Origin: Spirosoma foliorum
Lineage (GTDB): Bacteria > Bacteroidota > Bacteroidia > Cytophagales > Spirosomataceae
Reading direction: 5' to 3'
DNA length: 64,000 nt
Assembly (NCBI RefSeq): GCF_014117325.1
Contig: NZ_CP059732.1
Span: 1,054,001 to 1,118,000, forward strand
How positions within the stretch are numbered: position 1 is the stretch's first letter; each line of letters begins with the position of its first letter. Below are positions 1 to 64,000 of this stretch, piece after piece. The position numbers and the translations under genes were made by a program. The notes under the pieces are model-generated. The model was given only the letters and a program-made list of their open reading frames with translations. It searched no databases and was not told where the DNA came from.

Positions 1-1
1 A

Positions 2-175
2 TTTAAGACAGGAATTGAAACGACACCCAAAACGAAGTTACAACTGGCAAACGTTTCTTTTCGAAACGTAGCGTTGCCGATTGGCGCGGTTATTCGGCAG
101 GATACGTTCCGAAATGCCGTTATTGAGATTTCCGTAAAAAACCAACCTGATTCATCTAAACGAGTTCACCCCTGA
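2..175 (+). CDS. C-terminal end of an unknown protein (5' end outside window)
   Basis: An open frame runs from the window edge to a TGA at 173-175 and gives the last 57 residues of a protein. The TGA shares its last base with the ATG of the next gene (TGATG), so the two are almost certainly translationally coupled and in one operon. The fragment is rich in alternating hydrophobic and polar residues (LQLANVSFRNVALPIGAV), which suits a beta-sandwich, but no family is recognised. Given the neighbours, a component of the same kinase/cell-wall module is the natural guess. The rest of the gene lies upstream. Confidence 0.6.
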   Translation, partial: FKTGIETTPKTKLQLANVSFRNVALPIGAVIRQDTFRNAVIEISVKNQPDSSKRVHP

Positions 176-1737
176 TGGCTACGATTCGATTTGATACGCG
201 ATTTCCGGGCTATGAAGTGCTGAGTGAACTAGGTCGCTCGAATGCCCGGATTCTAAAGGCGCGTCACCTGGCCACTGGCGATCTGGTGGCGATTAAGCAC
301 TTTGCCCTGAATACCGATGCCGAAACGCTCCGGCGGTTTCAGCGCGAGTCGGCTATCATGACCAGCATTGCCCACCCCAATATTGTTAAGGTACGAGAGG
401 TTCAGCTAGAAGCCGAATTACCCTACATCGTCATGGAACTGATTGAAGGGGGCAATTTGAAGCAACTCATTGCTGGTCAGGATTGCGTGGACGTACCCAC
501 AGTTATTCGGCTGGGTTTGCAAATGGCCAGCGCGTTTAAAGCGATTCACCCACAAGGCATTGTTCACCGGGATATAAAACCCGAAAATATTCTGTATCGG
601 CCATTACCCAGCGGAGAGCTCCATTTTCTTCTGACGGATTTTGGCGTGGCTCGCCTGCACGAACAGTCCAATACACTGACAGGCCAGTCGTTGATGACCT
701 ATGAGTATGCATCGCCGGAGCAATTTAACGATCCTAAAAGCGTGGGACCTGCAACGGATTATTACTCACTGGGCGTGGTTTTGTACCAATGCCTTCATGG
801 GTGTGTGCCCTTTGCCCTGGACGATCATTCAGGAATTGTAACGTTTATGAATCGGGTATTGGCCGAAGCACCACCCGCGCTAACCATCACCGACGATCAA
901 TCGCTGAATCCGTTCTGGGAGTTATTGCAAGGTTTATTGCAGAAAAAAGCCAGTGACCGCCTAAGCGACCCCGACGAATTAATGTGGCTCCTTAAACAGG
1001 CTGAGCTCAATTATTTGCAGGCTGGTCGAGTTATGGCGACTCCCACTGTACAGGCTAAGTCGCCACAAGTTGCCCCGCTTATTCAGGAATCTGAACAAAA
1101 GCAGTTGCCTGCTCTATCGGTTGCTTCTGAAGAATCCTCGCCCGTTCCAGAACGCCAGTTACCTAAACAAAAAGGAGGCTGGTTAAAACTGGAAACGTTG
1201 GCATTGGCTGCTTTACTCGTTGGCTTTGCGTTCTATTATGTCCTGGTTGGGTCCAAGTCGGGCAGTAAGAGCGGGGCTGTAGATCCCATTGAAAATTCGG
1301 CCGCTAGCGGGGACTCTATTGCGCCTACTAATCTGGCGGAAGTATCGGCAATCCAGCAGCGGGAAGCCGAAGAAGCGCAGCGACAGGAACAACTTCGACA
1401 GGAAGCGCTGGCTGCAGTCAAGAGCTTGCGCGTAAAGACTACGGATTTTCGGGTTGGCTTATTCGGGGGTATCAAGAATATTCAACTTCAACTGACGAAC
1501 CCAAGTGCCGTCACCTTTTCGTCAGTTACGGTTCGGGTGAATTATTACAAAGAAAGTGGCGGGTTGTATAAATCGGAGAACGTGTCGTTTAGCTCAGTCG
1601 GACCGAATGCCTCGTTACTTCAAAATGCCCCTAATAGCGATCGGGGAGTCCGATTGAGCTGCAAAATTGTGAATCATCAGTTTGCTCCACCGCTGGATTC
1701 TCTTACGAATACAATGATGTCAGACTCGTTAAATTAA
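175..1737 (+). CDS. Membrane Ser/Thr protein kinase with extracytoplasmic sensor domain (first of a tandem pair)
   Basis: This is a Hanks-type eukaryotic-like kinase of 520 residues. The kinase domain spans about 13-275: catalytic lysine K41 in VAIK, catalytic loop HRD at 131-133 within HRDIKPEN, DFG at 155-157, and an APE-like SPE at 180-182. The glycine-rich loop is degenerate (LGRSNAR in place of GxGxxG). One membrane helix lies near 341-360, followed by an Ala/Gln/Glu-rich linker and a roughly 90-residue outer domain. That domain has an FGGIKN...VNYYKESGGLYKSE pattern resembling FxLYD-type beta-sandwich sensors. It starts at an ATG overlapping the previous stop. A near copy follows 7 bases downstream, then the RodA-PBP fusion. 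It probably phosphorylates envelope-synthesis proteins and the FHA partner; the substrates are inferred. Confidence 0.93.
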   Translation: MATIRFDTRFPGYEVLSELGRSNARILKARHLATGDLVAIKHFALNTDAETLRRFQRESAIMTSIAHPNIVKVREVQLEAELPYIVMELIEGGNLKQLIAGQDCVDVPTVIRLGLQMASAFKAIHPQGIVHRDIKPENILYRPLPSGELHFLLTDFGVARLHEQSNTLTGQSLMTYEYASPEQFNDPKSVGPATDYYSLGVVLYQCLHGCVPFALDDHSGIVTFMNRVLAEAPPALTITDDQSLNPFWELLQGLLQKKASDRLSDPDELMWLLKQAELNYLQAGRVMATPTVQAKSPQVAPLIQESEQKQLPALSVASEESSPVPERQLPKQKGGWLKLETLALAALLVGFAFYYVLVGSKSGSKSGAVDPIENSAASGDSIAPTNLAEVSAIQQREAEEAQRQEQLRQEALAAVKSLRVKTTDFRVGLFGGIKNIQLQLTNPSAVTFSSVTVRVNYYKESGGLYKSENVSFSSVGPNASLLQNAPNSDRGVRLSCKIVNHQFAPPLDSLTNTMMSDSLN

Positions 1738-1744
1738 TTGACTG

Positions 1745-3034
1745 ATGCCAACCGTAAGTGTCAATACGCATTTTCCGGGTTACGAAATTATTGGCGAACT
1801 GGGTCGCTCAAATGCCCGTGTTCTGAAGGCGCGTCATTTGGCCACGGGCGAATTGGTGGCGATTAAACACTTTGCGCTCAATACCGATGCCGAAACACTT
1901 CGTCGATTCCGGCTCGAATCGCAGCTAATGACTGATATTCGGCACCCAAATGTTGTGCGTGTTCGGGAGGTGCAACTCGATATGCCCATGCCGTTTATTG
2001 TTATGGACTGGATTGAGGGCGGCAATTTGCGAACGCTTCTTGCCGAGCGGGAGTACCTGGATGTGCCGGTGAGTATTCGGTTGGGGCAGCAGATGGCCGA
2101 AGCGTTTAAGGCAATTCATTCGCGAGGAATTATCCATCGTGACATCAAGCCTGAAAACATTCTATTCCGGGTGCTGCCCAGCGAAGAAATCCATTTCCTC
2201 TTAACGGACTTTGGTGTTGCTCGTCTGCGTGAACAGTCGCAAACCATGACGGGACAATCGTTGATGACCTATGAATATGCCTCGCCCGAACAATTTGACA
2301 ACCCCAGAGGTGTCGACGTAGCCACGGATTACTATTCGCTGGGCGTTGTACTATACGAAAGCCTGTCGGGTCGGGTGCCTTTTTCAATGACAGACAGTTC
2401 GGGAATGGCTACGTTTATGAACCAGGTCTTGCGCACATCTCCGCCCGAATTACAACTTCCTTCGGGGCAATATCTGCCCCCCAGCCTGAATACACTGCTG
2501 GACTGGATGCTAGTCAAAAATCCCGCCGAACGACTTAGTGACGTAAACGAACTGGTGCTACTGCTTGGTCAGGCAAACGTTGAGCAGTTGCAGGCAAGTC
2601 GTTCAGGTGGTCGCCGGGCTCCGGTTTCTGCCCGAACCGTAGCCGCACCTATTGCCGCCCCACAAACACCCCGACCAGTCCCATCTCAGCCAATCTATGA
2701 GGAAGAGCCTGCCAATAGCTTAACGAAGTGGAACATTGGCTTAGCCAGTTTGCTGGTGGCTTTATTAATTGGTCTGGCCGTTATTTATACAAATCGCCAG
2801 AAGAATAAGGTCAGCTCTACGATAACGCCGGACTCAACACAGATGATAACGGATTCATCGACTGCCACCGAAGTTGCTGCCGATACGACCTCTACTTGGT
2901 CAGATCATTCCAGCAGGTCGTCAGAGGATTCCGACGAAATAGAGGACCATTCCGAAACCACAACAGAACCTGTGCCACCCATATCGATGCCCGATTCGTC
3001 GGGTGTGGTGGAGGATACAACGAGGATTCCTTAA
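1745..3034 (+). CDS. Membrane Ser/Thr protein kinase, tandem paralogue
   Basis: A 429-residue Hanks-type kinase whose first 270 residues match the preceding kinase almost word for word and in the same register: K41, HRD 131-133, DFG 155-157. This points to tandem duplication. The glycine-rich loop has the same unusual LGRSNAR form. A single membrane helix lies at about 330-349. The outer tail of roughly 80 residues is acidic and Ser/Thr/Asp-rich, with no recognisable domain, so the two kinases differ mainly in what they present outside the membrane. The stop is 19 bases before the most likely start of the RodA-PBP fusion, consistent with one transcript. Kinase activity is well supported by motifs; the role in wall synthesis is inferred from context. 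Confidence 0.93.
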   Translation: MPTVSVNTHFPGYEIIGELGRSNARVLKARHLATGELVAIKHFALNTDAETLRRFRLESQLMTDIRHPNVVRVREVQLDMPMPFIVMDWIEGGNLRTLLAEREYLDVPVSIRLGQQMAEAFKAIHSRGIIHRDIKPENILFRVLPSEEIHFLLTDFGVARLREQSQTMTGQSLMTYEYASPEQFDNPRGVDVATDYYSLGVVLYESLSGRVPFSMTDSSGMATFMNQVLRTSPPELQLPSGQYLPPSLNTLLDWMLVKNPAERLSDVNELVLLLGQANVEQLQASRSGGRRAPVSARTVAAPIAAPQTPRPVPSQPIYEEEPANSLTKWNIGLASLLVALLIGLAVIYTNRQKNKVSSTITPDSTQMITDSSTATEVAADTTSTWSDHSSRSSEDSDEIEDHSETTTEPVPPISMPDSSGVVEDTTRIP

Positions 3035-3053
3035 GCACCATCAATACGATTAC

Positions 3054-6000
3054 ATGAAAGAAACTACCGTTCCGTCTGGACGTTTGTATTTAGTAGGTGC
3101 ATCGGTTATGCTGCTGGTTCTGTTTGCCCGGCTGTATATGAACCTGTTTCCGGGGCTTAGTAAAGCCAGGGAAGCCTTTGCCAGTGGACAGGCCTTACTG
3201 CTTGACGAAAAGCTCAAATCGACATCAATTCAGCGATTACTTAACAGCGGCAACTACTACAGTGACCCGAAAGACATAGCGTTCGTTGCCGATTCGTTAG
3301 CTGCCAAACTTCGCCAAAACGGTTCGCTCGACAATCTGGGGGCCATCAATAAGCGGCAGTTTTCGGTACTGGCTCCCGTAGCGTGGCGGAGCCGGATTGG
3401 TGGGGTTGATTTTCAGAGTCGGTTGCAGGCGTCTCGCCAGCAAATGGGGTTCGATTCGGTGCTTTATGTCCGCGAACGGAATAACCCCAAAACATACCCG
3501 GCTACCGTTAACCTAGGTGCTGGATCGGAGTCGATTTCGGGAGAAGTACTTCGTGACGAGCAGCCAATGGCGAACGTGTTAGTGCAATTAAAGCGCCATC
3601 CGGCCACCGCTCAACCCGATACACTCCCAGATCGATTTGCCTACGCTCGTACAGATGCCGATGGTAAATTCAGCTTTACTGGGTTGTCGGAAGGGGCTGG
3701 GTATAGCGTTGTGCCGCTTAAACCTGGTTTCGAATTCGGGAGCCGTCGGGGCATAAGTCGGCTGACGAGCCATCAGGACTATACATTTTCGGCTCGCCCA
3801 CACCAGCTACGTCTGATTGGCTCCATTGTATACGGGCAGCTTAAAACCGATCATGCCTTTACGGTACGGACACCAAACGCGTATACTGCGCAATTCTGGT
3901 CTATTGTTATTCTCTTTATTCTGGCCTTCTGGCTCGTCGAGGGCTTCTGGTCACTTCGGCGTTTCCAGTCAGATCCATTGCTACTGCCCATACTCATGCT
4001 CCTCACGGGCATATCGGTATTAACACTTTTAGCCATTCAAGACCCGTTGCAGGATATTCTCTACGCCTGGCAAACGCTACAAGGGGTTGCTGTTGGGTTG
4101 ATCGGCATGACAATTCTATCGCAAGTAAACATCGGTCGTTTTTACGCGGACTGGCGTTATGACTGGCTATTTGCATTTCGAAACCGAACGTCTGTTAAGT
4201 TGTCTGGCTGGACATGGCTGGTACTCGCCGTCGGGCTGGCTGCGCTGACATTATTGGTTGGTTCGGGTCCCGAGGGCAGTGGCGTACGGGTTAATCTGTC
4301 GATACTAGGGCTAACGATACAACCCAGTGAGATTACCAAATACCTGCTTGTTCTGTTCTTTGCCGGTTTCTTTGCCGCCAATGAACAACAGATTCGCCAG
4401 CTACCCGATTTACGCTGGCGGTTTACCGTAAGCTTTGGGGCGTTGGCCGGAGCGGGACTGCTTATGCTACTCTACTTGTTGCTGGGTGATATGGGCCCCG
4501 CGCTAGTCGTCTGTTTTACGTTCCTGTTGTTTTATAGCATCGCTCGGGGCAATTTACTGTTGACGCTGGCAACAGGGCTGGGGTATGGGATTATGCTCTG
4601 GCTGCTGCCCGGCGGAATTGCTACCATCCTTTCGTTGGTGATCTTGATCGGCTATATGTACTGGCGGGGCGAAGCCCGCTCAACGACAGGACTAGGCTGG
4701 GCCGCTTTATTAACCGAAGCACCGGTATTGCTCTTATTAGTAATGGCGATGTTTGCCTTTGGCGATCAATTGCCATTCGTTGGCGACCGTCTGGCTGGCC
4801 GAAAAGCAATGTGGCTCAGTCCATGGAATAACGATGTGTACGGGGGCGATCACCTGGCACATAGCTTCTGGACATTGGCGTCGGGTGGCTGGACAGGGCA
4901 GGGACTCGGTAAGGGGTTTGCCAGCGCTATGCCAGCCGCCCATACCGATATGATTCTGCCCAGCGTGGGGGAGGAGTTGGGCGGATTAGGCGTCATTGCT
5001 GTATTTCTGCTGATGGGTATTCTGTTGCATCGGACATTCCTGCACGCTCGTCGGGCCGGTCAACCATTCAGTTTTTTTCTGGTTGCCGGAATCGCTATTG
5101 CCACAGGTGTTCAATTCCTGATTATTGCTGGCGGATCAATTGGCTTATTACCACTTACGGGCATTAGTGTTCCCTTTCTGAGTTACGGGAAAATCTCCCT
5201 GATCATCAATTTAATGGCGATGGGTGTTGTGTTCAGCGTGGCACATCGACCGGGGCAGGTTGAGCAACGGGAATACCTGGAGAAGCATTACGATCTGGTG
5301 TTGATGTCGGGTATTGCCGGTTTCCTGATTGGGGTGTTAATTCTGATTGGTCGCTTATTGCCAATTATTAGCTGGAAAGGCAACGACTATATTGTGCGGC
5401 CAGCCCGAGTCGTTACGCGAAACGGTGATCCTGTTTATAGCTACAATCCTCGAATTGAGCGTCTGACCCGTGTACTGGCATCCGGCACGATCTACGACCG
5501 AAACGGTCTGGTACTGGCAACGAGTTCGCCGGAACTTGTTCGGCAGCAATTTTCCAGGTTACGGCAAAGTGGTCTGAAATCCGACCAGATCGAAACGCTT
5601 ACGCAAAAGCGGCTGCAACGCTATTACCCGTTTGGTGAACAACTGTTTTTCTGGGTTGGCGATTTGAATACGCAGCTTTTCTGGGGGCAAAGTAATGGCT
5701 ATTACGCTGAGGCCACCCATTTCAGTGAGTTACGGGGTTTCAACAGTCGCCCTCGCAAAACGAACCTTGTGGCTACCGAGTATCGCGCCGATCGCTTCAG
5801 CCCATCGGTTCAGCAGGAGCGTACGCTTTCGGTTTACGATTATAGTGAGCTGGCCCCAGCCTTACGAGCCGGGATTGATAGTCGCGAAGTGGCTCGTCGT
5901 AAGGCACAAAATCGTGATCTACACCTAAGCGTAAATGCAGAATTGCAAGTAGCTATCCAACAGGGCCTTGCCCAATCGGCATACAATAACAAGCGCCTTT

Positions 6001-7034
6001 CTGTGGTGGTGCTGGACGCTGCATCGGGCGATGTAATGGCGTCGGCAATGTACCCGCTTCCCGCCCTAAAAACGCCTGAAACGCTGCTGTTGTCGGATCG
6101 AGACCGTCTGAAACTACCGTATCTGGTAACCGAGCGTGACCTGGGTATGACCTATCCAACGGCTCCCGGTTCAACGGCTAAAATCCTGACGGCAATGGCT
6201 GCATTTAATAAGTTAGGCTCGTCGGCATCGGGCGTTACCTATCCGATTTCCTGTCAGGAGATTATCCGACGAGGGACACGGGAATCAGAACCTTGCGGTG
6301 AATCGGTGGACATGCGGAAAGCGATTGTTCGGTCGAGTAACGTGTATTTCATCCGAACAGCGAACGATAATTCGTTAGATAATGAGATGGCCGACCTCTA
6401 TCTGGCTACGGGGATGAACGTCGATCTGATTGGCGGCTATTCCTTTTCGGATACGCACACCGATGCTGAGCGGGTTCAGATTCGGAAACACTGGCGCGAC
6501 TCATCCTTTGTGGTGCGTCGGAAGTTGTACCAGAGTACGCAGTACCCAAGGCGTTATCGTTCTGAATTCTCCGGTCTGGCCTGGGGGCAGGGACAGTTGA
6601 CCGCAACGCCCGCATCAATGGCCAGAATGGCGGGCGCTATTGCAAACAAAGGTATCCTGCAACCATCGCGCTATCTGTTGGATCAGGCTGGGAAAGCAAA
6701 ACCTCTGGCTACCGGAAAACCAATAGCCCGTCGGCCCGATTATGCGGAGCAATTGCAGGAGTTCATGATTGAGCAATCGAATCCTTCAGAGGGGCGGAAC
6801 AAAATTAGCGTTGCCCGAGTGGCGGGTAAAACGGGTACGCCTGAACGTATTGTGCAGGGTGTTCAGGAAAACGATGGCTGGTATGTATTTTTCGCTCCTA
6901 CACCGAACGGCCGCTCACATACCGTTGTGGTTGTACGAATTGAGTTGGGCAACTCATCGGCCGACGCCGTCAATCTGGCGAATACTGTTGTGGCCCCAAT
7001 CTTAAAACAGCGGGGCTATTTGGGTAGCTTTTAA
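3054..7034 (+). CDS. FtsW/RodA glycosyltransferase fused to a penicillin-binding transpeptidase
   Basis: One 1326-residue chain carries both halves of a peptidoglycan synthase. An N-terminal membrane helix (about 8-28) is followed by an outer region with a carboxypeptidase-regulatory-like beta domain near 160-226. The polytopic SEDS (FtsW/RodA) core spans about 279-757, with the family signatures QPSE at 423-426, GDMGPALV, PAAHTDMI...GEELGGLG and GISVPFLSYG. The periplasmic PBP half follows: dimerisation region with GTIYDRNG, then the transpeptidase with SxxK (S1040-K1043), SxN (S1094-N1096) and KTG (1259-1261). All catalytic motifs are intact. The in-frame ATG at 3054 is preferred to 3003 because 3003 lies inside the kinase gene. 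SEDS proteins polymerise lipid II and class B PBPs cross-link it; normally they are separate interacting proteins. Confidence 0.93.
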   Translation: MKETTVPSGRLYLVGASVMLLVLFARLYMNLFPGLSKAREAFASGQALLLDEKLKSTSIQRLLNSGNYYSDPKDIAFVADSLAAKLRQNGSLDNLGAINKRQFSVLAPVAWRSRIGGVDFQSRLQASRQQMGFDSVLYVRERNNPKTYPATVNLGAGSESISGEVLRDEQPMANVLVQLKRHPATAQPDTLPDRFAYARTDADGKFSFTGLSEGAGYSVVPLKPGFEFGSRRGISRLTSHQDYTFSARPHQLRLIGSIVYGQLKTDHAFTVRTPNAYTAQFWSIVILFILAFWLVEGFWSLRRFQSDPLLLPILMLLTGISVLTLLAIQDPLQDILYAWQTLQGVAVGLIGMTILSQVNIGRFYADWRYDWLFAFRNRTSVKLSGWTWLVLAVGLAALTLLVGSGPEGSGVRVNLSILGLTIQPSEITKYLLVLFFAGFFAANEQQIRQLPDLRWRFTVSFGALAGAGLLMLLYLLLGDMGPALVVCFTFLLFYSIARGNLLLTLATGLGYGIMLWLLPGGIATILSLVILIGYMYWRGEARSTTGLGWAALLTEAPVLLLLVMAMFAFGDQLPFVGDRLAGRKAMWLSPWNNDVYGGDHLAHSFWTLASGGWTGQGLGKGFASAMPAAHTDMILPSVGEELGGLGVIAVFLLMGILLHRTFLHARRAGQPFSFFLVAGIAIATGVQFLIIAGGSIGLLPLTGISVPFLSYGKISLIINLMAMGVVFSVAHRPGQVEQREYLEKHYDLVLMSGIAGFLIGVLILIGRLLPIISWKGNDYIVRPARVVTRNGDPVYSYNPRIERLTRVLASGTIYDRNGLVLATSSPELVRQQFSRLRQSGLKSDQIETLTQKRLQRYYPFGEQLFFWVGDLNTQLFWGQSNGYYAEATHFSELRGFNSRPRKTNLVATEYRADRFSPSVQQERTLSVYDYSELAPALRAGIDSREVARRKAQNRDLHLSVNAELQVAIQQGLAQSAYNNKRLSVVVLDAASGDVMASAMYPLPALKTPETLLLSDRDRLKLPYLVTERDLGMTYPTAPGSTAKILTAMAAFNKLGSSASGVTYPISCQEIIRRGTRESEPCGESVDMRKAIVRSSNVYFIRTANDNSLDNEMADLYLATGMNVDLIGGYSFSDTHTDAERVQIRKHWRDSSFVVRRKLYQSTQYPRRYRSEFSGLAWGQGQLTATPASMARMAGAIANKGILQPSRYLLDQAGKAKPLATGKPIARRPDYAEQLQEFMIEQSNPSEGRNKISVARVAGKTGTPERIVQGVQENDGWYVFFAPTPNGRSHTVVVVRIELGNSSADAVNLANTVVAPILKQRGYLGSF

Positions 7035-7041
7035 GGAATTT

Positions 7042-7112
7042 AAATGTACCTGCGGGCTTCAGCCCGTATTATTAGTCAATTCATTCACGGGCTGAAGCCC
7101 GCAGGTACATTT
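7042..7112. repeat. Perfect 26 bp inverted repeat (REP-like hairpin)
   Basis: Arms 7042-7067 and 7087-7112 are exact reverse complements, separated by a 19-base loop. Each arm contains the smaller near-palindrome GGGCTTCAGCCC. It sits between the RodA-PBP fusion and the FHA gene, starting 8 bases after the stop. There is no T-run directly after it, so it may slow 3' decay or attenuate transcription rather than fully terminate. The shape resembles REP/dispersed palindromic elements. Confidence 0.85.
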
Positions 7113-7139
7113 TGCTTAACCAGTAACCATCAATCAACT

Positions 7140-8039
7140 ATGAGTTTGATCGAAAAAGTGAAAAACTTATTTGGCTTTACTGCTGCGGAACAACACGCTT
7201 CTGTTGAACCGATAATCGATTTGCCAAAAGGCGATGACTCAGATCCTGTTACGCCAAAATCGGTTCCGGCAGGGCCTCCGCCAGCCGCTCTGCAGCGGGA
7301 GCGGATCATTCGGTTTATAGTCAGTAAACTTCGGGCTTACCAGAACGAACCGGAAACGGCTCCTATTGGGCTTCGATTGGGTATTTTAAGGGCAAGCCCC
7401 GAAGAGGAAGAGTTGTACCGAGTGGCTTTGTGGGAAAATCAACCCGGTAAGTTTCAGCGTGAACTGAATCGGCAACTGGCCGATAACTACATTACACTGC
7501 CCCCCAACTGGCAGTTTAACTATTCATTTTTCTCGGACGAACTACCCGATAGTACTTATCTGGAAGGGAATCTGGGGCTGACTGTACTGGATAAATCAAA
7601 GCCGAATAACGCATCACTTCGAGCTAGTATCAGTGCATTAGTAGGGCAAATGGAACAGGCAAGCTATCTACTCGATCCTGCTCAAAAGACCGTTTACTGC
7701 ATTGGCCGTGGGCATACGACTCAAACAGCATCGGGCCGGGTTCGGACGAACGATATTGTGATTCTCAATGAGGATGATCCGGGCTTCGACCCTCAGAAGG
7801 GGGCTGGAAATGGTGCCGTTAGTCGGTCGCATGCAACCATCCGGTATGAGGCAGAGCAGCAACGGTATGTTCTTCTGGTGGATGCCGGGGGGCTTCCTGC
7901 CAATGGCAACAAAACAAAGATCATGCATCCCGATGAGCAGGTTGAACGGGCCGATATTGCGAATCTGGTTTATCCGCTTCAGGATGGAGATCAGATTGAA
8001 TTAGGTGGAGAAGTTATGCTTTTATTTAAACTGGCCTGA
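7140..8039 (+). CDS. FHA-domain protein (phosphothreonine reader)
   Basis: A 299-residue, probably cytoplasmic protein. The C-terminal third is a forkhead-associated domain with the hallmark residues: GR at 189-190, SRSH at 228-231 and a later N-x-T (GNKT). The first 180 residues include a Pro-rich linker and a region like the N-terminal domain (DUF3662-like) of actinobacterial FhaA, though that similarity is only suggestive. The start at 7140 is chosen because an upstream in-frame ATG at 7044 would put the coding region through the inverted repeat. It follows the kinases and the RodA-PBP fusion, so it is the natural reader of threonines phosphorylated by those kinases. That function is inferred; the domain itself is clear. 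Confidence 0.85.
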   Translation: MSLIEKVKNLFGFTAAEQHASVEPIIDLPKGDDSDPVTPKSVPAGPPPAALQRERIIRFIVSKLRAYQNEPETAPIGLRLGILRASPEEEELYRVALWENQPGKFQRELNRQLADNYITLPPNWQFNYSFFSDELPDSTYLEGNLGLTVLDKSKPNNASLRASISALVGQMEQASYLLDPAQKTVYCIGRGHTTQTASGRVRTNDIVILNEDDPGFDPQKGAGNGAVSRSHATIRYEAEQQRYVLLVDAGGLPANGNKTKIMHPDEQVERADIANLVYPLQDGDQIELGGEVMLLFKLA

Positions 8040-8070
8040 AACAACCCCTGTTGATTGCGCTGAAATTGAT

Positions 8071-8169
8071 CTAGTGTTCTTTCAAAATAGATTCTAAATT
8101 GATTTTTGTTGATAATCAATGCAATAGAATCCGGTGGAATCAATAGAATCTAGTTTGGCAAAGCACTAG
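8071..8169. repeat. MITE-like element, copy A (99 bp)
   Basis: The element begins CTAGTG and ends CACTAG, so its tips are inverted repeats. The interior is rich in GATTCTATTGATTC words. Its reverse complement aligns along its length with 31574-31680, and its core aligns with 47780-47855 and with the start of 10139-10233. It carries no coding sequence and lies between the FHA and corA genes. Confidence 0.65.
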
Positions 8170-8259
8170 GCATGACAATCCCGGAAATGAGGTAGTGGTA
8201 GATGGCATTCTGGTTGTTTGTGCGAACTTTGCGGCCGTGCCATCCGTCACTCAACTACT

Positions 8260-9210
8260 ATGATTCGTATCTTTCAGCAAGACGAAACCGCTGTTCGCAA
8301 AATTCGTGATATTGACTCGTTTTCCGATACCGAACGAACCCTCTGGGTGGATCTGCAAAATCCGACAGCCGCCGAAATCAAGAGCGTTGAAGAAAAATTC
8401 GATGTCGATTTTCTAAGCCAGCAGGAGCAGTTGGAAATTGAAAGTAGTTCGCGCTACATTGAAGAGGACGAATTCATGATTGCGAACTCCAATTTCCTGG
8501 TGCCCGATCAGGAACAGCGTTACGTAACCGTGCCCGTAAGTTTTATCCTCAAAGATGATACCCTGTTCACCTATCGAAATGCTGACATCAAGTCGTTTGC
8601 CGATACGGTCAAGCGGATTAAGTCGCGCCGGGCGTTGTTTAGCGATGGGGCACAGATATTGATCTCTATTTTCGAGTCGCGGATTGATTATGATGCTGAT
8701 TTGATTGAATTGGTGTCAGGCGAAATCAAAGCGATCAATCGAATACTCGATCTGGATGCGAATCTGGACAAAGAAATGCTGCTGAATATTAACGATTATC
8801 AGGAGTTGACTATGTCAATTCGAGAGAATGTGGTTGATAAACAGCGCGTTATTTCGTCGATGATTCGGTCTGATGGTTGGTTCAATGAACTCGAACAGCA
8901 ACGACTCCGAACCCTGATCAAAGACATTAACTCGCTAATCGATCATACCAATTTCATTTTTGAGCGACTGGAGTTCCTTCAAAATACCTACCTCGGTTTG
9001 ATTGACCTGGAGCAGAACCGGGTCGTTAAAATATTCACCGTTGTCTCGCTGGTGTTTCTGCCGCCTACTTTGCTGGCGAGTATCTGGGGCATGAACTTCG
9101 ATGAAATGCCAGAAGTGCACTGGAAATATGGGTATGTGTTTGCCCTGGCCATGATGGTAATTTCGTCGGCGTTAACGGTCTGGATTTTCCGGCGTAAAAA
9201 CTGGCTATAG
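8260..9210 (+). CDS. corA: CorA-family divalent cation transporter
   Basis: A 316-residue protein of the CorA metal ion transporter family, which forms pentameric inner-membrane channels for Mg2+ (and Co2+/Ni2+). A long acidic and helical cytoplasmic domain fills the first 250 residues. Two C-terminal membrane helices follow, with the signature GMN at 277-279 (WGMNFDEMPE) in the outer loop. The ATG at 8260 gives the usual CorA start (MIRIFQQDE); an upstream in-frame ATG at 8218 would add 14 atypical residues. The gene is monocistronic: a MITE-like repeat lies before it and a hairpin terminator after it. Confidence 0.9.
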   Translation: MIRIFQQDETAVRKIRDIDSFSDTERTLWVDLQNPTAAEIKSVEEKFDVDFLSQQEQLEIESSSRYIEEDEFMIANSNFLVPDQEQRYVTVPVSFILKDDTLFTYRNADIKSFADTVKRIKSRRALFSDGAQILISIFESRIDYDADLIELVSGEIKAINRILDLDANLDKEMLLNINDYQELTMSIRENVVDKQRVISSMIRSDGWFNELEQQRLRTLIKDINSLIDHTNFIFERLEFLQNTYLGLIDLEQNRVVKIFTVVSLVFLPPTLLASIWGMNFDEMPEVHWKYGYVFALAMMVISSALTVWIFRRKNWL

Positions 9211-9238
9211 AACCTTAATTAGCCTCAAAATATATTGC

Positions 9239-9272
9239 AGAAAGGTAACTGTCAGGGGGTTACTTTTCTATT
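9239..9272 (+). terminator. Hairpin terminator after corA
   Basis: An 11 bp stem, AGAAAGGTAAC (9239-9249) against GTTACTTTTCT (9259-9269) with one G-T pair, closes a 9-base loop and is followed by a T-rich stretch. It sits 29 bases past the corA stop. Confidence 0.6.
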
Positions 9273-9316
9273 TATCTGCGTCTTAGTTCCAAACTAAATT
9301 CCCATCTATATACCTT

Positions 9317-10141
9317 ATGGAACAGGCGCAGACAAAAGTTGAACTTTTTTACAGCCAGCTGGTAACCTTTGTTACCGTTTATGGCGGACGCGTATTGCTG
9401 GCTATCTTAACCCTTATAGTGGGTCTTTGGGTAATTGGCTGGATCATTCGATTGCTGTCGTCTTCGATGGCAAAACGGCACGTTGATCGCGATGTGCAAC
9501 CGTTCCTGATCTCGTTGGTAAATGGCCTGTTACGGGTACTACTCTTATTAAGTATTGCCAGCACGCTTGGCGTTCAAACCACGTCCTTTGTCGCCATTAT
9601 CGGCGCTGCCGGTTTGGCCGTTGGGCTAGCCCTTCAGGGAAGTTTAGCCAATTTTGCCGGTGGCGTATTGATTCTGATTTTTAAGCCATTCCGCGTAGGC
9701 GATCTGGTTACGGCACAAGGTTTTACCGGTAATGTGGAGGCCATCCGTATTTTCGACACAACGCTGGTGACCTTGGATAACAAAACGATTATCCTGCCTA
9801 ATGGCCCCTTATCGACATCGTCCATTGTGAACATCAGCACGAAAGGTGTTATTCGGGTCGATCAGGTATATGGGGTTGGCAGTCAGAATGATATCGACGC
9901 AACTAAGGCCTCTATTATGCGGGTAGTTGAGGCTTGTCCGTATGCACTGAAAGATCGTCAGCACGATGTTCTGATCGCCAAATTGAATCCAAATTCGCGC
10001 GAGTATGACGTGCGTGTCTGGACCAAGAGCGACACCTATTGGGAGACCTATTACTATATGCTCGAAAACATTGCCCGCCAGTTTGGTAAAGATGGCATTG
10101 AAGCACCCAAGCCAAAAATGTTTATTACCAACGAAGATTAG
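9317..10141 (+). CDS. Small-conductance mechanosensitive channel (MscS family)
   Basis: A 274-residue inner-membrane channel that opens under membrane tension and releases solutes on hypo-osmotic shock. Three hydrophobic segments lie at about 15-40, 65-85 and 90-115. The third is Gly/Ala-rich (GAAGLAVGLALQGSLANFAGG), as in the MscS pore helix. The beta domain with LDNKTIILPNGPLS and the alpha/beta C-terminus follow. The length is typical of a minimal MscS. The TAG stop lies inside the tip of a MITE-like element, and a rho-independent terminator follows at 10254. Confidence 0.93.
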   Translation: MEQAQTKVELFYSQLVTFVTVYGGRVLLAILTLIVGLWVIGWIIRLLSSSMAKRHVDRDVQPFLISLVNGLLRVLLLLSIASTLGVQTTSFVAIIGAAGLAVGLALQGSLANFAGGVLILIFKPFRVGDLVTAQGFTGNVEAIRIFDTTLVTLDNKTIILPNGPLSTSSIVNISTKGVIRVDQVYGVGSQNDIDATKASIMRVVEACPYALKDRQHDVLIAKLNPNSREYDVRVWTKSDTYWETYYYMLENIARQFGKDGIEAPKPKMFITNED

Positions 10142-10233
10142 TGCTTTGATAAAGTAGATTCTATCGATTCTTTAGATTCTCTGGATTCTAGTTATCACAC
10201 AATAGAATCCAGAGAATCAATAGAATCCTCAGA
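10139..10233. repeat. MITE-like element, copy D, with internal 16 bp palindrome
   Basis: The left end (TTAGTGCTTTG...TAGATTCTATCGATTC) matches the tip of copies A and B. The interior holds a perfect 16 bp inverted repeat (10175-10190 against 10203-10218) built from the same GATTCT words. The first three bases are the stop codon of the mscS-like gene. Confidence 0.5.
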
Positions 10234-10253
10234 AACTAAACCCTACTGATACC

Positions 10254-10287
10254 TGCCCGATTGATTCATTCAGTCGGGCATTTTTTT
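10254..10287 (+). terminator. Rho-independent terminator after the mscS-like gene
   Basis: The stem TGCCCGATTGA (10254-10264) pairs with TCAGTCGGGCA (10270-10280), with one G-T pair, and is followed at once by seven T residues. Confidence 0.85.
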
Positions 10288-10397
10288 AGAGAATTTAATA
10301 AGCGTTTTTTTTTGACGGTTGTTAAACGTTTGGATGGCTAGGCTATCTAACGATTATGAGTGTCAGATAATGCTGACAAGTAAAACAGCAACGCGCC

Positions 10398-11873
10398 ATG
10401 AATATCATGAAACCAATAAGATATATCGCCCTGATTGCGCTGGTAATGAGCAGCTTTGTTTATTCTGGCAAAGTGGCTGCTCAGCCGGGCGTTAGCGTAC
10501 CAATCGAGTCGTTTTATAATGAACTGGCTCCTTATGGGCAATGGATACAGTACCCTGGCTACGGCAACGTGTGGTTGCCCAATGCGGGTCCCGATTTTCA
10601 ACCTTATGCCAGCGCTGGACACTGGGTTGTTACAGAATACGGGAATACCTGGGTGTCTGATTATGCCTGGGGTTGGGCACCATTTCACTATGGTCGCTGG
10701 ATTTTTGATCAGGCCTATGGTGGATGGCTCTGGATTCCAGGCTCTGACTGGGGACCAGCCTGGGTGTCGTGGCGGTCGGGTGGAGGCTATTACGGCTGGG
10801 CTCCGTTAGCACCTGGCTGGGATATCAATGTGAACATTAACATTCCAGCTCCGTACTGGATCTTCGTTCCTCAGATTTATATCACGAGTCCCAACTTGTA
10901 TAGCTATTATGTGCCACGACCTCAGATCGTGAACATCTATCAACGCACCGTGATTTTCAATAATATCTATCGGTCGAACAACCGGGCTTATGTGTACGGA
11001 CCACCGCGTGGTGATATAGAGCGTATTACGCGACGGAACGTCCCAGTTTATCGTATCGATCAAATGGATCGGCCAGGTCGTTCGGTTGTAGGCAATGGTT
11101 CCGTAGGGTTCTATCGCCCTGGTGGTGGCGGGTTTGATAATCGACGTGATTACGGTCGTAATGACCGATTCGATAACTCAGGCCGACCTGGTAATAACGG
11201 AAATTTCCCTTCGAACCGAGGCTATTATGGCGGTCCTGGCAACGCACCAAATCGGGATTTTAACAACGGGAATAATACGCCAAATCGAGATTACAATGGT
11301 AATGGTGCTCCCAACCGAGGCTATAACGGGAACGGTGGCAATGGCGCTCCCAACCGAGATTTTAATGGTAATGGCGGCAATGGTGGTAACGGTGCTCCCA
11401 ACCGAGATTTTAATGGAAACGGTAACAATGGTGCCCCTAACCGGGATTTTAACAACAATGCTACGCCTAATCGTCCTTCTTTTGATGGCGGAGGCAATGT
11501 TCCAAATCGTGGAAATTATGGAAGTAATGCGCCTGGTGCCCCAACTGATCGGGGAGGCAATTACGGAACAACACCTGTACCCAGCAGCCCACAAACTCAG
11601 CCCAATCGTGGAAGTTATTCGCCCGGTGGCTTCCAGCAAGGAGGCAATCCTTCTGGAGGAATGCAGCAGCCCAATCGTTCGTTCGAACGTGTTGAGCGGC
11701 AACCTCAGCCTCAGATGAGTCCGCAAGGGATGCCCGGTGGCCGAAGCGGTGGAGATTTCCAACGGAGCGCAGAGGGTGGCCGTGGTGGCATGCAGCCACA
11801 AGCCCCAAGTCAGCCTCAGCAACCAAGTGGTGGTGGGAATGGAGGAGAACATCGCGGACGTGGTCCACGTTAA
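10398..11873 (+). CDS. Secreted YXWGXW-repeat protein (DUF6600-like) with Asn/Gly-rich tail
   Basis: A 491-residue exported protein. The N-terminus has a signal peptide ending near AAQ (residue 29). Residues 33-150 carry the aromatic repeats typical of this family: YGQWIQ, YGNVWLP, YAWGWAPFHYGRW, YGWAPLAPGW. From about 240 onward the protein is low-complexity, with tandem GNGAPNRDFNGNGG-like units, then Gln/Pro/Gly-rich sequence to the end. The function of the family is unknown; cell-surface or matrix location is inferred. The unit repeats at the DNA level could change copy number. Because of the biased composition, long open frames also appear on the opposite strand and in frame 2 here, and they are not genes. 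The start is ATG 10398, with ATG 10407 possible. Confidence 0.85.
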   Translation: MNIMKPIRYIALIALVMSSFVYSGKVAAQPGVSVPIESFYNELAPYGQWIQYPGYGNVWLPNAGPDFQPYASAGHWVVTEYGNTWVSDYAWGWAPFHYGRWIFDQAYGGWLWIPGSDWGPAWVSWRSGGGYYGWAPLAPGWDINVNINIPAPYWIFVPQIYITSPNLYSYYVPRPQIVNIYQRTVIFNNIYRSNNRAYVYGPPRGDIERITRRNVPVYRIDQMDRPGRSVVGNGSVGFYRPGGGGFDNRRDYGRNDRFDNSGRPGNNGNFPSNRGYYGGPGNAPNRDFNNGNNTPNRDYNGNGAPNRGYNGNGGNGAPNRDFNGNGGNGGNGAPNRDFNGNGNNGAPNRDFNNNATPNRPSFDGGGNVPNRGNYGSNAPGAPTDRGGNYGTTPVPSSPQTQPNRGSYSPGGFQQGGNPSGGMQQPNRSFERVERQPQPQMSPQGMPGGRSGGDFQRSAEGGRGGMQPQAPSQPQQPSGGGNGGEHRGRGPR

Positions 11874-11882
11874 TGAATAATA

Positions 11883-11932
11883 GAGCAAGAAAAAGCCACG
11901 TATCTGACTAGATACGTGGCTTTTTCTTGCTC
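11883..11932. terminator. Strong bidirectional terminator
   Basis: A long perfect stem (GAGCAAGAAAAAGCCACG... and its complement, 11883-11932) has an A-run on one side and a T-run on the other. It lies between the convergent YXWGXW gene (+) and the SDR gene (-) and can serve both. Confidence 0.85.
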
Positions 11933-12003
11933 AACTAAGCACCTAATCAACTATAGAATCTCAGCATCAGTAGAATCTAAATCTGCTTGATTGATTAGAT
12001 TGT

Positions 12004-12852
12004 TTACTGATAATTAGCCGCTATTTTTTCTAGATAGTCCTCAATTGGAATCGAGTTTCTGAGAGCCATCAAATTTTTCCCCATATCGCCCACTAAGGTT
12101 CGGAATTGCTTGGTTTCGCCCGTTGCCAGGTTATAAATTACATCGACAATGTCCTGTGGGTCATCGAGTAAGCTTGGGTCAGATTTACCTATCAGATTTT
12201 TTACTTTGTCGGTTAGGACGTCATAGTCCTTGATCGTTTCGTGGGTATTCCAGATAATATTGGCTCCGAAATTATTTCCTGATGAACCGCCTTGTTCAAC
12301 CAGCCGCAGGTCAATATTTAACGGCTTCAGCTCGTAATATAGGCCTTCGGTTAAACCCTCCAGGGCAAACTTCGACATGTTGTACAGCGACCCGATCGGC
12401 ACCGCTGTTGTCACGCCCATAAACGAACTGATGTTGATGAACATACCACCGCCGTTTGCTCTAAAATGAGGCAGAAAGGCACGAATTATATTAATTGGCC
12501 CTCGAACGTTTACAGCAAACTGCCAGTCGATGGTTGTTTCTTCGGCAAATTCCAGAGGTCCATAAGTCCCCATTCCGGCGTTGTTAACAACGACATCTAT
12601 TTTTCCGAAAGCGGAAATTGCCTGTTCGGTTGCTGCTTTTACCTGATCAAGATTGGTTACGTCCAGTTTGAAAACCTGAATATTTGGATGCTGTTGTAGC
12701 TCAGTTTCAGTTTCTGGTGTTCGCATGGTAGCGGCCACTTGCCAGCCCTGATTGGCAAAATAAAGTGCCGTTAGTCGGCCTAGTCCGGTACTGGTTCCCG
12801 TAATAAAAACAGTGCGACGGTCGCTATGAAGAGTTTCTGTTTGTGTACTCAT
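12004..12852 (-). CDS. Short-chain dehydrogenase/reductase
   Basis: A 282-residue NAD(P)-dependent classical SDR. The cofactor loop TGTSTGLG is near residue 18, NNAG at 90-93, and the catalytic residues are S142/S143, Y157 and K161 (YNMSK). The substrate is not evident. It is transcribed divergently from a HxlR regulator 96 bases away, an arrangement usual for redox enzymes induced by electrophiles or quinones. A promoter -7 box (TACCTTTG on the minus strand, 12876-12883) precedes it. Confidence 0.9.
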   Translation of the reverse strand: MSTQTETLHSDRRTVFITGTSTGLGRLTALYFANQGWQVAATMRTPETETELQQHPNIQVFKLDVTNLDQVKAATEQAISAFGKIDVVVNNAGMGTYGPLEFAEETTIDWQFAVNVRGPINIIRAFLPHFRANGGGMFINISSFMGVTTAVPIGSLYNMSKFALEGLTEGLYYELKPLNIDLRLVEQGGSSGNNFGANIIWNTHETIKDYDVLTDKVKNLIGKSDPSLLDDPQDIVDVIYNLATGETKQFRTLVGDMGKNLMALRNSIPIEDYLEKIAANYQ

Positions 12853-12875
12853 TTTATTATTTTTTTAGGACGTTG

Positions 12876-12930
12876 CAAAGGTATTTGTCGATTGGTATAA
12901 CTTTGTAATCAGTATACTCATGTATACCAA
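12876..12930. promoter_or_regulatory. Divergent promoters and likely HxlR operator
   Basis: A plus-strand box TAACTTTG (12898-12905) matches the Bacteroidota -7 consensus TAnnTTTG and points at the HxlR gene. A minus-strand TACCTTTG (12876-12883) points at the SDR gene. Two GTATAC words (12912-12917 and 12922-12927), separated by TCAT, lie where transcription of the HxlR gene would start, and a related GTATAA is at 12895. This is a plausible operator for autoregulation and control of both genes. Confidence 0.5.
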
Positions 12931-12948
12931 AATTGAATACGATACAAA

Positions 12949-13296
12949 ATGGCTGAGGTACTTACAAAACGGAATCCTGCCGAGGAGATTCAAGCGCTAC
13001 AGGATACGATCTATGTGATTGGCGGTAAGTGGAAACTGCCGATTATCAACTCGTTATGTAATGGGAATCGGCGCTTCCGGGAGATTCAACGGAGCATTCC
13101 CCAAATCACAACCCGAATGCTCTCGAAGGAATTGAAGGAGATGGAAATGAATAAGATTATCGTTCGTAAGGTATATCCCGATTCGCCCGTTCTGGTGGAA
13201 TATGAAACGACACCTTATTGCAAATCCTTTGGGAATATCATACAGGCAATGATCGACTGGGGCAAGGAGCACCGGAAGATGATTAAAGACGAGTAA
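12949..13296 (+). CDS. HxlR-family winged-helix transcriptional regulator
   Basis: A 115-residue protein with the whole HxlR (DUF24) signature: IGGKWKLPIINSL...RRFREIQRSIPQITTRMLSKELKEME...VEYETTPYCKSF. These are MarR-like dimeric winged-helix factors that bind palindromes between divergent promoters and often sense electrophiles, aldehydes or oxidants. Here the divergent target is the adjacent SDR gene. The length is normal for the family. Confidence 0.92.
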   Translation: MAEVLTKRNPAEEIQALQDTIYVIGGKWKLPIINSLCNGNRRFREIQRSIPQITTRMLSKELKEMEMNKIIVRKVYPDSPVLVEYETTPYCKSFGNIIQAMIDWGKEHRKMIKDE

Positions 13297-13334
13297 GTAG
13301 CAGCGCAAGGGATTAAGCGGTACTTTTGCCGCAG

Positions 13335-14117
13335 ATGCGTTATTTTATTGAATTATCGTACCGGGGAACGGCTTATCATGGCTGGCAGACGCAGGCAAAT
13401 GGAACGAGTGTGCAGACAACCCTCGAAGCTGCGCTAACACAACGATTCGGCAAGCCGATGTATGTTATGGCAAGTGGCCGAACAGATGCCGGTGTTCATG
13501 CTCGTCAGCAGTTTGCCCATGTTGAGTTGGTAGAGCCGTTTTTATTTACCGATTCATTTATTTATTCGCTCAATTGTATCCTGCCTGAAGATATTGTCAT
13601 CCACCGGATTTTTCCCGTTCGGGAGAAAGACCATGCGCGATTTTCGGCTACGTTTCGCTATTATCAATACCTGATTAGTCGTCAGAAAAGTGCTTTTGAG
13701 AGCGGCTTAACCTACCATTTTCGACCGACACTTGACGAAATCCTGATGAATGAAGCCTGCAAAATACTCTTGCAACATACTAATTTTCAGAGTTTCAGCA
13801 AGGCTCGGGCAAACGTCACGCATTTCAATTGCCGACTTGATTTTGCCTACTGGGAACGCATAAATGAGGATTCGCTGACGTTTCATATTCGAGCGGATCG
13901 GTTCTTATGGGGCATGGTTCGGACCATTGTTGGTACGATGATTGAAATAGGGCAGAAGCGGATGAGTCTTGAACTGTTTGAGCAGATTATCCTGTCCCGA
14001 GATCGGAACAAAGCTGGTCGGGCGGCACCTGCCAATGGTTTATTTTTAGTTGAAGTTGGTTATCCCAATGAGGTGTTGTTGGCGAGGAGCATGGGACAGG
14101 GAGCAGGGTTTATCTAA
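13335..14117 (+). CDS. truA: tRNA pseudouridine synthase A
   Basis: Converts U38-40 in the tRNA anticodon stem to pseudouridine. The 260-residue protein has the TruA start (MRYFIELSYRGTAYHGWQTQ), catalytic D51 in GRTDAGVHA, and the C-terminal RFLWGMVRTIVGT motif. The ATG at 13335 is chosen over an in-frame TTG at 13326 because it gives the standard N-terminus. A TActTTTG promoter-like box ends only 6 bases before it, so the message may have almost no leader. Confidence 0.95.
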   Translation: MRYFIELSYRGTAYHGWQTQANGTSVQTTLEAALTQRFGKPMYVMASGRTDAGVHARQQFAHVELVEPFLFTDSFIYSLNCILPEDIVIHRIFPVREKDHARFSATFRYYQYLISRQKSAFESGLTYHFRPTLDEILMNEACKILLQHTNFQSFSKARANVTHFNCRLDFAYWERINEDSLTFHIRADRFLWGMVRTIVGTMIEIGQKRMSLELFEQIILSRDRNKAGRAAPANGLFLVEVGYPNEVLLARSMGQGAGFI

Positions 14118-14184
14118 GCAATTATTCCTACTCCGTACACCCTGCCCCACGCCCCTTGCCGGTTTCCCCTTAAATTTTGTTAAA

Positions 14185-14218
14185 TTGAGCCGCTTAGCGG
14201 TCGAATCCGTTATTTTTG
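14185..14218 (+). promoter_or_regulatory. Promoter for the ftsX operon
   Basis: TTG at 14185-14187 and TAttTTTG at 14211-14218, 23 bases apart, fit the Bacteroidota sigma-A pattern. Transcription would begin about 15 bases before the ftsX ATG. Confidence 0.45.
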
Positions 14219-14239
14219 TCTCATAACACGAACCCCTGA

Positions 14240-15121
14240 ATGGCTCGTACAAAGAAGAAAGTAGGTATGTACCCCAGCGGCATGATTTTATTCAGTCTGA
14301 CGCTGGCCTTGTTTTTAATTGGTTTTTGTGGGTTGCTGGCGATTCAGTCGAAGAAGTTAGTCACCTACATCCGCGAGAACTACGAAATCCGGGCGTTTTT
14401 AGATAAAGACCTCAGCGAGAAAAAAACGGAAACGTTGTATAAAACCATCGCCGAACGACCTTATGTGCTAGTAGCTAACGGTAAACCACAGGTTAATCTG
14501 GTTACGAAAGATGAAGCCGCCAAAGAGTTTATTGCAGAAACAAAAGAGGATTTTTCGAAGTTTTTAGGTGAGAACCCACTGCATGATAGCTACCGAATTA
14601 AACTCAATGAGGGATATTTTGAGGAAGCCAAACTACAGGAGGTTAAACAAGATTTAGAGCAGATCGATGGTGTGTTTGAAGTTGTTTATCAGGAAAATCT
14701 GGTAGATAATATCAATCGGAATATCACCAAGATTTACGCGATCATGTCGGCCTTTGCGGTCATTCTGCTGATCATTATTGTGGTGTTGATGAATAATACT
14801 ATTCGGTTGGCGCTTCATTCGCAACGAATGCTCATCAGAAGCATGCAATTAGTCGGCGCAACAAATGCATTTATTACCCGACCGTTTTTGGGACGTGGTA
14901 TTTGGCAGGGGTTTCTGGCGGGCATTATTGCCGTTGGCTTGCTGATTGCAGGCTTGCAGCTCGCTATTCATAACCTGCCTGAATTATCGACGTTCCAGGA
15001 CCCAGAAAAGATAATTTTTCTGATGGTAGGTATTGTTGGGCTAGGCGTACTAATTGGTTTTGTGAGTACATTTCAGGCCGTTCATCGGTACCTGGGCCTA
15101 ACACTAGATGAGCTTTATTGA
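14240..15121 (+). CDS. ftsX: Cell division protein FtsX
   Basis: The 293-residue membrane partner of the ATPase FtsE. The FtsEX complex transmits divisome state across the inner membrane to activate peptidoglycan hydrolases. Helix 1 lies at about 16-38, followed by the roughly 130-residue outer domain (YEIRAFLDKDLSEKK...), and then three helices in the FtsX permease domain (about 170-290) ending with the VHRYLGLTLDELY tail. ftsE is not adjacent, as often in this phylum. It is followed by a DUF3098 gene and uppP. Confidence 0.93.
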   Translation: MARTKKKVGMYPSGMILFSLTLALFLIGFCGLLAIQSKKLVTYIRENYEIRAFLDKDLSEKKTETLYKTIAERPYVLVANGKPQVNLVTKDEAAKEFIAETKEDFSKFLGENPLHDSYRIKLNEGYFEEAKLQEVKQDLEQIDGVFEVVYQENLVDNINRNITKIYAIMSAFAVILLIIIVVLMNNTIRLALHSQRMLIRSMQLVGATNAFITRPFLGRGIWQGFLAGIIAVGLLIAGLQLAIHNLPELSTFQDPEKIIFLMVGIVGLGVLIGFVSTFQAVHRYLGLTLDELY

Positions 15122-15225
15122 TTAATGTATAATGTAAAATGAAGAATGCATAATGAAATAAAATGCGGTGATGAAATGGGGTAGCCAATCCATTTTTCAT
15201 TTTGCATTGTTCATTATACATTGAT
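15122..15225. repeat. Intergenic imperfect palindrome (AATG-word type)
   Basis: The ftsX-DUF3098 gap consists of two arms (about 15122-15156 and 15191-15225) that are near reverse complements made of ATAATG/AAAATG words. It could form a long hairpin in the operon message. Confidence 0.6.
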
Positions 15226-15238
15226 AACAAAAAAGACT

Positions 15239-15571
15239 ATGGCAAAAGATAAACAGGCTGGACCAGCAACGCTAACACGTGACGAACCAGTGAAAAAAGC
15301 AGCGGCTGCATCGACTGTGGCGCCTAAACCTACGCCAACTCGGTCGGTGATCAGCGATCCTTCCCGGTCAGCAGCTTCTCTGCCATTTGGTCGGCAGAAC
15401 TACACGCTGATGTTAGCAGGGATTGCCATTATTCTGGCCGGGTTCTTTATTATGAGCCTGGACAAAGAAGAGTTTGGCTTTGGCTTTTTAGGCCTTACGC
15501 TTGGCCCTATTGTGGTTATGGGCGGTTTTGTACTCGAATTTTTTGCCATTCTGGCCCGCCCAAAGGCATAA
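15239..15571 (+). CDS. DUF3098 family small membrane protein
   Basis: A 110-residue protein with a Thr/Ala/Pro-rich cytoplasmic N-terminus (about 1-55) and two membrane helices, LMLAGIAIILAGFFIMSL and FLGLTLGPIVVMGGFVLEF. This layout is the DUF3098 family, typically found between ftsX and uppP in Bacteroidota, which suggests a link to envelope biogenesis. The biochemical role is unknown. The ATG at 15239 is preferred to a TTG at 15221 that would translate part of the preceding palindrome. Confidence 0.85.
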   Translation: MAKDKQAGPATLTRDEPVKKAAAASTVAPKPTPTRSVISDPSRSAASLPFGRQNYTLMLAGIAIILAGFFIMSLDKEEFGFGFLGLTLGPIVVMGGFVLEFFAILARPKA

Positions 15572-15574
15572 AAG

Positions 15575-15664
15575 CAGTTATAAAGTTGTTGAGTTGTAGT
15601 GGTTATAACGTTTTTGAAAGGCAATTTTACAGCTTTATAACCGCTACAACTTTATAACTCTGTA
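15575..15664. repeat. Intergenic imperfect palindrome (TTATAA-word type)
   Basis: Arms of about 35 bases (15575-15611 and 15630-15664), built of GTTATAAAGTTGTAG words and their complement, fill the DUF3098-uppP gap. The sequence differs from the palindromes in neighbouring gaps. Confidence 0.6.
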
Positions 15665-15665
15665 A

Positions 15666-16511
15666 ATGGAGCTTATTCACGCAATTGCGTTGGCCATAAT
15701 TGAAGGGCTAACGGAGTTTTTGCCAGTGTCCTCAACTGGCCACATGATCATCTACTCTTCTTTGGCTGGCATTGCCGGTAATGAATTCACCAAACTCTAC
15801 ACGGTCGATATTCAGTTCGGTTGTATTTTGTCGGTTCTGGTGCTCTATCATCGTCGTTTCCTGACTGATCCCCGTACCGAAAAATTTGTCGTACCCAGCT
15901 ACTTAAAATCATTTCCTCCGCGCTGGCAACCGATGCTGGATTTCTATAGCAAAATCCTGATTGCGTTCCTGCCTGCTGCTGTCATTGGCTTTCTACTGAA
16001 CGATTTCATCGATTCGCTACTCGAAAATGTAGTGGTTGTGGCTGTTACGTTATTATTGGGCGGGATTGTTTTGGTATTTATTGACCGAATTGTGAATGTA
16101 CAGCCTAAAGATGGTGATGTGAGTGTGCCCGACGCGCTTAAAATTGGCTTCTTTCAGTGTATTGCTATGATTCCGGGGGTTTCACGTTCGGCAGCAACGA
16201 TTATTGGAGGCATGTTCCAGGGATTAACCCGGACACAGGCCGCTGAGTTTTCGTTCTTTCTGGCTGTACCAACTATGGCTGCGGCATCGGGCTATAAACT
16301 CCTGAAAACCTATAAATTGCTCCAACCCGACGATTATCAGATGCTGCTCATCGGTAATGCAATTGCCTTTGTTGTGGGTCTGCTGGCAATTCGTGGTTTT
16401 GTTGGCTTCCTGACCCGTTATGGCTTTAAAGTATTTGGTTACTACCGCATTGCACTTGGCTTACTACTGCTCGGCTTAGTAGCGGCTGGCGTGAAGTTGG
16501 ATGTGCTTTAG
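15666..16511 (+). CDS. uppP: Undecaprenyl-diphosphate phosphatase
   Basis: The integral membrane enzyme (BacA/UppP) that dephosphorylates undecaprenyl diphosphate to recycle the lipid carrier for peptidoglycan and other wall polymers; extra copies give bacitracin resistance. The 281-residue protein has both family motifs: EGLTEFLPVSSTGH near the N-terminus and PGVSRSAATI in the middle, and about eight hydrophobic helices. It is co-oriented with ftsX and DUF3098 upstream and truB downstream. Confidence 0.96.
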   Translation: MELIHAIALAIIEGLTEFLPVSSTGHMIIYSSLAGIAGNEFTKLYTVDIQFGCILSVLVLYHRRFLTDPRTEKFVVPSYLKSFPPRWQPMLDFYSKILIAFLPAAVIGFLLNDFIDSLLENVVVVAVTLLLGGIVLVFIDRIVNVQPKDGDVSVPDALKIGFFQCIAMIPGVSRSAATIIGGMFQGLTRTQAAEFSFFLAVPTMAAASGYKLLKTYKLLQPDDYQMLLIGNAIAFVVGLLAIRGFVGFLTRYGFKVFGYYRIALGLLLLGLVAAGVKLDVL

Positions 16512-16520
16512 TCTAATTTT

Positions 16521-16613
16521 GACACAGAGATACACAGAGGAAAAAGAGACGCACTGAGATTCTTGGTTATCTTTTCTTTGTGTATCTCTGTGCTACTCCG
16601 AGTATCTCTGTGA
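16521..16613. repeat. Intergenic palindrome (CACAGAGATACACAGAG-word type)
   Basis: The left arm 16521-16546 contains ACACAGAGATACACAGAGG. Its complement recurs at 16571-16592, and a shorter third copy at 16601-16613 overlaps the proposed truB GTG start. Confidence 0.6.
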
Positions 16614-17314
16614 CACAACAAACTCCGCCGGCACCCGATCCCGGCCAGATTATTCTGATTGATAAGCCACTTACCTGGACATCGTTCGATGTGGCGAATA
16701 AGTTGAAATTTGCCTGTAAGTTTAAGAAAATCGGTCATGCCGGTACGCTCGATCCGTTGGCAACGGGTTTGATCATACTCTGCACGGGCAAGATGACGAA
16801 ACAGATCGACCAATACCAGGCGCAGGAAAAAGAATATACCGGAACGCTTGTTCTGGGTAAAACCACGCCTTCCGTCGATTTGGAAACTACCTTCGACGCC
16901 GAGTTCGATACGGCTGGCATTACCCCTGAACAAATACAGGAAGCAGCGCAAAAACTAACGGGCGATATTCTACAAGTGCCCCCTATTTATTCTGCTATTC
17001 GGGTTAATGGAGAGCGTTTGTACGAGAAAGCCCGCCGGGGTGAAACCGCCGATCAGGTTGAGGGAGGCATTAAGGCGCGTCAGGTAACGGTTTCGGTATT
17101 TGAAGTCAATACGGAACGTTTCCCCGAAGTAGATTTTCGCATCGTGTGTTCCAAAGGGACCTATATTCGTAGTCTGGTACGCGATTTGGGCCTGTTGCTT
17201 AACAATGGAGCCTATATGAGCAAGCTACGGCGGACACGCATCGGCGATTTCCGGGTTGAGGATGCACATACCATTGAGAAATTCATCGAAATGCACCGGG
17301 AAACTAGTCTATAG
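16610..17314 (+). CDS. truB: tRNA pseudouridine-55 synthase
   Basis: Makes pseudouridine 55 in the tRNA T-loop. The catalytic aspartate is in HAGTLDPLATG (D48 from this start), preceded by the conserved LIDKPLTWTSFDV. Later family motifs are IYSAIRVNGERLYEKAR and CSKGTYIRSLVRDLG. No ATG is available before the conserved block. GTG 16610 gives a short natural leader; GTG 16580 is possible but would translate repeat sequence. It is part of the ftsX-uppP-truB-ribF run. Confidence 0.93.
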   Translation: MTQQTPPAPDPGQIILIDKPLTWTSFDVANKLKFACKFKKIGHAGTLDPLATGLIILCTGKMTKQIDQYQAQEKEYTGTLVLGKTTPSVDLETTFDAEFDTAGITPEQIQEAAQKLTGDILQVPPIYSAIRVNGERLYEKARRGETADQVEGGIKARQVTVSVFEVNTERFPEVDFRIVCSKGTYIRSLVRDLGLLLNNGAYMSKLRRTRIGDFRVEDAHTIEKFIEMHRETSL

Positions 17315-17331
17315 TAATTAGCCGAGTGAGT

Positions 17332-17369
17332 CGTCAGTAGTTAAGCGGACGGCTTATTCACTACTGACG
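17332..17369. repeat. Intergenic palindrome between truB and ribF
   Basis: CGTCAGTAGT (17332-17341) with TAAGC pairs with GCTTA and ACTACTGACG (17360-17369) to form a near-continuous hairpin of about 15 bp. Confidence 0.6.
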
Positions 17370-17395
17370 ATAGACTGCTGACTAAAGACTAAAAA

Positions 17396-18328
17396 ATGAT
17401 TATTTACAGAGGTCTCAACGATATACAACCTTTAGCGAACGCCGTTGTTACGAGTGGTACTTTTGACGGAGTACACCGTGGTCATCAGACAATTCTGACT
17501 CGCTTAACAGAAGTGGCTAAAGCGAGCGGAGGAGAGTCGGTGCTGATTACGTATTGGCCACACCCGCGCACCGTTGTTTCCAATGATAGCCAGAATTTAA
17601 AGCTACTAACCACGCTTGATGAGAAAATCGAGCTGCTCGATCAGGCCGGGGTTGAGCATTTAGTGATTATTCCGTTTACCCGTTCGTTCTCACAACTAAC
17701 CTCAGAGGAATACATTCGACAGATTCTGATCGAAAAAATCGGCACCAAAAAACTGGTTATCGGCTATGATCACCGTTTCGGCCGTGATCGTGAGGGCGGA
17801 TTCGAATACATAAAGGCACACCAGAGTGAGTATGGATTCGAGGTAGAAGAAATACCTCGCCAGGATATTGATGCGGTAGGGGTGAGTTCGTCGAAAATCC
17901 GGGCGGCTCTCAATGAAGGCCATGTTCACACAGCCAATCTGTTTCTGGGAAGGGCGTACAACCTAACCGGAACAATCGTGAAAGGACGGCAACTAGGCCG
18001 AACCATTGGTTTCCCGACAGCTAACTTGCAGGTAGACGACCCTGCCAAGCTCATTCCGGCTAATGGCGTGTATGCCGTTAATGTTGAGTACGCTGGACAG
18101 AAGTTTGGAGGTATGCTCAACATTGGTTTCCGGCCGACAGTGGCGGGCACGAATCAAACTATTGAGACCTATATTTTCGATTTTGATAAGGATATCTACG
18201 GAGAACATCTGACCCTGAAACTCCGGGAATTTCTGCGCCCTGAACAAAAATTCGACGGCTTGCCCGCGCTGGTTGCTCAGCTAAAACGGGACGAAGAAAC
18301 AGCGCGAACTGTGCTGAATAAGGAATAG
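17396..18328 (+). CDS. ribF: Bifunctional riboflavin kinase / FAD synthetase
   Basis: Makes FMN and then FAD from riboflavin. The N-terminal adenylyltransferase domain has GTFDGVHRGHQ and a later GYDHRFGRDREG. The C-terminal flavokinase domain (about 185-305) has GRQLGRTIGFPTANL and the GVYAV strand. The 310-residue length is normal. The ATG at 17396 follows a palindromic gap after truB. The frame ends shortly before an unrelated orphan gene. Confidence 0.95.
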   Translation: MIIYRGLNDIQPLANAVVTSGTFDGVHRGHQTILTRLTEVAKASGGESVLITYWPHPRTVVSNDSQNLKLLTTLDEKIELLDQAGVEHLVIIPFTRSFSQLTSEEYIRQILIEKIGTKKLVIGYDHRFGRDREGGFEYIKAHQSEYGFEVEEIPRQDIDAVGVSSSKIRAALNEGHVHTANLFLGRAYNLTGTIVKGRQLGRTIGFPTANLQVDDPAKLIPANGVYAVNVEYAGQKFGGMLNIGFRPTVAGTNQTIETYIFDFDKDIYGEHLTLKLREFLRPEQKFDGLPALVAQLKRDEETARTVLNKE

Positions 18329-18510
18329 CGTAAGGAGAAAGTATAGAGTGGTATATGATGGCTCTCGTGGCTATTAGTTGATTTCTATTCATAAATCTGT
18401 CGGATAAAGAAATACCAAAATTTATTTATGACAGGTTACTGATAAGTCAAAATAATACCCTGATAAATTCGTATATTAGCTACGAATTTATACCGCTGCA
18501 TTTTCCTGCC

Positions 18511-19833
18511 ATGACCTTATTTATGACGCTCGGTTCCAGCGAATCCGAGTCGATGAATTGCCTACAAATTTCCTATATTGACTATACCAGATCGCAGGCA
18601 GAAGCGGCAAATAGTGCCTTTGATGAGGCTATAAAACGGTACCTCCACCAATGGATTGAGCAGCGTTTAGCCGCGGACGCGGATTACTGGCTAGAACTGC
18701 AAAACGGTACCGACGAATTTATTCAGCAAGGAGCTTTACAGAGTTTTTTTAAGCAGCATGACGATGCGCTCGAACGCCTGCTTCAGGAGGAGGAAATTGC
18801 CCGACATTTGCTACGGCCCAGTGCACAGGTTTTTTTCGAGCCCGATGCTTATGAACCACTGTTGTCTATCTTCGAAAAGCGCATTTATAATGTAGCGGCT
18901 CACCGCGAACCTCTGGAAGTGCCGTTTCGATACAGCCCTAAGAGCCGGCAAAGCGCCTTTGGCGATTCGATCAGTTTGGCTGAAATGTCCAGTGAAGTTC
19001 GGGAAGACATTGGCTTCTATTTCGGTACCCGCCGATCGGATACAACTGCCTTGAACCTAATTGCCCGTCAGCTTCGTCGGGAAGCCCTCTTTTCAACCTC
19101 TCTGCCGATTCATGTGGTGACAGAAGGCTATATGGAAGATTCACTACGGGCGATTCGATTAGCGACGGAGAAATTACGGGAAGAAGGAGAGAATCTGCAA
19201 TCACTTCACTGCTTTGTTGTGCAACGACGGCACGCAGCCGATGATCGGCATCTGGGGGCAGCTTTTGTCGTTATGCAGGTTCAACAGCCCGAACTACCTC
19301 TACGGATAATTTTCTGTGACACGTTGAAGCCGAATGGTAAGCCACCCTGGTGGGGGAAGTTTAAGCGGTATGTGGATGCCGTTTTTCCACAACCAGAAGG
19401 AAGTCCAATGGCCTCCGACCGTCTGGAGGATGGCGGGCTAAATCTTCAGCGGCTGCACGATGGTGTCCCAATTCGTCATCAGGATATTGATTGCGCTTTT
19501 TACTCCGCGTCGATGGCCCGTGCGCTTATTCAGATTACTAAACAATCGCCTGAACTCATTAATGGCCCAATTGTAGATCTGATTAGCGAGATGACGGCCC
19601 GGATGCCAGAGTATTTTGCCCACGCAAACGTCCCTAAAGCGCCCGAAGTTATCCGTGAGGTTAATGTTGTTCGGCGTTGGGAAACAGGGCAGGAAGCGTT
19701 AGGCGATCTTCAGCAAAGCTACCAGGCCCGCTTAATCTCTCTAAATGCAACGATGCTTGAGCCCAGTGACTCAACTTGGGGTGAGTCTACTGACCAGTCG
19801 GAGTCGAACCTGGATCTGTCGTCAGCTGCCTAG
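18511..19833 (+). CDS. Orphan protein with a possible CE-clan (Ulp1/YopJ-like) cysteine protease active site
   Basis: A 440-residue soluble protein with no signal peptide and no family recognised outright. Its second half has a pattern like clan CE enzymes (Ulp1/SENP proteases, YopJ acetyltransferases). There is a histidine at 247 (RHLGAAFVVM), an acidic residue at D270 on a hydrophobic strand (RIIFCDTLKP), and Q324 four residues before C328 (IRHQDIDCAFYSASMARAL), in the right order with plausible spacing of 23 and 58. The usual Gly after the Cys is Ala. The N-terminal half is helical and charged and may bind a partner. The gene stands alone between ribF and a convergent flavoprotein gene. 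The enzymatic role is a hypothesis from residue order; an unrelated fold is possible. Confidence 0.45.
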   Translation: MTLFMTLGSSESESMNCLQISYIDYTRSQAEAANSAFDEAIKRYLHQWIEQRLAADADYWLELQNGTDEFIQQGALQSFFKQHDDALERLLQEEEIARHLLRPSAQVFFEPDAYEPLLSIFEKRIYNVAAHREPLEVPFRYSPKSRQSAFGDSISLAEMSSEVREDIGFYFGTRRSDTTALNLIARQLRREALFSTSLPIHVVTEGYMEDSLRAIRLATEKLREEGENLQSLHCFVVQRRHAADDRHLGAAFVVMQVQQPELPLRIIFCDTLKPNGKPPWWGKFKRYVDAVFPQPEGSPMASDRLEDGGLNLQRLHDGVPIRHQDIDCAFYSASMARALIQITKQSPELINGPIVDLISEMTARMPEYFAHANVPKAPEVIREVNVVRRWETGQEALGDLQQSYQARLISLNATMLEPSDSTWGESTDQSESNLDLSSAA

Positions 19834-19856
19834 TATTTTTCCAATTGAATGACTCA

Positions 19857-19898
19857 CATTTTGTCCTGGCTAAGCTGGTGCCTGGCCAGGACAAAATG
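19857..19898. terminator. Bidirectional terminator hairpin
   Basis: A perfect 14 bp stem, CATTTTGTCCTGGC (19857-19870) and its complement (19885-19898), separates two convergent genes. The minus-strand stop at 19900 is only 2 bases away. Confidence 0.75.
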
Positions 19899-19899
19899 G

Positions 19900-21126
19900 C
19901 TATTTCCCAATGTTCAAACCGGCTACGTAACCGGTTGTCCAGGCGTTCTGGAAGTTGAAGCCCCCCGTGATGCCATCAATGTCCAGCACTTCGCCTGCAA
20001 AATAAACTCCCGGTTGGGATTTACTTTCGAGTGTTTGCGGATTGAGTCCATCCAGCGAAATACCGCCACAGGTTACAAATTCATCTTTAAAGGTTGTTTT
20101 GCCGGATACCTGAAACTGACTGTTTATAACTCGTTCGCTTAGGCGATTCAGGAGTTTAGCGGGCAGATCCGCCCACCGTTGCGAATCGGAAATACCAGCT
20201 TCTGTGGCAAACGCCTGCCATAAACGCGAAGGCAGCCCGAATGGGTTCTGCGAAACAACCTGTTTACGTCCGTTTTGCTGACGAAAGTCCTGCAACTTGT
20301 TCCGCAACGTATTATCGTTCAGGTCGGGGGTCCAGTTGATCCGAAGCGTGAAATTGTAGTTTTTATCAGCCAGCTCGCGGGCAGCCCAAGCCGATAAGCG
20401 TAAGACGGCGGGCCCACTAAATCCCCAGTGCGTTACTAAAACCGGGCCGCGCTGTTCCTGTTTCGTTCCCAAAACATACACTTTTGCATCGGGTACGGCT
20501 ACGCCCGCCAACGGGATTAAATAACTGTCGGGTACATTAAAGGTAAATAACGACGGTACAGGGGCTGACAAGGGTTCACTTTGAGCAGGCAGCCAGTCAT
20601 AAGAGGTTAGCTGAGGGTAACCACCGGTTGCAATCAGAAGCCGGTCGGCAACGATGGTTTCGTTGGTTAGTAAATCGACTAGCCACTGTGCAGAAGCACT
20701 TTGCCGAATTGACGCCACTCCGCAACTGGTACGAACCTGAATGCCTGATCGTCGGGCTGTAGTGAGCAAGCAGTCGACAATTGTATCAGACGTATTGGAT
20801 TCGGGAAACATACGCCCATCGGCTTCCGTTTTCAGACTGACTCCCCGTTGTTCGAACCACTTTACTGTGGCCGTCGTATCGAACTGAGTAAGCAGGGCGC
20901 GCAGGGGTTTCTCTCCGCGAGGGTAAAATTTTACGAGTTGCCGATTATCGAAACAGGCATGTGTAACATTGCAGCGGCCTCCGCCCGAAATGCGGACTTT
21001 GTTCAGGACAGTACGATTTTTTTCGAGAAGTGTAACGGTAGCATTGGGATAGGTTTCGGCAGCTGTGATGGCCCCAAAGAAACCGGCGGCTCCACCACCG
21101 ATAACAATAATATTCAGAGATGACAT
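19900..21126 (-). CDS. FAD-dependent oxidoreductase of the HI0933/YhiN family
   Basis: A 408-residue flavoprotein. The Rossmann FAD motif is at the N-terminus (IVIGGGAAGFFGAI), followed by KVRISGGGRCNVTHA, which is diagnostic of the HI0933/YhiN group (also called aminoacetone oxidase family FAD-binding enzymes). LIATGGYPQLTS and the C-terminal GVYFAGEVLDIDGITGGFNFQNAWTTGYVAG complete the set. The physiological substrate of the family is not established. The gene is convergent with the orphan protein gene and appears monocistronic. Confidence 0.92.
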   Translation of the reverse strand: MSSLNIIVIGGGAAGFFGAITAAETYPNATVTLLEKNRTVLNKVRISGGGRCNVTHACFDNRQLVKFYPRGEKPLRALLTQFDTTATVKWFEQRGVSLKTEADGRMFPESNTSDTIVDCLLTTARRSGIQVRTSCGVASIRQSASAQWLVDLLTNETIVADRLLIATGGYPQLTSYDWLPAQSEPLSAPVPSLFTFNVPDSYLIPLAGVAVPDAKVYVLGTKQEQRGPVLVTHWGFSGPAVLRLSAWAARELADKNYNFTLRINWTPDLNDNTLRNKLQDFRQQNGRKQVVSQNPFGLPSRLWQAFATEAGISDSQRWADLPAKLLNRLSERVINSQFQVSGKTTFKDEFVTCGGISLDGLNPQTLESKSQPGVYFAGEVLDIDGITGGFNFQNAWTTGYVAGLNIGK

Positions 21127-21140
21127 AGGGCACTAACAGG

Positions 21141-21232
21141 TGTTTCAAGTTTCATGTTCCCTGTTTCAATCAGACTACGCCCCTGATTTTATAAATACTG
21201 CCAACCTGGAACATTAAACCTGAAACTTGAAA
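21141..21232. repeat. Intergenic palindrome (GTTTCAAGTTTCA-word type)
   Basis: GTTTCAAGTTTCATGTTCC near 21142 is answered by GGAACATTAAACCTGAAAC...TTGAAAG near 21208-21232. A second element of the same word family lies about 1.1 kb away at 22334. Confidence 0.55.
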
Positions 21233-21268
21233 GTGGATAAACCTGGAACAAAAAACTAACTTTGATTT

Positions 21269-22321
21269 ATGTTTTTCAAACCTCGATTTTCAACTAAAAA
21301 CTACGCCCGTCGGGGCTTTCGGCTGCGGGGCAACTCGCTGATCACCTTGTTCGTGTTTTTTCTGATCGGCCTTTTTCTCCACTATGGCGGTCGGACGAAA
21401 CCGGTTGTGGCGTTCTGGAATGATTTCCGACAAATTATTGGATTAGGCCGCTCTCGATCAGACCGAGAAGGATCAAATCCCTATAAAGCGCCCGAACCCA
21501 AGTCTGATGAGGCAACCGACGATCGGAGAGGAGGGCAATCGAATGAGAGTGAAGCCAGTGACAATAATTCGAGCAGCCCATCGGAAGCATCGTCTGGTAA
21601 TCAGCGATTTGACTTTGAAAAACAGGTTGACTTTCTACTCCCTGTATCCAAAGCCAATGGCGAACTAATTCGGCATGAGGGCTATACGCTCAGTTATCGA
21701 AATCAGTATAAAGATGCCGAGTGGGTAGCTTATCCACTGCTGGCCTATGAAACAACGGGCGATGCTGACCGAAAAAATGAACAATTCAAGCCCGATCCTG
21801 CTGTGGAAGATGGCACGGCGCTGCCATTTGATTACACGCGTTCTGGCTACGATCGGGGACACCTGGCTCCAGCTGCCGATTTTAAATTTTCGCAGCGGAT
21901 GATGCGGGAAACCTTTTTTATGAGCAACATTACCCCGCAGGTACCTGAGTTTAACCGAGGTATTTGGGGTGATCTGGAGAATCAAATACGGTCATGGGCG
22001 CGTCGTGATAAGGGGGTTTATGTAGTGACCGGACCGGTACTCAAGCCCGGTTTATCGACGATTGGGAAAAGTACGGAGGTGAGCGTGCCCGAGAAGTTTT
22101 ATAAAGTAATTCTGTACTGCAACAAGCCCGATATTCGGATGGTTGGCTTTCTGATGACTAATGAAGGCTCAAACAAGTCGTTGAAAGAATTTGTGGTACC
22201 TGTGGATCTTATTGAGCAACTAACAGGACTCGATTTCTTTCCCAAAATTCCCGACGATCTGGAACAAAAGCTCGAAAGTAAAAGCCGCGAAGAGGTAGTG
22301 GACGAGTGGTTTGACAATTAA
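21269..22321 (+). CDS. Membrane-anchored DNA/RNA non-specific endonuclease
   Basis: A 350-residue nuclease of the NUC1/Serratia nuclease (beta-beta-alpha metal) family. An N-terminal membrane helix or uncleaved signal (about 22-42) and a Ser/Asn/Glu-rich linker (70-115) precede the catalytic domain. The active-site motif DRGH is at 195-198, with H198 the expected general base, followed by the metal-ligand region SNITPQVPEFNRGIWGDLE. The predicted location is the periplasmic or outer face, where it would degrade environmental nucleic acid. A TAACTTTG box ends 5 bases before the ATG, which would give an almost leaderless message. Confidence 0.92.
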   Translation: MFFKPRFSTKNYARRGFRLRGNSLITLFVFFLIGLFLHYGGRTKPVVAFWNDFRQIIGLGRSRSDREGSNPYKAPEPKSDEATDDRRGGQSNESEASDNNSSSPSEASSGNQRFDFEKQVDFLLPVSKANGELIRHEGYTLSYRNQYKDAEWVAYPLLAYETTGDADRKNEQFKPDPAVEDGTALPFDYTRSGYDRGHLAPAADFKFSQRMMRETFFMSNITPQVPEFNRGIWGDLENQIRSWARRDKGVYVVTGPVLKPGLSTIGKSTEVSVPEKFYKVILYCNKPDIRMVGFLMTNEGSNKSLKEFVVPVDLIEQLTGLDFFPKIPDDLEQKLESKSREEVVDEWFDN

Positions 22322-22333
22322 AACTGTTTATTG

Positions 22334-22415
22334 TTTCAAGTTCAATGTTTCAGGTTTCAGTGAAATTAGTGCTCTTGGAACATGGAACATGAAACTTGAA
22401 ACATTGAACTTGAAA
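22334..22415. repeat. Intergenic palindrome, 26 bp arms with one mismatch
   Basis: Arms 22334-22359 and 22390-22415 are reverse complements with one mismatch, made of TTTCAAGTTCAATGTTTCA. It lies between convergent genes and can end both transcripts. It is the same word family as 21141-21232. Confidence 0.7.
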
Positions 22416-22418
22416 AAA

Positions 22419-23198
22419 CTATTGCCCATTTGGGTTTATGAGCATCGGCGTTTTGCCGTCAGTGATGATAATCTTTGCGTTTGGTGAAGTGGCCAGCTGT
22501 CGGAAGGCTTCGATAGTTTTGTATTCGATAATCTGCTTGTTCAAGCCTTCTGAAATGATTTTCTGAGAGTCTGCAATCCCTTTGGCCTCAATTACTTTTC
22601 TATCAGCTTCCTTGTGCTCTTTTTGTAGAACAAACTCCATTTGCTGCGCCTGTTGTTCAGCTTCGAGTTTTTGCTCGATAGATTGCGCTAGCCCTTTCGG
22701 TAGTTGAATGCTTTTCATGAGTACGCTTTCAACAATAATACCCCGCTTCTCCAGTACGGTATGCATTTCAGCGGCAATTTCCTTTTCGATTTCCTCCCGC
22801 TGGCCTGTGTACATGTCTTTGGCGAAGAAGCGGGCGCAGACATCAGCAGCAGCCGAACGAAATACACTCACAATAACAACGCTTTCGTATTTCTCGCCGA
22901 TCGTTGTAAGTACCTGTGGCGCTTTTTCCGGGATTATTCGATACAGAACGGCCATCTCGGCACTAATATTCAAGCCTTCTTTCGAGGGAATATTTTCCAG
23001 AGCGAGTGGCAAATTAATGGTGCGAGTTGGTACCCGAATGATGGTTGTTGTGAACGGATTGTAGCTGTGTATACCCGATCCTTTTACCACTGGATCTAAT
23101 TTCCCGAGCCGACGTTTCACCCCAACTTCGCCCTGGCGAATGGTGGTGCAACTGATGATAAACAGCGCTGATAGCAAACAGAATATAAGCTTTTTCAT
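22419..23198 (-). CDS. Prohibitin/SPFH (band 7) family lipoprotein
   Basis: A 259-residue protein. The N-terminus MKKLIFCLLSALFIISC ends in a lipobox cysteine, so it is probably a lipid-anchored protein rather than a transmembrane prohibitin. The SPFH domain spans about 25-190 (GVKRRLGKLD...YNPFTTTIIRVPTRT...), followed by a Glu/Ala/Gln-rich coiled coil (KLEAEQQAQQMEFVLQKE). Prohibitins form ring assemblies that organise membranes and proteases. The start at 23198 is chosen because the frame further upstream opens only with a TTG. Confidence 0.88.
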   Translation of the reverse strand: MKKLIFCLLSALFIISCTTIRQGEVGVKRRLGKLDPVVKGSGIHSYNPFTTTIIRVPTRTINLPLALENIPSKEGLNISAEMAVLYRIIPEKAPQVLTTIGEKYESVVIVSVFRSAAADVCARFFAKDMYTGQREEIEKEIAAEMHTVLEKRGIIVESVLMKSIQLPKGLAQSIEQKLEAEQQAQQMEFVLQKEHKEADRKVIEAKGIADSQKIISEGLNKQIIEYKTIEAFRQLATSPNAKIIITDGKTPMLINPNGQ

Positions 23199-23269
23199 GG
23201 TAGTAAACAAAAGATTTGAATCGTTTCGCTAACTACCGGTTTGCTCGTTAAACCCTGATTGAAAAGAAG

Positions 23270-23728
23270 TTAAGTTGTTATTAAACTTAAACGAGCGTCT
23301 AAAAAAGCCTGAAGTTCGTCGGGGCGTTGGGTGCCAATGGTAATTTTTCGTTTGTTCTTGTATTCGATTCGCAAGCCTTTGTTTCCGGCTATATTATACA
23401 CCCAACCATCGAACCCCAACCGGATTCCATAACCAACAAAACCATATTGAGTGATGGATACGGTCTGTATGTTGTTCCATGAAATGGTGCGCCAGGAGAA
23501 AATCGGGAAAACACGATAATGAATCCCATTGGAATCCAGACGTGTATCTAATCGCCAGACATAGAACAACAACATAATGAACAAACTAATGCCTATGCCA
23601 ATCCAGGCAGACGGCTTACTTTGACCATTCGCGACCCACAAAGGACTTGCCGTAACGATCACTACGGCGGTTAACAGAAGCCAAAGCCACCATTGGCGGA
23701 ATCGTTGTGTTTCAGTGAAAGTTGTCAT
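23270..23728 (-). CDS. Small membrane protein with PH-like domain, function unknown
   Basis: A 152-residue protein with two close hydrophobic segments (about 12-32 and 40-60), then a soluble domain with a repeated strand pattern: LDSNGIHYRVFPIFSWRTISWNNIQTVSI and LRIEYKNKRKITIGTQRPDELQAFLDARL. This layout matches bacterial PH-like/YdbT-type membrane proteins of unknown function. It lies between the prohibitin-like gene and a larger secreted protein gene, all on the minus strand; only 2 bases separate it from the upstream gene, so the two are probably co-transcribed. Confidence 0.7.
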   Translation of the reverse strand: MTTFTETQRFRQWWLWLLLTAVVIVTASPLWVANGQSKPSAWIGIGISLFIMLLFYVWRLDTRLDSNGIHYRVFPIFSWRTISWNNIQTVSITQYGFVGYGIRLGFDGWVYNIAGNKGLRIEYKNKRKITIGTQRPDELQAFLDARLSLITT

Positions 23729-23730
23729 GC

Positions 23731-24993
23731 CTAGGTTTTCTGTTTCTTCTTCTTAGCCGCCGGGAAGAGGATGTTGTTCAAAATCAGGCGGTAACCGGCT
23801 GAATTAGGGTGTAAGTTTAAATCTGTAGGCTCCTCGCCGATTTCATGCCGATAATCTTCGGGATCATGACCGCCATAGAAGGTGAAAAAACCCCGACCAT
23901 AAGGGGAATGAATATAGCGAGCCTCACCTGCGGCACGATTTTCGGCCATGATCACAACTTCGGGCTTAATATAATTTTTCTTAAACGCCGTTGTCTGACC
24001 CATGAACCCCTTAATCACATTCAGGTGATTTTGGGTAAGCATGGTTGGAATAGGATCATACTTGGCAGAAAACTGAAAGAGCGTAAAATAATCGTTATGC
24101 TCACTCAAGCCCCGCTCTTCGGGCTGGTTATCGATGTTCGAAAATTCGATTAGGTAAGGATTTGTATAGACCTGAAAATTCCGGAAGGCAAAAGTCTGGC
24201 TATAATCCAGTTTGCTGTTTGCATTTGGGTCGGCCGGATCACCGTCGTAAAATGTGTCGACAATGTCGGTATTATGCGAAGCCAGGGCGATATCATAAGT
24301 ATCGGTAGCGTTACACATCGCGAACAAATACCCACCACCCAACACGAAATCGCGGATTTTTTGCGCTACAGCCAACTTCAGCTGAGGGACTTTTGAGAAG
24401 CCAAATTTATTTGCAATCGTTTCAGCTTCACGCTTTTGGGCAATATACCAGGGCTGATCTTTAAAGTGGAAAAACTTGCCATATTGTCCCGTAAAATCCT
24501 CATGGTGCAGGTGAATCCAGTCATATTCAGGTAACTTACCATTCATGACTTCTTCATCGAACACAACATCGTAGGGGATCTCGGCATAGGTCATTACCAT
24601 CGTTACGGCATCGTCCCAGGGCTGCTTTGTTTTAGGCGAATAAACGGCCACTTTAGGCGGTTTTTGCAACTTGACCGCATCCATATTGGCATCAGCAGCG
24701 GCCACTTCGCTTAAAATCTGCGCCGACTGCGCATCCGAAATTACCTCGTAACTAACGCCCCGAATCACCATTTCGTTGATAAATGCCTGGCTTTGCGGCA
24801 TCATAAACGACCCGCCCCGGTAATTTAACAACCAGTCAATTTCGGTGTCATGAACCTTAAGCACCCAATAGGCAATACCATAGGCTTTTAAATGGTTTTT
24901 TTGGGCATCATCCATAGGAATCAGGATCTTAGAGGCCCATGTCCGGCCCACCAGGGTCAGAATTAGGATAAGCGGTAACAGCAGCCGTTTCAT
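23731..24993 (-). CDS. Secreted protein with a glutamine-amidotransferase-like segment, function unknown
   Basis: A 420-residue exported protein with signal peptide MKRLLLPLILILTLVGRTWA. The mature part begins ILIPMDDAQKNHLKAYGIAYWVL, which is strongly conserved-looking. A segment near 145-270 resembles a ThuA/class I amidotransferase fold: KVAVYSPKTK..., then IRDFVLGGGYLFAMCNATD, with the Cys in a nucleophile-elbow-like position. Related proteins have, as I recall, been auto-named asparagine synthetase B, but no ATP-pyrophosphatase motif or N-terminal Cys is seen, so that name is not supported. The start at 24993 fits the signal peptide; the longer frame upstream translates a repeat. Confidence 0.65.
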   Translation of the reverse strand: MKRLLLPLILILTLVGRTWASKILIPMDDAQKNHLKAYGIAYWVLKVHDTEIDWLLNYRGGSFMMPQSQAFINEMVIRGVSYEVISDAQSAQILSEVAAADANMDAVKLQKPPKVAVYSPKTKQPWDDAVTMVMTYAEIPYDVVFDEEVMNGKLPEYDWIHLHHEDFTGQYGKFFHFKDQPWYIAQKREAETIANKFGFSKVPQLKLAVAQKIRDFVLGGGYLFAMCNATDTYDIALASHNTDIVDTFYDGDPADPNANSKLDYSQTFAFRNFQVYTNPYLIEFSNIDNQPEERGLSEHNDYFTLFQFSAKYDPIPTMLTQNHLNVIKGFMGQTTAFKKNYIKPEVVIMAENRAAGEARYIHSPYGRGFFTFYGGHDPEDYRHEIGEEPTDLNLHPNSAGYRLILNNILFPAAKKKKQKT

Positions 24994-25061
24994 TGGTTTC
25001 CCTATTAAGAATGCGCTTGGTAGTTTTGTAATAACGAAAGATAAGCAAATATTGTGCGAGG

Positions 25062-25149
25062 TTGAATGATTGAATGAATGAATTGTTGAATGAGTGAATA
25101 CCTGCATCAGCATCATTCGATTATTCAATCATTCAATTATTCACTCATT
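25062..25149. repeat. Intergenic palindrome (GAATGATTGAATGA-word type)
   Basis: Arms of about 37 bases (25063-25099 and 25112-25149) made of TTGAATGA/ATTCAATC words are near reverse complements. They lie in the divergent promoter gap between the secreted protein gene and the MacB-type permease gene. Confidence 0.65.
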
Positions 25150-25154
25150 GATAA

Positions 25155-26393
25155 ATGAATCTACTCGAAAACATACGCGAAGGGCTGCGTTCAATTGCCG
25201 GGAATCGACTGCGAACCATTCTAACCTCGCTCATTATTGCCATTGGTATCACCTCATTAGTGGGTATCCTGACCGCTATCGATGGGATTCAAAGTTCGGT
25301 GGATAGCAGCTTTGCCGGTTTGGGTGCAAATACATTCAGCATTGTAGCCCGGCAGGATGCTTTTCGGCGGGGTGGACGTGTTCAGCGTCAGGATGCCCCG
25401 ATTGACTATTTCGACGCGGTGCAGTTTAAGCGCCGATTTCCGTATGGGGCCACTATTTCTGTTTCGTCGGTTGTGGCGGGGGCGGCTCAGGCTAAGTTCG
25501 GCTCGAAAAAGACAAACCCGAATATTCAGCTTACGGGGGGAGATGATAACTACTTGTCTGTAAAAGGGTTCACGATTCAAAGTGGTCGTAATCTGACTAC
25601 TAATGACTTAACTGGTGCCCGCAATGTGGCCATTATTGGTAGCGAAGTAGCGAACACGTTGTTCGAAAAGAAGCTGGACCCCATCAATCAGGTAATTCGG
25701 GTAGCGGGTAACCAGTATAAAATCATTGGTGTATTGGCTAAAAAAGGTGGTTTTTCGGGCGGGGGCGACGATCGTATAATCCTGATACCACTCGATAATG
25801 GACGTGCGCTGGCTGGAAATCAAAAACTAACATTTGATATCACGGCATCGGTACCCACAGTTGCTGATCAGGATGAGGCCGTAGACGAAGCACGCGGCAC
25901 CATGCGACTGGTTCGACGTGACCAACTTGGCCAGCCCGATTCGTTTGAAATTGAACGCGCCGACGAATTGGCAAAAGAGACCGGGAATATTACCGGTTAT
26001 TTGCGTATCGGTGGCTTTGGCATTGGGTTTATTACCTTGCTTGGTGCATCCATCGCTCTATTAAATATTATGTTGGTATCGGTCACGGAGCGAACCCGTG
26101 AGATTGGGATTCGAAAATCATTGGGGGCCACTCCACAACGAATCCGGGAACAGTTTCTGATCGAGGCTATTGTCATCTGTATTCTTGGCGGAATTGGAGG
26201 GGTGGTTCTGGGATTGGGTGTAGGCAACCTGATCTCAAGTGTTGTTAGCCAGGGGAAAGGAAGCTTTGTTGTGCCCTGGACCTGGATGGGTCTTGGGTTG
26301 GTCGTGTGTATCTCGGTTGGGTTATTTGCGGGGATTTACCCCGCCGTGCGCGCTTCCAAATTAGACCCTATTGATGCGCTCCGATATGAGTAA
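25155..26393 (+). CDS. ABC transporter permease, MacB/FtsX type
   Basis: A 412-residue permease. An N-terminal helix (LRTILTSLIIAIGITSLVGIL, about 18-42) is followed by a MacB-like periplasmic core domain (about 45-270) and three C-terminal helices with the FtsX-family signature ERTREIGIRKSLGATPQRIREQFLIEA. These type VII systems are mechanotransmission pumps that export peptides, lipoproteins or drugs, or signal across the membrane. No ATPase or membrane-fusion protein gene is adjacent, so the partners must be elsewhere. Confidence 0.92.
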   Translation: MNLLENIREGLRSIAGNRLRTILTSLIIAIGITSLVGILTAIDGIQSSVDSSFAGLGANTFSIVARQDAFRRGGRVQRQDAPIDYFDAVQFKRRFPYGATISVSSVVAGAAQAKFGSKKTNPNIQLTGGDDNYLSVKGFTIQSGRNLTTNDLTGARNVAIIGSEVANTLFEKKLDPINQVIRVAGNQYKIIGVLAKKGGFSGGGDDRIILIPLDNGRALAGNQKLTFDITASVPTVADQDEAVDEARGTMRLVRRDQLGQPDSFEIERADELAKETGNITGYLRIGGFGIGFITLLGASIALLNIMLVSVTERTREIGIRKSLGATPQRIREQFLIEAIVICILGGIGGVVLGLGVGNLISSVVSQGKGSFVVPWTWMGLGLVVCISVGLFAGIYPAVRASKLDPIDALRYE

Positions 26394-26396
26394 GGA

Positions 26397-26480
26397 TTAA
26401 TGAATAATGCAGAATGGATAATGCAGTTGGTGATAGCTGAAATAAAATTATTCATTAGCCCTTGTACATTATCCATTAAT
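26397..26480. repeat. Intergenic imperfect palindrome (AATGAATAATG-word type)
   Basis: TTAATGAATAATGCAGAATGG (about 26398) is answered by a degenerate complement near 26448-26480. It is related in words to 15122-15225. The right arm overlaps the tRNA-Leu promoter. Confidence 0.45.
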
Positions 26481-26491
26481 TCCTACTTTTG
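26462..26491 (+). promoter_or_regulatory. Promoter of tRNA-Leu
   Basis: TTG at 26462-26464, a 19-base spacer and TActTTTG at 26484-26491 match the Bacteroidota consensus exactly. The expected start near 26497 leaves about 40 bases of precursor before the mature tRNA. Confidence 0.7.
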
Positions 26492-26538
26492 CACCCACGT
26501 TTGACAAACGCATCTCGCTTCGGCGGGACGATTCAGTC

Positions 26539-26622
26539 GCCGGGATGGCGGAATCGGTAGACGCGATGGTCTCAAACACCATTGTCTGCAAGGACATGCC
26601 GGTTCGAGTCCGGCTCCCGGTA
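26539..26622 (+). tRNA. tRNA-Leu (anticodon CAA)
   Basis: The 84-base sequence folds as a class II tRNA. The acceptor stem is GCCGGGA/TCCCGGT. The anticodon stem ATGGT/ACCAT holds loop CTCAAAC, with anticodon CAA at 26573-26575. There is a long variable arm (TGTC...GACA), and the T-arm is GCCGG-TTCGAGT-CCGGC. The 3' CCA is not encoded. It reads UUG leucine codons. It is a common type of integration site, and the DNA that follows is accessory in character. Confidence 0.95.
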
Positions 26623-26627
26623 CAAGA

Positions 26628-26675
26628 TAACCCCTAACAAACTGCGTTGCAGATGGTTAGGGGTTATTCGTTTTT
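26628..26675 (+). terminator. Rho-independent terminator of tRNA-Leu
   Basis: A perfect 11 bp stem, TAACCCCTAAC (26628-26638) with GTTAGGGGTTA (26656-26666), is followed by TTCGTTTTT. Confidence 0.85.
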
Positions 26676-26679
26676 AGTA

Positions 26680-26950
26680 GTATACGGTGTGGTGTACGGA
26701 ATCGCTCAAGCAGGCCTATTGCAGACAAAGGGCAGTAGCACAATGAATATTTATACTATCGGCGTTTCATCGAATTTGTGCTGGCCCCCTGTTAATTCTT
26801 ACTTTAGAGCAATGTAAGCAACCAACTGTCCCTATCTGGGTCAATACAACGCACACTCGCGACGATAACATGGCGATGGGTAATTCTGACGGAGTCAAAG
26901 CCTCAGAGTCCAGTTTAGTAAAGTAAAACGCACCTAGTAAAAGTAAATGA
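26680..26950. other. Gene-free stretch after the tRNA terminator
   Basis: No open frame of protein-like character, palindrome or promoter was seen here. Given the pseudogene just beyond, it may be eroded former coding DNA. Confidence 0.4.
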
Positions 26951-26954
26951 TCAT

Positions 26955-27156
26955 TTAGCGCAACCAGTCCTCACTCGTTAATTTCTCCTTTGGTTTGAAT
27001 TGCAATAGTCCGATGTTGTTAAAAATCACATCCAGCTGACTTAAACTCGTTTCGGTCAACTAATACTATTCGGGCTCCTTCAGATACCAGTCGGTTAGCT
27101 ATGGCCCGTTCAATACAACCACAAGTCACAATGACTACGTTTTCCTGAAATCGTAT
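26955..27156 (-). pseudogene. Remnant of a short-chain dehydrogenase gene
   Basis: Read on the minus strand, one frame gives FQENVVIVTCGCIERAIANR followed by LVSEGARIVLVDRNE. That is a clear SDR N-terminus in which the TGxxxGIG cofactor loop is damaged. It then reaches a stop. A second frame directly after it gives LDVIFNNIGLLQFKPKEKL, matching the NNAG region of the same family. The piece between them and everything after are missing, so this is a frameshifted, internally deleted fragment of about 200 bases. It starts just after the stop of the GH1 gene and may once have been co-transcribed with it. Confidence 0.6.
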
Positions 27157-27162
27157 GAGGTT

Positions 27163-28044
27163 CTATTCAATTGTTTGGTTGTCTTTAGAAACGGCATTAG
27201 CTACACGCTGACGTGCCTGCTTTGCCTCGGTTTGCTTCTGGTAGGCCCACGGCTGATTGCTCTCACTGGGCATCACAATAGGTACCTCAAGACAAACACT
27301 TTGGGCTGGCAGCACTTGCTTCCAGTCACTGATAAGTTGCTTGTAGGCCTGACCGACTGGGCGAATCTGACGATTAAGATCACATAAGCCAAGCGGATTA
27401 ACGTTGCCATTATTTTCCCGTAGCGCCGAATCCCAGTCGACCTGATCCGTCAGAGAATACCAGGTAAAACCAATCATGGGTACGCCATCATTCCGTACCC
27501 GCAGGACGTTGGCCCACTCTTTCCAAAGCCAGTTCACGGCTTCGTCGCCATTGGGCCCCTGCCAAAGATTCGTCTCGGTATGCATGACTGGCAGACGATA
27601 CCGGTCATGGTACTGGCGCGTGATGACATGACAGATATACATCTCGTTGACGGGTGTGTAAAGTTGAACCCAGGGAAAGCGTTGTGCAAACGCGCGAGCA
27701 TAGCCCGCAAAAAGAGCGGGAAAATCGGGATTCTGGAAATTGCCAATCCAATCAGGTACCCCAAAATGACACAGATCCACAATGGGGACGATATCACGCT
27801 TACGCAACTCACCAAAGGTTAGGTCGGCAAAAGCCCAGTCGTATTTTCCTTGGCCAAGAAATGTGGTATGAATGGGCGGTCCGTAGCGCAGGAAACGAAT
27901 GCCTAGTTGCTCGACCAGGTCGAAATCGGTTTGCCAGTGCTGGTAGTGTCCGCATTTGGCTAATTCATCCTGGCGATAGGTGCCGCCCTGAATGGTTGGA
28001 TTGCTATTTTCGATGCCGGTGGCAAACAGAAATTGGGTAACCAT
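27163..28044 (-). CDS. GH1-like glycosidase, apparently shortened by an internal deletion
   Basis: A 293-residue protein of the glycoside hydrolase family 1 kind (beta-glucosidase type). The first half matches the barrel start (TDFDLVEQLGIRFLRYGPP...ADLTFGELRKRDIVPIVDLCHFGVPDW) up to the acid/base region YTPVNEMYI. The text then jumps directly to HVITRQYHDRYRLPVMHTETN, which contains the nucleophile-like Glu, and on to GFTWYSLTDQVDWDSAL and LCDLNRQIRPVGQAYKQL. In a full GH1 barrel the two glutamates are some 150 or more residues apart; here the gap is about 30, and the total length is well short of the usual 400-450. The barrel is probably broken. The ATG at 28044 is used because the longer frame opens with TTG. 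Confidence 0.6.
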   Translation of the reverse strand: MVTQFLFATGIENSNPTIQGGTYRQDELAKCGHYQHWQTDFDLVEQLGIRFLRYGPPIHTTFLGQGKYDWAFADLTFGELRKRDIVPIVDLCHFGVPDWIGNFQNPDFPALFAGYARAFAQRFPWVQLYTPVNEMYICHVITRQYHDRYRLPVMHTETNLWQGPNGDEAVNWLWKEWANVLRVRNDGVPMIGFTWYSLTDQVDWDSALRENNGNVNPLGLCDLNRQIRPVGQAYKQLISDWKQVLPAQSVCLEVPIVMPSESNQPWAYQKQTEAKQARQRVANAVSKDNQTIE

Positions 28045-28332
28045 ATATGGGTAGCAGGAGCGCAATCAATGTGCCTGATTGCCTAGTCCCTTAACTGATT
28101 CTCATACGGAGTGTTTACAAAATAGGCCTAAGAGGAGATTAAGTTTGGCTCTCGGATTTTTTGTTTCGTTTCTTTGTCGGCAAGAGATGCCCGCTTTAAA
28201 TCGGTTCGTTAGCGAATATCGAGGTAAAGATTTGCTCTTTCCTGGTTTGGCGGAGGGTTGCTATAAATGGGAGGAGCAGCCATTCTAACAGTAGGTCTAG
28301 CGAAGGCCAATAAAGTGATTACCGCTACTTTA

Positions 28333-30087
28333 TCAAGATTGCGTTGTGGACTCGTTTTCGAACAGGTTGTTTAGGTTTATCTTGCCACTGATCCCTAGTT
28401 TCTTTCGCAACCGATACGTTGTTTTATGAATCGATTCGGGTGAAATGCCTAAAATTCGGCTCATCTGAGTAGTATCGATCTGGAGTTTGGAGAGGACAAG
28501 CAGGCGGATTTCAGCTTTGGTTAAGTCAGGATAGCGACTTAGAATAACCGAGAAAAAATTCGGATAAACGTCTTCAAACAGTTCCTTGAACTGCTGCCAG
28601 TCGTCCTCGGTCAAAATAACCCGATTCTGTAAACTTTTAATGGAGGGTCGTGTTGGATGGGCTAGCTCATCGGGGTCGATTTGAGCTGAAATGGTGTCTA
28701 TAAGGTGGTTCTTCTCCTGAATGTTAACCATATATTGAGCTAGCAATTGTTCAGCACGTTGCTGTTGGGCCAGTAACACCTGCTTTTCCTGCCAGCGTTT
28801 CTGCTGATTTTGCCGAAAGGCATAGATCCCAGCCAGAATCAGTAGCACAGCAACAAGGAGGACCATATTGCGTACCCACACCGCCTTGCTCTGACTAGCC
28901 TCCAGCTTGCGCAGATCATTCAGGTACCGCTCGGCGTTAACCTGACTTTGACTAGCTGCCAGCAGGCGGGTATTGAACAGGGTCCGCTGAGAATTTTCTA
29001 TTCCCCGGAGCGAATCCAGGTAGATGGTCGCCAGCCGGAAGTTGCCCACTTTTTTGTAATACTGAGTCTGGACCTGATAATACTGTAGATCATAGTCCGA
29101 CCAGGGGCGGTTAGTAAACAATCGGGTCGAGTGAATAAGGTAAGTCCTGGCTTTCTGGGTACTATCCAGATTCAATAAGGCCTGAGCCACATATAAGGCT
29201 GTCAGGGCTGCATTCTCAGGTACCTGGTACTCATGTCTGCGTTGAAAGCTAAATTGGTAGCCTTTATACAGATAGGGCAGGGCCAGCCTGGACTTGTTCT
29301 GTAGCAGCAGTAAATGGCCTATATTCGAATTGGCAATGGCCACATAGGCCGAGTCTCCGTGCTTACCAGCCAGCCTCAGGGTTTGGAAGAAGTACGCCTG
29401 TGCTTTACCATACTGATGGAGGTGCTGGTAGCAAAGACCAACCGTATTGTGAGCGGCAATCCCGATTCGTTCGACTAGGGGTGGGTAGTAGAAAGAGCTC
29501 AGCAGATAGTGAATGCAGGTCTTGTACTCACCAAAGAAATAATATTCTGCCCCCAAGTTATAGAGGTAGTCATTAATTTCGGGAATGTGCTCATAACCAA
29601 TCTGCTCAAAGGTCTGCTGAGCCCGTAGCAGCCACCGAAACCCTTCGTCGAATTGTTGGGTTTCATAGGCATACCGACCCCGATGGTGCCAGTAGGCGGC
29701 CTGAACGACGGGAACCGGGCACTTGTCCATGTAGGGCTGAGCGGCTAGTAAAACCGAAGAGGGTTTGCCCATTGCTTTGACAAGTTCATGCCGGCACAGG
29801 ATTTTATGAAGTTGTACGGTCCAGAACAGACGGTCGTCATCCTGATTTTGGGCAAAGGTGGCCAGCCGATCGAGTTGGGCGAATGCGCGGGCTGAATCCT
29901 GCGCGTTCTTCAGATAGGGCGTATGCCCAATGGAGTAATAAGGCGCCTGCTTCTGAAACAGGCGAAAAATCCGCAGATCGGGACTAAGCCGAAACAAGGT
30001 ATCGACCTGGGCTTTGGCGGGCTGAAAAAATAATGGCCTGACAATTAGTAGTATTAAGATTAGTCTGGACAGGCTAGGGAAAATCAT
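28333..30087 (-). CDS. TPR-membrane-LuxR-type HTH regulator
   Basis: A 584-residue one-protein signalling regulator of a type common in Bacteroidota. A signal peptide or anchor (about 1-26) is followed by periplasmic TPR-like helical repeats (about 80-400, e.g. HNTVGLCYQHLHQYGKAQAYF and IANSNIGHLLLLQNKSRLALPYL). One membrane helix lies near 410-428 (MVLLVAVLLILAGIYAF), then a cytoplasmic coiled coil and a C-terminal LuxR-like helix-turn-helix (LTKAEIRLLVLSKLQIDTTQ followed by MSRILGISPESIHKTTYRLR). No kinase domain is present. The target genes are unknown; the adjacent GH1 gene may once have been one. Confidence 0.85.
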   Translation of the reverse strand: MIFPSLSRLILILLIVRPLFFQPAKAQVDTLFRLSPDLRIFRLFQKQAPYYSIGHTPYLKNAQDSARAFAQLDRLATFAQNQDDDRLFWTVQLHKILCRHELVKAMGKPSSVLLAAQPYMDKCPVPVVQAAYWHHRGRYAYETQQFDEGFRWLLRAQQTFEQIGYEHIPEINDYLYNLGAEYYFFGEYKTCIHYLLSSFYYPPLVERIGIAAHNTVGLCYQHLHQYGKAQAYFFQTLRLAGKHGDSAYVAIANSNIGHLLLLQNKSRLALPYLYKGYQFSFQRRHEYQVPENAALTALYVAQALLNLDSTQKARTYLIHSTRLFTNRPWSDYDLQYYQVQTQYYKKVGNFRLATIYLDSLRGIENSQRTLFNTRLLAASQSQVNAERYLNDLRKLEASQSKAVWVRNMVLLVAVLLILAGIYAFRQNQQKRWQEKQVLLAQQQRAEQLLAQYMVNIQEKNHLIDTISAQIDPDELAHPTRPSIKSLQNRVILTEDDWQQFKELFEDVYPNFFSVILSRYPDLTKAEIRLLVLSKLQIDTTQMSRILGISPESIHKTTYRLRKKLGISGKINLNNLFENESTTQS

Positions 30088-30396
30088 CTTCTGGGCAGCG
30101 TTGAGGAGTGACGAAGCGACACTGGCATAAGGAAGACGTTCTTAAGCAGAAGATTGTTATATAATTGACCGTCCTAAGGGCGTCAGCTATGAAATAGCTT
30201 GACAAATCTAGGCTTAACTAGAGCCGCCTATTTTTAAGCAAGCGGGGGTAATTGGCCGTTTTAACAACAGCTATTTTTTCGATAGAGTCGTGGTAATTGC
30301 TTTCAAAGCTAAGCAATTCGGTTTAGTCAAGGAGTGGCTTTACACCTTAATTTTATCCTAACTAATTTAGCTGCGCACTGCATAAGGAGGCCTCCT
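30088..30396. other. Gene-free gap between regulator and methyltransferase genes
   Basis: AT-rich, with no protein-like frame, no strong palindrome and no clear promoter box. It should hold the promoter of the TPR-LuxR gene on the minus strand. Confidence 0.4.
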
Positions 30397-31017
30397 TCAT
30401 TCTTTGTATAGGAAAATGGTGAAATCATCTGGCCAATAGCCAACCTGGAGTTGCACCGTTTTTGATAGGGTCTGACAAAATTGGAGTATTTCATCGGGAG
30501 AGTAAGACCTCAGCAGCGTGTTGGGTTCGACTCCTCCACTCAACAAGTTAAATCCTAAGGCGATACGACATTTGGCAAATAGGGTTTCAATAGCCTTATA
30601 AACAAACTCGTCATCACTATGCCGATAAGTAAGTGATCCACTAGCCAACACAAAATCGGTCATGGGCATCGTTGTATCGAGAAAGCTCCCTTGTAGTAGG
30701 AGTACATTATTCTCACGTTGATATCGTTGGGTGGCTATCTGGAGTAATTCAGGTATTTGTTCACATCCATAATACGTAATTGACGAAAACCTTTTCTTTA
30801 AAAAGGCGAAAAGATCTGCGTGCCCACATCCGGCATCTAGTACAGAGTGCCCGCTTAGATCACCTATTTGGCTTAATTTTTCAAAGCGCATCCACTGGCC
30901 TTCAATTTTCCGCCACCCCAATGCCCGGGTTGTACCAGCACCATGCCGTTCGATCAACGTTTTGTGAAAATGGAAAATACTAGCTGTACCAGATAGATCT
31001 AGCGGCTCTTCCTTCAT
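30397..31017 (-). CDS. Class I SAM-dependent methyltransferase
   Basis: A 206-residue protein with motif I VLDAGCGHADLF near 55-66, then the acidic strand YYGCEQIPELLQIA and the post-motif LQGSFLDTTMPMTDFVLASGSL, all in the order of a Rossmann-like methyltransferase. The substrate cannot be read from the sequence. The gene is isolated between two non-coding gaps. Confidence 0.82.
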   Translation of the reverse strand: MKEEPLDLSGTASIFHFHKTLIERHGAGTTRALGWRKIEGQWMRFEKLSQIGDLSGHSVLDAGCGHADLFAFLKKRFSSITYYGCEQIPELLQIATQRYQRENNVLLLQGSFLDTTMPMTDFVLASGSLTYRHSDDEFVYKAIETLFAKCRIALGFNLLSGGVEPNTLLRSYSPDEILQFCQTLSKTVQLQVGYWPDDFTIFLYKE

Positions 31018-31573
31018 ATTGTACTAGTTTGGACTTGTTACTTTTTACTTGAAACTAAATTAAACATGATTTTACTGGTCAATTTTACGAAACAAGTCCA
31101 CATTTCCTTAAGCCACTAAATTGTCCAGTTAACAGGTAGCTGTTTATCGACAGTTGCCTGAATTCCTTCGCTAATAGCTAGAAATGAGCGATAACAACGA
31201 TTCATTAAAGATAGCAAAACTCAGTGTAAGCTAACTGGTTGAATTAGCTAGTATTATGAGAATATCCATAGATTAAGCTTGCTAACTGCGCGTAAAGTAC
31301 CGCTAAAAACGGCTTCTGAGTTGTAATAAGGTTTGCGTTATAAAACAGCTTCAGCTTGGGAAATGACAGTTACTATAGAAACGGTACTACAAACCCATAA
31401 CTCGCTATTTAATATATAACCTCAATAGCGCCTGTATCTCTGAACAGATTTGATCAAGATTATAAAATGATGGCTTTCAATAGAGCAAATGGCCACAAAA
31501 TGCCCTCATATTGTCGCGATTGACCCTCATTAGCGTAGCTCGTCCAATTTACTTTTGTATAAACAGTAAACTA
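31018..31573. other. Gene-free stretch of about 550 bases
   Basis: AT-rich with many stops in all frames. A TActTTTG box (31550-31557) near its right end could be a -7 element for the DHFR-like gene at 31712, but the -33 spacing is poor. A MITE-like element follows directly. Confidence 0.4.
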
Positions 31574-31680
31574 CTAGTGCTTTTCCAAGGTAGACTTTGT
31601 TGATTCTGGTCAATTCTATTGGTGTCATTCTATTGATAATCAATATCTAAGCGATCAATTAGGGTCGAAAGAATTTCTAG
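31574..31680. repeat. MITE-like element, copy B (107 bp)
   Basis: Starts CTAGTGCTTTTCCAAGGTAG and ends GAAAGAATTTCTAG. It aligns in reverse orientation with copy A at 8071-8169 over its length, with the same tips and the same ATTCTATTG words inside. It lies just upstream of the DHFR-like gene. Confidence 0.65.
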
Positions 31681-31711
31681 AATTTAAATTGGACAACTAC
31701 TATCTAACCCC

Positions 31712-32263
31712 ATGAGAACGGTAACATTCACTATGAATACTAGCCTGGATGGCTATTGCGATCACACGATGTTCAACCCTAGTGAAGAGGTGCTGGAGTA
31801 TTTCACGGAAACGTTGAGGGAGGTAGATCTGCTCTTTTTCGGTCGTTTCATGTATCAGCTTATGTTTCCCTATTGGGCTGATGTGGCCCAAAAACAATCC
31901 GGCACAGCGGCTGAAAATAGATTTGCCCAACGACTGTCGTCGATCGACCGAGTGGTTATGTCAAGCTCATTAAACAGCATAGATGATAAGACACGCCTTG
32001 TTAGGAGCCACCCGGCCGAAGAACTCCTCAAACTGAAGCAGCAACGGGGCAACAAAATTTCGGTGGACAGTGTAAGTTTACTTCCTGAATTGATCCAAGC
32101 CGGTCTTATCGATGAATTTCAGTTGGTAGTTCATCCAGTCATGGTGGGACAGGGGAGACCCTTGCTTCATGGGGGAAGCCTTCAGGAAAAGCTTAAGTTA
32201 AAGCTGGTTGATACGATTGCTTTCAAATCCGGCAGTGTGGCGCTTCACTATTTGAAACAGTGA
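31712..32263 (+). CDS. Dihydrofolate reductase-like protein (RibD C-terminal domain family)
   Basis: A 183-residue protein of the DHFR/RibD-C family, a soluble NAD(P)H-dependent fold. The start RTVTFTMNTSLDGYCDH is typical, followed by LLFFGRFMYQLMFPYW and, at the C-terminus, LIQAGLIDEFQLVVHPVMVGQGRPL. The substrate of this branch is not known; it is not the housekeeping FolA. The promoter region contains the MITE-like element. Confidence 0.85.
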   Translation: MRTVTFTMNTSLDGYCDHTMFNPSEEVLEYFTETLREVDLLFFGRFMYQLMFPYWADVAQKQSGTAAENRFAQRLSSIDRVVMSSSLNSIDDKTRLVRSHPAEELLKLKQQRGNKISVDSVSLLPELIQAGLIDEFQLVVHPVMVGQGRPLLHGGSLQEKLKLKLVDTIAFKSGSVALHYLKQ

Positions 32264-32403
32264 CAGAACTTGACGACAAACAAGCGCCAACGAATGAATG
32301 GAGAGCAGTTTTCGTTATCTTTCTGAGCGGTTTACATTAACGCACATTGGTCGCTGCAACCAATTACTTAATTGGAAAACCAATGGCGCGGGCTTAGTTT
32401 TCC

Positions 32404-32607
32404 CTATTCCTGGCTGTCTTGATTCAATTGGTCAGTCTTGGCACCGCCCGCTTGTTCTACAGGTGGTAGAGCAGGGTTTAATAAACTGGGCAATTGTTGG
32501 CTAGTTGTGGATTCTGTAAGCTGATCGAGCATCGCTTCATCCCACATAGTGTCCCCACATTCCTCTTTAACAAAGGGCACATCGTCTTCGTCGGTTAATT
32601 TATTCAT
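32404..32607 (-). CDS. Possible small acidic protein
   Basis: A 67-residue frame starting MNKLTDEDDVPFVKEECGD, rich in Asp, Glu, Gln and Thr. The composition looks like a real soluble protein rather than a shadow frame, and no other gene overlaps it. No family is recognised and no clear promoter is seen. Confidence 0.35.
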   Translation of the reverse strand: MNKLTDEDDVPFVKEECGDTMWDEAMLDQLTESTTSQQLPSLLNPALPPVEQAGGAKTDQLNQDSQE

Positions 32608-32835
32608 GGTAGTCTTATCAATTAGTTGATTTGTACTGAAGTCTGATTAGATGACAGGTAGTCATAACTAGTTCACGGTAAGTGATTTAATAATGAGAAA
32701 CTAGTTAAGAGCCATCACAATAGGAGAAGGTCCCCAGATGGGTATATAGGTAGCGGTGAGAATCGGCCAACTGGAGCTCATAGTCTTCTCTGATAGTTAC
32801 TTTATCGATTACGTAAACAGAACTGAACATACGGG

Positions 32836-33756
32836 CTAAATGTTAAACGGTGAATACTCTAAGAAGGTCCAGTTTAACCCCGATAGACTCGATTGGCGAG
32901 CCCAGTTATGGAGGTGAAATTGCCAGTAACGACCGGTCCCACCGGTGGGATCATCGGCAGCTGACTCGGTAAACTGGACGTCGGCATGTCCGGTGAGTTG
33001 TAAACTGTCACCCGTCTCAAAGTTAACAAACAGGAGCCCCGCTCGGGGATTGACCGAAAAGTTTCCCATCGAATTGAACATACCATTACCATTGTAATCA
33101 GGAATCAGCAGGGTTTGGCTATCGAGAACCTGGACAAACCCTGGCTTTCCACCCCGATGGCTCACGTCCAGGTGGTCGTCGTCATGAGCGCTACCCACAA
33201 AGAAGGTGTCCGCCCCAGCAATCCAATCGTGCAGTTCAGGGGTTAGTTGAGAGCCTATCAAGCTAACCTGGTCTGTCGGCTGGGCGAGGGTAGTTACGTC
33301 CACTTCCCGTCGCTGGATATAGCGGGGACAAAGGGGAAAGGCTTCCTGTACGCGTATGGTCAAACTAGTCTCATTGGGAGAAACTGTCACCCGTCCGTTT
33401 ACTTTCAAGCGCTTCCGGGAACTCAGTTCGATGAAAAGCAGGCCAGCCACTGGATGATAGGACACGTTCGCCCAGAAGCGATCATCCTTGGCTGATAGCA
33501 GATAATCGGTGTTCAACTGAACAACTTCAGGGCTTTCGGCTTTCAGAAAGCCCGACTGACCCGCCAGCAGCGATACCCACATAGCTTGCTGACTATCCAG
33601 ACTGGCGGCCACAACAAAGGGTTGTTTTTCGACAAATTTTAACGCTCCATTTGGTATGCGGTTGGCAATAAGCTGGCCGTTTCGGCGAGCAATATGCTCT
33701 TCGCCCGCTCGGGCTTGTATTTGCTGTTCGCCCGGATGAAATGGGGTTGTGTCCAT
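32836..33756 (-). CDS. Pyridoxamine 5'-phosphate oxidase-family (FMN-binding split barrel) protein
   Basis: A 306-residue protein. The first 150 residues follow the PPOX-like flavin-binding pattern of large Bacteroidota and proteobacterial homologues: MDTTPFHPGEQQIQARAG, IPNGALKFVEKQPFVVAASLDS, MWVSLLAGQSGF. The second half repeats a split-barrel-like segment (TFFVGSAHDDDHLDVSHRGGKPGFV...NPRAGLLFVNFETGDSLQLTG). A general flavin reductase or oxidoreductase role is likely, but the substrate is unknown. It is first downstream of the DsrE-like and TetR genes on the same strand. The ATG at 33756 is preferred over a TTG two codons upstream. Confidence 0.8.
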   Translation of the reverse strand: MDTTPFHPGEQQIQARAGEEHIARRNGQLIANRIPNGALKFVEKQPFVVAASLDSQQAMWVSLLAGQSGFLKAESPEVVQLNTDYLLSAKDDRFWANVSYHPVAGLLFIELSSRKRLKVNGRVTVSPNETSLTIRVQEAFPLCPRYIQRREVDVTTLAQPTDQVSLIGSQLTPELHDWIAGADTFFVGSAHDDDHLDVSHRGGKPGFVQVLDSQTLLIPDYNGNGMFNSMGNFSVNPRAGLLFVNFETGDSLQLTGHADVQFTESAADDPTGGTGRYWQFHLHNWARQSSLSGLNWTFLEYSPFNI

Positions 33757-33820
33757 ACGCAAAGAAGAGATGTAGTCGTCATCAAGGCAGCCTGATGACG
33801 GCTGGAAACTAGATCGTTAC

Positions 33821-34195
33821 CTAGAACGTGATAATTTGATAACCCTCCTGTTGGAGTTGAACAAAGCTGGGGAGCCCTGATGTACCAGGCACGGCATTCG
33901 TTGTGATCAAATCATAGCCAGAGGGGTCAGCACCAAAAACGGTGGCACAGCCACTAGAAACCCCTTGAACCTTATCTTTTACAGCTTCAAATAAACCATG
34001 AAATGGATTATCAGGTTGCTCCAGTAGGGCTGGCCAGCGTGTTCCTGCTCCCTGAAACAGAATCGTTACTTCCTGATCCGCTTGTTTGAAGTCGTAAGCA
34101 GCAGCCAGGGCATTGAATAATTTGCCGTTTACGTCGTCCGAACCCACGTTAGGGTCTGAAAGGATAATAAGGGCTGTTTTTACGTGATTCGTCAT
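33821..34195 (-). CDS. DsrE-family protein
   Basis: A 124-residue DsrE/DsrF-like protein, a fold used for sulfur transfer and for small stress proteins. The strand-loop pattern TALIILSDPNVGSDDVNGKLFNAL...QEVTILFQGAGTRW...GVSSGCATVFGA supports this; a single Cys is in GVSSGCATVF. The start at 34195 is chosen because the longer frame would read through a TetR-type operator at 34233-34246. Control by the adjacent TetR gene is likely. Confidence 0.75.
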   Translation of the reverse strand: MTNHVKTALIILSDPNVGSDDVNGKLFNALAAAYDFKQADQEVTILFQGAGTRWPALLEQPDNPFHGLFEAVKDKVQGVSSGCATVFGADPSGYDLITTNAVPGTSGLPSFVQLQQEGYQIITF

Positions 34196-34232
34196 CGCAT
34201 TTGTTTGGTTTATGTGAACTATGAAAATAATT

Positions 34233-34246
34233 ACCGAACGTTCAGT
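34233..34246. promoter_or_regulatory. TetR-type operator before the DsrE-like gene
   Basis: ACCGAACGTTCAGT is a 14-base palindrome with one break. It is nearly identical to the operator at 34894 before the tetR gene and lies about 38 bases upstream of the DsrE-like start. Confidence 0.6.
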
Positions 34247-34318
34247 AAAAGGTTGAAACATACTAATACATGAATTCGCTTTCGTAAAGGAATTTACCTA
34301 TTGATGAGTTTCATGAAA

Positions 34319-34876
34319 TTATCTGGTAAACAATGATCTCAATTCATCCAGCGCTTCGGTAAACAGCGATGGCTGCCCAAAAGCTCTAGCCAGAATTAGG
34401 GTACCCTGAATCTTGGTGATCGCCAGTTTTGCCAACCGGTCTGATTCCTTCTGATCGTATCCGAAATCAAGGGCTAAATGAGTAAAAGCATCGATCCACA
34501 GCTGGAAAACCGCAGCAATTTCATTCTGAAAAATGTTGGCCTCCGATCCGTGAGACAATGCCCTGAGAATGCAGTCGAGCCGACCGCCGTCATACAGTTC
34601 GTCTATGGCTTTCAAGGCCTTTTCCAGACGTTCTTTCGGCGTGCTGGCTGAAAAAAGTACATCGACAATCCTGGTTTGAGTCCAATCGGCAACATAGCTT
34701 AACACGGCATGAGCCATTGCCTGCTTACCCTGTGGAAACCTATGATACAGACTAGCCTTTTTTAATTGGGTCGCTTCCGCCAGAGTAGCCATACTCGAAC
34801 CGTCGTAGCCGGATGAGCGGAAGACCTCCATCAGTTTGTCGATAACGACGTCGTGTTCAACTTTTGCGTGCGCCAC
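34319..34876 (-). CDS. TetR/AcrR-family transcriptional repressor
   Basis: A 185-residue dimeric repressor. The N-terminal helix-turn-helix (DKLMEVFRSSGYDGSSMATL...LKKASLYHRFPQGKQAMAHAV) is standard, and the C-terminal ligand domain resembles LmrA/YxaF-type members. Two matching palindromes, one 18 bases upstream of its own start and one before the DsrE-like gene, suggest autoregulation and control of the downstream DsrE-PPOX genes. The ligand is unknown. Confidence 0.92.
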   Translation of the reverse strand: MAHAKVEHDVVIDKLMEVFRSSGYDGSSMATLAEATQLKKASLYHRFPQGKQAMAHAVLSYVADWTQTRIVDVLFSASTPKERLEKALKAIDELYDGGRLDCILRALSHGSEANIFQNEIAAVFQLWIDAFTHLALDFGYDQKESDRLAKLAITKIQGTLILARAFGQPSLFTEALDELRSLFTR

Positions 34877-34893
34877 TTTTTGCTTCTTTTTAT

Positions 34894-34907
34894 ACCGAAC
34901 GATCGGT
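34894..34907. promoter_or_regulatory. TetR-type operator before the tetR gene
   Basis: ACCGAACGATCGGT is an inverted repeat (ACCGA-N4-TCGGT) 18 bases upstream of the tetR start. It matches the site at 34233 at 12 of 14 positions. Confidence 0.6.
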
Positions 34908-35135
34908 AAATAAATTTAGTTCACGTCGATTAAATTTATTCATTCTTTATGGCCATCGCTGAGTCTCTTTATGGATACAGGATTGCGTCGGCATCCAGCC
35001 TAAATCGTCTCGTATAGTAGGAACTAACAAATTATTCCGATCGTCTCATCGTGATGACCAGTTGCCCGGTCTGACCCGAATGTGCACTACCATTTGGGAA
35101 AGGGGCGGCTTGTAGGTGGGGGGCGATCACCTCTG

Positions 35136-35209
35136 AAATTGACCCTGTTATAGTGAGCCGTTAATCCCGTTTAAACGAGATTGGTGGTTCACTATAACAG
35201 GGTCAATTT
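35136..35209. repeat. 74 bp near-perfect palindrome
   Basis: The outer arms 35136-35156 and 35189-35209 (21 bases, TGACCCTGTTATAGTGA inside) are exact complements. The centre AATCCCGTTTAAACGAGATT is also palindromic about the same axis (35172.5). It sits 31 bases past the tpx stop and could be its terminator, or a binding or processing site. Confidence 0.8.
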
Positions 35210-35239
35210 TCCACAAAATACGGAAATTTAGTTTGGACC

Positions 35240-35833
35240 TTACTTGATGGCTGCAATAGCGGCAGCGTAATCAGGCTCTTGCCCTATTTCAGGTACTTGC
35301 TGTTCGTAAACGATTTTCCCTTCGGGATTAACGACGATTACCGCACGACTTAACAGGCCTTTCATGGGTCCGTCGGCAATTTGAACGCCATAAGAAGTAC
35401 CAAAATCTGTTCTGAAATCCGAAAGCATCACGACATTTTTAATGCCTTCCGCGCCACAAAAAGCCTTCTGCGCAAACGGTAGATCTTTGGAAATACAGAG
35501 CACAGCGGTGTTTTTTAGCCCAGCCGCATCTTCATTAAATTTCCGTACCGATTTGGAACAAACACCCGTATTCACACTGGGGAAAATATTCATGATCACA
35601 TATTTGCCCTTGTAATCGGCTAACGTGTTATCCTTAAGATCAACACCGGTCAATGTGAAATCTTTAATAGACGTTCCTACTGCTGGTAGTTTACCAACGG
35701 TATGAATTGTTTTACCGCCTAGCGTAAGGGCCGTACCTGTCGTTTGAGCTAGCGAAATACTTGTCATGAATATTCCGGCAAGACCCCAGAAAAAGAGTTT
35801 AAAGGCGTGTAACGAGTTTTTAATACCAGTCAT
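35240..35833 (-). CDS. tpx: Thiol peroxidase with signal peptide
   Basis: A 197-residue atypical 2-Cys peroxiredoxin (Tpx) that reduces peroxides through thioredoxin. The peroxidatic Cys is C92 in FPSVNTGVC and the resolving Cys is C126 in AFCGAEG, the Tpx spacing. The catalytic domain starts at about 32 (GTALTLGGKTIHTVGKLPAVG). Unusually, a roughly 30-residue hydrophobic leader ending SISLAQ precedes it, which predicts export to the periplasm; the usual Tpx is cytosolic and about 165 residues long. An exported form would need a periplasmic thiol reductant. The ATG at 35833 starts the leader. Confidence 0.92.
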   Translation of the reverse strand: MTGIKNSLHAFKLFFWGLAGIFMTSISLAQTTGTALTLGGKTIHTVGKLPAVGTSIKDFTLTGVDLKDNTLADYKGKYVIMNIFPSVNTGVCSKSVRKFNEDAAGLKNTAVLCISKDLPFAQKAFCGAEGIKNVVMLSDFRTDFGTSYGVQIADGPMKGLLSRAVIVVNPEGKIVYEQQVPEIGQEPDYAAAIAAIK

Positions 35834-36105
35834 AAATGTATTATATTGAGGGTAATACCTCAAATGTACAAAGGAAACTGGACTTGCTAGGTTAACCTGG
35901 ACACAAAATTAAGGATGAGCTTACTGTTCAGTAATAAGTAGGAAGTTCAATTCTGATTCTGAAATAATCCCTGAACATTCCGGAAATTATTAAGCCCGAA
36001 CTTGTGTATAAATAATGAGTCTGAGTTGGGTAAAATAGCCTGCTTCTTTATCTGGCCATTAGGTCAGCCAACCCATTCCGATCGCTTTCACCGCTTTTAC
36101 ACTCG

Positions 36106-37335
36106 ATGTCTAAAAAGACTTATTTCTTTCTTATCCTGATTTTGGGTAGCCTAACGGCGCTAGGACCGTTTTCTATTGACATGTACTTGCCAGGATTTCC
36201 CGCCATTGCTAAAGATCTGCATACCACGGCGGCAAAAGTCTCGCTGTCCCTGTCCGGCTTTTTCATTGGTATTTCGTTAGGGCAATTGCTGTACGGCCCA
36301 TTGCTCGACCGCTTTGGGCGAAAAAAACCGTTATACATAGGCCTGATTGTATACATACTAGCCTCGGCCGGCTGTGCCTCTACGGTAAGTATTGATGGCC
36401 TGATTTTCATGCGGGTTGTGCAGGCCATAGGAAGCTGCGCGGCAGCGGTAGCCTCGGTGGCTATGGTGCGCGATTTGTTTCCGGTGAAAGACAATGCGAA
36501 GGTATTTTCTCTTCTCCTGCTTGTGGTGGGCGCTTCGCCAATGATCGCGCCAACGGTTGGGGGTTACGTTACCGCTGCGCTGGGATGGCAAGCCGTATTT
36601 GTTATTCTGATGGGGATGGGAGTCGCTATTTTGATCGCCGTTTTTTTCTGGCTGCCTGCCAAGTATAAACCCGACTTGTCGATTTCGCTGAAGCCAAAAC
36701 CGATTTTACTTAATTTCTGGCAGGTCCTACGTGAACCGCAGTTTTATACCTATGCCTTCACCAGCGCCATCGCCTTTTCGGGCCTTTTTGCTTACGTTTC
36801 CGGCTCGCCAATTTTGTTTATGGAAGTGTTTCATACCGATGAAAAAGTATATGGCTGGATATTCGCCTTTCTTTCTGTCGGTTTTATCGGGTCAAGTCAG
36901 ATAAATACTCTACTGCTTCGACGCTACAAGAGTGAACAGATTGTTAATGTGGCGTTGATCTGTCAGTCTATCGTTGGTTTGACATTTCTGGCCGTGGCAC
37001 TAGCGGGTTGGCTGACGCTTTCGACTACCATTATTTTTCTGTTTCTGTACCTTTGCTGCATTGGTTATACAAACCCCAATGCCGCGGCCTTATCACTGGC
37101 TCCTTTTGCCAAAAATGCCGGTAGTGCCTCGGCCTTGATGGGCGCTCTACAAATGGGCATGGGCACCCTAATTTCCGTGTTCATCAGTATGTTCGAGGTG
37201 CCTTCGGCTATACCTATGGTGATTGGCATGGCAGGAGCGGCTACACTGGCGTTGCTGGTGCTATTGGTGGGCCGCCGAACGATCCGCACACAGGTTGAGG
37301 TTCAACAGGATGCCGATGCTGCTTTACTGCACTGA
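36106..37335 (+). CDS. Bcr/CflA-family multidrug efflux MFS transporter
   Basis: A 409-residue twelve-helix major facilitator. Family features are the start LGSLTALGPFSIDMYLPGFP, the inter-helix 2-3 motif LYGPLLDRFGRKKPL and the VASVAMVRDLFP segment, all typical of Bcr/CflA (bicyclomycin, chloramphenicol, sulfonamide) drug:H+ antiporters. Substrate specificity cannot be inferred. It is convergent with an AraC gene. Confidence 0.92.
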   Translation: MSKKTYFFLILILGSLTALGPFSIDMYLPGFPAIAKDLHTTAAKVSLSLSGFFIGISLGQLLYGPLLDRFGRKKPLYIGLIVYILASAGCASTVSIDGLIFMRVVQAIGSCAAAVASVAMVRDLFPVKDNAKVFSLLLLVVGASPMIAPTVGGYVTAALGWQAVFVILMGMGVAILIAVFFWLPAKYKPDLSISLKPKPILLNFWQVLREPQFYTYAFTSAIAFSGLFAYVSGSPILFMEVFHTDEKVYGWIFAFLSVGFIGSSQINTLLLRRYKSEQIVNVALICQSIVGLTFLAVALAGWLTLSTTIIFLFLYLCCIGYTNPNAAALSLAPFAKNAGSASALMGALQMGMGTLISVFISMFEVPSAIPMVIGMAGAATLALLVLLVGRRTIRTQVEVQQDADAALLH

Positions 37336-37501
37336 TTGCCTGTGCTATCTATTTGGCTGATTGGGATTGTCCGCTTACGTTTAAGATGCTATCCTTTTAG
37401 CTAACCCATCCGTTTGGAGGATTACAGCCTTCAACTGTTCAACCCATTGCCGAGCAATTTGCCGACCTGATCACGGAGAAACAGCTGGAACAGAGCCATA
37501 G

Positions 37502-38422
37502 TCAATTTTCGGTAAACGATTGCCGGAACGCCAGTGGGGTAAGCTGAGTCTTTGCTTTAAATAGCTTACTGAAGGATTGCTGGTGCTCAAAGCCCAAAGC
37601 AAAGGCAATTTCGCCCACCGAAAGGTCGGTGGTGGACAGATGCTCTTTCGCCTGCTCAATGAGCTTATTATGAATGTGCTGCTGGGCGGTTTGCCCAGTC
37701 AGCACTTTTAACAAACTACTTAAATACTTGGGCGAAACATGCAGGGCATCAGCCAAATAGTGAACACTGGGTATCCCACTTTTTATCAACTCATCCTGGC
37801 GAAAATAATCCGTCAGCACATTTTCCAAACGGTCCAGAATCGCGTGGTTACTGATTTTTCGGGTGATGAACTGACGATGATAAAAGCGCTCGGCATAGCC
37901 CAGTAAGGTTTCTAGCTGGGAGATAATAATTCCCTGACTGAATTTGTCCATATTGGCGTGATACTCCTGCCGGATCGTTTCAATGATGGTGTTAATGATT
38001 GTCTCTTCCTTATCCGAGAGAAAAAGAGCTTCCGCCACCGAATAGTCAAAATACTCGTATTGTTTGATAGTCCTGGCCAGGGGTGTATTCCACAAAAAGT
38101 CTGGATGAATCAGTAGCATCCAACCTGACCGCTGACTGCTCGGGTCTGGATCGGCCTCAATACGGAATACCTGACCAGGGGCAATGAAAAACATGACACC
38201 TTCATCAAAATCATATTCCTGCTGACCGTATTTTAGCTTGGCAGACACGCCCCGTTTAATGGAAATCTGGTAAAAATCCAGCACCCAGCTTACCAAACTC
38301 ATATCGGGTGTGCGCTGGATGGCGCTGTAATCCACCACGCTGATGAGTGGATGTTCGGGTTTGGGCAGGCCTCTGAGTCGGTGAAACTCGCTGACGGATT
38401 TGATGCGCTGAACACTTGACAT
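37502..38422 (-). CDS. AraC-family transcriptional regulator
   Basis: A 306-residue regulator with an N-terminal cupin-like domain (FDEGVMFFIAPGQVFRIEAD) and the C-terminal double HTH (VHYLADALHVSPKYLSSLLKV...DLSVGEIAFALGFEHQQSFSK). It is last in a minus-strand run NmrA-like, SDR, AraC with gaps of 12 and 62 bases, so it probably controls that operon. The ATG at 38422 is preferred to a GTG at 38470. Confidence 0.88.
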   Translation of the reverse strand: MSSVQRIKSVSEFHRLRGLPKPEHPLISVVDYSAIQRTPDMSLVSWVLDFYQISIKRGVSAKLKYGQQEYDFDEGVMFFIAPGQVFRIEADPDPSSQRSGWMLLIHPDFLWNTPLARTIKQYEYFDYSVAEALFLSDKEETIINTIIETIRQEYHANMDKFSQGIIISQLETLLGYAERFYHRQFITRKISNHAILDRLENVLTDYFRQDELIKSGIPSVHYLADALHVSPKYLSSLLKVLTGQTAQQHIHNKLIEQAKEHLSTTDLSVGEIAFALGFEHQQSFSKLFKAKTQLTPLAFRQSFTEN

Positions 38423-38484
38423 GGCTACTGTAGGGTTATTGATTGGACTACGTAAGCGGGCTAACGACACCCGGAAAGAGTAGC

Positions 38485-39207
38485 CTACCAGGGTACTTCG
38501 CCGGTGTCTTTATAAAATTTTCCGGTGTCGCTTCTATCCAGTTGAGTCGCGATACGCACGATCGGTTTTGCCCCTTCTTCTGCCGTTTTGAGTCCTTTAT
38601 GCTGATTGAGGTCGGTAGCGGTATAGCCGGGTGTCACGCTGTTTACCCGAAATGCGGTTCCTCTCAATTCATTCGCCAGCATAATAGTAAAAGCATTCAG
38701 GGCCGTTTTGGTTGATCCATACGCACTGTATAAATTCCAGTTCGGGCTTTTGCCTTCACGCGCATGCAGGGTCAACGATCCTACTTCGCTCGATACATTA
38801 ATAATAACGGGTTGAGTCGACTTGTTCAACAGCGGCAGGAATTGTTGCGTCGTTTGAACCGTGCCGAAAAAATTGGTATCAAACAGATTGCGTAAATTAG
38901 CCATGTTGCCGGTAGAAAATGACTGAGGCTGCTCGCCAGAGATGCCGGCATTGTTGATTAAAATATCCAGGGCATCAATCTTTGATTCCAGTTCTGCTCT
39001 TGCCTCTTTAACAGAATCCAGCTCGGCTACATCAATCTGGATAAAATCGACATTGACTAACCCCAGAGCTTTCAGCTTTTCTACGGCTTCTTGGCCATTT
39101 TGTTGGTTCCGGCTCCCAATGTAAACAAAGTAGCCTAGCTCCGCCAGCTGTTTAGCTGTTTCGAAACCAATTCCTTTGTTGGCGCCTGTTATGAGTACTG
39201 TTTTCAT
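38485..39207 (-). CDS. Short-chain dehydrogenase/reductase
   Basis: A 240-residue classical SDR of the carbonyl-reductase-like kind: cofactor loop TGANKGIG, NNAG (LINNAGISG), catalytic Ser in INVSSEVGS, and YxxxK in YSAYGSTK. It is 12 bases downstream of the NmrA-like gene and upstream of the AraC gene. It probably reduces aldehydes or ketones with NADPH; the substrate is unknown. Confidence 0.92.
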   Translation of the reverse strand: MKTVLITGANKGIGFETAKQLAELGYFVYIGSRNQQNGQEAVEKLKALGLVNVDFIQIDVAELDSVKEARAELESKIDALDILINNAGISGEQPQSFSTGNMANLRNLFDTNFFGTVQTTQQFLPLLNKSTQPVIINVSSEVGSLTLHAREGKSPNWNLYSAYGSTKTALNAFTIMLANELRGTAFRVNSVTPGYTATDLNQHKGLKTAEEGAKPIVRIATQLDRSDTGKFYKDTGEVPW

Positions 39208-39219
39208 GGAAAACTTGGT

Positions 39220-40125
39220 TTATTCGTTGTGGTATACAAGGGCAAAATCATTTGCAAAGTCGGCTAGTTTAACGGCTCCCAGCACTGGCCGATTCCGGTA
39301 ATAGTCTTCATACAACTTGCCATTACCCTGACTGGCCTGCAGTTCTACAAAACCTTTGGCTACCTGCTCATTAAATCCGATTTTTAGCCAACCGGTCAGT
39401 AGTTGTTCGTCCGAAATGACGTTCCAGCGTAGATCCGGCTTTCCAATCGCTTTCCCCAGCGCGCTGGCAATTTCATTTGGCGATACTTCATCGCTGGCCA
39501 CATAGCGAACCGTACGGCCATCAAACGATTTGTCCATCTCTTCGCTAATCACATTGGCAATGTCTTTTGGTGATACCCACGGCTCTTTGGTATCACCTCC
39601 ATAGTTGGAAATAATGGCTCCCTGCCGCTTAATAGTGGGTATAAACGAGAGCATATTGAGGTAAAAGCCAACGGGGCGAATGAATTTAATGGCTACCTCT
39701 GCAGATAGCTGCCGTAAGAGCTGTTCTACGTTATAATGGAACAAAAGAATACCATTCCCCTGATCCATATCCGCACCAATGCTGCTCAGGTGTATCACCT
39801 TATTGACGCCCGAGCGCTCAATAGCCTGCTTGTAATGCTGACCAATCTGAGTGATCTGGCCAATGAAATCGACCGACTGATCAAAGCTATCTCCGACGGC
39901 TTCCATGGTTTCCATGAGGTAAACAATATCGGCACCAGTAAAGGTTTGGGTCAGAAAGTCAGTATCCTGCATGGTCCCGATGGCGGCTTTTGTGCCCATC
40001 GCTTCAATCTCTTTTTGTCGGGTAGCGTTACTGCTAATAACGGTAACGGAATGCCCTTTTTGCACCAATTGCTGGGTGAGCGGTTTGCCAATATTCCCTA
40101 GCGAGCCTGTTAATACAATGTTCAT
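39220..40125 (-). CDS. NmrA-like NAD(P)-binding protein
   Basis: A 301-residue atypical SDR: GSLGNIGKPLTQQLVQKGHSV at the N-terminus, VIHLSSIGADMDQGNG in the middle, and no YxxxK catalytic pair. This is the NmrA/HSCARG or quinone-oxidoreductase-2 kind, which senses or uses NAD(P)H. It is first gene of the NmrA-SDR-AraC operon and divergent from the cytochrome c/dehydrogenase gene 267 bases away. Confidence 0.85.
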   Translation of the reverse strand: MNIVLTGSLGNIGKPLTQQLVQKGHSVTVISSNATRQKEIEAMGTKAAIGTMQDTDFLTQTFTGADIVYLMETMEAVGDSFDQSVDFIGQITQIGQHYKQAIERSGVNKVIHLSSIGADMDQGNGILLFHYNVEQLLRQLSAEVAIKFIRPVGFYLNMLSFIPTIKRQGAIISNYGGDTKEPWVSPKDIANVISEEMDKSFDGRTVRYVASDEVSPNEIASALGKAIGKPDLRWNVISDEQLLTGWLKIGFNEQVAKGFVELQASQGNGKLYEDYYRNRPVLGAVKLADFANDFALVYHNE

Positions 40126-40392
40126 GTGGTTAACTGTTTTGTCTATGCAAAAGTCCGCAGCAGGGGCAAAACCGTTTTAGCCAAAAGGCAGAATGTTGTA
40201 GTCAAAGTACCGTTGTAGAGTCTTCGAGCCAACCACCATTCCATTTAGTAAATCCCTTATTAGCTTGGCTATTGTAGCCAACTTGGATTGATTAGCTTAG
40301 TTGACAGTAATCTCCGCTGAAAACAGTAGTTGTCGGTCCCCGAATGGTAGTTGCTAGCGTAAGTTGGCTTTTAAAGGCTTGATCCTTTATAC

Positions 40393-42111
40393 ATGGCCTT
40401 TTTGTTACGCTACCTCTACAGCCTTCCCTTTCTGGTTTTGGTATGGCTCAATACGTCTAATGACCATGACCTGTCGGGTTCTATCCGGACGCATCCAACA
40501 ACAGCCGATTCACAGGGGCAGGCACTTTTTAAAACACACTGTGTATCCTGTCACGCGCTGGAGCAGGATGGAATCGGGCCAAAACTTGGGGGCATTACCC
40601 GCCTGCTGTCTGAGAAAGAACTCATTGCGTTTATGCAGAATCCGGTTAAAGCAATTGAGTCGGGAAATGTGCGGGCGGTGAATCTTTCGAAACGCTACAA
40701 GATGATTATGCCGTCTTTCGATTTTCTGAAGGATGATGAGCTGAAATCCATTGTGGCTTACATTGCTGAGGAGACCCAAAAGCGCAATAGTCAACCGCTG
40801 GAAGTCAAAAACGATACAGGAGGAGCGACAGCGCGATTGACAGAACCTGTAGCTAAATCAAATCTTACCATCGAGCTGGAAGATTTTGTTACCATTCCGC
40901 CCTCCAGCGATAAAATGCCTCGCACCCGGATTGCTACGATGCGCGCTCACCCTTCAGGCGACGGGTCGCAGTTCGTAAGTGACCAACGCGGACTGATTTA
41001 TCGAATCGTCGGCAGAGAAGTTCAGCCTTTTCTGGATGTTCGTCCCTTGATCGAAAATTTCATCAACGAGCCGGGGCTCGGCACTGGTTTAGGTAGTTTT
41101 GCATTCCACCCCGACTATCTGACTAACGGGCTTATGTACAGTACGCATACAGAAGCTGTCAAGGGCAAACGGGCCGATTACGCCTACAGCGATTCGGTAG
41201 AGATGGCTTTGCAATGGGTTGTTTCGGAATGGAAACAGGATGATATAACTAGCCCGGTATTTAGCGGTAAACGACGGGAGTTGTTGCGGGTTAATATGCC
41301 GTCCGCAGCGCATGGTATGCAGGATATAAGTTTTAACCCAGAGGCTGTCAAAGGCAACCCTGACTATGGTAAGCTGTACATTGGTATCGGCGACGGTGGC
41401 TCAACGATCGGCAAGCATCCGGAGCTTTGCCATAAACTTACTTCCCTGCTGGGTACGCTTATCCGAATCGATCCGTTGGGACGAAACAGCAAGAATGGAC
41501 AGTATGGCATCCCCGCCGACAATCCTTTTGTAGAGGCCACTGACCCTGCGGTGTATAAGGAGATTTATGCCTATGGATTCCGAAATCCGCACCGGCTGGC
41601 CTGGTATGATGGCCGCTTATTTTCGACGGATGTAGGGGAGTCTAATTTCGAAGAAGTGAATGTGATTCAGAAAGGGGGCGATTATGGCTGGAATGTACGG
41701 GAGGGAAATTACGGCATCTCGTCGAAGGATTTGAAGAATGTGTATCCCGTACCCGACACAAAATCTAACAAATTCATTAAGCCGTTTCTACAATACGACC
41801 ATATCGACGGCAATGCGATCAGTGGAGGCTATGTCTATGACGGCCCAATCGCAGCCTTGAAACACAAATACATTTTCGGGGATATTGCCAGGGGCCGGGT
41901 TTTCTTCGCCAATATCGATAAGAATCTGACCGATCATTCTGTGCATGAACTGACTATCGTGCAGGATGGGAAAGCCACAAACCTGGCAGAACTGTCGGGT
42001 TCAAAGCGGGTCGACCTTCGGATTAATTACAATCGGTTGACAAAGGAAATGTACATCACGACCAAAGGCGACGGTAAAATCAGACGGATCAAAACGGCTG
42101 TAGAACGTTGA
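40393..42111 (+). CDS. Cytochrome c fused to PQQ-dependent sugar dehydrogenase-like propeller
   Basis: A 572-residue exported protein with a signal peptide (about 1-22). A class I cytochrome c domain spans about 38-130, with haem site CVSCH (C50, C53, H54) and distal Met in MIMPSFDFL. A glucose/sorbosone dehydrogenase-type beta-propeller spans about 155-570 (GLGTGLGSFAFHPDY, KLYIGIGDGG, YGFRNPHRLAWYDGRLFSTD, GGDYGWNVREGN). The fusion would pass electrons from PQQ-bound sugar or alcohol oxidation directly to a haem and then to the respiratory chain. PQQ dependence is inferred from family. Confidence 0.88.
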   Translation: MAFLLRYLYSLPFLVLVWLNTSNDHDLSGSIRTHPTTADSQGQALFKTHCVSCHALEQDGIGPKLGGITRLLSEKELIAFMQNPVKAIESGNVRAVNLSKRYKMIMPSFDFLKDDELKSIVAYIAEETQKRNSQPLEVKNDTGGATARLTEPVAKSNLTIELEDFVTIPPSSDKMPRTRIATMRAHPSGDGSQFVSDQRGLIYRIVGREVQPFLDVRPLIENFINEPGLGTGLGSFAFHPDYLTNGLMYSTHTEAVKGKRADYAYSDSVEMALQWVVSEWKQDDITSPVFSGKRRELLRVNMPSAAHGMQDISFNPEAVKGNPDYGKLYIGIGDGGSTIGKHPELCHKLTSLLGTLIRIDPLGRNSKNGQYGIPADNPFVEATDPAVYKEIYAYGFRNPHRLAWYDGRLFSTDVGESNFEEVNVIQKGGDYGWNVREGNYGISSKDLKNVYPVPDTKSNKFIKPFLQYDHIDGNAISGGYVYDGPIAALKHKYIFGDIARGRVFFANIDKNLTDHSVHELTIVQDGKATNLAELSGSKRVDLRINYNRLTKEMYITTKGDGKIRRIKTAVER

Positions 42112-42119
42112 GGTAGTTT

Positions 42120-42152
42120 AAACCTATAAGGTCTTTGAGACCTTATAGGTTT
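42120..42152. repeat. Dispersed palindrome, copy 1 (15 bp arms)
   Basis: AAACCTATAAGGTCT (42120-42134), loop TTG and its exact complement form a hairpin 8 bases past the dehydrogenase stop. The same element recurs at 61897-61929. Confidence 0.8.
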
Positions 42153-42207
42153 GTGATGAAATGTATTATACGACAGGTACTTACTAAATAAGCAGACCTC
42201 TCTTGAG

Positions 42208-42549
42208 CTACTTCTTCTTTTTAGCGGCTTTAGCTCGAGGGTTGAACGCAAGCGCTAACTGAATCCAGAAATCCAGATCTCGCTGACTTCGAAGAACCTC
42301 TGGTTGAATATAGCCGTATCCTCTGTAGACTCGCCCATTGACAACCATCTCTTCAAATCCGTTCTTTTCGGCCATTTCCTCATGCAAAATGGGATCAAAC
42401 CGACACAAGAGTTTGTCGCCACTTACACAAATACATAGTTTTTCATTAATCAAGAAGGTAAGGCCCTGAAACATTTCTTTTTCTGCCAGATTGGGAAGCT
42501 CAGCCAGTTTCTCCCGGATTCGGTCGGCCAGGTGTTGATCATATGCCAT
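42208..42549 (-). CDS. TfoX/Sxy N-terminal domain protein
   Basis: A 113-residue protein of the TfoX N-terminal family: LAEKEMFQGLTFLINEKLCI, then CRFDPILHEE and the Lys-rich end KAAKKKK. In gammaproteobacteria Sxy/TfoX regulates competence; the stand-alone N-terminal domain in Bacteroidota has no proven role. It is convergent with the dehydrogenase gene. Confidence 0.88.
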   Translation of the reverse strand: MAYDQHLADRIREKLAELPNLAEKEMFQGLTFLINEKLCICVSGDKLLCRFDPILHEEMAEKNGFEEMVVNGRVYRGYGYIQPEVLRSQRDLDFWIQLALAFNPRAKAAKKKK

Positions 42550-42745
42550 TCGTGCAGCATGAATAGGTTATTGACAATTGATTCATCAAACTTACAGAAT
42601 ACAGTAATTGGACAAGAAACCGATAGTTAATTGATGGAATCCCGGTTTTCCGTTCATATAATTTTGCCAAGGCCTTGATAGCTGTATTGATACATTTACA
42701 CATTGGAAGGCACTCATAAGCCACTCCAGATGAACGTTCATCAAT

Positions 42746-43381
42746 ATGCTGCAAATTAACCAGTTCAGTAAGGCCTATAACCGCCACGTCGTTCTTCAGG
42801 TTGATGATTTTACCATTAAACCGGGCATCTATTGGGTTCGGGGTATGAATGGGTCGGGTAAGAGTACGTTTTTGAAAGCGTTAGCTGGCATGACGACTTT
42901 CGAGGGCGATATACGTCTCAATAACCAATGGAGCCTCAAGAAACAGTCGGTGGCCTATCGGAGCCTGGTGAATTTTGCAGAGGCAGAACCCATATTTCCC
43001 GAATTTTTAACGGGCACCGAACTCATCCAGCTTTTTAAATCGGCAAAAAAAGCACCCAGTCATCAGGAAGATTTCTTTCTGGAAAGTATGCAGATGACAG
43101 CTTACGTAGGCGATCCTATCAGCACGTATTCGAGTGGGATGCTTAAAAAGCTTTCCCTTGTTCTGGCTTTTTTAGGCCAGCCCAGTTGTATTCTGTTAGA
43201 CGAACCGCTGACGACCCTTGACGTCGAATCACTTCCTATCCTGTATTCCTGGATTGCTAGCCAGTACCAGGCCCAGCAAACGCTCTTTTTGTTATCATCC
43301 CATCAATCATTCGAAGGTGAGCTTTTGTCGAATGTGCAGGAAATACGAATTGAGCATAAAACGGTACAGTTTACCTTATGA
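42746..43381 (+). CDS. ABC transporter ATP-binding protein
   Basis: A 211-residue nucleotide-binding subunit with Walker A GMNGSGKST, the signature region YSSGMLKKLSL (the canonical LSGGQ is replaced by YSSGM), and Walker B CILLDEPL. It overlaps the membrane partner by 4 bases (ATGA), so the pair is co-translated. Substrate and direction are unknown; the short two-gene form resembles ABC-2-type exporters. A TAatTTTG box (42659-42666) upstream could be its promoter. Confidence 0.92.
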   Translation: MLQINQFSKAYNRHVVLQVDDFTIKPGIYWVRGMNGSGKSTFLKALAGMTTFEGDIRLNNQWSLKKQSVAYRSLVNFAEAEPIFPEFLTGTELIQLFKSAKKAPSHQEDFFLESMQMTAYVGDPISTYSSGMLKKLSLVLAFLGQPSCILLDEPLTTLDVESLPILYSWIASQYQAQQTLFLLSSHQSFEGELLSNVQEIRIEHKTVQFTL

Positions 43382-44505
43382 AAAGGCCCCTTATCCGCGT
43401 TTTAATCAAAATCGTGGCCAACGGTTTTTATCAGACCCATACCGGCTTATTGCTATCCCTGTTCATCGTTATTTTTATCAATTTTTTTTACACCAGTGTA
43501 CTCAATCAGACGCACCTGACTCAGGAGCAAATTATTCTGAATGCCTTAAAACTGGTTCTTACGTCGGTTAGCGAACCACTGGGCGTAGTGTTCCTGTTTG
43601 GACTTTGCTTCCTGTATCATGTAAAGAGCTGGCAATATGTAGCGGGGCGGTTGAAAGGCGTAGATGTTCAGTTTTTGTATTACAGCAGTACGGCCTTAAG
43701 TTGGTCGCGGCAGATTCAATCCTGGGCCGTCGTTCAACTGGTGATATCCCTACCGATGATCATCTTAGGGCTATTTGCCATGATCATCGGGCTAAACTTT
43801 GGTCACTGGGTCATTCCGTTAGTGCTCCCTGTTTATCTGCTCACACTTGTTTTCTACGGTGCCTGGTACTATACGGGGCTAATCAATAATAGGATTGATG
43901 AACCGGTAAAAGCTAATGAACTAAGCTGGCTCAGAAGCTGGCCCAAGCCCCTTTTTAGCCTGTTTTTGTACGACGTGATTCAGAAGAAACGGGTTGCTTA
44001 TGCCATAACAAAAGCCGTGTCCCTGATTAGTATTGCGCTTATCTTTAGCCTATTCCCAGACTCCCATACGGATGCGCGATTGTTTGGAATTATAAGTATC
44101 TGTGTTGCTCTTGCGCATGTCATTCTGATCTATCAGTCGAGTGAATTTGAGTTGTTTTATCTACGTTTTGCTCGAAATTTTCCCTACAGCCAGTGGCAAT
44201 TATACGGCCAGCAAGCCGCTCTATATGGTTTACTGCTGCTCCCTGAAATCGTGTGTTTACTGGTGCTAGGTGGGTTCGGTCTGGGCTTGATTGGCGCTTG
44301 TTTACTACTCAGCACTGCGCTATTATTTCGTAGCCTTCTTTACAAGCTTGGCCAACGGATGGAGACGTATTTACGGTCGATATTCGGGCTGTTTATTCTT
44401 TTTCTGTTACTCATACTCTTTGGCTTCACCGGATTCCTGGTCGTTGGGAACGCAATGGCTGCCTGGGGACTCCTATATCGCTATCAGTATCAGGCGCTGG
44501 GGTAG
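43378..44505 (+). CDS. ABC transporter membrane subunit (unclassified)
   Basis: A 375-residue integral membrane protein with about eight to ten hydrophobic helices and no recognisable soluble domain. It begins within the stop of the ATPase gene. A Gln/Glu-rich outer loop follows helix 1 (VLNQTHLTQEQ). It is almost certainly the permease half of a two-protein ABC transporter, possibly of the ABC-2 type. Confidence 0.75.
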   Translation: MKRPLIRVLIKIVANGFYQTHTGLLLSLFIVIFINFFYTSVLNQTHLTQEQIILNALKLVLTSVSEPLGVVFLFGLCFLYHVKSWQYVAGRLKGVDVQFLYYSSTALSWSRQIQSWAVVQLVISLPMIILGLFAMIIGLNFGHWVIPLVLPVYLLTLVFYGAWYYTGLINNRIDEPVKANELSWLRSWPKPLFSLFLYDVIQKKRVAYAITKAVSLISIALIFSLFPDSHTDARLFGIISICVALAHVILIYQSSEFELFYLRFARNFPYSQWQLYGQQAALYGLLLLPEIVCLLVLGGFGLGLIGACLLLSTALLFRSLLYKLGQRMETYLRSIFGLFILFLLLILFGFTGFLVVGNAMAAWGLLYRYQYQALG

Positions 44506-44560
44506 AGGTATGATGAAAGCGACATCTGACGGGCCATCCTTTGTTGGGCGTAGGCTCTGG

Positions 44561-44769
44561 ACTACGCTGTGGCGTTATCCGGTCTGATTGAGATTAAAAA
44601 ATAAACGCGGTTTATTTTTTAATCTCACCGGGTTAAAACCCGGCGCAAAAACATAGAATGAATGAACTGCACCAGGTTAAAACCCGGTGAGATTGAAAAG
44701 AACATAGAAAAGTATTTTCCTCGATTAATTAGTGAAAATAAATAAGACCGGATAACACTCGAACGTAGT
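44561..44769. repeat. Nested composite of inverted repeats
   Basis: The outer arms 44561-44585 and 44745-44769 share ACTACG...GTTATCCGGTCT as imperfect complements. Inside are a perfect 17 bp repeat (44590-44606/44610-44626, GAGATTAAAAAATAAAC) and two CCGGGTTAAAACCCGG palindromes (44628-44643 and about 44671-44688). It fills the gap between convergent genes. Confidence 0.7.
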
Positions 44770-44794
44770 ACATACTACGCTCAACAGTGGAGAC

Positions 44795-45874
44795 TCAGTC
44801 TTTCGACGGATACGTATTCAGTAGCGTTTGGGCTTCTGCTGCGGTTAGTAGCGAAACGCAGCCATGCCTGGCGTCGGGAGGAAAATTGACATTTTCTTCC
44901 ACTCTCCAGTGAATCAAATCGGGTGATGAAGACACGCCAAACCGATTCGTCATGCAATAGTCATAAAACAATAGCCAGCTTTTTTGGAGAGGATCTTTGA
45001 GCACAGTTGGGCCTTCGGTAATTACCGGGACGATCTGACCCTGATTTAAGGGGCCGTTGACGGGACTGTATGGTCCCTCCAGGTTCTTGGATGTCGCTAC
45101 CCGAATCGCCCTTCTTTCGCCGGTTTTGGCACCAAACTCTTCCTCTTTATGAAAGAGATAATAAGTCCCATTCTGTTTGAGTAACGTCCCGTCGATTACC
45201 GAATAAGGTGGATTGAAAAAAACGCTGGCTGGGGTAAACGTTTTCCAGTCGCGTGTCCGGCAAGACCACAACCGACTTTCTTTCCAGCCTGCATCTTTAA
45301 ACGACGAAGACCAGAATAAGACATATTCCTTGGTTTTGTCGTCGTAAAACCATTCGGGCGCCCAAATATTTCCGGCAAAAGCCCCTGATTCGCTTCGCAC
45401 GTCTTTCATCAAGGGCAGCGAACCTTCCACCTGCCAATGGATCAAATCCGTTGAGGTGATGTAGAGGCAACTTGGGCCTACTTTCTCCCGATCGTTTCTG
45501 TTTCCGCCCCCGGTAGATAATATGCGCCAAAGTCCATCGGGCCCTCTCCGCACGTAAGGATCACGAACGTGGTGTTCCCATACGGGTTTGTTGTCATTTA
45601 AGGGTGTCCAGTGGCGTCCATCGGTCGATAAGGCGATGTGCAGTTTATTAATCAGCATGGGGTCTGGCAAGGGGACTTCAACTGTATTGCCCTTGGCGTC
45701 AATCTCAATGCGTGTCGGATAGCGTTGACGGAAGTATGTCAGCATCCAGACTGGTTTATCTTTTTCGATAGTCAGTGGCGGATTGACTTTTACCTGTTCG
45801 GAGGCTGATTTGGATTGAGCTAAAGCTCCTCCCACTGAGATCGTTAAGCTAATAATTAAGACGGTAAGCTTCAT
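44795..45874 (-). CDS. Secreted GH43-like glycoside hydrolase
   Basis: A 359-residue exported protein with signal peptide ending GGALAQ (about 20). It has the five-bladed propeller pattern of GH43/GH117-type enzymes: ALSTDGRHWTPL, HVRDPYVRRGPDGLWRIL, ITSTDLIHWQVEGSLPL, NIWAPEWFYDDKTKEYVLFW, YSVIDGTLLKQNGTYYLFHKEE, and ITEGPTVLKD. The Asp in RDPYV and Glu in TEGPT fit the catalytic acid pair. Likely substrates are arabinose- or xylose-containing side chains. No SusC/D pair is nearby. Confidence 0.8.
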   Translation of the reverse strand: MKLTVLIISLTISVGGALAQSKSASEQVKVNPPLTIEKDKPVWMLTYFRQRYPTRIEIDAKGNTVEVPLPDPMLINKLHIALSTDGRHWTPLNDNKPVWEHHVRDPYVRRGPDGLWRILSTGGGNRNDREKVGPSCLYITSTDLIHWQVEGSLPLMKDVRSESGAFAGNIWAPEWFYDDKTKEYVLFWSSSFKDAGWKESRLWSCRTRDWKTFTPASVFFNPPYSVIDGTLLKQNGTYYLFHKEEEFGAKTGERRAIRVATSKNLEGPYSPVNGPLNQGQIVPVITEGPTVLKDPLQKSWLLFYDYCMTNRFGVSSSPDLIHWRVEENVNFPPDARHGCVSLLTAAEAQTLLNTYPSKD

Positions 45875-45927
45875 CGTTGCAAATTCTTATTGACCAGAAA
45901 AGCGCGTAGTGACTGACTTCTCCTTAG

Positions 45928-46001
45928 CGCTTTCCCTTAGAGCCGTGCCACGGTTAGGCATGATGTTCAGTAGAACCGTGGTACGGCTCTAAGGGGAAGC
46001 G
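45928..46001. repeat. Inverted repeat, 28 bp arms with two mismatches
   Basis: Arms 45928-45955 and 45974-46001 contain CTTAGAGCCGTGCCACGGTT and its complement. Both mismatches keep G-T pairing in one strand's transcript. It lies between the antiporter gene and the GH43-like gene. Confidence 0.75.
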
Positions 46002-46076
46002 TTACTTCTAGGCAGAATCTCGACAAATGAAACGAGAATCTGTTTAGAAAAGCGCTTTTTCCGGTTCTAAAATCCC

Positions 46077-47657
46077 TTAAATGATTTTCAGACGCTCTTC
46101 TTCCAAATCTAGCTGGTACAATTGATTACGGATGATTTCTTCATCAATCTGCGGGTCTTTGTTTAGCTCTGTGAGGTATTGCCGCTGGATCTCGAGTAAT
46201 TCGACAAAGAGAATTTTTGTTTTGCCGTTCATCCAGCTATCGTCTGTTGCTTTGGCACGTTCTTCCCATTGCTTGAGGATTTTTTCCAGACCTGCATTGC
46301 CATTGGGTTCGCTTTCATATTTGTTTTTCAGAAACTGATAGACGTGCTGTTTCAGGCCATGTTTCATTTTCTGCTTGCTCGATTCCTCCGATTCGCCGTC
46401 TAGCCCTTGAAATAAACCCGACCGGGTTATGATATAGGGTAGTGTAAGTCCCTGAACCAGAAGTGTAAGCAGGATCACTACGAAGGTGATAAACAGAATG
46501 AGGTTTCTCTCCGGAAAAGGACTGCCATTGTCTAAGGTAATGGGTATGGCTAAAGCTGCTGCCAGCGAGACAACCCCACGCATTCCTGTCCAGCCTAATA
46601 AAAGTGGTATCAGGAAACGGCCTATGTTCGAGCGGGTTCGGGGAACTACACCCGGCCGGAAGATCATGGTCGCAATCATGGCCGCATATGAGCTGATGAT
46701 ACGGGCGGCAATCAGCACCCCCGTTACCAGTACGCCATAGCCAATGGCGGTGCGAAGGGGAATACCCATTGTCTGTAGTCCTTCAACAATTTCGGGGAGT
46801 TCCAGACCGATGATTAGAAAGACAATGCCATTCAGGATAAATACGAAGCTTTCCCAAACACTAAAGCTTCGGATGCGGCTGGAGCTGTTTAAAAAAGACA
46901 GCCGTCGGGCCGACATAAATAAGCCGCCAGTGACCACGGCTAGGACGCCCGAACAATGCAATTGCTCGGCCGCCCAATACATAAAATAAGGCTCAATGAG
47001 CGTAAAGGCCATGTCGGACGAAGCATCGGTAGGCAGGCGTTTATGCGCCTGAACAAAGAACCACGCGAGGAATAAACCAACACCCACTCCGCCAATGACC
47101 ATCCATAAAAAGCTCGTTGCGGCCTGCTGCCAAATGAACTGACCTGTACCGACTGCCACCAGCGCAAAACGGAAAATAATCAGCGAGGAAGCATCGTTGA
47201 GTAAGCTTTCTCCTTCCAGAATAGCGGAAGTGGATTTCGAGATCTTGACAAACTTCGTAATAGCACCCGTGCTAACCGCATCGGGGGGCGATACGATACC
47301 GCCTAACAAGAAACCCAACGCAATAGTAAAGCCGGGTATGAAGTAATGGGTAACGATAGCGACTGAAAATGCAGTAAAAAACACGACCAGAAAGGCAAAG
47401 CTGCCAATGATACGCCACCACTTCTTCATCTCTTTGAAAGAAACAGACCAAGCCGCTTCAAACAATAAGGGAGGGAGAAATATAAAGAAAATAAGATCGG
47501 GGTTGACCGTTACTCTGGGTAGCCAGGGTAAGAAACTGACCAGCAATCCGGCCACAACCAACAGAATAGGATAAGCAATTTTGAGTTTGGTTGCCAGCAT
47601 CTCGAGCAGCACAATGGCGGCTATCATAGCGAGCAAAAAAGGCAAAATGGTATGCAT
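46077..47657 (-). CDS. Na+/H+ antiporter, CPA1 family
   Basis: A 526-residue cation:proton antiporter (NhaP/NHE kind). About twelve helices are followed by a roughly 110-residue charged cytoplasmic tail. Family marks are PPLLFEAAWSVSFKEM, GGIVSPPDAVSTGAI (the PDAV region) and LEGESLLNDASSLIIFRFAL with the transport-site ND pair, then GWTGMRGVVSLAAALAIP. It exchanges Na+ for H+ to control pH and sodium. Confidence 0.94.
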   Translation of the reverse strand: MHTILPFLLAMIAAIVLLEMLATKLKIAYPILLVVAGLLVSFLPWLPRVTVNPDLIFFIFLPPLLFEAAWSVSFKEMKKWWRIIGSFAFLVVFFTAFSVAIVTHYFIPGFTIALGFLLGGIVSPPDAVSTGAITKFVKISKSTSAILEGESLLNDASSLIIFRFALVAVGTGQFIWQQAATSFLWMVIGGVGVGLFLAWFFVQAHKRLPTDASSDMAFTLIEPYFMYWAAEQLHCSGVLAVVTGGLFMSARRLSFLNSSSRIRSFSVWESFVFILNGIVFLIIGLELPEIVEGLQTMGIPLRTAIGYGVLVTGVLIAARIISSYAAMIATMIFRPGVVPRTRSNIGRFLIPLLLGWTGMRGVVSLAAALAIPITLDNGSPFPERNLILFITFVVILLTLLVQGLTLPYIITRSGLFQGLDGESEESSKQKMKHGLKQHVYQFLKNKYESEPNGNAGLEKILKQWEERAKATDDSWMNGKTKILFVELLEIQRQYLTELNKDPQIDEEIIRNQLYQLDLEEERLKII

Positions 47658-47779
47658 TTAAAACAAGGGTTATCGTTCTTCTTTTATTTTTCAACACCAA
47701 CAGTCAACCGGATGATTCCGCACGGCAGCAGCGTTTCCTGAAAGGTATCTGTTCTGATTTTCGGGGGTTGATCTTTCGG

Positions 47780-47855
47780 GATTCTATTGATTCTAGTCGA
47801 TTCTATTGCATAGATTATCGATGAAAAAACTCGACCAGGATCAAAAGAATCTATA
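47780..47855. repeat. MITE-like element core, copy C
   Basis: GATTCTATTGATTCTAGTCG with the following ATTCTATTGCATAGATTATC closely matches the reverse complement of copy A. The tips are less clear, so it may be truncated. Confidence 0.5.
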
Positions 47856-47869
47856 GAAACGTGTCCTCT

Positions 47870-47933
47870 GTCTGTGTCCTCACAGAACGCTTTGACAAAG
47901 GCTAATTCATAGGCGTTCTGTGAGGACACAGAC
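47870..47933. repeat. Perfect 21 bp inverted repeat
   Basis: Arms 47870-47890 and 47913-47933 (GTCTGTGTCCTCACAGAACG...) are exact complements around a 22-base loop. The element is in the divergent gap before the histidine kinase gene. Confidence 0.8.
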
Positions 47934-48045
47934 CGAAGATGCCAGGCAGCCCCAATTCATTAACCCCAGTTTTTGTTTGATTAGCCACAATTATTCTCTG
48001 GCTCCAGGCGATTGATATACATTTGTTAGTTAGTTGACGAATTGA

Positions 48046-49251
48046 ATGGGAACCTGGTTAAGAGCGCATCGCATCCATGTATTGATCGGAATTGCCCTGG
48101 TAATTCTACCACTATTTTATTTTGGATACAATGGGGTAAGCTGGTCTCCACTACGACCGCACGAACATCTAGTGCAGAATGGGCTAGCTTACATTTTCTT
48201 TGTCCTGTTCTCTTATTTAAATTATACTGTATTTGTACCCCGCTGGTTTCTGGCCAAACGGTATCGTCAGTATGCGATTGTTGTCATCAGCTGCATCTTA
48301 GCCGCCGTTTATCTTCCATATCGGATTGAGCAATGGGCTTTCTTCAAAGTACCAACAGAAAATACATTGCAAGCCTGGGCTCGCCAAATCTTTGTGGAGG
48401 AAATGATGCTGGTAGGCCCCTCAGGCCCCCCGTTTGAGTCGCGACCTGATGAGCCTGAACGCTCGTTTGAACCAGGCGATGGAAAATCTAGACCACATCG
48501 GTTTGGCAAACCTCCCCGGCCTCCATTTGGCGAACGCCGTGATAATCACGCTGGCCCTCCGTTTACGCTGCTTCTGCCTGTGAAGCTAGGCATCTTTTTC
48601 TTACTAGGCAGTCTGAGTACCCTTATTTCTATTTCCTTTCAGACCGCCAGTCGACTACATCAGGTTGAAAATGATCAATTACAGGCGGAGCTTCGCCAGC
48701 TCAAAGCCCAGATTCAACCGCATTTTCTGTTCAATACGCTCAATAGTATTTACGCCTTAGCCATTCGGCAGGATGAGCGAACCGCCGATACGATTGTGAA
48801 GCTCTCGGAATTCATGCGCTACATCATTCGCGATGCGCACCGGGATAAAGTAGCGCTGGCCAAGGAGATCAATTACATCGCGAACTATATCGATCTCCAA
48901 AAAGCCCGACTTCGCGATGCGGTTCAGATTAACTATCAGTTGGAGGGCAATGAGAGGCAGTTAGAAATTGCGCCCTTACTGCTGTTCTCCTTTATTGAAA
49001 ACGCATTTAAATACGGGGTGAGTCCGGATGAAGACTCCAAAATTGACGTCCATCTGACAATAGAGGGAAGCAGCCTACACCTCTATGTCGCGAATAAAAA
49101 GGTACAGATCATCTCGTTCGAAAATTCAACAGGCGTGGGCTTACAAAATGCCCGAGAGCGGTTACGGCTTTTGTATCCACATGCCCATCAGCTAACCATC
49201 GACGATACTCTGACTGATTTTCATGTCCATTTAAGCCTGACATTATCTTGA
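48046..49251 (+). CDS. LytS-type sensor histidine kinase
   Basis: A 401-residue membrane kinase. Four hydrophobic segments (about 10-30, 45-62, 70-90 and 178-200) include a Pro/Arg/Asp-rich outer or loop section (118-168: GPPFESRPDEPERSF...). The His_kinase domain carries H226 in IQPHFLFNTLNS and an ATPase region with LLLFSFIENAFKYG. Its stop overlaps the response regulator start (TGATG), making a classical two-gene operon. The signal is unknown. Confidence 0.93.
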   Translation: MGTWLRAHRIHVLIGIALVILPLFYFGYNGVSWSPLRPHEHLVQNGLAYIFFVLFSYLNYTVFVPRWFLAKRYRQYAIVVISCILAAVYLPYRIEQWAFFKVPTENTLQAWARQIFVEEMMLVGPSGPPFESRPDEPERSFEPGDGKSRPHRFGKPPRPPFGERRDNHAGPPFTLLLPVKLGIFFLLGSLSTLISISFQTASRLHQVENDQLQAELRQLKAQIQPHFLFNTLNSIYALAIRQDERTADTIVKLSEFMRYIIRDAHRDKVALAKEINYIANYIDLQKARLRDAVQINYQLEGNERQLEIAPLLLFSFIENAFKYGVSPDEDSKIDVHLTIEGSSLHLYVANKKVQIISFENSTGVGLQNARERLRLLYPHAHQLTIDDTLTDFHVHLSLTLS

Positions 49252-49955
49252 TGAAAGCCATTGCTCTCGACGACGAACGCCCTGCCCTGGATATCATTGA
49301 CGCTTTCTGTAGCCGAATTGATTCTGTTGATCTGGCCAAAACTTTCACCCGCACTGGCGAAGCTCGCTTGTATCTGGAAACGAACCCCGTCGATCTAATT
49401 TTTTTAGACATCAATATGCCGAAGGAATCGGGACTGGATTTTTTTAAATCCATCACCCAGCAAACCCTCGTTATTTTCACGACGGCCTATAGCGAGTATG
49501 CGTTGGAAAGCTACGAAGTAGAAGCTGTTGATTATCTGCTAAAACCCTACACGTTCGAGCGGTTTACGAAAGCGATACAGCGCGCCCAAACACGATGGCG
49601 GGCGCTTCAGCAAACAAATGGCAACAGTCTTCCAGGAGCAGAGCAGGCACATCTTTTCTTCCGGGCTGATTACGGTCTGGTGAAAGTGACCGTGTCGGAT
49701 ATATTGTTTATTGAAGGGCTGGATAACTATCTGAAGGTTCATGTAAAAGAGGGGCCACCCGTGGTTTTACGACTTACGTTAAAAGCCATGCTGGAAAAGT
49801 TGCCTGCTGAAAAATTCATTCGCGTTCACCGGTCGTTTATTGTCCCGATCGACAAAATTCAGTCGATTCGGGGGCGTATGATTCTGATCGATGATGAGGA
49901 AATTCCCATCGGAAGCAGCTATGAAAAAGAGTTTTTTAGCCTGTTCATGAAATAA
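49251..49955 (+). CDS. LytTR-family response regulator
   Basis: A 234-residue regulator. The receiver domain has the acidic pair DDE near residue 8-10, phospho-acceptor D53 in FLDINMP, and the switch motifs TAYSEYAL and LLKPYTFERF. The LytTR DNA-binding domain is at about 130-232 (ILFIEGLDNYLKVHV...FIRVHRSFIVPIDKIQSI). It is partner of the preceding LytS-type kinase. The ATG at 49251 shares a base with the kinase stop; a TTG one codon earlier is less likely. Confidence 0.94.
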   Translation: MKAIALDDERPALDIIDAFCSRIDSVDLAKTFTRTGEARLYLETNPVDLIFLDINMPKESGLDFFKSITQQTLVIFTTAYSEYALESYEVEAVDYLLKPYTFERFTKAIQRAQTRWRALQQTNGNSLPGAEQAHLFFRADYGLVKVTVSDILFIEGLDNYLKVHVKEGPPVVLRLTLKAMLEKLPAEKFIRVHRSFIVPIDKIQSIRGRMILIDDEEIPIGSSYEKEFFSLFMK

Positions 49956-50118
49956 GGGATTGTTGACGTGCATTTTACCTCACGGCAGCGGACGACTCTT
50001 ATTTTCAGGGGAGGGGTGTGGAGCCAGTCTTTGTTAGGCGTAGTCCATACTACGCTCTTTAACGAAACTAGAGAGCAAACGAATCTCTGGCATAGGCTAA
50101 CCAGCTCTGTAAGAGCAT

Positions 50119-50259
50119 CCTGTTAATAGATGTTATCGTTGATTATGAGCTCAAAGCGCCGTAGGTGCGACCTAATTTCATCCATATAGGTCGCACCGCT
50201 CCGGCGGCCCGGCTCCGGCGCTTCGGGTTATGGAAAATTCTTTGTTTTCTATTAACAGG
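50119..50259. repeat. Nested palindrome, CCTGTTAATAGA / TAGGTCGCACC type
   Basis: The outer 12 bp arms are CCTGTTAATAGA (50119-50130) and TCTATTAACAGG (50248-50259). The inner arms are GCGCC-GTAGGTGCGACCT (about 50156) and AGGTCGCACC-GCTCCGGCG (about 50188). This lies in the 759-base gene-free region between the LytTR gene and the DUF3500 gene, most of which is repeat sequence. Confidence 0.65.
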
Positions 50260-50355
50260 CCACTCCTAACGGAGTTTCGAATAGGCCCAATGTGTATATG
50301 TCATAGATGGGGGAAACAGACCGAGGATACGCATTTAACCTCATTGCAGCGGCCG

Positions 50356-50404
50356 CCCGTCCCCGGCCCCTCCCCTTATTTCCAGGGGAGGGGCCGGGGA
50401 CGGG
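50356..50404. repeat. Perfect 21 bp GC-rich inverted repeat
   Basis: Arms 50356-50376 and 50384-50404 (CCCGTCCCCGGCCCCTCCCC...) are exact complements around a 7-base loop. The remaining part of this gap, up to 50714, shows no gene or clear signal. Confidence 0.8.
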
Positions 50405-50714
50405 TAAATTCCAGCTTTACCCCATAATTTTCCTTATTCACCACAAAGTCGAACTAATTACCCCCAGAGTAGTAGAGTTAACCACTCTTTTCCCAGTTCC
50501 TCATTTTTGCGGATGACCTTTGTTTGGTGGGAGCGATCATCGGTAGTCAACGCCCTGAATTGTAGAACCTAATTGGCCAATAACGGCTCGTTCACCACAA
50601 CATTTCAACTCTTTACCCCAACTGCACATAGGGTGTGCAACAGCGATAAGCGGTTTTAAGTAATTGATTATGTACGCAATTAGTCAGCTGAGTTGAGCTT
50701 AGTCAACAGCCATT

Positions 50715-51857
50715 ATGAAACGCAAAAACCTATCTATCTTCCTGCTGTTACTCTTTAGTTTCAGCCACATTTTCGAATCCTGCAAATCAACGGAAGTTGA
50801 GACCAGTACGACTACGAGTGGTGGTAGTACATCAACGGGCTCGACGACGAGCAACTCGAGCACGATCACGACAACCTTATCTACGACAGCTACAACAACG
50901 ACCTGTAATTCGACGGGTGTTGCTCAGATCGTTTGTCTGGCCGAAGCCTTTAAGTCAACGTTGTCCAGTACACAGCTGGCCACTACGCAACTTACCTACT
51001 CCAAAACTAACGCGCAGAAATGGTCGAACCTGCCTGCAGGAATGTCGGCTCGAATCGGGATCAATCTTGGTTCACTCAGTGACACCCAACTGGCCGCTTT
51101 CCGTAACCTAATGGTAGCCGTATTGTCGCTGAATACGACCAACGAAGGGTACGACGAGATGATTGGTAATCTGGTTGCCGATGATTACCTAAACACCATT
51201 GGTGGTGGTTCAGATTATGGCGCGGGTAACTATTATATCTCGTTTTTAGGCACGCCGAGTACTAGCAGCCTATGGGCGATTTTGTTCACGGGGCACCATT
51301 ATACGCAACCGTTTACCTTCAATGGAGGAGCAAATACCGGGGTAACGCCCGCGTTTCGGGGTACTGAGCCGCAGGCGGCTGTTACGGCAGCCAACCGAAC
51401 CTATCAGGCTTTTGAACAGGAACGCGTGGCCTTTGCCGCCATGCTGACGGGACTGAGCACAGCGGAACAAACGACGGCTAAGCTATCCGGTTCCTACAAT
51501 GACTTGGTATTAGGACCAGGGCAGGATGGCAAGTTTCCGGCTACCAAGTCGGGCTTACAGGTAGGCAACCTAAGCAGCGACAAGCAGGCGTTGGTGTTGA
51601 GCGCTATCAAGCTGTATGTCAATGATCTGGATGCAAATCTGGCAGCTTCCATATTGACCAAGTATACCTCAGAACTGGCTAATACGTATATTTCGTATTC
51701 GGGAACAACAGCTATGGCTTCGCAAGGTGATTACGTGCGTGTGGATGGACCAAGTGTCTGGATCGAATTTTCGTATCAGGGTGGGGTTATCATCAAGAAC
51801 ACACCGCACTCACACTCGGTATGGCGCGATCATACCAGCGATTACGGCGGTAACTAA
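50715..51857 (+). CDS. DUF3500 family lipoprotein
   Basis: A 380-residue exported lipoprotein. The signal ends in a lipobox with C23 (HIFESC), followed by a 40-residue Ser/Thr-rich linker typical of surface-exposed anchors. The mature domain follows the DUF3500 pattern: RIGINLGSLSDTQLAAFRNLM, YYISFLGTPSTSSLWAILFTGHHYTQPF, and near the end a His-rich HSHSVWRDHTSDYG. The His clusters could bind metal; this is inference. The next gene, a HupE-like protein, begins 12 bases downstream, followed by a TonB receptor gene, suggesting one uptake or processing system. Confidence 0.85.
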   Translation: MKRKNLSIFLLLLFSFSHIFESCKSTEVETSTTTSGGSTSTGSTTSNSSTITTTLSTTATTTTCNSTGVAQIVCLAEAFKSTLSSTQLATTQLTYSKTNAQKWSNLPAGMSARIGINLGSLSDTQLAAFRNLMVAVLSLNTTNEGYDEMIGNLVADDYLNTIGGGSDYGAGNYYISFLGTPSTSSLWAILFTGHHYTQPFTFNGGANTGVTPAFRGTEPQAAVTAANRTYQAFEQERVAFAAMLTGLSTAEQTTAKLSGSYNDLVLGPGQDGKFPATKSGLQVGNLSSDKQALVLSAIKLYVNDLDANLAASILTKYTSELANTYISYSGTTAMASQGDYVRVDGPSVWIEFSYQGGVIIKNTPHSHSVWRDHTSDYGGN

Positions 51858-51869
51858 GGAATCAGTCTC

Positions 51870-53201
51870 GTGAAGCAGCTAACTTTTTCCATCAGCCGTC
51901 TGGACGGGCGGCTGATGGTCTTCTTAATCAGTCTTTGGGCCATCTGTCGGGCAACGATAGCGACTGCTCACCCCATGCCGAATTCGGTTGTGCTGCTGAA
52001 TGTGCACGCCAATCGGATCGATGCCGAGCTGCAAATTCCGCTCGTTGAGTTGCAGTCGGCCTGGGGGCATGCTGTTAACGATTCGTCGGCAAGGTTGGTC
52101 GAACGACTGGGGCCACAATTGAGAGCCTATCTCAAAGCACATATTCGACCGCAAAGCCCTGACGGGCGTTTCTGGACGGTATCGGTTGGCGAACTGACCG
52201 CTCACGAAAGTCAGAATCCAATCAATGGAGTGTATCGCGAACTAACAGCCCAGGTGCAAATGATTCCTCCGGCGGGCGACGATGTGCGGCAGTTTACGTT
52301 CTTCTATGATGTAGTGTTGCATCAGGTAATGACCCATAAAATTCTGGTGTTGGTACGGCAGGATTGGGAGCGCGGTCAATTGGCCGAAAGCGAACCCGTT
52401 CAGGTGGGTACCATCAGTTTAGATATTGTCAATAACCGTATTCTGCCTTTGCCGATCAGTATTGAATCGGGTAGCCACTGGGCCGGTTTTACGGCGATGG
52501 TGAAGCTCGGCATGCAGCACATTGCGGAAGGAACCGACCATCTGCTGTTTCTACTTGTACTGTTGTTGCCTGCTCCGTTACTGGTAATTGGCCAACGTTG
52601 GGGCCGATTCGGGGGAGTTCGATATAGTTTGAAACGCTTGTTGCTGATTGTGACGGCCTTTACAGTGGGTCATTCTATCACGTTGCTGGCAGGCTCGTTG
52701 GGTTGGGTTCGCTTACCGTCGCAACCGGTTGAAATTCTGATTGCCGTATCGATTCTGGTATCAGCGGCTCATGCGGTTCGTCCACTATTTCCGGGTCGCG
52801 AAGCCTGGATTGCTGCTGGATTTGGCCTGATTCACGGGTTGGCGTTTGCCAGTACGCTGGCTAACCTCCAACTCGACGCTGGCCCAATGGCGCTGAGTAT
52901 TCTGGGCTTCAATCTGGGGATTGAGTTCATGCAAGTGTTTATCATTTTGCTGGTAATTCCGTGGTTAATACTGCTGAGCCGTACGCAATCGTACCGGGTT
53001 GTTCGATTGACCGGTGCTTTTCTGGCAGCCGTTGCCGCTATGGCCTGGGTGATTGAACGCATTACCGGACAAACTAACAGCCTGACCAGAGGAGTCGAAC
53101 AAATGGCTTCGTACGCTCCCTATGGGTTGGGTATATTGGCACTCATTGCCCTATGGCTCACCTGGCGAATGAAACGAACGAGCCAACTTCCTGTACTCTA
53201 G
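51870..53201 (+). CDS. HupE/UreJ_2-domain membrane protein
   Basis: A 443-residue protein with a signal peptide (about 1-34), a periplasmic N-terminal domain of about 170 residues (PMPNSVVLLNVHANRIDAEL), and a C-terminal HupE/UreJ_2 membrane domain of six or seven helices. The membrane domain is His-rich: LGMQHIAEGTDHLLFLLVL, TAFTVGHSITLLAGSLGW, FGLIHGLAFA. HupE/UreJ proteins are linked to nickel or cobalt supply. The start is GTG; an ATG at 51915 is possible but would shorten the signal peptide. It lies between DUF3500 and a TonB receptor. Confidence 0.82.
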   Translation: MKQLTFSISRLDGRLMVFLISLWAICRATIATAHPMPNSVVLLNVHANRIDAELQIPLVELQSAWGHAVNDSSARLVERLGPQLRAYLKAHIRPQSPDGRFWTVSVGELTAHESQNPINGVYRELTAQVQMIPPAGDDVRQFTFFYDVVLHQVMTHKILVLVRQDWERGQLAESEPVQVGTISLDIVNNRILPLPISIESGSHWAGFTAMVKLGMQHIAEGTDHLLFLLVLLLPAPLLVIGQRWGRFGGVRYSLKRLLLIVTAFTVGHSITLLAGSLGWVRLPSQPVEILIAVSILVSAAHAVRPLFPGREAWIAAGFGLIHGLAFASTLANLQLDAGPMALSILGFNLGIEFMQVFIILLVIPWLILLSRTQSYRVVRLTGAFLAAVAAMAWVIERITGQTNSLTRGVEQMASYAPYGLGILALIALWLTWRMKRTSQLPVL

Positions 53202-53295
53202 TACTATCCAATCCATTATTGACTCGTGGAGTTAGTGGACTTTTGCTAACTCCGGCATAAATCGGTCATTCGGCTGAATTGAATTGTTGTGACTA

Positions 53296-53330
53296 TTGGT
53301 GTACGGTAAACTAGACCAGTCGTACCTTTG
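53296..53330 (+). promoter_or_regulatory. Possible promoter of the TonB receptor gene
   Basis: TTG (53296-53298) and TAccTTTG (53323-53330) are 24 bases apart, slightly long for the Bacteroidota pattern. The start would leave a leader of about 80 bases. No riboswitch fold was recognised in it. Confidence 0.4.
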
Positions 53331-53417
53331 TACTTTACGTCTGCGTAGCTTGTCGACATCCATCATAGATTAGACTGTTTGCCGTCTGTGGAGTCGGAAT
53401 TATAGAGTTTATCTTTA

Positions 53418-55685
53418 ATGAAACTGAAAAATATACTCGTTACGCTGGTCGTGGGGCTTGTGTCAATCCAGGTTGCGTTTGCCCATTTGGGAAACATTGC
53501 CGGCATTGTTTACGATCAATCGACGCATTTGCCTTTGCGGAATGTATCGGTCCAGTTGACGGGTTTAGGTAAACTGGCGCTTACCGATGAACTGGGGCAA
53601 TTTCGCTTCACAAATCTCGTAGCCGCACCCTATAAAGTAGAGTTTTCGCACGTAGGCTTTCAGAGTCAGTTGGTTACGACAATTGTTGGTGATGATGAAA
53701 CTCTATTTCTTAAAATCTCGCTGATTAGTGCGCCTATTGAACTGAGTCAGGTGCAGGTATCGGCCACGCGGGCTCACGATCAGCAACTGATCAGTAGTCT
53801 GGATATTAAACTCCGCCCGATCACCAATTCGCAGGAGATTCTCCGCTCCGTACCCGGCTTATTTATCGGCCAACATGCCGGGGGAGGTAAAGCCGAACAA
53901 ATTTTTCTGCGTGGCTTTGACCTGGATCATGGTACCGATATTCGCCTGACAGTCGATGGTATGCCTGTCAATATGGTCTCGCATGCACATGGCCAAGGCT
54001 ATGCGGATTTACACTTTGTTATTCCCGAACTAGTAGAAGGCGTGGATTTTAAAAAAGGCCCTTACACCACCGATAAGGGCAATTTAGCAACGGCGGGCTG
54101 GGCTGATTTTCGAACGCGTACCGCCCTGGATAAAAGTTTTGCGAAGCTCGAAGTTGGCCAATACGATACCTATCGGGCCGTGGCGGGGATCGATTTGTTA
54201 GGGCAGGCTGGTCGAGACAAGAACCAATCGGCTTATCTGGCGTCGGAGTATTCCTATTCTAATTCGTACTTCGATAATCCTCAGCATTTCAAGCGGCTCA
54301 ACGTACTGGGTAAATATCATGGACACGTAGGAGCCAATACGAACCTGACGCTAACGGGCTCTACGTTCTGGAGCAAGTGGAATCATTCGGGACAAATTCC
54401 AGATCGGGCCGTTGAATCAGGCCTGACCGATTGGTTCGGCTCCATCGATCCAACTGAGGGAGGAGAAACGAGTCGTACCAATTTGAATGCCCAACTGGTA
54501 ACCGTAACGCCGAAAAACCATGTGATCAAGAATCAATTTTATTACAGCAATTACAATTTTGAGCTTTATTCCAACTTCACCTTCTTCCTCAAAGACACGG
54601 TGAACGGCGACCAGATTCGGCAGAAAGAGCATCGGAATTTGTTTGGCTACACTGGCAGTTATTCAACCCAGGCGCACATCGGGAAAACAAGCTGGACAAC
54701 AACGATCGGTGCCCAATATCGCCAGGATATCACGCACGGAACGGAATTGTCGCACACCAAAAATCGCGTTGAAACTCTAAATCCGATTCAACTTGGTAAT
54801 GTTAATGAAATCAATGCAGCCCTTTATGCCGATGAGCTGGTTCAAGTAACGAGCCGTTTCTCGGTGAATGCCGGGCTACGCGTTGATTACTTCCGGTCGC
54901 AATACGAAGATTTACTGGCTAGTCCTGTTACGACCAAACGGGCCACGCAGGCCATTGTGTCGCCTAAGCTAAACCTCTATTACACGGTTAATCCGAGCGT
55001 TCAATTTTACCTGAATACCGGCAAAGGCTTTCACTCCAACGATGCCCGCGTAGTAACGGCACAGAATGGACGCGAAATACTACCCGCAGCTTATGGGTCC
55101 GATTTAGGGGTCATTATCAAACCGTTACCCAACCTGTTGATCAATGCCGCAGCCTGGTATCTGTGGATGCAGCAGGAGTTTGTGTATGTGGGCGATGAAG
55201 GCGTGGTTGAACCTAGTGGGCGCTCGCGCCGAATGGGACTGGATTTGTCGGTCCGTTACCAGTTGACGAAAAGTTTGTATGCGGATGTGGATTTGAATAC
55301 CGCCAATCCTCGGTCGCTGGATGCCGAAGCAGGGCAAAACTACCTGCCCTTGGCCCCCGTATTTACCTCAACGGGTGGTTTATCCTTACAAACCAAGTAT
55401 GGACTAAGCGGTTCGTTACGGTATCGGTACATGGCCGATCGGCCTGCCAATGAAGATAATACGATTGTTGCCAAAGGCTATTTTGTAACCGATATGCAGC
55501 TGAACTATGCCCGAAAGCGATACACGCTTGGCCTATCGGCGCAAAATCTGCTAAATACCCGCTGGAAAGAAACGCAGTTTGCCACCGAAAGTCGGCTGAA
55601 AGGAGAAGCAGCTCCGGTAGAAGAGATTCATTTTACACCCGGCACCCCTTTCTTCGCCCGATTAAGTCTGACCTACTTCTGGTAG
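53418..55685 (+). CDS. TonB-dependent outer-membrane receptor
   Basis: A 755-residue receptor. A signal peptide (about 1-22) is followed by a carboxypeptidase-like regulatory domain (25-105: IAGIVYDQSTHLPLRNVSVQ), a plug (about 125-240: ITNSQEILRSVPGLFIGQHA) and a 22-strand barrel ending in F-W. The plug has a distinctive His-containing MVSHAHGQGYADLHFVIPE. It is TonB-energised. It is not a SusC (too short, no SusD neighbour). With DUF3500 and HupE upstream, the ligand is plausibly a metal or metal complex; this is inference. Confidence 0.93.
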   Translation: MKLKNILVTLVVGLVSIQVAFAHLGNIAGIVYDQSTHLPLRNVSVQLTGLGKLALTDELGQFRFTNLVAAPYKVEFSHVGFQSQLVTTIVGDDETLFLKISLISAPIELSQVQVSATRAHDQQLISSLDIKLRPITNSQEILRSVPGLFIGQHAGGGKAEQIFLRGFDLDHGTDIRLTVDGMPVNMVSHAHGQGYADLHFVIPELVEGVDFKKGPYTTDKGNLATAGWADFRTRTALDKSFAKLEVGQYDTYRAVAGIDLLGQAGRDKNQSAYLASEYSYSNSYFDNPQHFKRLNVLGKYHGHVGANTNLTLTGSTFWSKWNHSGQIPDRAVESGLTDWFGSIDPTEGGETSRTNLNAQLVTVTPKNHVIKNQFYYSNYNFELYSNFTFFLKDTVNGDQIRQKEHRNLFGYTGSYSTQAHIGKTSWTTTIGAQYRQDITHGTELSHTKNRVETLNPIQLGNVNEINAALYADELVQVTSRFSVNAGLRVDYFRSQYEDLLASPVTTKRATQAIVSPKLNLYYTVNPSVQFYLNTGKGFHSNDARVVTAQNGREILPAAYGSDLGVIIKPLPNLLINAAAWYLWMQQEFVYVGDEGVVEPSGRSRRMGLDLSVRYQLTKSLYADVDLNTANPRSLDAEAGQNYLPLAPVFTSTGGLSLQTKYGLSGSLRYRYMADRPANEDNTIVAKGYFVTDMQLNYARKRYTLGLSAQNLLNTRWKETQFATESRLKGEAAPVEEIHFTPGTPFFARLSLTYFW

Positions 55686-55836
55686 TTTCTAATTGTTATG
55701 ACAGAAGACTATTCCATTCCCAAAACGGGAGTGGAATCATAATTATGCGTTTGTGTTGATGTCGCGTAGCAACAGGATGTTTGTAGTTCAATAGTAACCT
55801 GACAGACCGAGGATACGGAAAAAACTGATTTAAACA

Positions 55837-55855
55837 GAGATTTCTCCGAAATCTC
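55837..55855 (-). terminator. Hairpin at the 3' end of the DUF5703 gene
   Basis: GAGATTTC-TCC-GAAATCTC forms an 8 bp stem just after the minus-strand stop, with a T-run about 10 bases further on. It is a weak terminator candidate. Confidence 0.4.
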
Positions 55856-55856
55856 A

Positions 55857-58151
55857 TTATGGCAAGATCACATCCCTCATCCGTTCCTGCGGGGTAACGT
55901 TTAAATTTTCCACCTTACCATTTACGACACGACCTTCTACGGTTGTATTGTAAGGAGCGTGTAACTTGAACGTTGCGTTCCAATCCTTAGGCCAGGCGGG
56001 GAGTAGCCGAATCGTTTTGCCATCGACTTGCATCAGCATTTCCTGCAAACCAATCATGGCCGAACCACCCCAGTTGTGGTCGGGTGTCCAGTCGAAGCCG
56101 GGTCCCCAGAATGTAGGGAAACGATGCGTTGAGTTCCTGAATTTTAGCTTGGTTAGTCGGGCGGCTTCGTCGGTAAGTCCTAGCCGGGCGGCAAAAATAT
56201 TGTGCTGCCGCCAACCGACGTGACTGCGGTATTTAACCACTAATGTGTCGTACGTCCAGGTATTGATGGCTACGTCCAGACCGGGTTTGCCAACGCCATA
56301 AATGCCCCACGGATAGACCGGATAGAGTTGAGGAGCTTCGGAATTCTGGATTCTGGCCCAGGCCAAAGCAGGAGCCAGCGTTTTATGCCCGTCATATTCC
56401 TGAAAGGGGAGAGGAGGAATACGTTTCAGCATCGTAGCCCATTTCTCCCGCTGTTTTGTATCAAGATACTTGCCGGGTAATTCCAGCATACGACCCAGAA
56501 TCACCTTCAGGGCAGAGATGACCGTAGCCGAATTATAGGTCATTTTATAGGTTTCGCAGGCCGACGTTGGGTACAGAATATAGTGCCCCTGCCCATCGAA
56601 TGGGCGAGTGCCCCGTTGGGCCGCCAATTGCCGATAATGCTCATCGTAAAACGTAAGGCAGCTTTCGATAAACGGAACATATTCGGTAATGTCGCGACCT
56701 TCGTACCGTTCGGTTTCCAGCATCATCAGGCAAAATTCAAATACGGTATCCCACTCATACTCCAGCCAGGCGTTGTACTCCATGCCAGGGTCATAGCCAT
56801 CAGGGCGTTTCGTCCCATATTCCATGATGTTGGGCAGACCGAAATTTTCGATTTGTTCGGTAAAACAAGCACCGTTATGCTGCCAATATACCTGACTCCG
56901 TAGTTCAGCGTTTTTCTGTGTTCTCAGATAAAAATCGAACTGCGGTTTCAGCATGTCGAAATCCCCGGTTTTCAACATTGGATGATACACCAATCGCTGA
57001 TTTTGAGCGGTCATGGTGCCTCCGCCCCACAATCGGAAATCGGGCGAATGGGCGTATTTATGATCAACATATTCGGGGTCGAAGGTGAACAGACCGCCGT
57101 TGAATTTTGTCGGCCATTTTCCGTAGGCATTACAGCCCAACTGGTAGCGAAACCGCTGATAATTTTGGGAGATGGCCATGACGGCTGTGTCTCTGCTGTC
57201 AAGTCGTATATAGCTTCGGTCCCAGAATTGACGCCACCACTCGCGGCTCTTTTGTCGAGCAGTTTTTTGAGTTTGGCTGGCATCGTTCATGATTTTGTTC
57301 AAACCGGCCTTCCAGTCATCCAGCGTATTGGTTTGGTCGACGTTGAGGCCAATTTCAATCGCTTGCGAACGTACGGGTTTTGTGGTTGTTATAGCCCAGG
57401 CTTTGAATGATAACTGAGCGTAAGTGCCAGTATCTGTACCAATTGGCTTCATGTTCTGGCCACGCATCAAGCCGCCAAACGTGTTGTTTTTTAAGGGATC
57501 AAACAGCTTGTCTTTTACCGAATCCATACCTTCCAGCCGGACGGTATGATCGAAAATGGTTTCCGCGTCGCTGCGATTACGGTGATAAAACAGAATGTCA
57601 TTGCCCTGAAAATCAATATCATCCTTTCGGGTTACTACGTCGAATTTCTGCGGAACCTTGTACGAGTTTGTTCGGAATTCAGTGCCTTGTACAACATGAT
57701 CTTTGTGGCGCCAGGATTCGTAAGCGGCCTTGATGCTAAGCGGTTTGGCACTTTGAACATCAACGTGCACAACGGGCCGAAACACGTCTACCCACAAATT
57801 CACCTGTACATTCCCTCCCCTTATCGTCACACCACCCTCGGCCAGTTTCAGCTCCTGTTTGAAATCGGTTCCGGTAAATGGATTGGGCGATAACCTCACT
57901 CGTACTCGCCCAAGTTTCAGCATGGCATTGTTCTCATCGAAGGTGCCGCTTCTGGACAGATAAAACAGGATGTCTCCTTTTTCCACCCATACATTCAGGC
58001 CAATATCGCCACCACCACAAGGCATCGATTCCGATGAGTTTTTGCTTTGACTCGTCCAGACCACATTGGCCATTTGATCCGGCGTAGATTGGGCGAACAA
58101 TTGTCCATAACCAGCGGAAATCAGCAACAGGACCCAGAGAATGTAGTTCAT
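55857..58151 (-). CDS. Secreted DUF5703-domain protein, likely glycoside hydrolase
   Basis: A 764-residue exported protein. Signal peptide MNYILWVLLLISAGYGQLFAQ, then the DUF5703 N-terminal beta domain (VVWTSQSKNSSESMPCGGGDIGLNVWVEKGD..., about 30-290) and an (alpha/alpha)6-barrel-like region (about 310-680) reminiscent of GH95/GH65-type clans, ending in a small beta domain. Such proteins occur in polysaccharide loci. It is divergent from an AraC regulator, which probably controls it and the GH95 gene. The ATG at 58151 gives the signal peptide. Confidence 0.82.
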   Translation of the reverse strand: MNYILWVLLLISAGYGQLFAQSTPDQMANVVWTSQSKNSSESMPCGGGDIGLNVWVEKGDILFYLSRSGTFDENNAMLKLGRVRVRLSPNPFTGTDFKQELKLAEGGVTIRGGNVQVNLWVDVFRPVVHVDVQSAKPLSIKAAYESWRHKDHVVQGTEFRTNSYKVPQKFDVVTRKDDIDFQGNDILFYHRNRSDAETIFDHTVRLEGMDSVKDKLFDPLKNNTFGGLMRGQNMKPIGTDTGTYAQLSFKAWAITTTKPVRSQAIEIGLNVDQTNTLDDWKAGLNKIMNDASQTQKTARQKSREWWRQFWDRSYIRLDSRDTAVMAISQNYQRFRYQLGCNAYGKWPTKFNGGLFTFDPEYVDHKYAHSPDFRLWGGGTMTAQNQRLVYHPMLKTGDFDMLKPQFDFYLRTQKNAELRSQVYWQHNGACFTEQIENFGLPNIMEYGTKRPDGYDPGMEYNAWLEYEWDTVFEFCLMMLETERYEGRDITEYVPFIESCLTFYDEHYRQLAAQRGTRPFDGQGHYILYPTSACETYKMTYNSATVISALKVILGRMLELPGKYLDTKQREKWATMLKRIPPLPFQEYDGHKTLAPALAWARIQNSEAPQLYPVYPWGIYGVGKPGLDVAINTWTYDTLVVKYRSHVGWRQHNIFAARLGLTDEAARLTKLKFRNSTHRFPTFWGPGFDWTPDHNWGGSAMIGLQEMLMQVDGKTIRLLPAWPKDWNATFKLHAPYNTTVEGRVVNGKVENLNVTPQERMRDVILP

Positions 58152-58395
58152 GATGGACAGGAAAGGAACTGAGAACAAAAATATATCGGCTGAATGGAAC
58201 GCAGATTTTTATGACTTTAAAGATCAAGTATGATTTATCAATTGTTGGCGTAGGCTTTACATTGACAAGATCATACACTAATCATAGCCGCACTGGCGGC
58301 TCGGAATCATAAAGATCAGCGTTCTATCATCATTAGTAAATCCACAATAACGGCTTTCTTTTGTCTAAATCCGACTTCTTAACTAGCTGCTGCGT

Positions 58396-59268
58396 ATGTT
58401 TGATACGATAAAAAGCCTGCAACTGAGTTTATTACACATGGGATTCATTCAGCTAGATGCCCGCTGGCAGTATGATAATGTGATTAGCCCTTTTTCACGA
58501 CTTTATCTGATTACAGCCGGAGAAGGCTGGGTTTTTCATAACAGGCAGAAGTTTATGCTTAAACCCGGCCATCTTTATCTGATTCCCCGGTTTACCTACA
58601 GCCGTTATCACTGCGATCAGTTTCTGGAACAATACTATATCAGTTTCTTCGATGAGTTGCGGGAGGGTTTGTCTATTTACGACCTTAAGTCAATGGCGTA
58701 TGAAGTACAGGCCGAACCAATTGACTACACATTAATGGACCGACTATTGGCCCAGAATCCGGATCGGGCCATTACGCAGTCTGACCCAAAGATCTACGAT
58801 AACCGACCCGAAGTCCTGTCGTTTAACCAACCCCAATCCAATCAGTCGATGAGCCAGTTTGTTGAAACGAATGGCATTCTATTACAGCTGTTTTCCCGTT
58901 TTCTGGGGGCTGAAAATGATCAGGATCAGCAGCGAGCGAAAGGCTTTCATCAGCTGGCTTCGATCTTACAATACATTGATAGTCACCTGCACGACAAATT
59001 AACGGTAGAGAAACTGGCCCATAATGCCCATTTAAACGCCGATTATTTCTCCCGCTTATTTCTGAGCATTGTGGGTATCCGGCCAATGGATTACATCATT
59101 AACAAACGCCTGGAGCGGGCGCAACTTCTGATGATGACCTCCTCAATGGCGCTGAAAACGGTTGCCGAATCGGTTGGCATTCCGAGTATTTACTACTTCT
59201 CCCGACTATTTAAACGTCGGTTTGGGGTGCCGCCCGGTCAGTATCGCGAAACCGCCTGGCAGATGTAA
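58396..59268 (+). CDS. AraC-family transcriptional regulator
   Basis: A 290-residue regulator with an N-terminal cupin sugar-sensing domain (LITAGEGWVFHNRQKFMLKPGHLYLIPRFT) and a C-terminal double HTH (VEKLAHNAHLNADYFSRLFL...LKTVAESVGIPSIYYFSRLFKRRFG). It lies between and probably controls the DUF5703 gene (divergent) and the GH95-esterase genes (downstream). Confidence 0.92.
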   Translation: MFDTIKSLQLSLLHMGFIQLDARWQYDNVISPFSRLYLITAGEGWVFHNRQKFMLKPGHLYLIPRFTYSRYHCDQFLEQYYISFFDELREGLSIYDLKSMAYEVQAEPIDYTLMDRLLAQNPDRAITQSDPKIYDNRPEVLSFNQPQSNQSMSQFVETNGILLQLFSRFLGAENDQDQQRAKGFHQLASILQYIDSHLHDKLTVEKLAHNAHLNADYFSRLFLSIVGIRPMDYIINKRLERAQLLMMTSSMALKTVAESVGIPSIYYFSRLFKRRFGVPPGQYRETAWQM

Positions 59269-59403
59269 ACCCAGGGCAATAGGATTCAGGGATTCATTCT
59301 ATGACGAAATTGCCCTGGCAGCGTCTAATGCCCCAGTGTATCGCAAAATCGAAACAAACAGCGCTTTTCAGTAGTCAGCTAAATTATACGTCTTTACCCT
59401 TCA

Positions 59404-61890
59404 ATGAAGAAATTACTAGTTTTACTAACGTCTCTCTGTACGGTATCCGCTCTTGCCCAAAATCCAGCTGCCTTAAAACTCTGGTACGATAAACCCGCCG
59501 ATCGTGTCTGGACCGATGCGCTGCCGGTTGGCAATGGTCGGTTGGGTGCTATGGTGTATGGAAACGTGACCAATGAGACCATTCAACTGAATGAAAGCAC
59601 CGTCTGGACGGGTAGCCCTAATCGGAACGATAACCCCGATGCGCTGGCTTCGCTCCCCGAAATCAGACGATTAGTCTTTGCTGGCCAGCAGGGAGAAGCC
59701 CAGAAACTGGCCGAGAAGACCATGCAGTCGAAGAAGTCGAATGGGCAGATGTTTCAGCCGGTGGGGAATCTACAACTGTACTTTCCGGGGCACGAAACCT
59801 ATACCAATTATTACCGGGAGCTGGATATCGAAAAGGCCATTGCAACCACCATGTATCAGGTGAATGGGGTGAATTATGTTCGCAATGTGTTTTCCTCTGT
59901 ACCAGCGCAAACGGTTGTTGTGCGGCTGTCGGCTGATAAGCCGGGGATGCTTTCGTTCACGGCAAGCTTATCGACCCTGCAAAAAAACGCGACGGTAATG
60001 GCCCGTAAAAATGAACTGATTCTGCACGGAATGACGGGGAGTCATGAAGGCGTGGAAGGCCAGGTCAAATTTGATGGAATTGCCCAAATTCAAACCGAGG
60101 GCGGTACAATATCCTCCACTGATTCGACCGTTCAGGTTCGTAACGCAACCTCGGCTTTCATCCTGATTTCTATTGCTACGAATTATGTCAATTACCATGA
60201 TCTGACCGCCGATGCCGTAAAACGGTCCAAGCAATACCTGACCAAAGCCAGCAAACAACCGTATCTGCAATTGCTGAATGAGCATATTCTGTCCTATCAA
60301 AAATATTTCAATCGGGTAAAGATTGATCTGGGAAGTTCGGAGGCTGTTCGAAAACCCACCGATGTCCGGTTGAAAGAATTTGCGTCGGCCAACGACCCGC
60401 AGTTGGTGAGTCTGTATTTTCAGTATGGCCGCTATTTATTGATTTCGTCGTCGCAACCTGATGACGCTTTACAAGCCAAAGACGGATTTCATAACCAGCC
60501 TGCCACGTTGCAAGGGCTCTGGAACGACCGTATGGACCCACCCTGGGACAGCAAGTATACGATCAACATCAACACCCAGATGAATTACTGGCCAGCCGAG
60601 AAAACGAACCTGAGCGAGATGCACGACCCGCTTTTGCAAATGGTGAAAGAACTGTCGGAAACCGGACCCGAAACGGCACGGGTAATGTACGGTTCGCGGG
60701 GTTGGCTGGCCCATCACAATACCGATTTATGGCGAATTACAGGCCCTGTCGATGCCATCTATTGGGGCGTCTGGAGTATGGGAGGGGCCTGGCTTTCCCA
60801 GCACTTGTGGGAGCGGTATCTGTATTCTGGCGATAAAAAATACCTGGCTGACATCTACCCGATTCTGAAAGGAGCCGCGACTTTTTTTGTCGATGATCTG
60901 GTCGAAGACCCCAAACGCAAATATCTGGTTATCAATCCGGGTACCTCACCCGAAAACGCGCCAGATTTCCGGAAAGGCATTTCGTTCGATGCGGGCTGTA
61001 CGATGGACAATCAGATTGTGTACGACATGCTGACCGTAGCGATGCGGGCCGCCAGACTCCTCCAAAAAGATGACCGATTTGTTGATACGCTACTTGCTGT
61101 TAGGCAGCGTTTGCCACCTATGCAAATAGGACAGCACGGCCAGCTGCAGGAATGGATCGACGATCTTGATGATCCGAAGGACAAACACCGACACATCTCG
61201 CATCTGTATGGTTTATTTCCTTCAGCTCAGATTTCGCCTTACCGAAATCCGGAATTGTTCAGTGCGGCCAAAACGACACTTATCCAACGTGGCGACATTT
61301 CGACGGGCTGGAGCATGGGTTGGAAAGTAAACTGGTGGGCACGGATGCAGGACGGCAATCATGCCTATAAATTGATTCAGAACCAGTTGACTCCCGTTGG
61401 TGTCAACGAAGGGGGAGGAGGGACTTACAACAATCTGTTCGATGCACATGCGCCATTCCAGATTGACGGGAACTTTGGGTGTACATCCGGGATCACCGAG
61501 ATGTTGATGCAGAGTCATGACGGTGCGTTACACCTGCTGCCAGCCTTACCCGACGGTTGGAAAGAAGGACGTATTTCGGGCTTGCGGGCGCGGGGTGGTT
61601 TCGAGATCGTTTCGCTGGAATGGAAAGAGGGCAAGGTGGCTAAGTTGATCATCAAGTCGAATCTGGGCGGTATTTGCCGGTTGCGTCTGCCCAATGCCTT
61701 AAGTGCCGACGGCCTGTCGCTCTTTTCGGCACAAGGGCTAAACCCAAACCCGTTTTATACCGTCGATGCGATTACGAAACCGCTTATTTCCCGCAGAATA
61801 TCGATCGTTCCACCAGTTCCCATTCAGGAAACACAGCTGGTTGATTTTGATACACAGGCTGGAAAAGTTTATACGCTGGTGAGTAAATAG
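59404..61890 (+). CDS. GH95-family alpha-L-fucosidase/galactosidase
   Basis: An 828-residue secreted enzyme with signal peptide ending SALAQ (about 19). The GH95 N-terminal beta domain starts [20 protein letters not shown], followed by the (alpha/alpha)6 barrel. The active-site asparagines are N388 and N390 in [12 protein letters not shown], and the aspartate is D688 in FQIDGNFG; these match the residues known in the family. It is an inverting hydrolase removing alpha-1,2-linked L-fucose or L-galactose from glycans. It is followed by two SGNH hydrolase genes that could remove acetyl groups from the same glycans. Confidence 0.93.
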
Positions 61891-61896
61891 ACCCGT

Positions 61897-61929
61897 AAAC
61901 CTATAAGGTTTTTGAGACCTTATAGGTTT
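61897..61929. repeat. Dispersed palindrome, copy 2
   Basis: Arms AAACCTATAAGGT (61897-61909) and complement (61917-61929). It is identical to the element at 42120-42152 except for one C-to-T change in the left arm. It lies 6 bases past the GH95 stop. Confidence 0.75.
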
Positions 61930-61947
61930 GTATAAATAAACTAGTCG

Positions 61948-62904
61948 ATGGAACGATACCGAACTTATCTAATTCGCTTTATTCTCCTTTTTCATTGCCT
62001 CTTTTTAGCCATCGTTATCCAGGCGCAAAACCCAACGCCTTTTCCTGAAGGGACTAAACGGATTCTGTTCCTGGGAAATAGTATTACGTATGCGGGGACC
62101 TATGTCACAGATGTGGAGTCGTATTTTGTTGCCCATTATCCTGGACAGTCGTACGAGTTTATTAATGTGGGATTGCCCAGCGAAACGGTGTCGGGTTTGA
62201 GTGAGCCGAATCACGCCGATGGCCGGTTTCCGCGCCCTGATCTACACGAACGATTGGTCAGAGTGCTGGACCAAACAAAGCCCGATGTCGTTTTTGCCTG
62301 CTATGGCATGAATGATGGAATCTATCTGCCGTTCGATGAAGCGCGCTTCCGACCTTATCGGGACGGGCAAAAATGGCTACATGCCGAACTGGAGAAAACG
62401 GGAGCAAAGCGAATTATTTTCCTGACGCCACCCGTTCACGATGATAAAAATCTGGGTACGCAAGGCTATAATCTTACGCTGGACAACTATTCTGAATGGC
62501 TGCTGGCGCAACGAGATTCCCTGAAATGGGAAGTAGCTGACATTCATTTCCCCATGACGCATTATCTGGAAGAAAAACGGAAAACCGACCCTTCGTTTAA
62601 GCTGGCCAACGATGGGGTCCATCCCGGCGACGAAGGTCATTGGCTCATGGCGAAAGCTATCCTAAACTATCTTGGTGAGAACGTTGCGAATGCGCCTAAT
62701 GTAAAATCGACTCTGTCTGTAAATCCTCGGGGCGAGGAAATTAGGAGTTTGATCGCTCAACGACAGTCTATTATGAAAGATGCCTGGCTTAGCTCTACCG
62801 GGCACAAACGTCCTGAAATGCGTCAGGGAATTCCAATGGCCGAAGCCCGACAGCGCTATGATGAACTGGAAACAAAAATTCGAGCTGCGGTAAACGGGAA
62901 GTAA
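61948..62904 (+). CDS. Secreted SGNH/GDSL hydrolase
   Basis: A 318-residue exported esterase. Signal peptide to about residue 26, then block I FLGNSITYAG with the nucleophile Ser, block III YGMNDGIY, and block V DGVHPGDEGH with the catalytic Asp-His. The C-terminal roughly 70 residues form an extra helical region. The likely role is deacetylation or other ester removal from plant or algal glycans together with GH95. It is 57 bases downstream of the GH95 gene. Confidence 0.9.
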   Translation: MERYRTYLIRFILLFHCLFLAIVIQAQNPTPFPEGTKRILFLGNSITYAGTYVTDVESYFVAHYPGQSYEFINVGLPSETVSGLSEPNHADGRFPRPDLHERLVRVLDQTKPDVVFACYGMNDGIYLPFDEARFRPYRDGQKWLHAELEKTGAKRIIFLTPPVHDDKNLGTQGYNLTLDNYSEWLLAQRDSLKWEVADIHFPMTHYLEEKRKTDPSFKLANDGVHPGDEGHWLMAKAILNYLGENVANAPNVKSTLSVNPRGEEIRSLIAQRQSIMKDAWLSSTGHKRPEMRQGIPMAEARQRYDELETKIRAAVNGK

Positions 62905-62919
62905 CTTTCTGGCGCGCTG

Positions 62920-63030
62920 GCGCGAGTATTTACTCGTGCCGATTAATATAGTCAGCATTTGCTGACTCATGAACAGGCTGAAAGCCAGCGAATGCTGGCC
63001 AAATTAATCAGCACGAGCGAATGCTCGCGC
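62920..63030. repeat. Large imperfect inverted repeat, 47 bp arms
   Basis: Arms 62920-62966 and 62984-63030 differ at about nine positions, nearly all transitions. Each arm contains two small hairpins (GCGAGCATTCGCTCGTGC and CCAGCATTCGCTGG types), so a cruciform or multi-hairpin is possible. Confidence 0.75.
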
Positions 63031-63045
63031 TAGAACAACTAAACC

Positions 63046-63825
63046 ATGCCTCCTAAAACCTCAAGGCGCAGCTTTCTCCAATCGTCCGTAGTAGCTGGAT
63101 TTGCTTCTGGTTTACCATCGCATTCCTTGTTGACAAATCAATCGGTTCAGCCACCCAAAGAAAAAGGACTAGTTTTTCTGTTTCAGGGCGATTCGATTAC
63201 AGATGGCAATCGGGGACGAAACACCGATCCAAATCACATTATGGGACACGGTTATGCTTTTTCGATTGCCAGTCGGATTGGGGCCGATTTTCCGGAAGAG
63301 GGTTTCCTGTTTTACAACCGGGGCATCAGCGGTAACAAGATAACTGACTTGCAGAAACGCTGGCAAACCGATACGCTCGATCTTAAACCGGATGTGCTCA
63401 GTGTATTAGTGGGCATCAACGATACCAATGCCATCGTCAATAAATCGGCTGAAGCTATCAGTCTGGAGGAGTTCGAAACCATCTATCGTACGCTGCTCAC
63501 GGATAGTAAAAAGCAAAATCCAGCGACACTATTTGTGTTGGGAATACCCTTTGTTTATCCCGTTGGAAAGCGCAAAGAAAACTGGGAACTCTGGCGCGAC
63601 GATACGGCAAAACGACAGGTTATTGTTCGAAAACTAGCTGCCGAATTTGATGCCGTACTCGTCGACTATCCGGCTTTAGTTGATAAAGCAATAACAAAAG
63701 CGCCGATTGAGTACTGGATTTGGGACGGCATTCACCCAACCGTGTTTACCCACGAGTTGATGGCGCGCGAATGGATAAAGCAGGTAAGCGCCCGACTTAA
63801 ATTCCTGAAAAAATACCGGTACTAG
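63046..63825 (+). CDS. Tat-exported SGNH/GDSL hydrolase
   Basis: A 259-residue esterase. The N-terminus has a twin-arginine-like motif (SRRSFLQSS), so export as a folded protein is likely. Block I is FQGDSITDGN, block II Gly is in NRGISGNKI, block III is VGINDTN, and block V is WDGIHPTVFTHEL. It is paralogous to the preceding SGNH gene only in fold; the spacing of the motifs differs. It probably acts on acylated carbohydrate. Confidence 0.9.
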   Translation: MPPKTSRRSFLQSSVVAGFASGLPSHSLLTNQSVQPPKEKGLVFLFQGDSITDGNRGRNTDPNHIMGHGYAFSIASRIGADFPEEGFLFYNRGISGNKITDLQKRWQTDTLDLKPDVLSVLVGINDTNAIVNKSAEAISLEEFETIYRTLLTDSKKQNPATLFVLGIPFVYPVGKRKENWELWRDDTAKRQVIVRKLAAEFDAVLVDYPALVDKAITKAPIEYWIWDGIHPTVFTHELMAREWIKQVSARLKFLKKYRY

Positions 63826-63915
63826 GAACGCATTCAGGCTGCGCTTTTTTTAAGCCTTTCAAGGAACCGTATCCGGGTTTAAAGCGATTGTAAAGGCATA
63901 TCAGAAAAATCAACC

Positions 63916-64000
63916 ATGGAATTAGGAATCAGTAGTTTTGGCGATGTCAGACCTGATGGCGTGGCCGGGAAAGCGGTCAATGCGCATCAACGGATGCAGG
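63916..64000 (+). CDS. LLM-class flavin-dependent oxidoreductase (start only)
   Basis: The first 28 residues (MELGISSFGDVRPDG then VAGKAVNAHQRM) match the N-terminus of luciferase-like monooxygenases. The gene continues past the window end. Confidence 0.6.
   Translation, partial: MELGISSFGDVRPDGVAGKAVNAHQRMQ

Follow-up and report, generated by a model that had tools for sequence, protein, structure and literature searches.

A kinase, phosphatase and FHA gene set around a one-chain SEDS:PBP fusion in Spirosoma foliorum, a putative Bacteroidota relative of the actinobacterial wall-growth island

The stretch of DNA analysed here (the window) comprises 64,000 nt of Spirosoma foliorum (NZ_CP059732.1, 1,054,001 to 1,118,000), and coordinates without a prefix are positions in it. 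At its upstream edge lies an operon-like set of six co-directional genes, FHA1-PP2C-STK1-STK2-(SEDS:PBP)-FHA2. The features are as follows.

G000:C1:1051565-1052569: FHA1 gene, beyond the upstream edge of the window, before the PP2C gene
G000:C1:1052727-1054175 (L005:16727-18175): whole PP2C gene, 482 aa, one predicted membrane segment
1..175, plus strand: 3' end of the PP2C phosphatase gene (PP2C_2, 53.6 bits, cut-off 24)
175..1737, plus strand: STK1, Ser/Thr kinase, 520 aa (Pfam Pkinase, 149.8 bits)
1745..3034, plus strand: STK2, Ser/Thr kinase, 429 aa (Pfam Pkinase, 160.3 bits)
3054..7034, plus strand: SEDS:PBP fusion, 1326 aa from ATG, FTSW_RODA_SPOVE and Transpeptidase in one frame
3531..3752, plus strand: low-scoring CarboxypepD_reg-like segment (23.7 bits, below the cut-off of 32.3) within the N-terminal part of the fusion that is predicted to be periplasmic; coordinates recalculated for the 1326-aa frame
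3906..5288, plus strand: SEDS part of the fusion, residues 285-745, with HTD at 630-632 (PF01098, 138.2 bits)
6000..7004, plus strand: transpeptidase part of the fusion, residues 983-1317 (PF00905, 83.1 bits), with STAK at 1040-1043, SSN at 1094-1096 and KTG at 1259-1261
7045-7067 and 7087-7109, no strand: inverted repeat with perfect 23-base arms, between the fusion and FHA2
7140..8039, plus strand: FHA2, 299 aa from ATG, with a C-terminal FHA domain (22.1 bits, cut-off 20.7)

The sequence-only reading of this DNA had described a kinase-kinase-(RodA-PBP)-FHA run with gaps of 7, 19 and 105 bases, and ORF analysis and Pfam reproduce it exactly, the gaps being those of STK1/STK2, STK2/fusion and fusion/FHA2. 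It had further stated that the first kinase overlaps an upstream gene. This gene encodes the PP2C phosphatase, and its TGA stop and the ATG of STK1 have one base in common (window base 175). Of the 22 plus-strand loci in which these two genes are neighbours, 17 have an overlap of 1 base and 2 have one of 4 bases. The upstream region, where a PP2C phosphatase and a second FHA gene had been suggested as worth looking for, contains both: the phosphatase gene directly before STK1 and FHA1, which encodes an FHA-fold protein, before the phosphatase gene. The set is therefore extended to six genes. The fusion has an alternative in-frame GTG start at 3003, and the FHA2 gene a further in-frame ATG at 7044, bordering the inverted repeat (7045..7109), whose pattern occurs within the window only at its two arms. 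A scan for upstream promoters and terminators gave results close to chance level.

Across the whole 8.85-Mb genome only 5 matches to Pkinase and 3 to FHA have E values of 0.001 or lower, FHA1 itself failing this limit and standing outside the three. Since such matches are few genome-wide and the block is kept in relatives, its occurrence is above chance. The full six-gene order is retained in 17 of 18 named loci (the ordinary SEDS locus L053 is not one of them), and an order with the kinases at the flanks is found in 7/7 same-class loci. Scattering of the genes in related genomes had been named in advance as grounds for abandoning the module idea; this refutation fails because the relatives retain the gene order. 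Three f19 loci have no kinase or PP2C beside the fusion and FHA1 among the ORFs examined. In the gene-order survey, a greedy choice of ORFs missed genes in the GC-rich L078, which were recovered later; the gene absences in L079-L082 and L091 share this doubt, L081 less so.

The fusion combines the same two enzyme families, with the same motifs, as the RodA-PBP2 and FtsW-FtsI pairs. Unlike these separate subunits, it is one polypeptide, and its SEDS part lies outside the FtsW and MrdB-type RodA clades. The presence of a polymerase and a cross-linker in one chain would recall the class A PBPs, which consist of GT51 plus transpeptidase, but the polymerase here is a SEDS protein and no Pfam match to a GT51 glycosyltransferase domain was found in the fusion. 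The HTD motif, whose Asp we take to be the catalytic-motif residue of the SEDS part, is kept in 13/13 fusions, as are the transpeptidase motifs, with KSG in place of KTG in two. The threonines of the short N-terminal tail of the fusion are not conserved. The host genome also encodes ordinary FtsW and RodA/PBP2, its two other SEDS proteins having RodA and FtsW as best matches. The fusion would thus be a third peptidoglycan synthase of the host, with a SEDS glycosyltransferase and a class B transpeptidase on one polypeptide. An inactive fusion, or one acting on a polymer other than peptidoglycan, would fit the position of the fusion SEDS clade on a very long branch (1.14 changes per column), but the intact motifs of both halves in all 13 fusions argue against it and make it highly improbable.

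In the SEDS tree, the fused SEDS groups with actinobacterial and Chloroflexota-type RodA with support of 100/100. The SEDS trees were built without the RodA of Arthrobacter, which has a broken frame, and with alternate Bacteroidota rows of one locus set omitted, and their 15 free-standing SEDS rows are biased towards the fusion because they were taken from the matches of its own SEDS search. AU tests gave p 0.001 for derivation from Bacteroidota FtsW and p 0.0001 for derivation from Bacteroidota RodA; with the tree, these reject an origin from the host's own FtsW or RodA. On the other side, certain FtsW proteins from other phyla reach pairwise scores (94 and 74 bits) similar to those of actinobacterial RodA. 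The placement tests of the transpeptidase half gave p 0.35 for PbpA, p 0.13 for PBP2 and p 1.6e-5 for FtsI, the last of which rejects the FtsI type, while PbpA and PBP2 are both compatible with the data; a Streptomyces plasmid locus contributed no PbpA row.

FHA1 resembles FhaA in having an N-terminal domain and a C-terminal FHA domain, and FhaA_N is present in a distant homologue. Unlike FhaA, which consists of FhaA_N plus FHA, the S. foliorum protein has no FhaA_N match, and its FHA domain (19.5 bits, below the cut-off of 20.7) is degenerate, the usual GR being without its glycine. The FHA fold is present in the model of the S. arboris homologue of FHA1; the FHA1 model is of low confidence (pLDDT 58.5). 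Six FHA1-type proteins were scanned for FhaA_N: one, the distant homologue L079, is above the cut-off of 25 (27.4 bits), one, L081, is below it (17.7 bits), and four have no match. The Cytophagales FHA1 profiles match the distant FhaA_N-bearing FHA1 with E 7e-15, and there is no direct match from the FHA1 profile to FhaA (3.6%). A PDB sequence search with FHA1 and FHA2 returned no matches at E up to 1. Fold searches with the two models probed mainly the FHA parts, and the solved FhaA N-terminal domain is absent among the matches listed. In both models the N-terminal domain runs helix-strand-helix-strand-strand, which gives the impression of a domain reminiscent of FhaA_N.

STK1 contains the motifs VAIK, HRD, DFG and SPEQ and one predicted membrane segment (residues 341-359) followed by an outer tail; STK2 likewise has one predicted segment (residues 331-349). 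The kinases are 57.6% identical over 356 aligned positions. Neither has a Pfam match to PASTA, and the PknB_PASTA_kin model scores them at 185 and 191 bits, far below its cut-off of 450. A tree joining all module kinases to PknA/PknB was rejected (p 0.006); for the Cytophagales kinases alone p was 0.08, with the best tree placing them apart. L071, L072, L073 and L077 have eight kinase ORFs, only four of which are represented in the kinase tree (L071 by none); L232, L237, L242 and L246 are not represented, and the careful tree excludes L220, L226, L227 and L241. The tandem pair is a duplication inside the family and appears not to be an inherited PknA/PknB pair. The equation of STK1 and STK2 with PknA and PknB, made in the sequence-only reading, is not supported. 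A reading as defence kinases was also considered and set aside: many PADLOC models match, but the matches listed are confined to the kinase domain or extend slightly beyond it. The 13 module PP2Cs form one clade on long branches, without a special tie to PstP, in a tree to which L207 and L217 contributed no row.

The available text of PMC6554272 gives the actinobacterial island as fhaA-fhaB-pstP-rodA-pbpA-pknA-pknB, and the order FHA-PP2C-RodA-PBP is present in records of Actinomyces oris and Tsukamurella. The proposal that the Spirosoma set carries the functions of this island holds for FHA, PP2C, SEDS, class B PBP and Ser/Thr kinases, which are linked in both, with two kinases each, the order FHA-PP2C-SEDS-PBP in common and SEDS proteins of the same wider clade (with Chloroflexota-type RodA). 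In contrast to the island, the Spirosoma SEDS and PBP are fused, the kinases appear to belong to another clade, lack PASTA and precede the synthase, a second FHA gene follows the synthase, and the phylum is different. Convergent assembly, in which the operon was built inside Bacteroidota from local parts, could draw on the origin of the kinases and on the PP2C without a special tie to PstP, but the rejected derivations of the SEDS part from Bacteroidota FtsW or RodA, the FhaA_N of one distant FHA1 and the shared gene order leave it very unlikely. Given the grouping of the SEDS part with RodA of actinobacterial and Chloroflexota type, and the connection of FHA1 to FhaA via distant homologues, the core most likely shares its ancestry with the fhaA-pstP-rodA-pbpA island and would be homologous, not convergent. 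Of the earlier alternative of convergence or ancient transfer, the first member is thus improbable; the shared ancestry may reflect either transfer or common descent.

Among the open-access titles and abstracts listed, none deals with this fusion or this operon in Bacteroidota. In the available text of PMC8225782, Slin_1280 of Spirosoma linguale appears among eight PBPs as an 'FtsW/RodA/SpoVE family protein'; judged by its name alone it is probably this fusion, and that text describes neither fusion nor operon. The same paper reports that attempts at gene editing were unsuccessful in S. linguale.

The fusion is present in 29 of 121 family genomes and in 15 of 395 genomes of a phylum sample, and two of the Spirosoma genomes sampled are without it. 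This patchy spread, the single copy on a plasmid and the normal FtsW and RodA/PBP2 of the host are consistent with an accessory synthase, that is, the same machine reserved for particular circumstances (repair of the wall, stress from beta-lactams or desiccation, cell shape or resting forms) and activated by the kinases only then, instead of serving general growth. However, the whole set is intact in most named Spirosoma/Larkinella loci, as if regularly used, and this possibility, along with its candidate conditions, is regarded as rather doubtful. Tentatively, and with less than even probability, the locus may be a transferable phospho-switched cassette: an ancient RodA-PBP pair common to actinobacteria and Chloroflexota would have been fused before its spread in Bacteroidota and moved between lineages, as a third synthase switched by kinases and two FHA proteins. 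The sole plasmid carrier is typed non-mobilizable, which speaks against mobility, and no relative was found in viral_contigs with the patterns used.

FHA1 occurs in 29/29 genomes with the fusion and in 1 of the 92 without it (family sample, n=121; Fisher 4e-27, a statistic that ignores relatedness), the one exception lying at a contig end. The genome contains a second run, kinase-caspase-PP2C-FHA-FHA, with no wall enzyme among eight proteins scanned, so such cassettes occur alone, and the kinases and FHA proteins might have other targets, the synthase merely sharing their transcript. This is unlikely given the near-absence of FHA1 without the fusion, and in the most distant loci FHA genes still adjoin the fusion, including where kinases were not found.

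The reading that we favour, with some reserve, is that the actinobacterial wall-growth island has a Bacteroidota relative in this locus, which encodes a phospho-controlled third, one-chain synthase. Its observed basis consists of the genes, the intact motifs, the predicted topology, the operon-like layout, the conservation, the co-occurrence and the SEDS grouping; enzyme activity, phosphorylation, FHA binding, sensing, the direction of control and wall synthesis are what we infer. The outer tails of the kinases would read the state of the envelope, and the inner kinase domains would phosphorylate threonines of cytoplasmic partners, the candidates being the FHA proteins, the kinases themselves, a precursor enzyme or the short stretches of the fusion that lie in the cytoplasm. 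By binding the phosphothreonine, FHA1 and FHA2 may then recruit the fused synthase, gate it or release it, and the membrane PP2C would reset the system.

The coordination of SEDS and class B transpeptidases and the input of Ser/Thr kinases to wall synthesis have been studied mostly with separate subunits. A natural one-chain SEDS:PBP, encoded in a six-gene set together with kinases, a phosphatase and FHA proteins, would fix the stoichiometry and make both questions testable in one cassette. Through this locus, a Gram-negative phylum would have its own relative of the actinobacterial wall-signalling island, and the locus may show which parts of that island were retained and which, such as the kinases, were replaced or duplicated.

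Both kinases of the operon (STK1 and STK2) carry the VAIK, HRDIKPEN, DFG and SPEQ motifs and a single predicted membrane segment with a tail past it. The PP2C phosphatase has the PP2C motifs and one membrane segment; none is predicted in FHA1 or FHA2. The SEDS-transpeptidase fusion (FUS) is comprised of an N-terminal membrane segment, a CarboxypepD_reg-like region (weak, at 23.7 bits below the cut-off of 32.3), the SEDS bundle, another membrane segment and the transpeptidase. All 13 aligned fusions keep the HTD motif of the SEDS part as well as SxxK, SxN and KTG, with KSG replacing KTG in two. Inverted repeats, perfect or nearly so, lie in two operon gaps (window 7045-7109, and about 1052656-1052725 of the host contig), and the two differ in sequence. 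In 2-kb bins, G+C is 0.50-0.52 across the module (window 1-8000) versus 0.44-0.49 in the next 12 kb (8001-20000).

The host also encodes an FtsW-like protein, whose gene adjoins murD and murG, as well as a RodA-PBP2 pair. In the simplest reading, the module would be a third peptidoglycan synthase beside these, controlled by reversible Ser/Thr phosphorylation, and FHA1 and FHA2 would be two readers in the phosphorylation circuit. A second signalling run lies on the minus strand of the host genome, at 4570618-4579289 of the same contig (L203:5618-14289). Its members are, in order:

PKD/fn3 protein
TPR protein
kinase with TPRs
caspase-domain protein
PP2C
FHA protein
unmatched protein
FHA protein

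The fusion occurs in 29 of the 121 Spirosomataceae genomes, representing 7 of 36 genera (E <= 1e-60). FHA1 occurs in 30 (E <= 1e-8), namely the same 29 and G119, a genome whose contig begins just beyond PP2C and FHA1. At these thresholds neither was found in the Spirosoma genomes G055 and G089. The full FHA1-PP2C-STK1-STK2-FUS-FHA2 order is present in 17 of the 18 named Spirosoma and Larkinella loci, one of the 17 (L047) being frame-broken; the S. endophyticum locus (L042) has FUS-FHA2 alone within the stretch examined. Of L083-L090, another eight loci from the family, three carry the full set and three have a single kinase; FHA2 is missing from one, and in L083 an insertion of three genes precedes the kinases, FHA1 falling just outside the stretch. 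The gene set of genome G054 is divided between two contig ends. In G056, FHA1 is on a separate contig, 2.4 kb from the contig end, and the remaining five genes are together, not at a contig end. In S. oryzicola all six genes reside on a plasmid of 136,743 bases, typed as non-mobilizable (L160, NZ_CP089545.1 63324-91286).

In the phylum sample, the fusion is present in 15 of 395 genomes (E <= 1e-40), of which three belong to the family, seven to the same class and five to other classes. The seven same-class loci (L071-L077) read FHA1-PP2C-FUS-FHA2, with kinases flanking on one or both sides. L078 has FHA1-PP2C-FUS and L081 has FHA1-FUS, each followed by an FHA protein with an N-terminal HEPN_Swt1 domain. 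Roughly 4 kb upstream, both loci have a kinase; a PP2C gene was searched for in L081 and none was found. The two FHA proteins after the fusion are:

L078:11935-13305, HEPN_Swt1 match of 90 bits
L081:11979-13253, HEPN_Swt1 match of 78 bits

Three f19 loci (L079, L080 and L082) have an FHA gene ahead of the fusion and an ORF of 336-342 aa behind it; the ORF in L079 matches FHA very weakly (13.4 bits). Genome G251 has a further fusion of greater divergence (29% identical; L091:5165-9088), with a kinase-like ORF in its neighbourhood, where no FHA gene was found. Gene absences in L079-L082 and L091 are less certain, since the ORF choice behind them overlooked genes in the GC-rich L078; this applies less to L081. 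The patchy spread and the existence of a plasmid-borne copy would suit an accessory synthase, serving a special condition rather than general growth and switched on by the kinases only then, which we regard as rather unlikely.

A contribution of the module to the coiled cell form of S. linguale is conceivable but unsupported. Other Spirosoma are termed rod-shaped in an excerpt of PMC8225782, and many of these have the module. The same excerpt gives an 'FtsW/RodA/SpoVE family protein' as one of eight PBPs of S. linguale.

Free-standing relatives of the fusion SEDS half were sought among candidates sharing five-letter words with it. Among the best 120 of 551 matches, fragments of the same fusion came first, followed by free-standing SEDS proteins, of which the few that are named belong to Chloroflexi, Actinomycetota, Thermoleophilia and Limnocylindria. 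Scored directly against the fusion SEDS, 15 of these free-standing rows gave 119 to 99 bits, five RodA of actinobacterial records 94 to 71 (a sixth, broken, 17), and Bacteroidota FtsW and RodA 71 to 25, the host's own giving 47 and 25. Since a Bacillus-group FtsW reached 94 bits and an actinobacterial FtsW 74, pairwise scores alone are not decisive for the origin. A tree of 62 rows has a branch with 100/100 support that sets the fusions apart, together with actinobacterial RodA, one Clostridia RodA and 14 of the 15 free-standing rows, from every FtsW and MrdB-type RodA row; the fifteenth free-standing row, P0292, groups with FtsW. As the 15 were drawn from hits to the fusion SEDS itself, they are biased towards it; the SEDS trees were built without Arthrobacter RodA, whose frame is broken, and with half of the Bacteroidota rows of one set of loci. 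The fusions form a single clade (100/100) on a long branch, placed as a whole in this larger RodA-type clade. Placement of the fusion SEDS with Bacteroidota RodA (p 0.0001), Bacteroidota FtsW (p 0.001) or all FtsW (p 0.0004) was rejected. In Monoglobus (Clostridia; L162, NZ_OY725743.1), FHA, a RodA-type SEDS and a PBP are three separate adjoining genes, and this SEDS falls inside the same large clade.

The fusion protein P0262 is sister to the Bacteroidota fusions (100/99). Its alignment to them runs across the SEDS/PBP junction, and it has a helix-hairpin-helix match (PF12836) where the others have the CarboxypepD_reg-like region. In the transpeptidase tree, no row lies closer to the fusions than P0204, a fragment of similar make-up labelled Armatimonadota. 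By these two placements, the fusion may predate its spread among Bacteroidota. In the same transpeptidase tree, to which the Streptomyces plasmid locus contributed no PbpA row, the transpeptidase half forms a clade of its own. Topology tests rejected the FtsI type, and PbpA and PBP2 placements were both compatible. The top PBP match among solved structures was Penicillin-binding protein A (3un7, 3lo7), presumably that of M. tuberculosis.

Records of Actinomyces oris and Tsukamurella have the order DUF3662/FHA, FHA, PP2C, RodA, PBP, kinase, PASTA kinase. Passages of PMC6554272 state that pstP, rodA, pbpA and the PASTA kinase stay linked throughout Actinobacteria, that rodA and pbpA share a transcript with pstP, and that a subset of Firmicutes has pknB-fhaA; an excerpt of PMC11898655 describes FhaA and FhaB as phosphothreonine readers linked to wall synthesis. 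The module shares the order FHA-PP2C-SEDS-PBP with this island, but its SEDS and PBP are fused, the kinase position differs and the kinases are of another kind.

When six FHA1-type proteins were scanned for FhaA_N, that of L079 scored 27.4 bits (over the cut-off) and that of L081 17.7 (under it); the other four, window FHA1 included, gave no match. Cytophagales FHA1 profiles match distant FHA1 across 260 columns (E 7e-15) and gave no match to actinobacterial FhaA (probability 3.6%); distant FHA1 matches FhaA in the FHA part only (E 9e-7). Cytophagales FHA1 is thus linked to FhaA via distant FHA1, and its membership in FhaA depends on this chain. All 13 module PP2Cs fall into one clade (99/97) in a small, long-branched tree, in which no special tie to PstP was seen and to which L207 and L217 gave no PP2C row. 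The module kinases form clades of their own, and the STK1/STK2 pair is a duplication within the family. Four of the eight kinase ORFs of L071, L072, L073 and L077 gave rows for the kinase tree (none from L071), and L232, L237, L242 and L246 gave none; the careful kinase tree was built without L220, L226, L227 and L241. Placing all module kinases with PknA/PknB was rejected (p 0.006); for Cytophagales kinases alone this was not rejected (p 0.08).

The evidence consists of gene content, motifs, topology, linkage and ancestry; we infer the activity, sensing, targets and direction of control of the proposed synthase. On balance, a third synthase under reversible phosphorylation with two FHA readers is our best explanation of the module, and somewhat more likely than not.
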